A stretch of DNA of 20,494 nucleotides from a virus. This document shows positions 1 to 20,494 of the stretch, in pieces. The stretch is from positions 1 to 20,494 of the IMG/VR virus record IMGVR_UViG_3300025011_000224; one strand, written 5' to 3'. The notes beneath the pieces are model-generated. The model ran no database searches, was not told where the DNA came from, and worked only from the letters and a program-made list of their open reading frames with translations. The stretch's first letter is position 1. Each line of letters begins with the position of its first letter. The translations under genes and the position numbers were made by a program.

Positions 1-877
1 TTATGATGTTGTCGAAGGCTAGGGCAGAGTTGTAGTCAATGATCAGGGCTAATGTTTGGGCAGCAGAGGTTGTGCCTCGATTGCCACCAATAACTACCTT
101 GTCGCTATTCTCATCGATCAATAAGGTGACAACCGCAAAGGTGTTGTTAAGAATCATCGCCACCGCATCAGCACAGGTCATGCTTGCGTGGATAGTAATC
201 CCGATTGCACCTGACTCGATTTGATTACCCTCGATAAGCAATGCTCGGCTTGATCCTGTTCCGATGTCGATAGTCGTAGTAGAATACTTGCCAAAGAATT
301 TACACCCCTTGATAGTGAATTGTTCTACTGCCGTGGCAACGATGGCCTTCGTAGCAGGAGTAGTTGAGCGACCATCGAAGTGACAGCCATAAAAAGCAAG
401 CCCGGAGGTAGTTGTTGGGACAGTGAAGATAACTCCGCCTGCCGCCGGTGACATAAAGCCCATGTTGAAGAATCGGCATCCCATATAGGCACCTGCACCG
501 ATTACGTGGTTGCCGATCATCATAGGTGTTGGTCTGTGGTCGTAGGAGCCCACGCCGATAACGTCGCATTTATTAGGTAGCGTGATAAGGGTTTCTGCTG
601 CCGCTTCGTTATTGTCGCCTTTGTAATAGATCTGATTTCTAGCTGCCCAACCTTTTGAGTTTAAGGCTATGTTGGCGTTACTAGCTACTATTGCGGCAGC
701 TAGCGTTTTGAATGGACGTTCCCAGCTTGAGCCATTGTTGGTGTCAACGCCGAAGTTTACATCTACATAGTAGCGATTGCCCGCGACTACATTGCCGAAG
801 ATTTGGCTTTCATAGCCTGATGGACCTTGGAATACTCCGTTAATGCCGGATACTTGATCGAAATGAGTTTTTCCCAT
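1..877 (-). CDS. Right-handed beta-helix (pectate-lyase-like) phage surface protein, 3' end outside window
   Basis: The frame stays open from an ATG at 877 to the left edge (at least 292 residues). AAAAGGAGG sits 7 nt before the start. Near residues 35-60 it carries YYVDVNFGVDTNNGSS followed by WERPFKTLAAAI, the opening signature of parallel beta-helix proteins with a pectate-lyase fold. Short Gly/Asn/Ile-rich rungs follow, for example FYGCHFDG, TIKGCKFFG and LLIEGNQIESGAIG. In phages such folds form spikes, fibres or capsid-attached appendages, sometimes binding or cutting surface glycans. Position just after the capsid genes suggests a virion appendage. No catalytic residues can be assigned, so enzymatic activity is not claimed. 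The fold call is fairly sure; the virion role is inferred. Confidence 0.75.
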   Translation of the reverse strand, partial: MGKTHFDQVSGINGVFQGPSGYESQIFGNVVAGNRYYVDVNFGVDTNNGSSWERPFKTLAAAIVASNANIALNSKGWAARNQIYYKGDNNEAAAETLITLPNKCDVIGVGSYDHRPTPMMIGNHVIGAGAYMGCRFFNMGFMSPAAGGVIFTVPTTTSGLAFYGCHFDGRSTTPATKAIVATAVEQFTIKGCKFFGKYSTTTIDIGTGSSRALLIEGNQIESGAIGITIHASMTCADAVAMILNNTFAVVTLLIDENSDKVVIGGNRGTTSAAQTLALIIDYNSALAFDNII

Positions 878-938
878 GATTTTGCCTCCTTTTAATTAGG
901 GGAGATCCCCCACGGCTTTGCCGCATTAAATTGGAAAA

Positions 939-957
939 GCACCCTTTAATAGAGTGC
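939..957 (-). terminator. Intrinsic terminator overlapping the HNH gene stop
   Basis: On the minus strand GCACTCT pairs with AGGGTGC (one T-G wobble) around an ATTAA loop, followed by TTTT (938-935). The HNH stop codon (946-948) lies in the loop/stem. It would end the leftward endonuclease transcript before the beta-helix gene. Confidence 0.6.
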
Positions 958-1998
958 CAGTTGTTGGGTATTTGTTTTTGAGTCGAAGCCTATCCATGCG
1001 TGTATTTTGGCTAGACGTTCGGTGGTGAAGAAGGGTTGAGATTTGTACCAAGGTTCCATATCGTTATTTATCTTGCTACTATTGCAGGATTTACAAGATG
1101 GAACAATGTTTGTTCTGACTAACGGACCACCTTTTGATACAGGTATGACGTGTTCCTTTGCGAAAGATTTAAGTTCCTTGCCACAATAGGCGCATTGATT
1201 GAAGTATTCCTTACATTGAATCCAATCTTCTCTCGTTAATGTCGTTGTAAGGTTTTTCTTCCTAGAACGATATTCAGCAGTTTGCATATTGTGACGAGGT
1301 TGCGTTTTCCTTTGATATGCTCGTACTTTTTCACGTTCTTCATCAGTAAGATTAAGTCGGCGTCCCCTTCTTTTAGCTATTAGGACATCGTAGTTTTCCT
1401 CTCGATATTTCTTGCCAGATTCCCTGCTTGCTTCTGGATTTTCCCAATAGCGTTTCTTATTGTATGCATTTCTTTTATCCCTACTTGCCAAATGGTACTT
1501 TTTATCATTTTCACGATACTTTTCAGGATTTAACGCTCTTTTTTCCCTCCTTTTGGTATTGACTTCTTCCCTGTTCTCGTCATACCATGCGGCAGATGCC
1601 ACTATCCGTTCTTCTTGGTGTTCGTCGTAATACTTCTTATTTTTAACCTTCAGTCCATTAGGGTTATCTATCCAACGATTTTTTTCGTATTCCCTCAACC
1701 ATTCAGGGTTATTGGACCTCCATTCCTTAGAGGATGCGTTTTGACATTTCTTACAACTTCTATAGAATCCGGTAAATGTTGTATCTGATTTACTAAAAAA
1801 CTCTTCGGTTAATGGATACTCGGTTTCGCATTTTTTACAATGCTGATACCCTTCACGTTCTATCGGGAGGAATTTATACCCTTGACACTCGCGACAAGGT
1901 AATCTAAATCCTTTCCTGCCCCTCCTGTTCTGCTCGAAAAAGTATTCCCTTCTTGCTGGAAGTTTTCTTCCGCAAACTTTGCATTCCTTTTCTTCCAA
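946..1998 (-). CDS. HNH homing-type endonuclease with N-terminal zinc-finger pairs
   Basis: A 350-residue protein. Residues 1-85 hold two tandem units, each with CxxC then CxxC (C6/C9, C35/C38; C54/C57, C82/C85), probably zinc-binding. The middle (about 95-235) is a highly charged region with repeated Tyr-rich segments (NPEKYRENDKKYH, NPEASRESGKKYREENY) typical of DNA-tracking regions in phage homing nucleases. The C-terminal part (about 265-310) is an HNH domain: CAYCGKEL, then EHVIPVSKGGP, then NIVPSCKSCNSSK, with two CxxC zinc pairs around the catalytic His. The frame is open from a GTG at 2007, but that codon overlaps AAGGAG (2012-2007); the TTG at 1998 lies 8 nt after it and is the likelier start. 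It is divergent from a tiny RHH gene and inserted between the capsid and beta-helix genes. Such nucleases nick or cut DNA and spread their own gene. Confidence 0.9.
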   Translation of the reverse strand: MEEKECKVCGRKLPARREYFFEQNRRGRKGFRLPCRECQGYKFLPIEREGYQHCKKCETEYPLTEEFFSKSDTTFTGFYRSCKKCQNASSKEWRSNNPEWLREYEKNRWIDNPNGLKVKNKKYYDEHQEERIVASAAWYDENREEVNTKRREKRALNPEKYRENDKKYHLASRDKRNAYNKKRYWENPEASRESGKKYREENYDVLIAKRRGRRLNLTDEEREKVRAYQRKTQPRHNMQTAEYRSRKKNLTTTLTREDWIQCKEYFNQCAYCGKELKSFAKEHVIPVSKGGPLVRTNIVPSCKSCNSSKINNDMEPWYKSQPFFTTERLAKIHAWIGFDSKTNTQQLALY

Positions 1999-2021
1999 TA
2001 TTTCCACTCCTTGAATCTTAC

Positions 2022-2077
2022 TGTACGTCCATTATACCATGAATGTACGTTGACATTCAATAGTTATATGGTATAAT
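2022..2077. promoter_or_regulatory. Symmetric divergent promoter/operator between HNH and RHH genes
   Basis: Plus strand: TTGACA (2050-2055), 16 nt, TATAAT (2072-2077). Minus strand: TTGAAT (2060-2055), 18 nt, TATAAT (2036-2031). The two -10 boxes are the ends of a perfect 10-bp inverted repeat, ATTATACCAT (2031-2040) and ATGGTATAAT (2068-2077). A second inverted repeat, GAATGT (2041-2046) and ACATTC (2053-2058), nests inside. TGTACGT occurs twice, at 2022-2028 and 2044-2050. A protein bound here would cover both promoters; the adjacent RHH protein is the obvious candidate, which is inference. Confidence 0.7.
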
Positions 2078-2102
2078 TACAAAAAAGATCGGAGTGATTT
2101 AT

Positions 2103-2264
2103 TTGGGAAATAGAGATTTAAAGACAAGGGAACCAGTATCAAGCTCGGTAAAGAAAGAAATTTGGCAAGCACTAAGGAGTTTTTCTGAAGAATCGAAAGT
2201 ACCAATATCAAAACTTTTAGATGAAGCAATAGAAGATTTGCTTACCAAAAGAAAGGGTAGCTAA
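2103..2264 (+). CDS. Small ribbon-helix-helix DNA-binding protein, likely autorepressor of the HNH cassette
   Basis: A 53-residue protein starting at a TTG preceded by GGAG at 8 nt. A GTG nine bases upstream is in frame but overlaps that site. After a short charged lead it reads as a beta strand (PVSSSV) and two helices: KKEIWQALRSFSEES, then VPISKLLDEAIEDLL. This is the MetJ/Arc-like ribbon-helix-helix layout, with the common turn of the form S-E-x-S/T-x-I/V-P-x-S-K. RHH proteins bind DNA as dimers through the paired strands, usually at short repeated operators. It has its own strong promoter facing the HNH promoter and ends inside a long terminator hairpin. The same motif pattern returns in the two RHH domains near 5.1-5.7 kb. 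Regulation of HNH is inferred from layout. Confidence 0.8.
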   Translation: MGNRDLKTREPVSSSVKKEIWQALRSFSEESKVPISKLLDEAIEDLLTKRKGS

Positions 2265-2289
2265 TTGATAGTTACCCTTTCTTTTGGTA
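2243..2289. terminator. Bidirectional terminator, 21-bp stem
   Basis: TACCAAAAGAAAGGGTAGCTA (2243-2263, written here as two joined segments TACCAAAAGAAAGGG + TAGCTA) pairs with 2269-2289 with a single G-T wobble and a 5-nt loop ATTGA. The arms contain CTTTTGG/CCAAAAG, so each strand reads a T-rich 3' arm. It separates the convergent RHH gene (plus) and major capsid gene (minus), and the last codons of the RHH gene form its left arm. Confidence 0.85.
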
Positions 2290-2307
2290 TTTAATAGACT
2301 AATTGGG

Positions 2308-3282
2308 TTATGCTGGGATTGAAAATTGAAATGGTTGGTGTGAATATGCGCCAGCAGAGTACCACATAATGGAACCAATCGACCATTTTTGTTCTGCTTC
2401 TGTTTTCCAAGAAATGACTTCATAGTCATCGCCTGACTCTAATCTGTTGACCCACTTGAGACTTTCCTTGGCGGCCATGCTATCCATCACACACCAAGGT
2501 TGGCCTGTTTTGCCAACTTGCTTGCGGAATTGATCCCACACTATAACCCTTAAATTTCCATCGTATATATTGACGTTGTTGTCTCCGGTGTCAGATTTTC
2601 CAGTAGAACCGACAATTTCCATAGCCTTCTTACGGAGAGCAGTAGGAACAACAAGCGTATCTGGGTTTAACTGGGATTCCTTACCATTTTCGTCTTTTGT
2701 GTCGAACATTTTTTGGCAAACAATTTCTAGATTTTCCTCGTTCAGTTCTAATGCTTCAAGGTTATCTTGGGTTGAGCTGGAGTTTGCCAAAGTCTGACTG
2801 TTTGATGCCAATGGGAGGCCATTGGATGTCAATGTCCAATTTAGTCGAACGCCGTTTACTGTATAAGATGTTTGGTCAGCATAGGTAAATATTCCACCAG
2901 CACAAGCATTGCGGGTTCGAGCAGCGCCGAGCGCAAACATACCGTGTTCATTCTTTAAATTTACAAGTTTAGCATTAGACAGCGTAAAGCGGTCGTACTG
3001 AATTCCAGCTTGCCACACCAACGGAGTCCAGACCTTAGCGTTGCCAGAATCTTTAATTTCGCCGTATGAAAACTCACCGTTCCACTCTTTGAAATCAACA
3101 GCCCCGACAAGCTCACTTATAGCCTCTGTTGCGTTGTCTGATGTTATTTGATCAAACAATATCGGAATAAGGGAATCCTTGTACGCCTTGGCATATTTAT
3201 CCTGCCAATATTCAAGCAAGGGATTTTCATACAAACCCACCATCTTTTGGAAATTACCTGAACTTTGAATCATTACACCCAT
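2308..3282 (-). CDS. Phage major capsid protein
   Basis: A 324-residue protein that forms the icosahedral head shell, assembled on the scaffold encoded upstream. The ATG at 3282 follows AGAGGTG at 7 nt. Position (after scaffold and decoration genes), length, and composition fit a major capsid protein: an N-terminal helical stretch, then the mixed region with EWNGEFSYGEIKDSG and WQAGIQYDRFTLSNAK, and a C-terminal half with DTLVVPTALRKKAMEIVG, GNLRVIVWDQF and a final WSIGSIMWYSAGAYSHQPFQF strand pattern (given in part). The segment listing a dated peptide bond to a stored value followed by a strand and a bulky aromatic end is usual for HK97-fold capsid proteins of Bacillota phages. No prohead protease gene lies in the window. 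An alternative start at the Met four codons later is possible. Confidence 0.85.
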   Translation of the reverse strand: MGVMIQSSGNFQKMVGLYENPLLEYWQDKYAKAYKDSLIPILFDQITSDNATEAISELVGAVDFKEWNGEFSYGEIKDSGNAKVWTPLVWQAGIQYDRFTLSNAKLVNLKNEHGMFALGAARTRNACAGGIFTYADQTSYTVNGVRLNWTLTSNGLPLASNSQTLANSSSTQDNLEALELNEENLEIVCQKMFDTKDENGKESQLNPDTLVVPTALRKKAMEIVGSTGKSDTGDNNVNIYDGNLRVIVWDQFRKQVGKTGQPWCVMDSMAAKESLKWVNRLESGDDYEVISWKTEAEQKWSIGSIMWYSAGAYSHQPFQFSIPA

Positions 3283-3308
3283 TACAATACACCTCTATCT
3301 TTCTTAAA

Positions 3309-3728
3309 TTAAGCCTGGCAAATATTCTTGCTGGCAATCACTTGAACTTTCAAATTAACGGCATCCTTCTTCAGGATCCGCAAACATCCACCCGTCACCG
3401 TGGCACTCGCCACATTAGCCCCATTAGCATCTAACACAGCCAGCTTCAACCCAGGCAAGAACGCTGCATCAGCCGTCCCTGTATAATCCGCTTCAATGAT
3501 GTCTCCTGGCTTAACCAACTCCATTACTGCCAAAACATCAGTCCCAGCAGTAGCAGCCTTAATGCAAACAGCCTCAATCGCGGCAGTTGTTGCCGATTTT
3601 GTCCATCGCTGGCTTGCGAGGTAATACCCCTGTCCGACAACAGCCGCCTCAGAGTCCGTCATGTAAATGTCATCAACAAACTTGCCGTGGTAGTTCCCAA
3701 GGATGCTACCGATAATTTTTAACGCCAT
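3309..3728 (-). CDS. Probable head decoration / capsid-stabilising protein
   Basis: A 139-residue, Ala/Gly/Val-rich, beta-strand-rich protein without cysteine clusters or catalytic motifs. AAGGAG precedes the ATG by about 10 nt. It sits between scaffold and major capsid genes, 14 nt downstream of the scaffold stop and 26 nt upstream of the capsid start region, the classical place for a decoration (gpD-like or head-stabilising) protein. Segments such as VKPGDIIEADYTG and VASATVTGGCLRILKKDA look like a small beta barrel. The role rests on gene order and composition; no specific family motif was recognised, so a head-fibre or other capsid accessory role remains open. Confidence 0.55.
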   Translation of the reverse strand: MALKIIGSILGNYHGKFVDDIYMTDSEAAVVGQGYYLASQRWTKSATTAAIEAVCIKAATAGTDVLAVMELVKPGDIIEADYTGTADAAFLPGLKLAVLDANGANVASATVTGGCLRILKKDAVNLKVQVIASKNICQA

Positions 3729-3742
3729 GATTTACACTCTCC

Positions 3743-4624
3743 TTATTTCTTTAAATATTTAGCTTCTTTCTTGCGGGCCTCTGCTTCCGTGTATCCCATA
3801 GCCCTCCAAACGCGCATCTTCTCAGCGCTCACCTCAACCTCTTTACCCTGTTGCGTATTCCCCGACTTCTCAGTCCCCAAATGCGCCTTACTCCCGATAT
3901 TACGAATAGCCCCCTGCGCCCCTTCTTCCTTAGCCTTCTGGCGAATCTCGGCGCGATTGACAGCTTCATAAGCTTCTAAAAGGGTCATCCCTTTGTACGC
4001 CTTTGCTTTAATAGCCTCGAAGTTGGGTAACGCTTGCATATCGGCCAGGGTTTTTACCTTCAAGTCCGGGTACTCAGTCGCCAACTCTTTAATCTCGGAA
4101 TTAACAAGTGATTGTCCTTGCTGAATTCTTGCTGCCTTAATATCTGGATGATTGGCGACAATCTGGTTAACTAGGTCGGGGTCAATGCCCTTAGCCCTGT
4201 ATGCCTCATCTTGCGTTTGCTTCTGTAATGCAGCTTCAAACTCTTCCACCGTATTAAGTCCATGCGACCTACCGTATTGAGCAGCTACGTCAGCATCGGA
4301 GTAGATGTTGTAGTCCTTGCCGTACTTTCTAGCAGCCTCATTGTCGCGTCTACGCTGACTCTCGACTTCACTAGCTCGTCGTTCTGCCGCTTCTTTACTG
4401 CGCCTTAACTCGGCAAAGGCTGCATTTTGTTCAGGAGTTTGTACCGCTTTCTGACTGGCGGGGTCAGTACCCGTTCCCGGGTCAGCTGCGCCACTGTTTA
4501 GTTCTCCTGTTGGTTCTGTGTTTACTGGTTCATTGCTTGAGGGTGCGGGTTCACCTCCACCTTCGCCGCTGCCTTCTTCATCCATAAATGGACGTAAGTT
4601 CTTTAAGTTGAAAATGTTAAACAT
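3743..4624 (-). CDS. Phage scaffolding protein
   Basis: A 293-residue, highly charged, helix-rich protein. The start ATG has AAAGGAG at 7 nt. Residues about 15-65 form a low-complexity acidic/Gly/Pro/Thr linker (DEEGSGEGGGEPAPSS onward). About 65-100 is a strongly charged coiled-coil-like helix (AELRRSKEAAERRASEVESQ). The C-terminus is basic (TEAEARKKEAKYLKK). This order (acidic disordered part, long helices, basic capsid-binding tail) is the usual make-up of scaffolding proteins, which guide head assembly and then leave the prohead. The place directly upstream of decoration and major capsid genes supports it. No protease motif was seen. Confidence 0.8.
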   Translation of the reverse strand: MFNIFNLKNLRPFMDEEGSGEGGGEPAPSSNEPVNTEPTGELNSGAADPGTGTDPASQKAVQTPEQNAAFAELRRSKEAAERRASEVESQRRRDNEAARKYGKDYNIYSDADVAAQYGRSHGLNTVEEFEAALQKQTQDEAYRAKGIDPDLVNQIVANHPDIKAARIQQGQSLVNSEIKELATEYPDLKVKTLADMQALPNFEAIKAKAYKGMTLLEAYEAVNRAEIRQKAKEEGAQGAIRNIGSKAHLGTEKSGNTQQGKEVEVSAEKMRVWRAMGYTEAEARKKEAKYLKK

Positions 4625-4645
4625 AATAAATCTCCTTTGCGTAAA

Positions 4646-4727
4646 CAGCCGCCGCCGTATTGCACCTATTTGGAAGGTGAGCCCTGCCCCAAATTAGGCA
4701 TAGGAAAAGGCGGCTGGTATTGCCGCC
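4646..4727 (-). promoter_or_regulatory. Alternative hairpins in the leader of the scaffold gene (attenuator-like)
   Basis: In the leftward RNA, GGCGGC (4727-4722) can pair with GCCGCC (4714-4709) around a 7-nt loop, followed by TTTT (4708-4705), a short terminator. The same CAGCCGCC (4716-4709) can instead pair with GGCGGCTG (4653-4646) nearer the scaffold start. The two structures exclude each other. Regulation is inference from pairing alone. Confidence 0.4.
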
Positions 4728-4744
4728 CTGTACTGAATATGGAA

Positions 4745-4891
4745 CTATTTACCGTTGTTGTTCGATTTCTTTGATCTCAGGTCGCCACCTTTTAAAATTT
4801 TTGTGGCTGGCTTGCTAGTTTCGCCAGAAGTCCCATAGGTAAAACTGGCTTTGCAACTCATGGGTTTGTCCAAGTTTTTCCCGTTTGCCAT
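4745..4891 (-). CDS. Small basic protein of unknown function upstream of scaffold
   Basis: A 48-residue frame with a very strong ribosome binding site (GGGAGGTG, 7 nt before ATG). It is Lys/Gly/Ser/Asn-rich (MANGKNLDKPMSCKAS at the start, RSKKSNNNGK at the end), has one cysteine, and shows no membrane segment or known motif. It is the first gene after the terminator at 4924-4952 and precedes the scaffold gene by about 120 nt that can form alternative hairpins. It may be a small virion or assembly factor; not recognised. Confidence 0.6.
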   Translation of the reverse strand: MANGKNLDKPMSCKASFTYGTSGETSKPATKILKGGDLRSKKSNNNGK

Positions 4892-4923
4892 ATCGTTTCA
4901 CCTCCCTTCACCGTAAATTTATA

Positions 4924-4952
4924 AACAAAAAGAGCACCCTATTGGGCACTCT
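4924..4952 (-). terminator. Intrinsic terminator upstream of the capsid gene block
   Basis: Leftward RNA: AGAGTGCCC (4952-4944) pairs with GGGTGCTCT (4939-4931) with two wobble pairs and a 4-nt loop, followed by TTTTTGTTT. The opposite strand has no T-run. It lies between cassette B and the scaffold operon, so it would stop leftward transcripts that have read antisense through cassette B. Confidence 0.65.
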
Positions 4953-4980
4953 CAAGAATGGGTCTATAGTCAATTGTTTT

Positions 4981-5027
4981 TGTACAAATGTCTTGACGTG
5001 TCATTACTTATCATGATATAATGTACA
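4981..5027 (+). promoter_or_regulatory. Sigma-A-type promoter with flanking TGTACA repeats (cassette B)
   Basis: TTGACG (4993-4998), 18 nt, TATAAT (5017-5022), then GGAGG and the RHH start at 5044. The palindrome TGTACA flanks the promoter at 4981-4986 and 5022-5027, and TGAC-GT-GTCA lies over the -35 box. These are candidate binding sites for the RHH protein encoded just downstream. Confidence 0.7.
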
Positions 5028-5043
5028 TATGGAGGTGAGCTAA

Positions 5044-5184
5044 ATGAGAGTTCCATATGCCACTAAAATAGATATAGATCTTAGGGATAAGTTGGTTAAT
5101 CTTTCGGAAGAAACTCGTATTCCTCAGTCTAAACTAATCGACGAAGCCATCAAGTATTTGCTAAAAAAATATGGCAAGGAGTGA
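5044..5184 (+). CDS. Small ribbon-helix-helix DNA-binding protein, likely regulator of the nuclease operon
   Basis: A 46-residue protein, almost only an RHH fold: strand PYATKIDI, helix one LRDKLVNLSEET, turn RIP, helix two QSKLIDEAIKYLLKKY. GGAGG lies 8 nt before the ATG. It shares with the RHH gene at 2103 the pattern S-E-E-S/T-x-I/V-P-x-S-K-L-I/L-D-E-A-I. RHH dimers bind short operators, and the first gene of such an operon usually represses its own promoter. Its stop codon comes 4 nt before the nuclease start, and the nuclease ribosome binding site lies within its last codons, so the two are probably translated together. Confidence 0.8.
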   Translation: MRVPYATKIDIDLRDKLVNLSEETRIPQSKLIDEAIKYLLKKYGKE

Positions 5185-5188
5185 TTCG

Positions 5189-5689
5189 GTGTTCAATTTT
5201 ACACTTGAAAAGGAATTACAAGATTTCATAATTTCTAACTTCAACCGATACTTTAGCTTTAGTTACGTATGCCAAGAATTGACTGTAGAATGTGGTAGAA
5301 TAGATCTAATCGGAGAAGATGAGGATAACGTATATATCATAGAGCTAAAACGCGATATCATAACTAAGACGGCGGTTAAACAACTTGATAATTACATGGA
5401 CTATTATAAAACCACTAAAAATATAATAGGCATTGCCACCGCCCCTGAAATATCCGATGGAATAGATTTGTCATTGTTTAAAAATAACATTAGATTGCAA
5501 TGTATAGATGGGGTACACTGTCTATTCGATCATAACGCCGATAGTTTAAAGAACAGAGAAAGAATCGGAACGAGTTTACCAATAGAGCTAGTAAAGAAAA
5601 TGAAGGACTACTCAGAAAGCACCATGATACCAATAAGTAAGATAATAGAAAAGGCAATTGATGAGTACCTAAAGTCCGTTAATAAATAA
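5189..5689 (+). CDS. PD-(D/E)XK (NucS/DUF91-like) nuclease fused to a C-terminal RHH domain
   Basis: A 166-residue protein. The nuclease core is TVECGRIDLIGEDEDNVY then IIELKRD, giving D39, E52 and K54 of the PD-(D/E)XK site, followed by AVKQLDNYMDYY with the conserved Gln/Tyr pair seen in NucS- and RecB-type nucleases. Residues about 128-163 form an RHH domain (IGTSLPIELVKKMKDYSEST then MIPISKIIEKAIDEYL). The longest frame begins at an ATG at 5171, but AAGGAG (5176-5181) sits 7 nt before the GTG at 5189, and the ATG has no site. The fused RHH may direct the nuclease to chosen sites or tether it to the operator. It could be a homing-type nuclease or an exclusion/defence nuclease; target unknown. 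A terminator follows. Confidence 0.8.
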   Translation: MFNFTLEKELQDFIISNFNRYFSFSYVCQELTVECGRIDLIGEDEDNVYIIELKRDIITKTAVKQLDNYMDYYKTTKNIIGIATAPEISDGIDLSLFKNNIRLQCIDGVHCLFDHNADSLKNRERIGTSLPIELVKKMKDYSESTMIPISKIIEKAIDEYLKSVNK

Positions 5690-5701
5690 CGGGCTTTTTT
5701 T
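5673..5701 (+). terminator. Intrinsic terminator of cassette B
   Basis: AGTCCGTTA (5673-5681) pairs with TAACGGGCT (5687-5695), one wobble, 5-nt loop, followed by a run of seven T. It overlaps the nuclease stop and faces the convergent leftward gene ending at 5706. Confidence 0.85.
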
Positions 5702-5705
5702 CATC

Positions 5706-5837
5706 CTAGCACCCCTTACCTTTCTTCCCTGTGCCCTTTTTCATCGGCATCTTACCCATCATTCCCATTTCCATCTTGCCCATCTCAGGCTTCTTACCAG
5801 CCTCTTTCATTGCGGACTTAGTTGCTTTCTTTTTCAT
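5706..5837 (-). CDS. Lys/Met/Gly-rich 43-residue protein of unknown function
   Basis: The frame starts with ATGAAAAAGAAAGCAAC and reads MKKKATKSAMKEAGKK, then a Met/Gly/Lys repeat (EMGKMEMGMMGKMPMKKG), ending KGKGC. The start overlaps the end of the HExxH gene by 20 nt, with GGTGAAGG just before the ATG. It is strongly basic, lacks hydrophobic segments, and has a lone C-terminal Cys. Composition and place in the portal operon suggest a small DNA- or capsid-associated protein, but no family was recognised. Confidence 0.5.
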   Translation of the reverse strand: MKKKATKSAMKEAGKKPEMGKMEMGMMGKMPMKKGTGKKGKGC

Positions 5838-6222
5838 TTTCCTTCACCAATCCTTCTCTTTTTAATCCCACCAATGCCCTCGCGATAATATTAATCACTT
5901 GTTCTTCCAATTCCCCATCTTCGCCTTCGTGTTTAAATCGAGCAAAAAGAAGATGTAGTAATTCGTGAACCAAAGAAACCTCCATGTCGTAACTAAAGTC
6001 AGTATTACTCCAATCTATAGGGTTCATCTGCTTCACGATTGCCTCAAGTCCACATATACGGTAGTTAATGTTTCCCTGAGATTGCTCTAGGTCCATATCC
6101 TGAACTCTAACGATCTTCGCAACTATGTCCCATTGGTCAAGAGTAAGAATATCTTTCCAGTACTTTAGTTTTTCTTGCTGCTCAACCTCATTATAGGTAC
6201 ACGATTGACGCTTAAAACTCAA
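5818..6222 (-). CDS. HExxH zinc-metallopeptidase-like protein next to portal
   Basis: A 134-residue protein with VHELLHLLF, a zinc-protease HExxH (H86, E87, H90), and acidic residues about 16-17 positions later (E106, E107) that could be the third ligand, followed by a helix (VINIIARALVGL). The frame can be extended to a TTG at 6264, inside the portal gene, but AAGGAGG lies 8 nt before the TTG at 6222, which begins one base after the portal stop codon. Tight coupling to portal suggests a late gene. Small HExxH proteins are common in phages and are often of unknown substrate; a role as head maturation protease is possible but not shown. Confidence 0.65.
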   Translation of the reverse strand: MSFKRQSCTYNEVEQQEKLKYWKDILTLDQWDIVAKIVRVQDMDLEQSQGNINYRICGLEAIVKQMNPIDWSNTDFSYDMEVSLVHELLHLLFARFKHEGEDGELEEQVINIIARALVGLKREGLVKENEKESN

Positions 6223-6223
6223 T

Positions 6224-8437
6224 TTACTGTCCTCCTTGCACCTCTGCCATAATCTGCTCAACAACTGCCATTAACTCATTCGGATTATCCAGTAACACCA
6301 TCAACTTATCAGGTTCCATCTGAGACAATAACCTCGCTACAGGTTCGGGAAGCTTCTCTAACGCCTTCATTATCTCAGGTGATAGTTTTGGCTTGCCCTG
6401 TGGTTGCTGATTGCTATCAGGTGATCGTGGAGCTTGTGGTTGCTTTTCTTGGTTCTGCGCTTGCAGTATAGCTTGCATTTGCTGTATATCCTCGACGGTG
6501 AGTTGTATCCCAGCCTTAGCAGCCATTTGTATTTGTCCCGATGGCGGCAAATCCTTAAACGGTATCGACTCGGTAGGCGGCTTTGGTATTTCCTGCTTTG
6601 GTGGAGCTGCCTGAGACTGTTTAATAATCTCCCCCATCTCATCAATAACCCCTTGCAGGTCTGGAACACCTAACTTGTTCAATAACTTCAAGAATGTCAG
6701 ATTGCCGGGGTTCGGCTCAAATCTTCCCTGTCCAGCTAAATTACTCAGAGTATTGAATATCTCAACTCTCGACTTCATAAAGCCAGACTCGGCACTTATC
6801 TCGATATCGAAATCAGGATAAATGTAATTGCCTGATTGGTCCTTGAGCATTGCCAGCCTATTAAACTTTCCATACTGTGCCTTTGGCTTAGTAGCGTTGG
6901 GGTCCACTGGAACAGGTGGTGCAGCTTGTCCGGGCGTAGGCGGCGCATCGGGCGAAGTTGGCATAGGCGGGGCGGGCGGATCGCCTTTAATTCTAAATGG
7001 CCTAGATTCGTCTACAAATGCCATTGAGAAGTCAGCAATAACTCTGTAAATCCTCTTGTATGCACTCGCCTTGTAAGCTGATTTAAGAGCCACTTTGAAG
7101 TTAGCTTGCTCCACATACACTTGTGCTTGTTTGCCAGACGTTACGCCTTGATCCCTTACTCCCAAGGCTGAATTTGTTGCCCCAGTCAGTAGTTGCATCC
7201 ATTCCTTGAGCTGATTAATCCAGGCTACTCCATCAACGTTACCCCTCATGTTTATTTCTTTGACACTTTGATTAGGGTCAGGCACATAATGAACTTTTGA
7301 AATCGAAGACTCTAAGGCTATCTTTAATTCTTGGCTTCCAACTAAAAGATGTATATTGCCCTTTAGGTGTTCTTCCTCATGTTGATAAACAGCCTTTTTG
7401 ATTGCCTCGTTAATGTCGTGAATATCTTCCATGATAGATATTCCCCAGAAACACTTGTCCCGAGGAATGAACGGTTGATATATGAGATCCCACGATTTAG
7501 GGATGTAGTAGTCGGCTTCCTTGCCCTCATACTCATGACTTTCCTTTAACGAAACTCCATCTTCATCCCTACGATGATAAAACTTAGGAGTATGAAGAAT
7601 AACCAAGTCGCCCGACCACCATAGTTTGCATTGTTCGTTATCTTCATCCAGATAAGTTGTCTCAATAATAGTGTACTTTTCAAGTCCCATCTCTTGATCA
7701 CCGGACTCGGAATCTCCTACGGATATCCTTTGTGAACCGCTAATCTCATCGTATTCCTTGAATAATTGGGCTTTTTGCTCAAGCATATCCCTTGTAATGT
7801 GCTTCCATTTTTTAGTTATATAGTTCGCTGTGCGGTTATTTGGATGGTGATAATGCTCCATATCGTCGATTGAGGTTGCACCATGGTTAGGGATGATGTC
7901 TTTTGGGTGAGGTGCAGAAAGTTCTATTTCTCCGACATAGCCCGCCCTTTTAGTGCTGTTGTTCCAGTGAATCTTCGTGAAGGCTCCACCTAGTTTCATT
8001 ACCCTGCGCTCATTGTGAAGATTCATTTCTTCTAGTGATGGTTGAGCAGAGCGAACAACATACATGACATAGTTTTTGAGGGATTCGATAACTTCCTCAT
8101 CGTCACCGGATACAGCCTTAAAGTCAGGGTCCGGAATTTTTAACTCAATAAGACTTTCCACTATCATTCGAGGGAAGTTAATTATCGTTCGCGGGGTTTT
8201 GCCAGAATTACTGAATTCGTCCTCTAAGTTCTGGAAATCACGGCCAGCATCATAGATCGCTTCCCATTGGTCGAACCTTGCATCCCATGGCTTCTTGGCC
8301 CTTTTATCTGCCTCGAATACTGGCTGCCATCTTTCTATGAGTTCGCGGTCGGCTTCTTCTTGTTCAGCGTTTTGAACCATTTCTTTTTTGCCCATGATTT
8401 TTCCCACCGCTTTCTTAGCTTTGGTTAGTAGCGACAT
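6224..8437 (-). CDS. Phage portal protein
   Basis: A 737-residue protein forming the dodecameric ring at one head vertex through which DNA enters and leaves. The N-terminal part has the portal layout WDARFDQWEAIYDAGRDF, then RTIINFPRMIVESLIELK, then LHNERRVMKLGGAFTKIHW. The centre has DIIPNHGATSIDDMEHY and IIETTYLDEDNEQCKLWW, and later IMEDIHDINEAIKKAVYQHEE and ATNSALGVRDQGVTSGKQAQ, all usual for large P22-type portals. A Pro/Ala-rich linker (around residue 500) and a long Gln/Pro-rich C-terminal tail follow. The frame extends to an ATG at 8458, but AGAGGTG sits properly only before the ATG at 8437. It lies downstream of the large terminase, as expected. Confidence 0.9.
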   Translation of the reverse strand: MSLLTKAKKAVGKIMGKKEMVQNAEQEEADRELIERWQPVFEADKRAKKPWDARFDQWEAIYDAGRDFQNLEDEFSNSGKTPRTIINFPRMIVESLIELKIPDPDFKAVSGDDEEVIESLKNYVMYVVRSAQPSLEEMNLHNERRVMKLGGAFTKIHWNNSTKRAGYVGEIELSAPHPKDIIPNHGATSIDDMEHYHHPNNRTANYITKKWKHITRDMLEQKAQLFKEYDEISGSQRISVGDSESGDQEMGLEKYTIIETTYLDEDNEQCKLWWSGDLVILHTPKFYHRRDEDGVSLKESHEYEGKEADYYIPKSWDLIYQPFIPRDKCFWGISIMEDIHDINEAIKKAVYQHEEEHLKGNIHLLVGSQELKIALESSISKVHYVPDPNQSVKEINMRGNVDGVAWINQLKEWMQLLTGATNSALGVRDQGVTSGKQAQVYVEQANFKVALKSAYKASAYKRIYRVIADFSMAFVDESRPFRIKGDPPAPPMPTSPDAPPTPGQAAPPVPVDPNATKPKAQYGKFNRLAMLKDQSGNYIYPDFDIEISAESGFMKSRVEIFNTLSNLAGQGRFEPNPGNLTFLKLLNKLGVPDLQGVIDEMGEIIKQSQAAPPKQEIPKPPTESIPFKDLPPSGQIQMAAKAGIQLTVEDIQQMQAILQAQNQEKQPQAPRSPDSNQQPQGKPKLSPEIMKALEKLPEPVARLLSQMEPDKLMVLLDNPNELMAVVEQIMAEVQGGQ

Positions 8438-8458
8438 TGTTTCACCTCTTTCGGACAT

Positions 8459-8495
8459 AAAAAATAGCCCACCCCTCGGTTAAGAGAGATGGGCT
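8459..8495 (-). terminator. Intrinsic terminator before the portal gene
   Basis: Leftward RNA: AGCCCATC (8495-8488) pairs with GGTGGGCT (8473-8466), one wobble, followed by ATTTTTT (8465-8459). It lies only about 20 nt upstream of the portal start, so either it is leaky or antiterminated, or portal has a promoter hidden here. Confidence 0.65.
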
Positions 8496-8513
8496 TCTAG
8501 AGCCTCTAGATTA

Positions 8514-8757
8514 TTAAGCTTCTTCTTCGATTGAAAAGCCTACGGATAAATGATTTTGGTCAGCCACTTTAATAATCCATAAACCATTCACGCTGGTTTT
8601 CATCACTGCGTTTTGTGCCGTATGGCAATGAATAGTTGTTTCTTTTAATAGTTCTCGGTATTCCTCACGTCCTAAATAAACCTAAATAAACATGAGTTGG
8701 CTGGTAATAATTATCCGACATGTACTTAGCTTCTAAATTTCCTATCCTATCAATCAT
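8514..8757 (-). pseudogene. Small phage protein gene broken by a 10-bp tandem duplication
   Basis: AAGGAGG lies 7 nt before an ATG at 8757. Reading starts MIDRIGNLEAKYMSDN, then YYQPTHVYLG, then LFRT and a TGA at 8667-8665 (30 residues). The bases 8671-8690 are two copies of the same 10-mer. Taking one copy out restores a single frame of 77 residues: QPTHVYLGREEYRELLKE, then TAQNAVMKTSVNGLWIIK, ending FSIEEEA at 8514. The Pro-x-x-Tyr-Leu-Gly-x-x-Glu-Tyr motif is common in small phage proteins of unknown role encoded between terminase and portal. Either this copy is truncated, or ribosomes shift frame, or the repeat is a slippage variant. Confidence 0.75.
8671..8690. repeat. 10-bp perfect tandem duplication
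   Basis: CCTAAATAAA occurs twice head to tail (8671-8680 and 8681-8690), followed by a further C. The unit is not a multiple of three and shifts the frame of the small gene around it. Confidence 0.95.
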
Positions 8758-8776
8758 CGCAGAACCTCCTTGGGTT

Positions 8777-8917
8777 TCATTCTTTTTCAAAGTATTCCCT
8801 TAACGCTAGGCATTGATTTTCAATCATTAAGCCAATAGCCTCTTTGGTTAATATTTTTCTTCCATCCGTAACCTCATCAAATTTTTTCTTAAGTTCCTCT
8901 TTGGTTAATTCCATCAT
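8777..8917 (-). CDS. 46-residue helical protein of unknown function
   Basis: AAGGAG is 7 nt before tandem ATGs. The product (MMELTKEELKKKFDEV, then TDGRKILTKEAIGLMIEN, ending LREYFEKE) is acidic and helical with two LTKE-type units, as if built from two short repeats; DNA copies of TTGGTTAAT mark both. It lies between the Com-like gene and the frameshifted gene and its stop overlaps an ATG. It was not recognised. Confidence 0.6.
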   Translation of the reverse strand: MMELTKEELKKKFDEVTDGRKILTKEAIGLMIENQCLALREYFEKE

Positions 8918-8937
8918 CGACACTCTCCTTCGGCGTT

Positions 8938-9039
8938 CTATTTTTCGTTAATTGTACCGCATCTTGGGCACTTAATCTCTGCCCTTCCTTCTACTTTTCC
9001 GAGCAGCTTATTACATTTTTTACATCTGAATTCTTCCAC
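8938..9039 (-). CDS. Com-like zinc-finger protein
   Basis: A 33-residue protein beginning with GTG, 8 nt after GGAGG; the GTG shares its first base with the terminase TAG stop. It reads MEEFRCKKCNKLLGKV then EIKCPRCGTINEK, so C6/C9 and C24/C27 form one zinc knuckle. This is the pattern of the phage Mu Com protein, which binds an mRNA leader and opens it for translation of mom. No mom-like gene is in the window, and Com-like fingers are widespread in Bacillota phages near terminase genes. RNA or DNA binding here is inferred from the family. Confidence 0.75.
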   Translation of the reverse strand: MEEFRCKKCNKLLGKVEGRAEIKCPRCGTINEK

Positions 9040-10862
9040 TACTTCTTCCTCCGATACTTAGCCATCTCCACATACTTATCTTCAAAATCGATATTAGCCT
9101 TAACTCTCGACTTTTCTTCCTCGCTCATGTTGGCGGGGAGTTCGAATTTGGCGTTGCGATTGACCGAAAACCTCATTTGACTTCTGCTTGCGTTGGCGAT
9201 TGCATCCGACATAATCAAGTCATCGTGCTTTCCTGCCTCGGCATCCGGTCTGCCATTCTTGTCCATCACAAACGTAAGACACTCAGACAGGAACCCGATG
9301 TGAGTAAATAGGTCTGGATTGTCTCTAATAAGAACTACCAAAAGCGACAGGATGAAAGGTCTCGTATTACCGTCCGTTTTAAATCCATGCTTATATAGCT
9401 TCTTGTGGTAAATATCGTCTACGCTTTCACGCTTGTATTGATTGTAATATTTAAGTCTCTCTAATTCTTCGATAGGGTATCGGTCCAGGTTCATTTCAAT
9501 ACTGATTAGCGCATTGTTATAATATTTGCCTAAACAATACATTTGGTGAGTGTAGGTATCTATGGCCATTTTCCCATGTAAAGCAACAACTCTTTTCCCT
9601 GATGAATTGTTTATGCCTATACCACCGAAGCTATCCGCCCCGCCCGCGGCCGTATCTCCCCCCAAAACGAAAGGATGACCACTCCTTGGTTCTTCGTAAA
9701 TATGAATATAGCCACCGGGTGAATCTATAAACCTGATTGAACTGTCCCTTATTTTGTCTTTTGAATCAGGGTCGTTCCATTCAAAGATGAAATATCCTGT
9801 CCTTGGTGGCTTCGTCTTGTATTGCTTTTTGAGTTGCTCTATACGAAGTAGAACACGTTCATTATCGAACACCGGCCGTCCTGTAGAGAGGAACGCTTCC
9901 CGACTATTGCTGGGATTTTCTTGGCGCATGAGGTCCTTATCACCATTACAGTCATTCTTTAATTTCCATCTGTACCACTTAATCCTCTCAGCAGGAAGCT
10001 CGTAGTTATCAACAAGGCCTTGCTCGTACTCATTCAGGCTAGACATTATCTCAATACGTTCTTCATCAGTTACCGGCATCTGATAATCAGGGTAATCGAA
10101 CCATGAAAAAAACATTGGGATGTAATCGTTTTCTCCTGATTCAGCTAAGTCCCACAGTGTTTTGAATGAGTTATTTCCGTTGGCAGTCGATTCAATAATT
10201 ACGATTGTTCCAACTACACTAGGGACGGATGAATTGATACCGGATAAGGCCTTTAACGGGTCGCCACTGTAAAAGGCAAACTCCGATAAATGAATGTAAT
10301 GATAGGTATCTGACCGGCCAATACCATCCGATCCTGCGGTTTGTACTTTGATCTTACTGTTCAGTCCTTTTTCTTTACCCTTATGAGTAACAGGGGTATC
10401 AAATATCAACTCTCTAGCATTGGATGCTCTTTGTAAGGGCTTTATATGGTCAGGCAAGCATGAATTCGAGTATTTAGCCTTATCAAAAATTGCGTTTGTG
10501 CTGTCATCGCGATGAGCTACCACGAGAGCATTACGGTTCTTGTTCTTTATGGTTCGACACAAGAACTTAGCTTGAATGTACGTACTCACGCCCTCCTGTC
10601 TCGCTTTGAGCACAATGATTCGAGCAGGCTTCCCTTGTGATTCAAGCTCTTTTATTTTATCTTCAATCTTCTTTTGGATTGGATTAAGCACGAATGGCAC
10701 TTGGTTTCCGTCTTTGTTAATAATTTTTACATAGTATTTAAGCCAAAATTCATCGTCGCGCTTCGCTTGCTCATCGTACATTAACTGCAAGGTAGGAATA
10801 TCGCTTGGTTTAATCTTTTTTGGCGGGTCTTTTGTTTCTGCCTTTACTACCACTTCTCCCAC
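9039..10862 (-). CDS. terL: Terminase large subunit (packaging ATPase and nuclease)
   Basis: A 607-residue motor protein that pumps DNA into proheads and cuts the concatemer. The ATPase part shows a Walker-A-like KARQEGVST (about 86-94), Walker B HYIHLSEF (188-195, catalytic Glu 194) and motif III ESTANG (224-229). The RNase-H-like nuclease part shows VLGGDTAAGG (D403), ISIEMN (E456) and KHDDLIMSDA (D547/D548), the usual acidic triad. The start is not certain: the GTG at 10862 has only GAGG at 10 nt, and a GTG three codons later is in frame; both lie inside the end of the preceding gene. Small terminase is over 3 kb away instead of adjacent. Confidence 0.92.
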   Translation of the reverse strand: MGEVVVKAETKDPPKKIKPSDIPTLQLMYDEQAKRDDEFWLKYYVKIINKDGNQVPFVLNPIQKKIEDKIKELESQGKPARIIVLKARQEGVSTYIQAKFLCRTIKNKNRNALVVAHRDDSTNAIFDKAKYSNSCLPDHIKPLQRASNARELIFDTPVTHKGKEKGLNSKIKVQTAGSDGIGRSDTYHYIHLSEFAFYSGDPLKALSGINSSVPSVVGTIVIIESTANGNNSFKTLWDLAESGENDYIPMFFSWFDYPDYQMPVTDEERIEIMSSLNEYEQGLVDNYELPAERIKWYRWKLKNDCNGDKDLMRQENPSNSREAFLSTGRPVFDNERVLLRIEQLKKQYKTKPPRTGYFIFEWNDPDSKDKIRDSSIRFIDSPGGYIHIYEEPRSGHPFVLGGDTAAGGADSFGGIGINNSSGKRVVALHGKMAIDTYTHQMYCLGKYYNNALISIEMNLDRYPIEELERLKYYNQYKRESVDDIYHKKLYKHGFKTDGNTRPFILSLLVVLIRDNPDLFTHIGFLSECLTFVMDKNGRPDAEAGKHDDLIMSDAIANASRSQMRFSVNRNAKFELPANMSEEEKSRVKANIDFEDKYVEMAKYRRKK

Positions 10863-11017
10863 CCAATCATAGCCTCATACTTCTCATCCTGACTTGCCAC
10901 AACAAACGCCTCTCCCCTGCATCTAACTCCATTCCACAGAGTACATGAAGCGCAGTTTGTTTTTTCGTATGTAGGGTCTGTAGCGTCGAACTTTTTACAT
11001 GCTCTATTTTCCGACAT
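10847..11017 (-). CDS. Cys-rich small protein upstream of large terminase
   Basis: A 56-residue protein (MSENRACKKFDATDPTY, then CASCTLWNGVRCRGEAF, ending MIGWEKW). TAGGAGTGAAATC precedes the ATG with good spacing. Cysteines 7, 22, 25 and 33 could bind one zinc. Its end overlaps the terminase start by 16 nt, which implies translational coupling. Similar short proteins with a CxxCxxWxxxxC core are frequent in Bacillota phages; the function is unknown. Confidence 0.65.
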   Translation of the reverse strand: MSENRACKKFDATDPTYEKTNCASCTLWNGVRCRGEAFVVASQDEKYEAMIGWEKW

Positions 11018-11027
11018 GATTTCACTC

Positions 11028-11231
11028 CTATTGACTATCCTTGGAAATTATAAATATCCATTCCTCTTGACCGTTTTCATCGTCGCCCAATGATTCAATT
11101 ACCTTATCCATAATTTCATAACATCCCGATAGCCAACCGTGGATATTATCATCGATATAAATATCACCAGGCAATGGTTCACTTTTTGCGGCACATAATA
11201 TTTTCCCATTTGTCCTCACTCTTAGTGCCAA
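11028..11231 (-). CDS. Small conserved phage protein with GD-x-YIDD motif
   Basis: A 67-residue protein. AGGAGG is 8 nt before a TTG; the GTG nine bases upstream overlaps this site and is rejected. It reads MALRVRTNGKILCAAKSE, then PGDIYIDDNIHGWLSGCYEI, and ends in EEWIFIISKDSQ. Short proteins with a Cys-Ala-Ala then Gly-Asp-x-Tyr-Ile-Asp-Asp-x-x-His block recur in phage accessory regions, of unknown role. It has its own leader of about 170 nt, in which no promoter was clear. Confidence 0.65.
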   Translation of the reverse strand: MALRVRTNGKILCAAKSEPLPGDIYIDDNIHGWLSGCYEIMDKVIESLGDDENGQEEWIFIISKDSQ

Positions 11232-11410
11232 TCGGATCACCTCCTGAAATTAGCTTATCCTTAACCTTTGCCGATACGTTTAAATATACGTTTGCTTGAG
11301 CATAGCTTGGACTTAACGGTTTGATGGGTTATGTGCGGTTATATTCAAGGGATTGGGTTTAGAAGAAGGGAATTGAGGGGAAAAGGAGGTTTCGCATCGC
11401 ATCAATGGGA

Positions 11411-12055
11411 TTATATTTTTTGCCTTGATGGTTTATATTTCGCACTTAACTCTTTAATCTTTTCTATTAACAATTCGTCAGGTCTAAACCATTCTCCCTT
11501 TAATCTGGCCCCTTCAAATTGTCGATGCAGCGCATGTTCTATCGACTCATCCCCCGGTATCACAAGAAGCATCTTTAAAGTATCTGGATAACCAGTTTGT
11601 AAAGTCTTTAATCTACTGCTCGGGGTAAGTGAATACCCAATCTTAATAGCCCCACCACATTGACCTTGGATGAAGTAGACATACCCTCTATATCTTTTTT
11701 TATCAGAACCGTTAATTGAATCTAGTTCTTTTTCATCACGCACAAACTCTTTTATCTCTTTTCTCATGCGTTCAGCCTTTGTTGACTCATTCTTCCTGTT
11801 CCAATATTCAGTCCACCTTGGGTCGTTCTTCTTCCATGACCATTTATTAATCTCGTTCTCCAATATACTCATAAACCTACGGTCACGCTTAAACGCATTT
11901 AACTTATCTTGACTTCTCCATATACCAAAACTAATACCGGACTCCGTGTGTCCATCACTCTCGAGCTTTTTAACAAACTCTTTAATCTTAGCATCCATAG
12001 GAATACCCAATACTCCAAGAAACGCTTGGTTGTAAGTAGTGACTCTATTAGGCAT
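11411..12055 (-). CDS. GIY-YIG (T5orf172-type) endonuclease
   Basis: A 214-residue protein. The C-terminal half is a GIY-YIG nuclease: GYVYFIQG stands for GIY, IKIGYS for YIG, then SSRLKTLQTG with the catalytic Arg, DESIEHALHRQF, and KGEWFRPDELL, the layout of T5orf172/Mug113 domains. The N-terminal 125 residues are basic and helical (FKRDRRFMSILENEINKW, ESTKAERMRKEIKEF) and may bind DNA. The longest frame begins at a TTG at 12061, only 4 nt from AAGGAGG; the ATG at 12055 (10 nt) is preferred and begins 2 nt after the stop of the gene before it. It sits between small and large terminase genes, a usual target area for homing nucleases. Confidence 0.8.
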   Translation of the reverse strand: MPNRVTTYNQAFLGVLGIPMDAKIKEFVKKLESDGHTESGISFGIWRSQDKLNAFKRDRRFMSILENEINKWSWKKNDPRWTEYWNRKNESTKAERMRKEIKEFVRDEKELDSINGSDKKRYRGYVYFIQGQCGGAIKIGYSLTPSSRLKTLQTGYPDTLKMLLVIPGDESIEHALHRQFEGARLKGEWFRPDELLIEKIKELSAKYKPSRQKI

Positions 12056-12057
12056 AA

Positions 12058-12591
12058 TCAATCGCCCTCCTTATTTGTTTTACCTTTTTTGATAAGTCTC
12101 GAGGAAATAACATAACCGCCATCAGTTGAATAAAGGAGTTCGTGTTCCTTCATTTCACCCAATAGGCGGTTTAATTTCTTGTTTCCACAACCGAATATGG
12201 CTTGTAATTCTTTATACTTCAATGGATTTTTACTTCTATCATGAATTAATCTTCCGGTATTCCATTCAACATATTTTCCTAAAGATACTAAGTACCCTGC
12301 CAACTCTTCGACATTCTTTACCCCACCTTTCTTCAACTTCTCAATCTCTTCGACCATGAGCATGACGTAAGGCTTCTTCCCCCCAGTATGCTTAGGCGGC
12401 GACTTGTCTTTTTTTGCTGGCTTATTTGGATTGTGCCAAAACGAATAGAGAGTTAATTCCCTGTTGCCATTATCAATCTTGACCGTGATGTATTCTTGCC
12501 CGTTAGGTGCTTTATCTCTAGTAATCGTGACTCCTTGAGGAATCAATACGTTAGTATTCCCATTAAGGAAATCAAGTAAATCCTTCTCCAT
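12058..12591 (-). CDS. Winged-helix-like DNA-binding protein
   Basis: A 177-residue protein. The ATG at 12591 has GAGG at 6 nt; an upstream in-frame TTG (12615) has no site. The N-terminal 60 residues form a beta-rich part (VTITRDKAPNGQEYITVKID). Then come a basic linker (NPNKPAKKDKSPPKHTGGKK) and a helical part, VEELAGYLVSLGKYVEW, then PLKYKELQAIFGCGNKKLNR then LLGEMKEHELLYSTDGGYVI, which reads as a helix-turn-helix with a wing. This layout is seen in phage and plasmid replication or regulatory proteins of the RepL/MarR-like kind. Whether it starts replication or controls transcription cannot be told. Paired inverted repeats upstream could be its sites. Confidence 0.6.
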   Translation of the reverse strand: MEKDLLDFLNGNTNVLIPQGVTITRDKAPNGQEYITVKIDNGNRELTLYSFWHNPNKPAKKDKSPPKHTGGKKPYVMLMVEEIEKLKKGGVKNVEELAGYLVSLGKYVEWNTGRLIHDRSKNPLKYKELQAIFGCGNKKLNRLLGEMKEHELLYSTDGGYVISSRLIKKGKTNKEGD

Positions 12592-12889
12592 ATTCCACCT
12601 CAAAAGCCCCTTCAATGGGCATTACTTAGGTGTCATAACGACACGTTGCAAAAATGGCACTCAGCCTTACTCTCCCTAAGAGTATAGGGTTTTCTTCGTG
12701 TAATTCGTTTATATATACGTTCTAGCCTCGTTGCGTTCCTAATCTAATCGGTCACACAAAAATGTGCAATAAGCATGTCTCTCAGCACAAAAATGTGTAA
12801 TTTTATTATCAATAAATCCGCATTCCCCTAGGGATTGATGCTAATCGTCTGCACAAGGCTTAACGTACGTATCCTACGCACCAACGCGG
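12592..12889 (-). promoter_or_regulatory. Intergenic region with paired CACA-N4-TGTG operators and a candidate promoter
   Basis: No gene is seen in these 298 bases. CACAAAAATGTG occurs at 12755-12766 and again at 12786-12797, 31 bp apart, about three helical turns. On the minus strand TTGCAC (12769-12764), 17 nt, TAGATT (12746-12741) is a possible promoter whose spacer contains the first copy. Further down, CCCTA/TAGGG and GCCC/GGGC-TTTT small hairpins occur in the leader of the DNA-binding gene. The repeats are certain; the promoter is weak. Confidence 0.45.
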
Positions 12890-13096
12890 TTAACTCATTT
12901 TGTTCAACTCAGCTTGTTTTATTTTTTCCATCTGAAGCGCATCTTTTCTAACTAACTCATCTAAGTAGTGCTCACACCTCATGGTTACAATAAACGGAAG
13001 TCCTGATAATTCTATTTCCTTAATCATCCTAGAAACATTAATTGCATGTGCCCTGTATTTACATAGGTCTGTGACCGGGCATTTAACGCAGTCCAT
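12890..13096 (-). CDS. Small Cys-rich protein, unknown function
   Basis: A 68-residue protein with GGAG 7 nt before ATG. It begins MDCVKCPVTDLCKYRAHA (C3, C6, C12) with another Cys at 41 (TMRCEHYLDELV) and ends in a charged helix (KDALQMEKIKQAELNKM). The cysteine spacing could hold a metal. The MDCxxCxxxxxC opening is shared with the gene at 17775-17930. It starts 2 nt after the stop of the upstream gene, so the two form an operon. Confidence 0.6.
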   Translation of the reverse strand: MDCVKCPVTDLCKYRAHAINVSRMIKEIELSGLPFIVTMRCEHYLDELVRKDALQMEKIKQAELNKMS

Positions 13097-13098
13097 TG

Positions 13099-13590
13099 CT
13101 AATCTCCATTCAACACTTCTTCTTGCCCAGCCAAAACTCGTTTGACGATTTCAATCGGCATATCGCATGTATCCGCAATCTCTTGATGTAGTATTTCTTT
13201 TGCTATGGCTTCTTCACAGTCATGGCAGATGTAATCTTTAACGCAATCTGATTCCTCTTGCGTCTGAGTTGCTTCAATATTTCTTATGTAGTCGAGCATC
13301 ATTCCTGAAACGCTCAATGCTGTACCGAATTCGTTAGCGTTAATGGCGAGTAATTGCAGATTCTCAAGTGCGCCTAATTGCTTGATGAGTTTTTCTTTGA
13401 CGTTCATTTTTATTACCTCTTTCTTTGCATCGGATGGGCTTTTGTAGTTAACTTCTCTATTCTCAATGATAGAAAGCATCAACTCCATACCGTTGAACAT
13501 TCCGCACATGTAGTTGTCGTGATTCCAGTTACCGTCTGTACCTTGCACTTTGAGTAAACCATTTAGTTTTTCTATTAATTCGGGATTCAT
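13099..13590 (-). CDS. Phage protein of unknown function with an internal translation start
   Basis: A 163-residue protein. The first part (MNPELIEKLNGLLK, then NWNHDNYMCGMFNGMELMLS) resembles a common short phage protein ending near residue 52. At codon 62 an ATG (13407) has its own strong site, AGAGGT at 7 nt, and opens a second unit (MNVKEKLIKQLGALENL) with a helical body and Cys residues 116, 122, 125 and 142. This looks like two genes joined in frame, with the second start kept. The main start has AAGGAG at about 11 nt. Function not recognised. Confidence 0.6.
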   Translation of the reverse strand: MNPELIEKLNGLLKVQGTDGNWNHDNYMCGMFNGMELMLSIIENREVNYKSPSDAKKEVIKMNVKEKLIKQLGALENLQLLAINANEFGTALSVSGMMLDYIRNIEATQTQEESDCVKDYICHDCEEAIAKEILHQEIADTCDMPIEIVKRVLAGQEEVLNGD

Positions 13591-13607
13591 TATTAGTGCA
13601 TCTCCTT

Positions 13608-13640
13608 TTCTCTAAAAAATTTATAAAATATTTTAGAGAA
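13608..13640. repeat. AT-rich 10-bp inverted repeat (hairpin)
   Basis: TTCTCTAAAA (13608-13617) and TTTTAGAGAA (13631-13640) form a 10-bp stem with a 13-nt loop between the stop of the 58-residue gene and the ribosome binding site of the next one. It lacks a T-run after the stem, so it may be an RNA stability or translation element rather than a terminator. Confidence 0.6.
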
Positions 13641-13817
13641 TTAGTTAATTTTCCTTAAGATATATTCCTCTGAGTTTTCCAATTTTTCGATAGTGTGGTT
13701 ATTTAGGCCGATGCTAATATGAAGTAAATCGTATTGCTTCCTGCACTGTACGTAGCATGAACCTTCTTTTTGATATCGTTCTAAATCGGATGAGGTTATG
13801 TAGAAGTGAATTTGCAT
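13641..13817 (-). CDS. 58-residue protein of unknown function
   Basis: AAGGAG lies 8 nt before the ATG. The product (MQIHFYITSSDLERYQKE, then CYVQCRKQYDLLHISIGL, ending SEEYILRKIN) has two close cysteines and a mixed strand/helix make-up. It was not recognised. It is the first gene after the GC-rich non-coding stretch, and TATAAT (13856-13851, minus) lies about 35 nt before its start, without a clear -35 box. Confidence 0.65.
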   Translation of the reverse strand: MQIHFYITSSDLERYQKEGSCYVQCRKQYDLLHISIGLNNHTIEKLENSEEYILRKIN

Positions 13818-14186
13818 TTAATCAACTCCTTAAAAATTTAAAAATAAAATATTATAGTTGTTAGGGGGAGTATACATAGAATCCACCAACCCCGGCCAAC
13901 GCCCTCCCCCCGGTATCCGAATCTCTGGTACACAGCCGGGCTATCCCAGATGCACAGCCACGCACAGGCAGATCAGCAGTACAGCAGAGCTGACTATACG
14001 ATTACAGTAGTATTTACCACCAGCACGCTCTTAGCTATTACCACGCTCTACTAGCTAAGCGGTAACTACATCCAATCAAGGCGAATGTTACATAATCCTG
14101 TTGTGTCACATTCAGAATCAACCTATAGGCGGATCATAGGGCCTTGATCTGCTCAATACCCTGATAATCCACCACTGACGGACAAA
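13818..14186. other. GC-rich non-coding stretch beside small terminase; candidate cos/pac site or RNA
   Basis: All frames are broken over 369 bases, and base use differs from the genes around it. It contains GGGGGAG (13864-13870) facing CTCCCCC (13904-13910), a C-rich run at 13883-13913, CACAGCC at 13931 and 13953 with CACAGGC at 13963 (22 and 10 bp apart), a CTTAGCTA (14030-14037)/TAGCTAAG (14052-14059) hairpin, and a CACGCTCT direct repeat (14024 and 14042). Packaging start sites often lie beside or within small terminase genes. The site call is inference. Confidence 0.4.
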
Positions 14187-14732
14187 TCAGTCCTCCGATG
14201 ACTCTATATCGACTACCTCTCCCTGGATTTGTGATCGCTCCATAATCTCGATCATCAGTTTGAGGTCGGAGTCAGAGAGTGTGGCGATTGATTGGATTTG
14301 CAGAGGGCCGCCGTTTGGACCAGTTACCTCTATGTTTTGGGTATCTCTCCATTTAGCAGGTTGTCTATTCTTTAACCAAAAAATGGCAGAAGTTGCGTCT
14401 GGTGGATAGTGCTTAGTTGTCGACACAATGACAGGTTCGCCATCATGCATGAAGATTTTGTCCTCAGGATGACTGTATCCAGACGCTCTATGATACAGTT
14501 TAGAAGCTATCTCAGCATCAGCAATTTCCTTACCATTTTTAATGGACTGAAAAAACTCTGGATAATCATCTTTCCAATTATTAACAGTTCTCTCTTCCAC
14601 TTCAAAAAACTTAGCTAAATCTATATCAGTTGCACCCAACAGACACAACTTATAAGCTTGTTTATTATACTTCTCATCATACTTAGTCGGCCTACCTCCA
14701 ACATTCTTCTTTTCAATTACTTCTGCCATCAT
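14187..14732 (-). CDS. terS: Terminase small subunit
   Basis: A 181-residue protein that recognises the packaging site and hands DNA to the large subunit. It begins with a GGRPTKYDEKYNKQAYKLC segment, followed by a helix-turn-helix (LLGATDIDLAKFFEVEE then RTVNNWKDDYPEFF), then a helical oligomer region (GKEIADAEIASKLYHRASGY) and YPPDATSAIFWLKNRQPAKW, typical of small terminases of Bacillota phages. The frame is open to a GTG at 14738, but AAGGAGG fits the ATG at 14732 (7 nt). It is followed by a non-coding stretch that could be its target and is separated from the large subunit by about 3.3 kb. Confidence 0.88.
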   Translation of the reverse strand: MMAEVIEKKNVGGRPTKYDEKYNKQAYKLCLLGATDIDLAKFFEVEERTVNNWKDDYPEFFQSIKNGKEIADAEIASKLYHRASGYSHPEDKIFMHDGEPVIVSTTKHYPPDATSAIFWLKNRQPAKWRDTQNIEVTGPNGGPLQIQSIATLSDSDLKLMIEIMERSQIQGEVVDIESSED

Positions 14733-14897
14733 CAGCACACCTCCTTAATCCCTCACTACAACCCACCACATCAATTCTAAGCCCACTACTAACCCATCCA
14801 ATACAATCTACTCAATAACTTAATAGCACTCTTAAAACATTGCTTCTATATATGCCACCAAACTAAAAACAAACAAAAAATAATCTCTAATATCCTC

Positions 14898-14927
14898 TTG
14901 ACGTAACCCAACCGCTTGGGATACAAT
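14898..14927 (+). promoter_or_regulatory. Sigma-A-type promoter of the rightward gene block
   Basis: TTGACG (14898-14903), 18 nt, TACAAT (14922-14927). The spacer holds an inverted repeat CCCAA-CCGC-TTGGG, a possible operator. The first gene begins 30 nt further. The 150 bases before it, which are also the leader of the leftward small terminase gene, are almost free of G on the plus strand. Confidence 0.65.
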
Positions 14928-14956
14928 GTGATCAGATAAAGAAAGGAGTTGCTCAT

Positions 14957-15388
14957 ATGACGAAGATCAAAATGAACAAACGCGAGATGATGGTCGAGGC
15001 TCACCAAATGGCAAAGCAAATGATCGGTGACTACTCAGCTCGGCTGGCTCTTGCACTTCGTACATTGTGGGCATCTGTCAAGAAAGGAGCAACTAAGATC
15101 ATGAAAGCCATTGAAAATTTAACTGGAAGCGAAAAACAAATCGCTTGGGCCAAGGAAATCATAGCTCAAAACTTAAAAGACCTCCAGCGTGAAATGGATT
15201 ATTACAAGGGTCGTACGGATGGAGTATTTACCGACTATGCTGACAAATTGGAAAAAGCCATCAACGAACTAGGCGAAAGCAACTGCACGGCAAAATGGTG
15301 GATCGAACACAGAAATCTAGCGAACGCTTACATGCAAAAAGCAAAGACACAGGTGCAAGCAGCGCGAGACAAAGCTGCTCAATCATAA
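14957..15388 (+). CDS. Helical protein of unknown function, first gene of the rightward block
   Basis: A 143-residue protein with AAAGGAG 8 nt before ATG. The first 45 residues (KREMMVEAHQMAKQMIG, then YSARLALALRTLWASVKK) form an amphipathic helical unit that recurs at the start of several proteins from Bacillota mobile elements. Next comes ENLTGSEKQIAWAKEII, another recurrent segment, then long charged helices. No catalytic motif is seen. It is transcribed against the phage late genes from its own promoter. A DNA- or RNA-binding role is possible but unproved. Confidence 0.7.
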   Translation: MTKIKMNKREMMVEAHQMAKQMIGDYSARLALALRTLWASVKKGATKIMKAIENLTGSEKQIAWAKEIIAQNLKDLQREMDYYKGRTDGVFTDYADKLEKAINELGESNCTAKWWIEHRNLANAYMQKAKTQVQAARDKAAQS

Positions 15389-15440
15389 TCCCACAAGGCC
15401 AGCCGGGAGCCATAATACCCGGTAGAAAGAAGGAATTGAA

Positions 15441-16022
15441 ATGAAAACAATTAACCACGGCAAGGTCAACGACTGTACACTCTTTGCTATGCTAGTTAAC
15501 GACAACCTAATCCCTATGTCCGACGTAGACATCAAGTTTGTGGATGCCGACTACTGCATTAGGTACGACTCAGGCGTTTACCCTTGCACTACAAGTGTCG
15601 AGCAATACATTTGCGATCAAGTTGCAGTTAATTTAGCGGTAAGTCAGGCAGCAATCGCAATGGGAAAACTAGGAGGCAGTAAAAAGTCAGAAGCTAAAAC
15701 CACCACAGCCCGAGAAAACGGCAAAAAGGGCGGAAGACCAAAGAACGCTAAAACGACTGAAAAGTATGAGTATTACGAGATCACCGCATCCAAGTGCATC
15801 AAGGGCGACACTAGGAATGAGCTTACTGGACCAAACAATGATGCAGGATACGACGAAATCAGTTTTAAGGTCCGCGGAACATCACACTCGCAGCACGAAT
15901 GGAGCAGCACACACATCGACGGATTATCCAAAGATGCAGAGGTCAAAATACAAAATCTCAGAAAGGATGGCTACGAGGTATGGACCGCAATAGGAGATAG
16001 AGCGGTAAGTGTTAATAACTAA
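15441..16022 (+). CDS. Protein of unknown function with a GGRPK motif
   Basis: A 193-residue protein. GAAGGA lies 6 nt before ATG. The N-terminal 80 residues are mixed strand/helix with several Cys (NDCTLFAMLVND, DADYCIRYDSGVYPCTTS). The centre has ARENGKKGGRPKNAK, an AT-hook-like basic turn met in DNA-binding proteins and terminase small subunits. The C-terminal third (YEYYEITASKC onward) is a separate domain with EISFKVRGTS and EVWTAIGDRAVSV. DNA contact through the basic centre is possible. The gene follows the preceding one by 52 nt with a small CCGGG/CCCGG hairpin between. Confidence 0.7.
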   Translation: MKTINHGKVNDCTLFAMLVNDNLIPMSDVDIKFVDADYCIRYDSGVYPCTTSVEQYICDQVAVNLAVSQAAIAMGKLGGSKKSEAKTTTARENGKKGGRPKNAKTTEKYEYYEITASKCIKGDTRNELTGPNNDAGYDEISFKVRGTSHSQHEWSSTHIDGLSKDAEVKIQNLRKDGYEVWTAIGDRAVSVNN

Positions 16023-16193
16023 CGAGGATTAAGGACTGCCAAATAAGGTGGTCTTTCCTTATGCCACCACAACCCACAGCAAGCTCTACAAGCTCACTAA
16101 TAACAATTGCAACACAAAATCACACCGCAATCATTATTACTAAGCCCACAACAGTACGACAACAACATAACAAAATAAACTTGATAAACACCA

Positions 16194-16230
16194 TTGACAC
16201 ATAACTTGATATGCAGTACAATAAATCAAG
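16194..16230 (+). promoter_or_regulatory. Sigma-A-type promoter with CTTGAT/ATCAAG inverted repeat
   Basis: TTGACA (16194-16199), 17 nt, TACAAT (16217-16222). CTTGAT (16205-16210) and ATCAAG (16225-16230) flank the -10 box, and more TTGAT/ATCAA copies occur at 16181 and 16231. The set could bind a repressor. The preceding 130 bases are A/C-rich and contain no gene. AGGAGG and the next gene follow. Confidence 0.7.
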
Positions 16231-16254
16231 ATCAAAAACAAGGAGGTAAACAGT

Positions 16255-16767
16255 ATGAAAACTCTATCCACTGTCTCATTATCTGGATTACGCGCCAGCG
16301 ACATTAAAATTGAAGATCGCGGCGGTAACGGGGTTTTCGTTCTATTTCACACACCTTACGGCAGAACATTTCGCAAGTTCGGAGACATCGTTACGGCAGA
16401 AAGGTTTGCTTTAGGCGAAAGGATTAACTTCAAAATTCCAGCCAAATCCAAGAAACTAGCCATAACAGAAACCGCTTCTAAACCTGCGCAATTCGAAGAC
16501 TGGACTGAACGCATGACTAGTGAAGAGATCACAACCGAACCTATGGTTGGTTATCACCTCGGATTCTCTGGAAAAGAAATGGCAAATGTAGAAACCTGCT
16601 TTTATGGAGCATGGCCAAACGAAAAAACCCAAATTCCACCTGGAACTATAATGGTAGAAATTCCAACCGGAACCCGCATTGCTTGGTATGATACAGAATT
16701 TCGAGTTACGATTAATTCATCCATGAACGCATGGAAACTGAAGTCCGGATGGCTTAAATCCATCTAA
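16255..16767 (+). CDS. Protein of unknown function
   Basis: A 170-residue protein; AGGAGG lies 8 nt before ATG. The N-terminal part is beta-rich (DIKIEDRGGNGVFVLFHT, GRTFRKFGDIVTAERFAL), the middle is linker-like, and the end again strand-rich with PPGTIMVEIPTGTRIAWYD and NAWKLKSGWLKSI. No signal peptide, membrane helix or known motif. It has its own promoter and is followed after 48 nt by another rightward gene, so these two may be co-transcribed. Confidence 0.65.
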   Translation: MKTLSTVSLSGLRASDIKIEDRGGNGVFVLFHTPYGRTFRKFGDIVTAERFALGERINFKIPAKSKKLAITETASKPAQFEDWTERMTSEEITTEPMVGYHLGFSGKEMANVETCFYGAWPNEKTQIPPGTIMVEIPTGTRIAWYDTEFRVTINSSMNAWKLKSGWLKSI

Positions 16768-16815
16768 AACATAACCCGTCAGCTTGCAAGGAGCGGGGTA
16801 AGGAGGAGAGTTATT

Positions 16816-17301
16816 ATGGAAAACGAATTTAAATTTATTTCCCCAACTCGCCGGGAAAGATACTCCATTTCCGATGTTCTGGGCAAATTACTACAACGTC
16901 GCCATTTTGATTGCGAAATTTCAACCGTGAAATATCCTTCGGTTTATGAATATGGGAATGACTATGACGGTCATATTCATATAGAGGCAAGATCTGTACC
17001 ATCATCTTGGACAGATTCTATTGATTGTCGTTTGGTCGCAGATATTCCTTATCACCGTAGCGGAGCAGGAACTTTTTCCGTTGGCCGATGGTGCTCATAT
17101 CCAGAAAGCGGGGAAAATCCTCCGTATATGGATAATCCTCTCAAGGCAACCGTTACGGCCGTTTTTAATGGCGAAGAAGAATCTTTGTCTTTTGCTTGGC
17201 AAGATGACTACTATGAAAAATCACCACAAAGTCCAATCCAAAAACAAATCTTAAAAATTGCAAAAGAAGGCATTCTGCAAGTAGCTTTCGGAATGTTTTA
17301 A
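16816..17301 (+). CDS. Protein of unknown function
   Basis: A 161-residue protein; AAGGAGG lies 9 nt before ATG. It is acidic and aromatic-rich (KYPSVYEYGNDYDGHIHIEA, SVGRWCSYPESGENPPYM), predicted mixed alpha/beta, with no obvious membrane or catalytic motif. The C-terminal helix reads PIQKQILKIAKEGILQVAFG. It belongs to the same rightward run as its neighbours. No family was recognised. Confidence 0.65.
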   Translation: MENEFKFISPTRRERYSISDVLGKLLQRRHFDCEISTVKYPSVYEYGNDYDGHIHIEARSVPSSWTDSIDCRLVADIPYHRSGAGTFSVGRWCSYPESGENPPYMDNPLKATVTAVFNGEEESLSFAWQDDYYEKSPQSPIQKQILKIAKEGILQVAFGMF

Positions 17302-17336
17302 AGTAAGTAAAGCTCTGGGAAGAGGTGAATTTTAAA

Positions 17337-17507
17337 ATGATGAATAAACCAACTAACCAACACGGTGGTAATCGCCCCAACTCAGGTCGCAAATCATCCG
17401 GCCGCAAAAACTGCTCAATCTATGTCACTGAGGCAGAGTTGATCAAGGTCAGAGAGTTTATCGAATCCATTAGAACCAAGGAGTTGGGTAAATGCGAAAG
17501 CCAGTAA
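17337..17507 (+). CDS. Small basic DNA-binding-like protein (RHH-type candidate)
   Basis: A 56-residue protein from the ATG at 17337 (a second ATG follows at once; a GTG at 17325 overlaps the AGAGGTG site). It opens with the loop-like NQHGGNRPNSGRKSSGRKN, a GG-x-RP-x-x-GRK signature seen at the start of many small phage and plasmid DNA-binding proteins, then SIYVTEAELIKVREFIESIR, which would fit a strand plus first helix of a ribbon-helix-helix. The second helix is short or missing. Its end overlaps the next gene by 16 nt. It may regulate the rightward block; this is inferred. Confidence 0.6.
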   Translation: MMNKPTNQHGGNRPNSGRKSSGRKNCSIYVTEAELIKVREFIESIRTKELGKCESQ

Positions 17508-17683
17508 CCTTCGACGAACTACCCAGCGACCTACAAGGGATCATAAACCAATCAAGCGACATAGCGGTAACGATGGGAGATAAGCCATATGACATAATTA
17601 AGTGCGAAAGCGAAGCATCCAACCCGGACAACTATTCAAGGTGCATATGCCAAAAACGAAACAATTTTTGGCATATGGGATAA
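17492..17683 (+). CDS. Small protein of unknown function, last gene of the rightward block
   Basis: A 63-residue protein with AAGGAG 8 nt before ATG, overlapping the preceding gene in another frame. It reads MRKPVTFDELPSDLQGIINQ and later YDIIKCESEASNPDNYSRC. The last residues (CICQKRNNFWHMG) are encoded by a 13-bp perfect inverted repeat, so the original C-terminus may have been replaced. Not recognised. Confidence 0.6.
   Translation: MRKPVTFDELPSDLQGIINQSSDIAVTMGDKPYDIIKCESEASNPDNYSRCICQKRNNFWHMG
17644..17677. repeat. 13-bp perfect inverted repeat at the end of the rightward block
   Basis: CATATGCCAAAAA (17644-17656) and TTTTTGGCATATG (17665-17677) with loop CGAAACAA. No T-run follows on either strand, so it is not a standard terminator; the hairpin covers the stop region of the last rightward gene. 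Confidence 0.85.
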
Positions 17684-17749
17684 ATGCCACAACAACATAA
17701 ACTGTACGTGGGTAAGAGGTTCCGAACTGGAACTAATGCTAAATTCCCT

Positions 17750-17774
17750 GAAGTCCTAGCAATAGGGCTTCTTC
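17750..17774 (+). terminator. Intrinsic terminator with GCAA tetraloop
   Basis: GAAGTCCTA (17750-17758) pairs with TAGGGCTTC (17763-17771), one wobble, around a GCAA (GNRA-type) loop, followed by TTCT. It would end the rightward block just before the convergent small gene. Confidence 0.55.
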
Positions 17775-17930
17775 TCATTCCTGCACATACACGCCACGAT
17801 TTTGCCTCATAACCCGATCAACAATCTCAAACCTCTTACTATCCGCAAACTCAACGAACCTAACACAATCCTTCGGAGGCTTATCCTTATCAGGACATCG
17901 CTTCTGCCTGGAGCATAATTTGCAATCCAA
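17775..17930 (-). CDS. Small Cys-rich protein, unknown function
   Basis: A 51-residue protein from a TTG 10 nt after GGAGG. It reads MDCKLCSRQKRCPDKDKPP then DCVRFVEFAD, with C3, C6, C12 and C22 set to bind one metal, then a charged helix (SKRFEIVDRVMRQN). The opening matches that of the gene at 12890-13096. Odd point: a bidirectional terminator lies only 24 nt upstream, so its transcript must either read through it or start in between. No other start codon is available. Confidence 0.6.
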   Translation of the reverse strand: MDCKLCSRQKRCPDKDKPPKDCVRFVEFADSKRFEIVDRVMRQNRGVYVQE

Positions 17931-17953
17931 ATAAGTTCCACCTCCAAATTAGA

Positions 17954-17993
17954 AAAGACGCTCTGGACCACATTATAGGTCGAGAGCGTCTTT
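17954..17993. terminator. Bidirectional terminator, 11-bp outer stem
   Basis: AAAGACGCTCT (17954-17964) pairs with AGAGCGTCTTT (17983-17993); an inner GACC/GGTC stem extends it beyond one G-G mismatch. The plus strand continues TTTATTTTG and the minus strand TTTTCT. It separates the late regulator gene on the right from the small gene and rightward block on the left. The following 107 bases to 18100 hold no gene. Confidence 0.85.
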
Positions 17994-18100
17994 ATTTTGT
18001 AATCTTCCGTACTTTAGATGGGTAACGGATCACCCTGCATATTAATATTGTAACATGTCTTATTATCATATAATGGTAATGTCAGTGTATTAAAGCGGTA

Positions 18101-18634
18101 TTACACGCACTTCCTGCAGTAAAGATACCTTTGGAATAAGGGGCCAAGTATCTCCCATAGCACCTCCAATGCTATCTTGTTTATCTTTCTTAGCATCTCA
18201 TCAGTGATATAAACTCTTCCCACTGAATGACGTTCGTTAAAGGCAATCTCTATATTTCTCCATGTCATAGCCTCGAAGTATTTAGATTCAATGACGGTCT
18301 GTTGTTCCTTGGTTAACGCCCTTAGGCCCTCGTCAATCTGTTCTATCTCTACTGTTTTGTAGCGAACCCTTGATTTATCCTCGTCAATCCATTCCTGCAC
18401 TAACTCGGCCGTAACCTCTCTCTGCTGTGCTATGCGCTCCGTAGGTGACGTTGTAGTGGTCGCGTGTGGCATTCCTTCCACCCTGCTAACACTGTTTTCG
18501 AACATCCACAATTCTCCGCTTTTTAAGGCATCCTGCCATACTGCAATTCTTTGCGATGCTGTAGTTATTTCGGCCTTGTGTTTTTTGTAAAGTTTGAGAC
18601 GTTCTTCAAGTATGTTTTGGGATTCTTTTATCAT
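18101..18634 (-). CDS. Sigma-region-4-like phage late transcription regulator (ArpU/RinA type)
   Basis: A 177-residue protein. The N-terminal half is long charged helices (ESQNILEERLKLYKKHKAEI). The C-terminal half holds LRALTKEQQTVIESKYF, EAMTWRNIEIAFNE, then ITDEMLRKINKIALEVL, the helix-turn-helix layout of sigma region 4 found in ArpU/RinA-type regulators that switch on packaging and structural genes in Bacillota phages. Place is right: after small early genes and before terminase. The start ATG has GGGGTGAT at about 12 nt, a long spacing. The alternative is an orphan sigma-like protein; either way control of late transcription is the likely role. Confidence 0.75.
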   Translation of the reverse strand: MIKESQNILEERLKLYKKHKAEITTASQRIAVWQDALKSGELWMFENSVSRVEGMPHATTTTSPTERIAQQREVTAELVQEWIDEDKSRVRYKTVEIEQIDEGLRALTKEQQTVIESKYFEAMTWRNIEIAFNERHSVGRVYITDEMLRKINKIALEVLWEILGPLFQRYLYCRKCV

Positions 18635-18650
18635 CGCTGGAGATCACCCC

Positions 18651-18806
18651 TTATTGCTTATAAAATTTAACTGCATCAGCCGTGCCCTTTAGTACCTGAA
18701 TTGCATCTCTCAATCTACTAATCAAACTCCCTGTAATCGGCCTAGCTGCAAACCATTTTCCTTCAATCAGGACGCTGTTTTCTTTTAACATATCTGCATT
18801 TAGCAT
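18651..18806 (-). CDS. 51-residue conserved phage protein, unknown function
   Basis: GGAGG lies 7 nt before ATG. It reads MLNADMLKENSVLIEGKWFA, then ARPITGSLISRLRDAIQV, ending TADAVKFYKQ. Short proteins with an EGKW-(Y/F)-x-A-(K/R)-P block followed by one helix are common in Bacillota phages just before the late regulator; no function is known to me. Its start overlaps the end of the upstream gene (ATGCTAA). Confidence 0.65.
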   Translation of the reverse strand: MLNADMLKENSVLIEGKWFAARPITGSLISRLRDAIQVLKGTADAVKFYKQ

Positions 18807-19219
18807 TTTGCTTCCTCCAAGCTTTTAATATCGAACACAATACCCCTGCACCACTTATTGCCTCCCTCGTCCAGTACATCAAATGTTGCATGAGGTATTT
18901 CTGTTTCATAAGTCCAAGCATATTCTCCTTCGCTGTCATCCCACCTAATGTCAATCAGCTTGCATTTTTCCTTCGCCAGTACAGAGTGCGAGCATTCGCA
19001 ATCGCATTCTTCAAATACACCATTGCTGTCTAAGCGTATTTCTCCACCCTCGAAGCAGCTAATTTCATCGCGAATAGCTCCCTGTAATTCAGCATTATCG
19101 TCCGAGTATCCACATACCACGACGAATCCCAACTCCTTAGCTTGTTCTATTTCTTCGCAGGTAATCTCGTTACCACTTTCCCGGCCATCCAACATCTTAG
19201 CAAATTCTTGTATTGCCAT
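18800..19219 (-). CDS. Conserved phage protein of unknown function
   Basis: A 139-residue acidic protein. It opens with IQEFAKMLDGRESGNEITCE, then AKELGFVVVCGYSDDNAELQ and GAIRDEISCFEGGEI, a block order I know from unnamed proteins of Bacillota phages. The C-terminal part has ECDCECS and WTYETEIPHATFDVLD. Several Cys may bind metal. GGAGG lies about 12 nt before the ATG, a little far. Function unknown. Confidence 0.7.
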   Translation of the reverse strand: MAIQEFAKMLDGRESGNEITCEEIEQAKELGFVVVCGYSDDNAELQGAIRDEISCFEGGEIRLDSNGVFEECDCECSHSVLAKEKCKLIDIRWDDSEGEYAWTYETEIPHATFDVLDEGGNKWCRGIVFDIKSLEEAKC

Positions 19220-19296
19220 CGTCCCAATCCCCCTCCTATTTCCCCATATACCCTAAGCAAAGTATTCCTTTATTTCTTACTTTCAGTGGGCAGGAC

Positions 19297-19458
19297 TTAT
19301 TGACGCATGTATCTAAACCCTCCATACTTTAATACCAACACACACAGCAAAAACCCAATAACACAACAAACCACTGATATATAAGCAACTTCCCCGTTGT
19401 TCGTGCAGTACTTTTCATCCAGCCACCCTCTAAGCTTCAGACGTAGTTTTAGATTCAT
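19297..19458 (-). CDS. Small single-pass membrane protein
   Basis: A 53-residue protein from the ATG at 19458, which has GGAGG at 6 nt; the longer frame to 19506 has no site. A basic N-terminus (MNLKLRLKLRGWLDEKY) precedes one membrane helix (VAYISVVCCVIGFLLCVLVL, about residues 25-45) and a short basic tail. The positive-inside rule does not decide orientation. It overlaps the preceding gene by 29 nt. Early membrane proteins of phages may act in exclusion or host takeover; nothing here proves it. Confidence 0.65.
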   Translation of the reverse strand: MNLKLRLKLRGWLDEKYCTNNGEVAYISVVCCVIGFLLCVLVLKYGGFRYMRQ

Positions 19459-19732
19459 AGTCTTCCTCCTGCCGTTTACCAGCAACAGCTTTCGCAAACC
19501 TTTCAAGTGCCCTGGCTAACGATTCAATTCCTTCTTTATTCGCAAACAAGATACTTATCTGCTTAACGCCATCCTTTATGTCGTCGGTTCCTAATTCCGA
19601 ACCAATTTCGTGTTTTCCGTTTAACTGCTGAATAGATATCCCGTATGGATTATCATCCATCACTGAAACCCCTAGCGCAATATCACCTTCTCCAAGCACA
19701 ACGGTTATCTGCTTATCATTTTCGTAAATCAT
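19430..19732 (-). CDS. Protein of unknown function coupled to the alpha-CTD-like gene
   Basis: A 100-residue protein starting in an ATGA overlap with the stop of the preceding alpha-CTD-like gene. The N-terminal half is strand-rich (DKQITVVLGEGDIALGVSVM, DNPYGISIQQL) and the C-terminal half has a helix (GIESLARALERFAKAVAG). It was not recognised. Tight coupling suggests that it works with, or is made in proportion to, the alpha-CTD-like protein. Confidence 0.65.
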   Translation of the reverse strand: MIYENDKQITVVLGEGDIALGVSVMDDNPYGISIQQLNGKHEIGSELGTDDIKDGVKQISILFANKEGIESLARALERFAKAVAGKRQEEDYESKTTSEA

Positions 19733-20232
19733 TTAACACCATCCTCCCTTAACTCCAACCCAATCTCCTTCAGCTTCTCCGCAATCTCTTCAACGCACCT
19801 CCTACCCATATTCCTAATGTGGCACAAATCATCCTCGGACATCTTTACTAAATCACCCACACAGTTAATCCCTGCTCCCTTCAGACAATTGTAGGACCGG
19901 ACGGTTACATCTAGTTCCTCAAGGCTTTTGTCGAGTAAGTTTCCTTCCATTCTCTCCGCCTTAGGCATAATATCTCTAACGCTTTCCACCGCCTCTTCGT
20001 TGCTCATCCCATACGCTTGTTTGATATTATTTTCATGTACCGAATTTCCCAAGCAAGCGTAAATCCTATTGAGAGATAATATATCACCACTACCCCGCAT
20101 TGCTCCCCTTAATGCAATACGGGGTAGTCCTCCCTCTTTTAGCTCGATGTTGGCCCCTCCCATAAGCACGACATCACACTCAAACTTCTGTACGTCACCC
20201 ATGTATTCAATCGTTACCTTTACCTTATCCAT
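19729..20232 (-). CDS. Protein with C-terminal RNA polymerase alpha-CTD-like domain
   Basis: A 167-residue protein; GGGAG precedes the ATG by 5 nt. Residues 1-95 form an unrecognised strand-rich domain (VTIEYMGDVQKFECDVVLM, GGLPRIALRGAMRGSGD). Residues 97-160 match the alpha subunit C-terminal domain: LDVTVRSYNCLKGAGINCV, GDLVKMSEDDL, then RNMGRRCVEEIAEKLKEIGL. Aligned without gaps to E. coli alpha, R265, N268, C269, G296 and E302 are kept (R112, N115, C116, G143, E149), K298 is Arg, and S299 is Cys. So the UP-element-binding surface looks largely intact. It may redirect host polymerase or bind promoters on its own. The alpha N-terminal assembly domain is absent. Part of an operon with both neighbours. 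Confidence 0.8.
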   Translation of the reverse strand: MDKVKVTIEYMGDVQKFECDVVLMGGANIELKEGGLPRIALRGAMRGSGDILSLNRIYACLGNSVHENNIKQAYGMSNEEAVESVRDIMPKAERMEGNLLDKSLEELDVTVRSYNCLKGAGINCVGDLVKMSEDDLCHIRNMGRRCVEEIAEKLKEIGLELREDGVK

Positions 20233-20233
20233 A

Positions 20234-20488
20234 CTATCTCCCTTCCTTTCTCAACGATAACCCCATATCCTCCAACTTATCGCTCGCTTCCTGACATGTC
20301 ATGCGCACAACATTTCTGTACCCCATAAGCTCTTTCCATGACAACTTAGCTAAGTCGCCGGATACCTCTATCCCGGCCCTTCTGAGCGTGTGAAATGTTC
20401 TTGCCGTAAACCCCATGTCTGCAAGCTTCACCGTCAAATCTGTGTTATATCGCTTGTCCATTTTTTCGCGAATTTTATCCATTAACAT
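20234..20488 (-). CDS. Stand-alone alpha-CTD-like (helix-hairpin-helix) protein
   Basis: An 84-residue protein. An in-frame stop precedes the ATG at 20488 directly; an ATG two codons later is also possible, and the ribosome binding site lies outside the window. Residues 20-80 follow the alpha-CTD fold: LADMGFTARTFHTLRRAGIE, VSGDLAKLSWKELMG, then YRNVVRMTCQEASDKLEDMG. Of the DNA-contact residues only Arg265 (R30) and Glu302 (E67) are kept; Asn268 is His, Cys269 is Thr, Gly296 is Val. It may be a diverged partner that dimerises with the next gene's product or binds other DNA. It begins the operon seen here. Confidence 0.7.
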   Translation of the reverse strand: MLMDKIREKMDKRYNTDLTVKLADMGFTARTFHTLRRAGIEVSGDLAKLSWKELMGYRNVVRMTCQEASDKLEDMGLSLRKEGR

Positions 20489-20494
20489 TTAGTT

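Follow-up and report, generated by a model that had tools for sequence, protein, structure and literature searches.

Layout of the cassette

The window analysed here, a stretch of 20,494 nucleotides of viral DNA (IMG/VR record IMGVR_UViG_3300025011_000224, positions 1 to 20,494), is part of a phage whose terminase, portal, scaffold-like and major capsid genes lie on the minus strand. Between two small late genes of that strand is a plus-strand cassette of two genes, the features of which are listed in Table 1. The leading gene encodes a free ribbon-helix-helix (RHH) protein, and the second, which starts 4 bases after the end of the first and has AAGGAG as its ribosome site, encodes a nuclease domain with an RHH domain fused to its C-terminal side. 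The pair has a promoter and a terminator of its own, which bears out the operon led by a free RHH protein that had been proposed in a sequence-only reading of this DNA. The fusion is a single uninterrupted plus-strand frame from 5171 or 5189 to 5689; GTG 5189 is the probable start, since the homologues described below begin MF.(F/Y)T.E.

A strong intrinsic terminator is also found on the minus strand at 4930-4953, within the late gene run and just before a 48-aa gene. It was considered as the cassette's own terminator (4953-4930) and rejected, given that a hairpin precedes the same gene in the sister phages L014 and L090; the hairpin at the equivalent position in those two phages is a different one.

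Table 1. Features of the two-gene cassette (positions are those of the window)
Feature	Position	Strand	Remarks
Accessory insertion with the cassette	4910-5706	+	in place of 72-aa ORF of sister phages
Sigma-70 promoter, TTGACG-N18-TATAAT	4993-5022	+	11 of 12 consensus positions
Candidate operator of the free RHH, TGACGTGTCATTACTTATCAT	4994-5014	+	covers -35 box and spacer
Free RHH regulator, 46 aa, RHH_3	5044-5184	+	Pfam E 2.5e-15
NucS_C-RHH fusion nuclease, 166 aa	5189-5689	+	GTG start; ATG 5171 possible
PD-(D/E)XK nuclease domain, NucS type	5207-5515	+	PF01939 E 2.7e-11
Catalytic residues	D39 5303-5305, E52 5342-5344, K54 5348-5350, Q65 5381-5383, Y69 5393-5395	+	
Fused C-terminal RHH_3 domain	5552-5677	+	Pfam PF12651
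Intrinsic terminator of the cassette	5671-5697	+	11-pair stem, then T run

The nuclease domain

Pfam recognizes NucS_C (aa 13-115, 44 bits against a cut-off of 24) and then RHH_3 (aa 128-169, E 7.3e-15) in the one frame, so the nuclease with a C-terminal RHH domain that had been read from the letters is recovered by profile. With the GTG start, the motif of that reading (D39, E52, K54, QxxxY) is reproduced as well: D39, E52, K54, Q65 and Y69 are invariant in an alignment of four homologues, they align with the corresponding residues of NucS of P. abyssi, and the fusion thus carries the D...ExK and Q...Y signature of PD-(D/E)XK enzymes within a NucS catalytic fold. An AlphaFold model built from the four sequences (mean pLDDT 68, near 80 in the nuclease part and poor for the linker and the RHH strand) has EndoMS/NucS as the best match of its nuclease part, with a Foldseek E of 1e-5 and a Z of 12.4 over residues 1-113; the next family reaches 9.2. 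The fusion has the catalytic domain, motif and fold in common with NucS/EndoMS and differs in residing in a phage cassette and in having a C-terminal RHH domain instead of the NucS N-terminal DNA-binding domain, which is absent: the GTG start is only 6 residues ahead of the matched catalytic domain, and the NucS equivalog model scores 54.5 bits against a cut-off of 216. Between the nuclease parts of the two most similar homologues, L027 and L031, dN is 0.12 and dS 0.96, which argues that an active enzyme is being maintained; as judged from these alignments, the active site is under purifying selection.

Homologous cassettes

A search pattern built from the motif found three further fusions in viral contigs (L025, L027 and L031), the last of which is a Paenibacillus jilunlii prophage that is also present in the genome contig L035 of this species. 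The possibility that the fusion is a reading error relative to its homologues is thereby excluded, and with three other phages carrying the same fusion a sequencing frameshift is ruled out as its source. All four contigs have the order free RHH, then nuclease-RHH, with the genes coupled or nearly overlapping and in antisense to the genes around them, and all four keep every catalytic residue. Because L027 and L031 occupy one site, the four cassettes represent three independent placements. Identity of the nuclease domains is 78% for the pair L027 and L031 and falls to 42-46% across lineages, and the free RHH proteins of the family are 46-53 aa long.

The fusion is rare: four members were found, and ~790 Bacillota genomes (394 from the Paenibacillus jilunlii family, 398 from the phylum) gave only the known carrier. 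A search of the viral contigs with the single protein gave no match, and a profile scan of the same contigs, based on a four-row alignment and only two peptide patterns, gave no new member. Patterns with NucS spacing brought up ten other nucleases, 0 with an RHH domain; wide genome searches yielded mostly proteins of ~300 aa with a related nuclease domain and no RHH fusions (two that were checked are of the DUF5655 and DUF7669 types), and the matches in phage and plasmid collections were RHH-only. One contig, L018, matched the pattern with a different K-to-Q spacing and was set aside as encoding an unrelated protein. Our literature search found no paper combining NucS and ribbon-helix-helix.

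The free RHH protein and its candidate operator

Both RHH domains of the window belong to RHH_3 (PF12651; free 56.6 bits, fused 55.1 bits, cut-off 21.6), and thus to the Arc-like phage repressors (PHROG 3180), from which the second differs in being joined to a nuclease. The match of the free protein covers positions 1-43 of its 46 residues. Three of the four free RHHs, those of the window, L027 and L031, are orthologues that share the strand VPYATKI; the window and L031 proteins are 65% identical overall. Conserved together with this strand is an upstream site, TGACGTGTCANTACTTATCAT, at which the window and L031 agree in 20 of 21 positions and L027 in 17 of 21, as compared to at most 16 in 200 shuffles. 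This footprint was found nowhere else in the loci compared. From its conservation and its position over the -35 box and spacer, we consider TGACGTGTCANTACTTATCAT the likely operator of the free RHH, through which this protein would repress the cassette. The operator that had been suggested earlier, TGTACA, does not hold up: it occurs 3 times in the whole window versus 3.8 expected, none of the three homologous cassettes has it upstream, and this lack of both enrichment and conservation speaks against it.

Exchange of the fused RHH domain

The nuclease is conserved across the family and the domain attached to it is not of one kind. The fused RHH is RHH_3 in the window and in L025 and of the CopG type in L027 and L031, a call that for L031 comes from a weak Pfam match (RHH_1/5) and for L027 from alignment to L031. 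L027 and L031 pair an RHH_3 free protein with a CopG-like fused domain, and L025 does the reverse, so that free and fused RHH are of different types in three of the four cassettes. In two lineages, the fused domain is most like the free RHH repressors of related phages. For the window, the closest relatives are free RHHs from two sister phages, L005 (60%) and L014 (52%), whose genes are antisense and upstream of an HNH gene or the terminase. In the second lineage, the place of the L031 cassette is taken in genome G222 by a free RHH, next to the same downstream gene; the fused domain of L027 is 68% identical to this RHH, and the two loci share 87% DNA identity over 116 bp that cover the latter half of the RHH and run on into the downstream gene they have in common. 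Two further genomes, G020 and G358, encode free RHHs close to a gene of replication type.

The domain is short and the RHH tree poorly resolved, with no starred branches; trees being weakly supported, the case for exchange rests on identity, domain type and continuity of the DNA. By these sequence comparisons, the fused RHH has been swapped between members of the family, and the mobile part is best seen as the free RHH plus the nuclease, and local phage repressors as the source or the exchange partner of the C-terminal RHH.

Two observations were made on the loci compared here. In L120 (1989-2207) and L121 (1112-1339), the site equivalent to that of the L031 cassette has an antisense gene that by eye is XRE-like HTH, and no RHH. 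In L005 (8625-8708) and L014 (9808-9901), an intergenic promoter region common to the antisense RHH and the HNH gene (L005) or terminase (L014) contains the palindromic TTGCAA, usable as a -35 box in both directions, and the antisense RHH may control late genes there.

The insertion site in sister phages

The cassette occupies an accessory slot rather than representing a clean single insertion. L010 is 96% identical to the window between 6300 and 5707, where its match breaks off sharply; the match of L014 likewise ends at 5707, and that of L090 runs up to 4909. Sister phages share the flanks, and where the window has the cassette they have instead a 72-aa ORF or other small genes. Sites with and without the cassette thus exist among relatives, as is expected of homing elements. 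The same is true of the second lineage, in which G224 is without the insert and has the flanking genes ~16 bp apart. The cassette falls in 4883-7192, the sole long stretch without 100% cover by contigs L004 and L089; window positions 369-4882 and 7193-20494 are 100% identical to these two contigs, which end on either side, so that the cassette rests on a single assembly; the break could reflect strain variation.

The window cassette is not located at its proposed target. The L005/L014 RHH is preceded by a block of DNA that L012 and L013 have as well and that is absent from both the window and a 58-kb contig with 100% identity to it over 13.3 kb. This fits, weakly, a carrier that avoids cutting itself; the argument is a weak one because most sister phages also lack the block.

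Other nuclease and RHH genes occur in these phages. At 946-2264 of the window, an HNH endonuclease gene (minus strand) and a second RHH gene (2094-2264, plus strand) diverge from a shared promoter region that has the inverted repeat TGAATGT...ACATTCA; this HNH and RHH pair recurs beside the capsid gene in L090 and L101, and in L091, L092, L094 and L102 only the HNH gene of the two is present. A T5orf172/MUG113 (GIY-YIG-type) nuclease gene at 11411-12061 is found at 69-71% identity in sister phages L006 and L008. An HNH-type ORF splits the terminase gene of L014 (10804-11586), and likewise those of L012 and L013; it may be an insertion resembling an intron or intein.

What the cassette may do

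Our preferred reading, held tentatively and at somewhat less than an even chance, is that the cassette is a mobile or accessory two-gene unit encoding an endonuclease that is aimed by its RHH and serves homing or inter-phage exclusion. The general idea of the sequence-only reading, a homing unit or a phage-versus-phage weapon, is thereby supported, with cleavage, target and function being what we infer rather than observe. RHH domains bind DNA as dimers (PMC10853773) and NucS binds DNA via its N-terminal domain (PMC5290159). The fused RHH would stand in for that missing domain, pairing two nuclease domains and carrying them to the operators that the RHH reads, and binding of the free RHH to TGACGTGTCANTACTTATCAT over its own promoter would keep expression of the cassette low. 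Since the fused RHH resembles the repressors of related phages, the enzyme may cut related phage DNA beside the repressor operator; the binding specificity may differ, because this target is deduced from a 45-residue domain at 60-68% identity. The outcome in a mixed infection would be localised exclusion or gene conversion (homing, marker exclusion), or, alternatively, protection of a lysogen.

Ranked next, at a probability that we would call low, is a lysogeny "moron" defence in which a nuclease expressed from the prophage (lysogeny being presumed) cuts incoming phage DNA generally and the RHH serves mainly in dimerisation and autoregulation. The cassette's own sigma-70 promoter and terminator, the antisense orientation in all members, the presence of L031 in a Paenibacillus jilunlii genome contig and weak PADLOC matches to candidate defence systems (PDC-S18, E 2e-6; PDC-S02, E 3e-6) are all in keeping with such a role. 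A generic nuclease, however, needs no DNA-binding domain swapped to the local repressor types, and no modification or other rule for telling self from non-self is seen in the cassette. It is improbable that the pair works like a toxin-antitoxin system with a maintenance role, the free RHH being the antitoxin that inactivates the nuclease and represses the operon. An RHH gene followed by a translationally coupled nuclease gene does recall the type II systems, of which RHH autorepression is typical. Yet the free RHH is nearly all RHH fold and has no toxin-binding tail beyond it, the nuclease has a DNA-binding domain of its own, and in L025 the free partner is of the other RHH type though the nuclease is conserved.

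The evidence of domain type also bears on the proposal of the sequence-only reading that free and fused RHH form mixed dimers, which either recruit the nuclease to shared operators or keep it inactive. Both RHHs of the window are RHH_3 and are 40% identical in a small alignment, which speaks for it in this phage; the predicted DNA-facing strand residues of the two nevertheless appear to differ, and TGTACA is not conserved. With the types differing in L025, L027 and L031, mixed dimers are unlikely and unsupported as a general principle, nothing was found in support of recruitment to the cassette's own operator, and we regard control of this sort as very improbable. Equally hard to credit is a repair or recombination nuclease of the phage itself, akin to the mismatch endonuclease NucS and with the RHH as a general DNA-binding tail: the closest structures are indeed those of NucS/EndoMS, but the NucS N-terminal DNA-binding domain is missing, the placement is accessory and sporadic, and the cassette has its own regulator.

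Comparison with known systems and implications

The RHH-aimed endonuclease that we prefer has its nearest parallel in the Odn (origin-directed) nucleases of Vibrio phage ICP1 and coliphage relatives, which are likewise chimeric phage nucleases with a swapped DNA-binding domain like that of other mobile elements; their RepA_N domains mirror those of their targets (PMC10448857, PMC8263062). Odn joins a T5orf172 nuclease to RepA_N and cuts satellite origins, whereas the cassette joins a NucS-type PD-(D/E)XK nuclease to an RHH repressor domain (Pfam gives NucS_C and RHH_3), has a separate RHH regulator, and has a target that is a prediction only. The best reading by analogy is that the cassette works like Odn and is built from different domains. 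SegF, SegE and SegG of T4 are likewise accessory nuclease genes among essential genes, sporadic among relatives (PMC2988022), and by this likeness marker exclusion could result from the cassette too. The cassette differs in being antisense and in having a dedicated regulator gene, and its homing is putative. The Seg enzymes are of the GIY-YIG type and, to our knowledge, are not known with an RHH. Among the T4 homing enzymes both marker exclusion and autorepression are found, and I-TevI, like the fusion, is a nuclease with a separable DNA-binding part, and it represses its own promoter at an operator there (PMC2988022). I-TevI is a GIY-YIG enzyme that represses itself via its own domain; the cassette nuclease is PD-(D/E)XK and the cassette appears to use the separate free RHH for this purpose.

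A bolder version of the preferred reading, which we think unlikely as matters stand, is that this nuclease family hunts rival phages by repeatedly capturing the DNA-binding domain of their Arc-like repressors, with the second RHH restraining the weapon. If true, the operator would be a cutting address that a related phage could hardly discard and still be regulated. Chimeric phage nucleases equipped with the DNA-binding domain of a rival are on record for a single nuclease type (T5orf172) and a single DNA-binding type (RepA_N), and a second, independently built example, here a very small nuclease whose specificity domain is exchanged in nature, would suggest a general route to sequence-specific inter-phage immunity.
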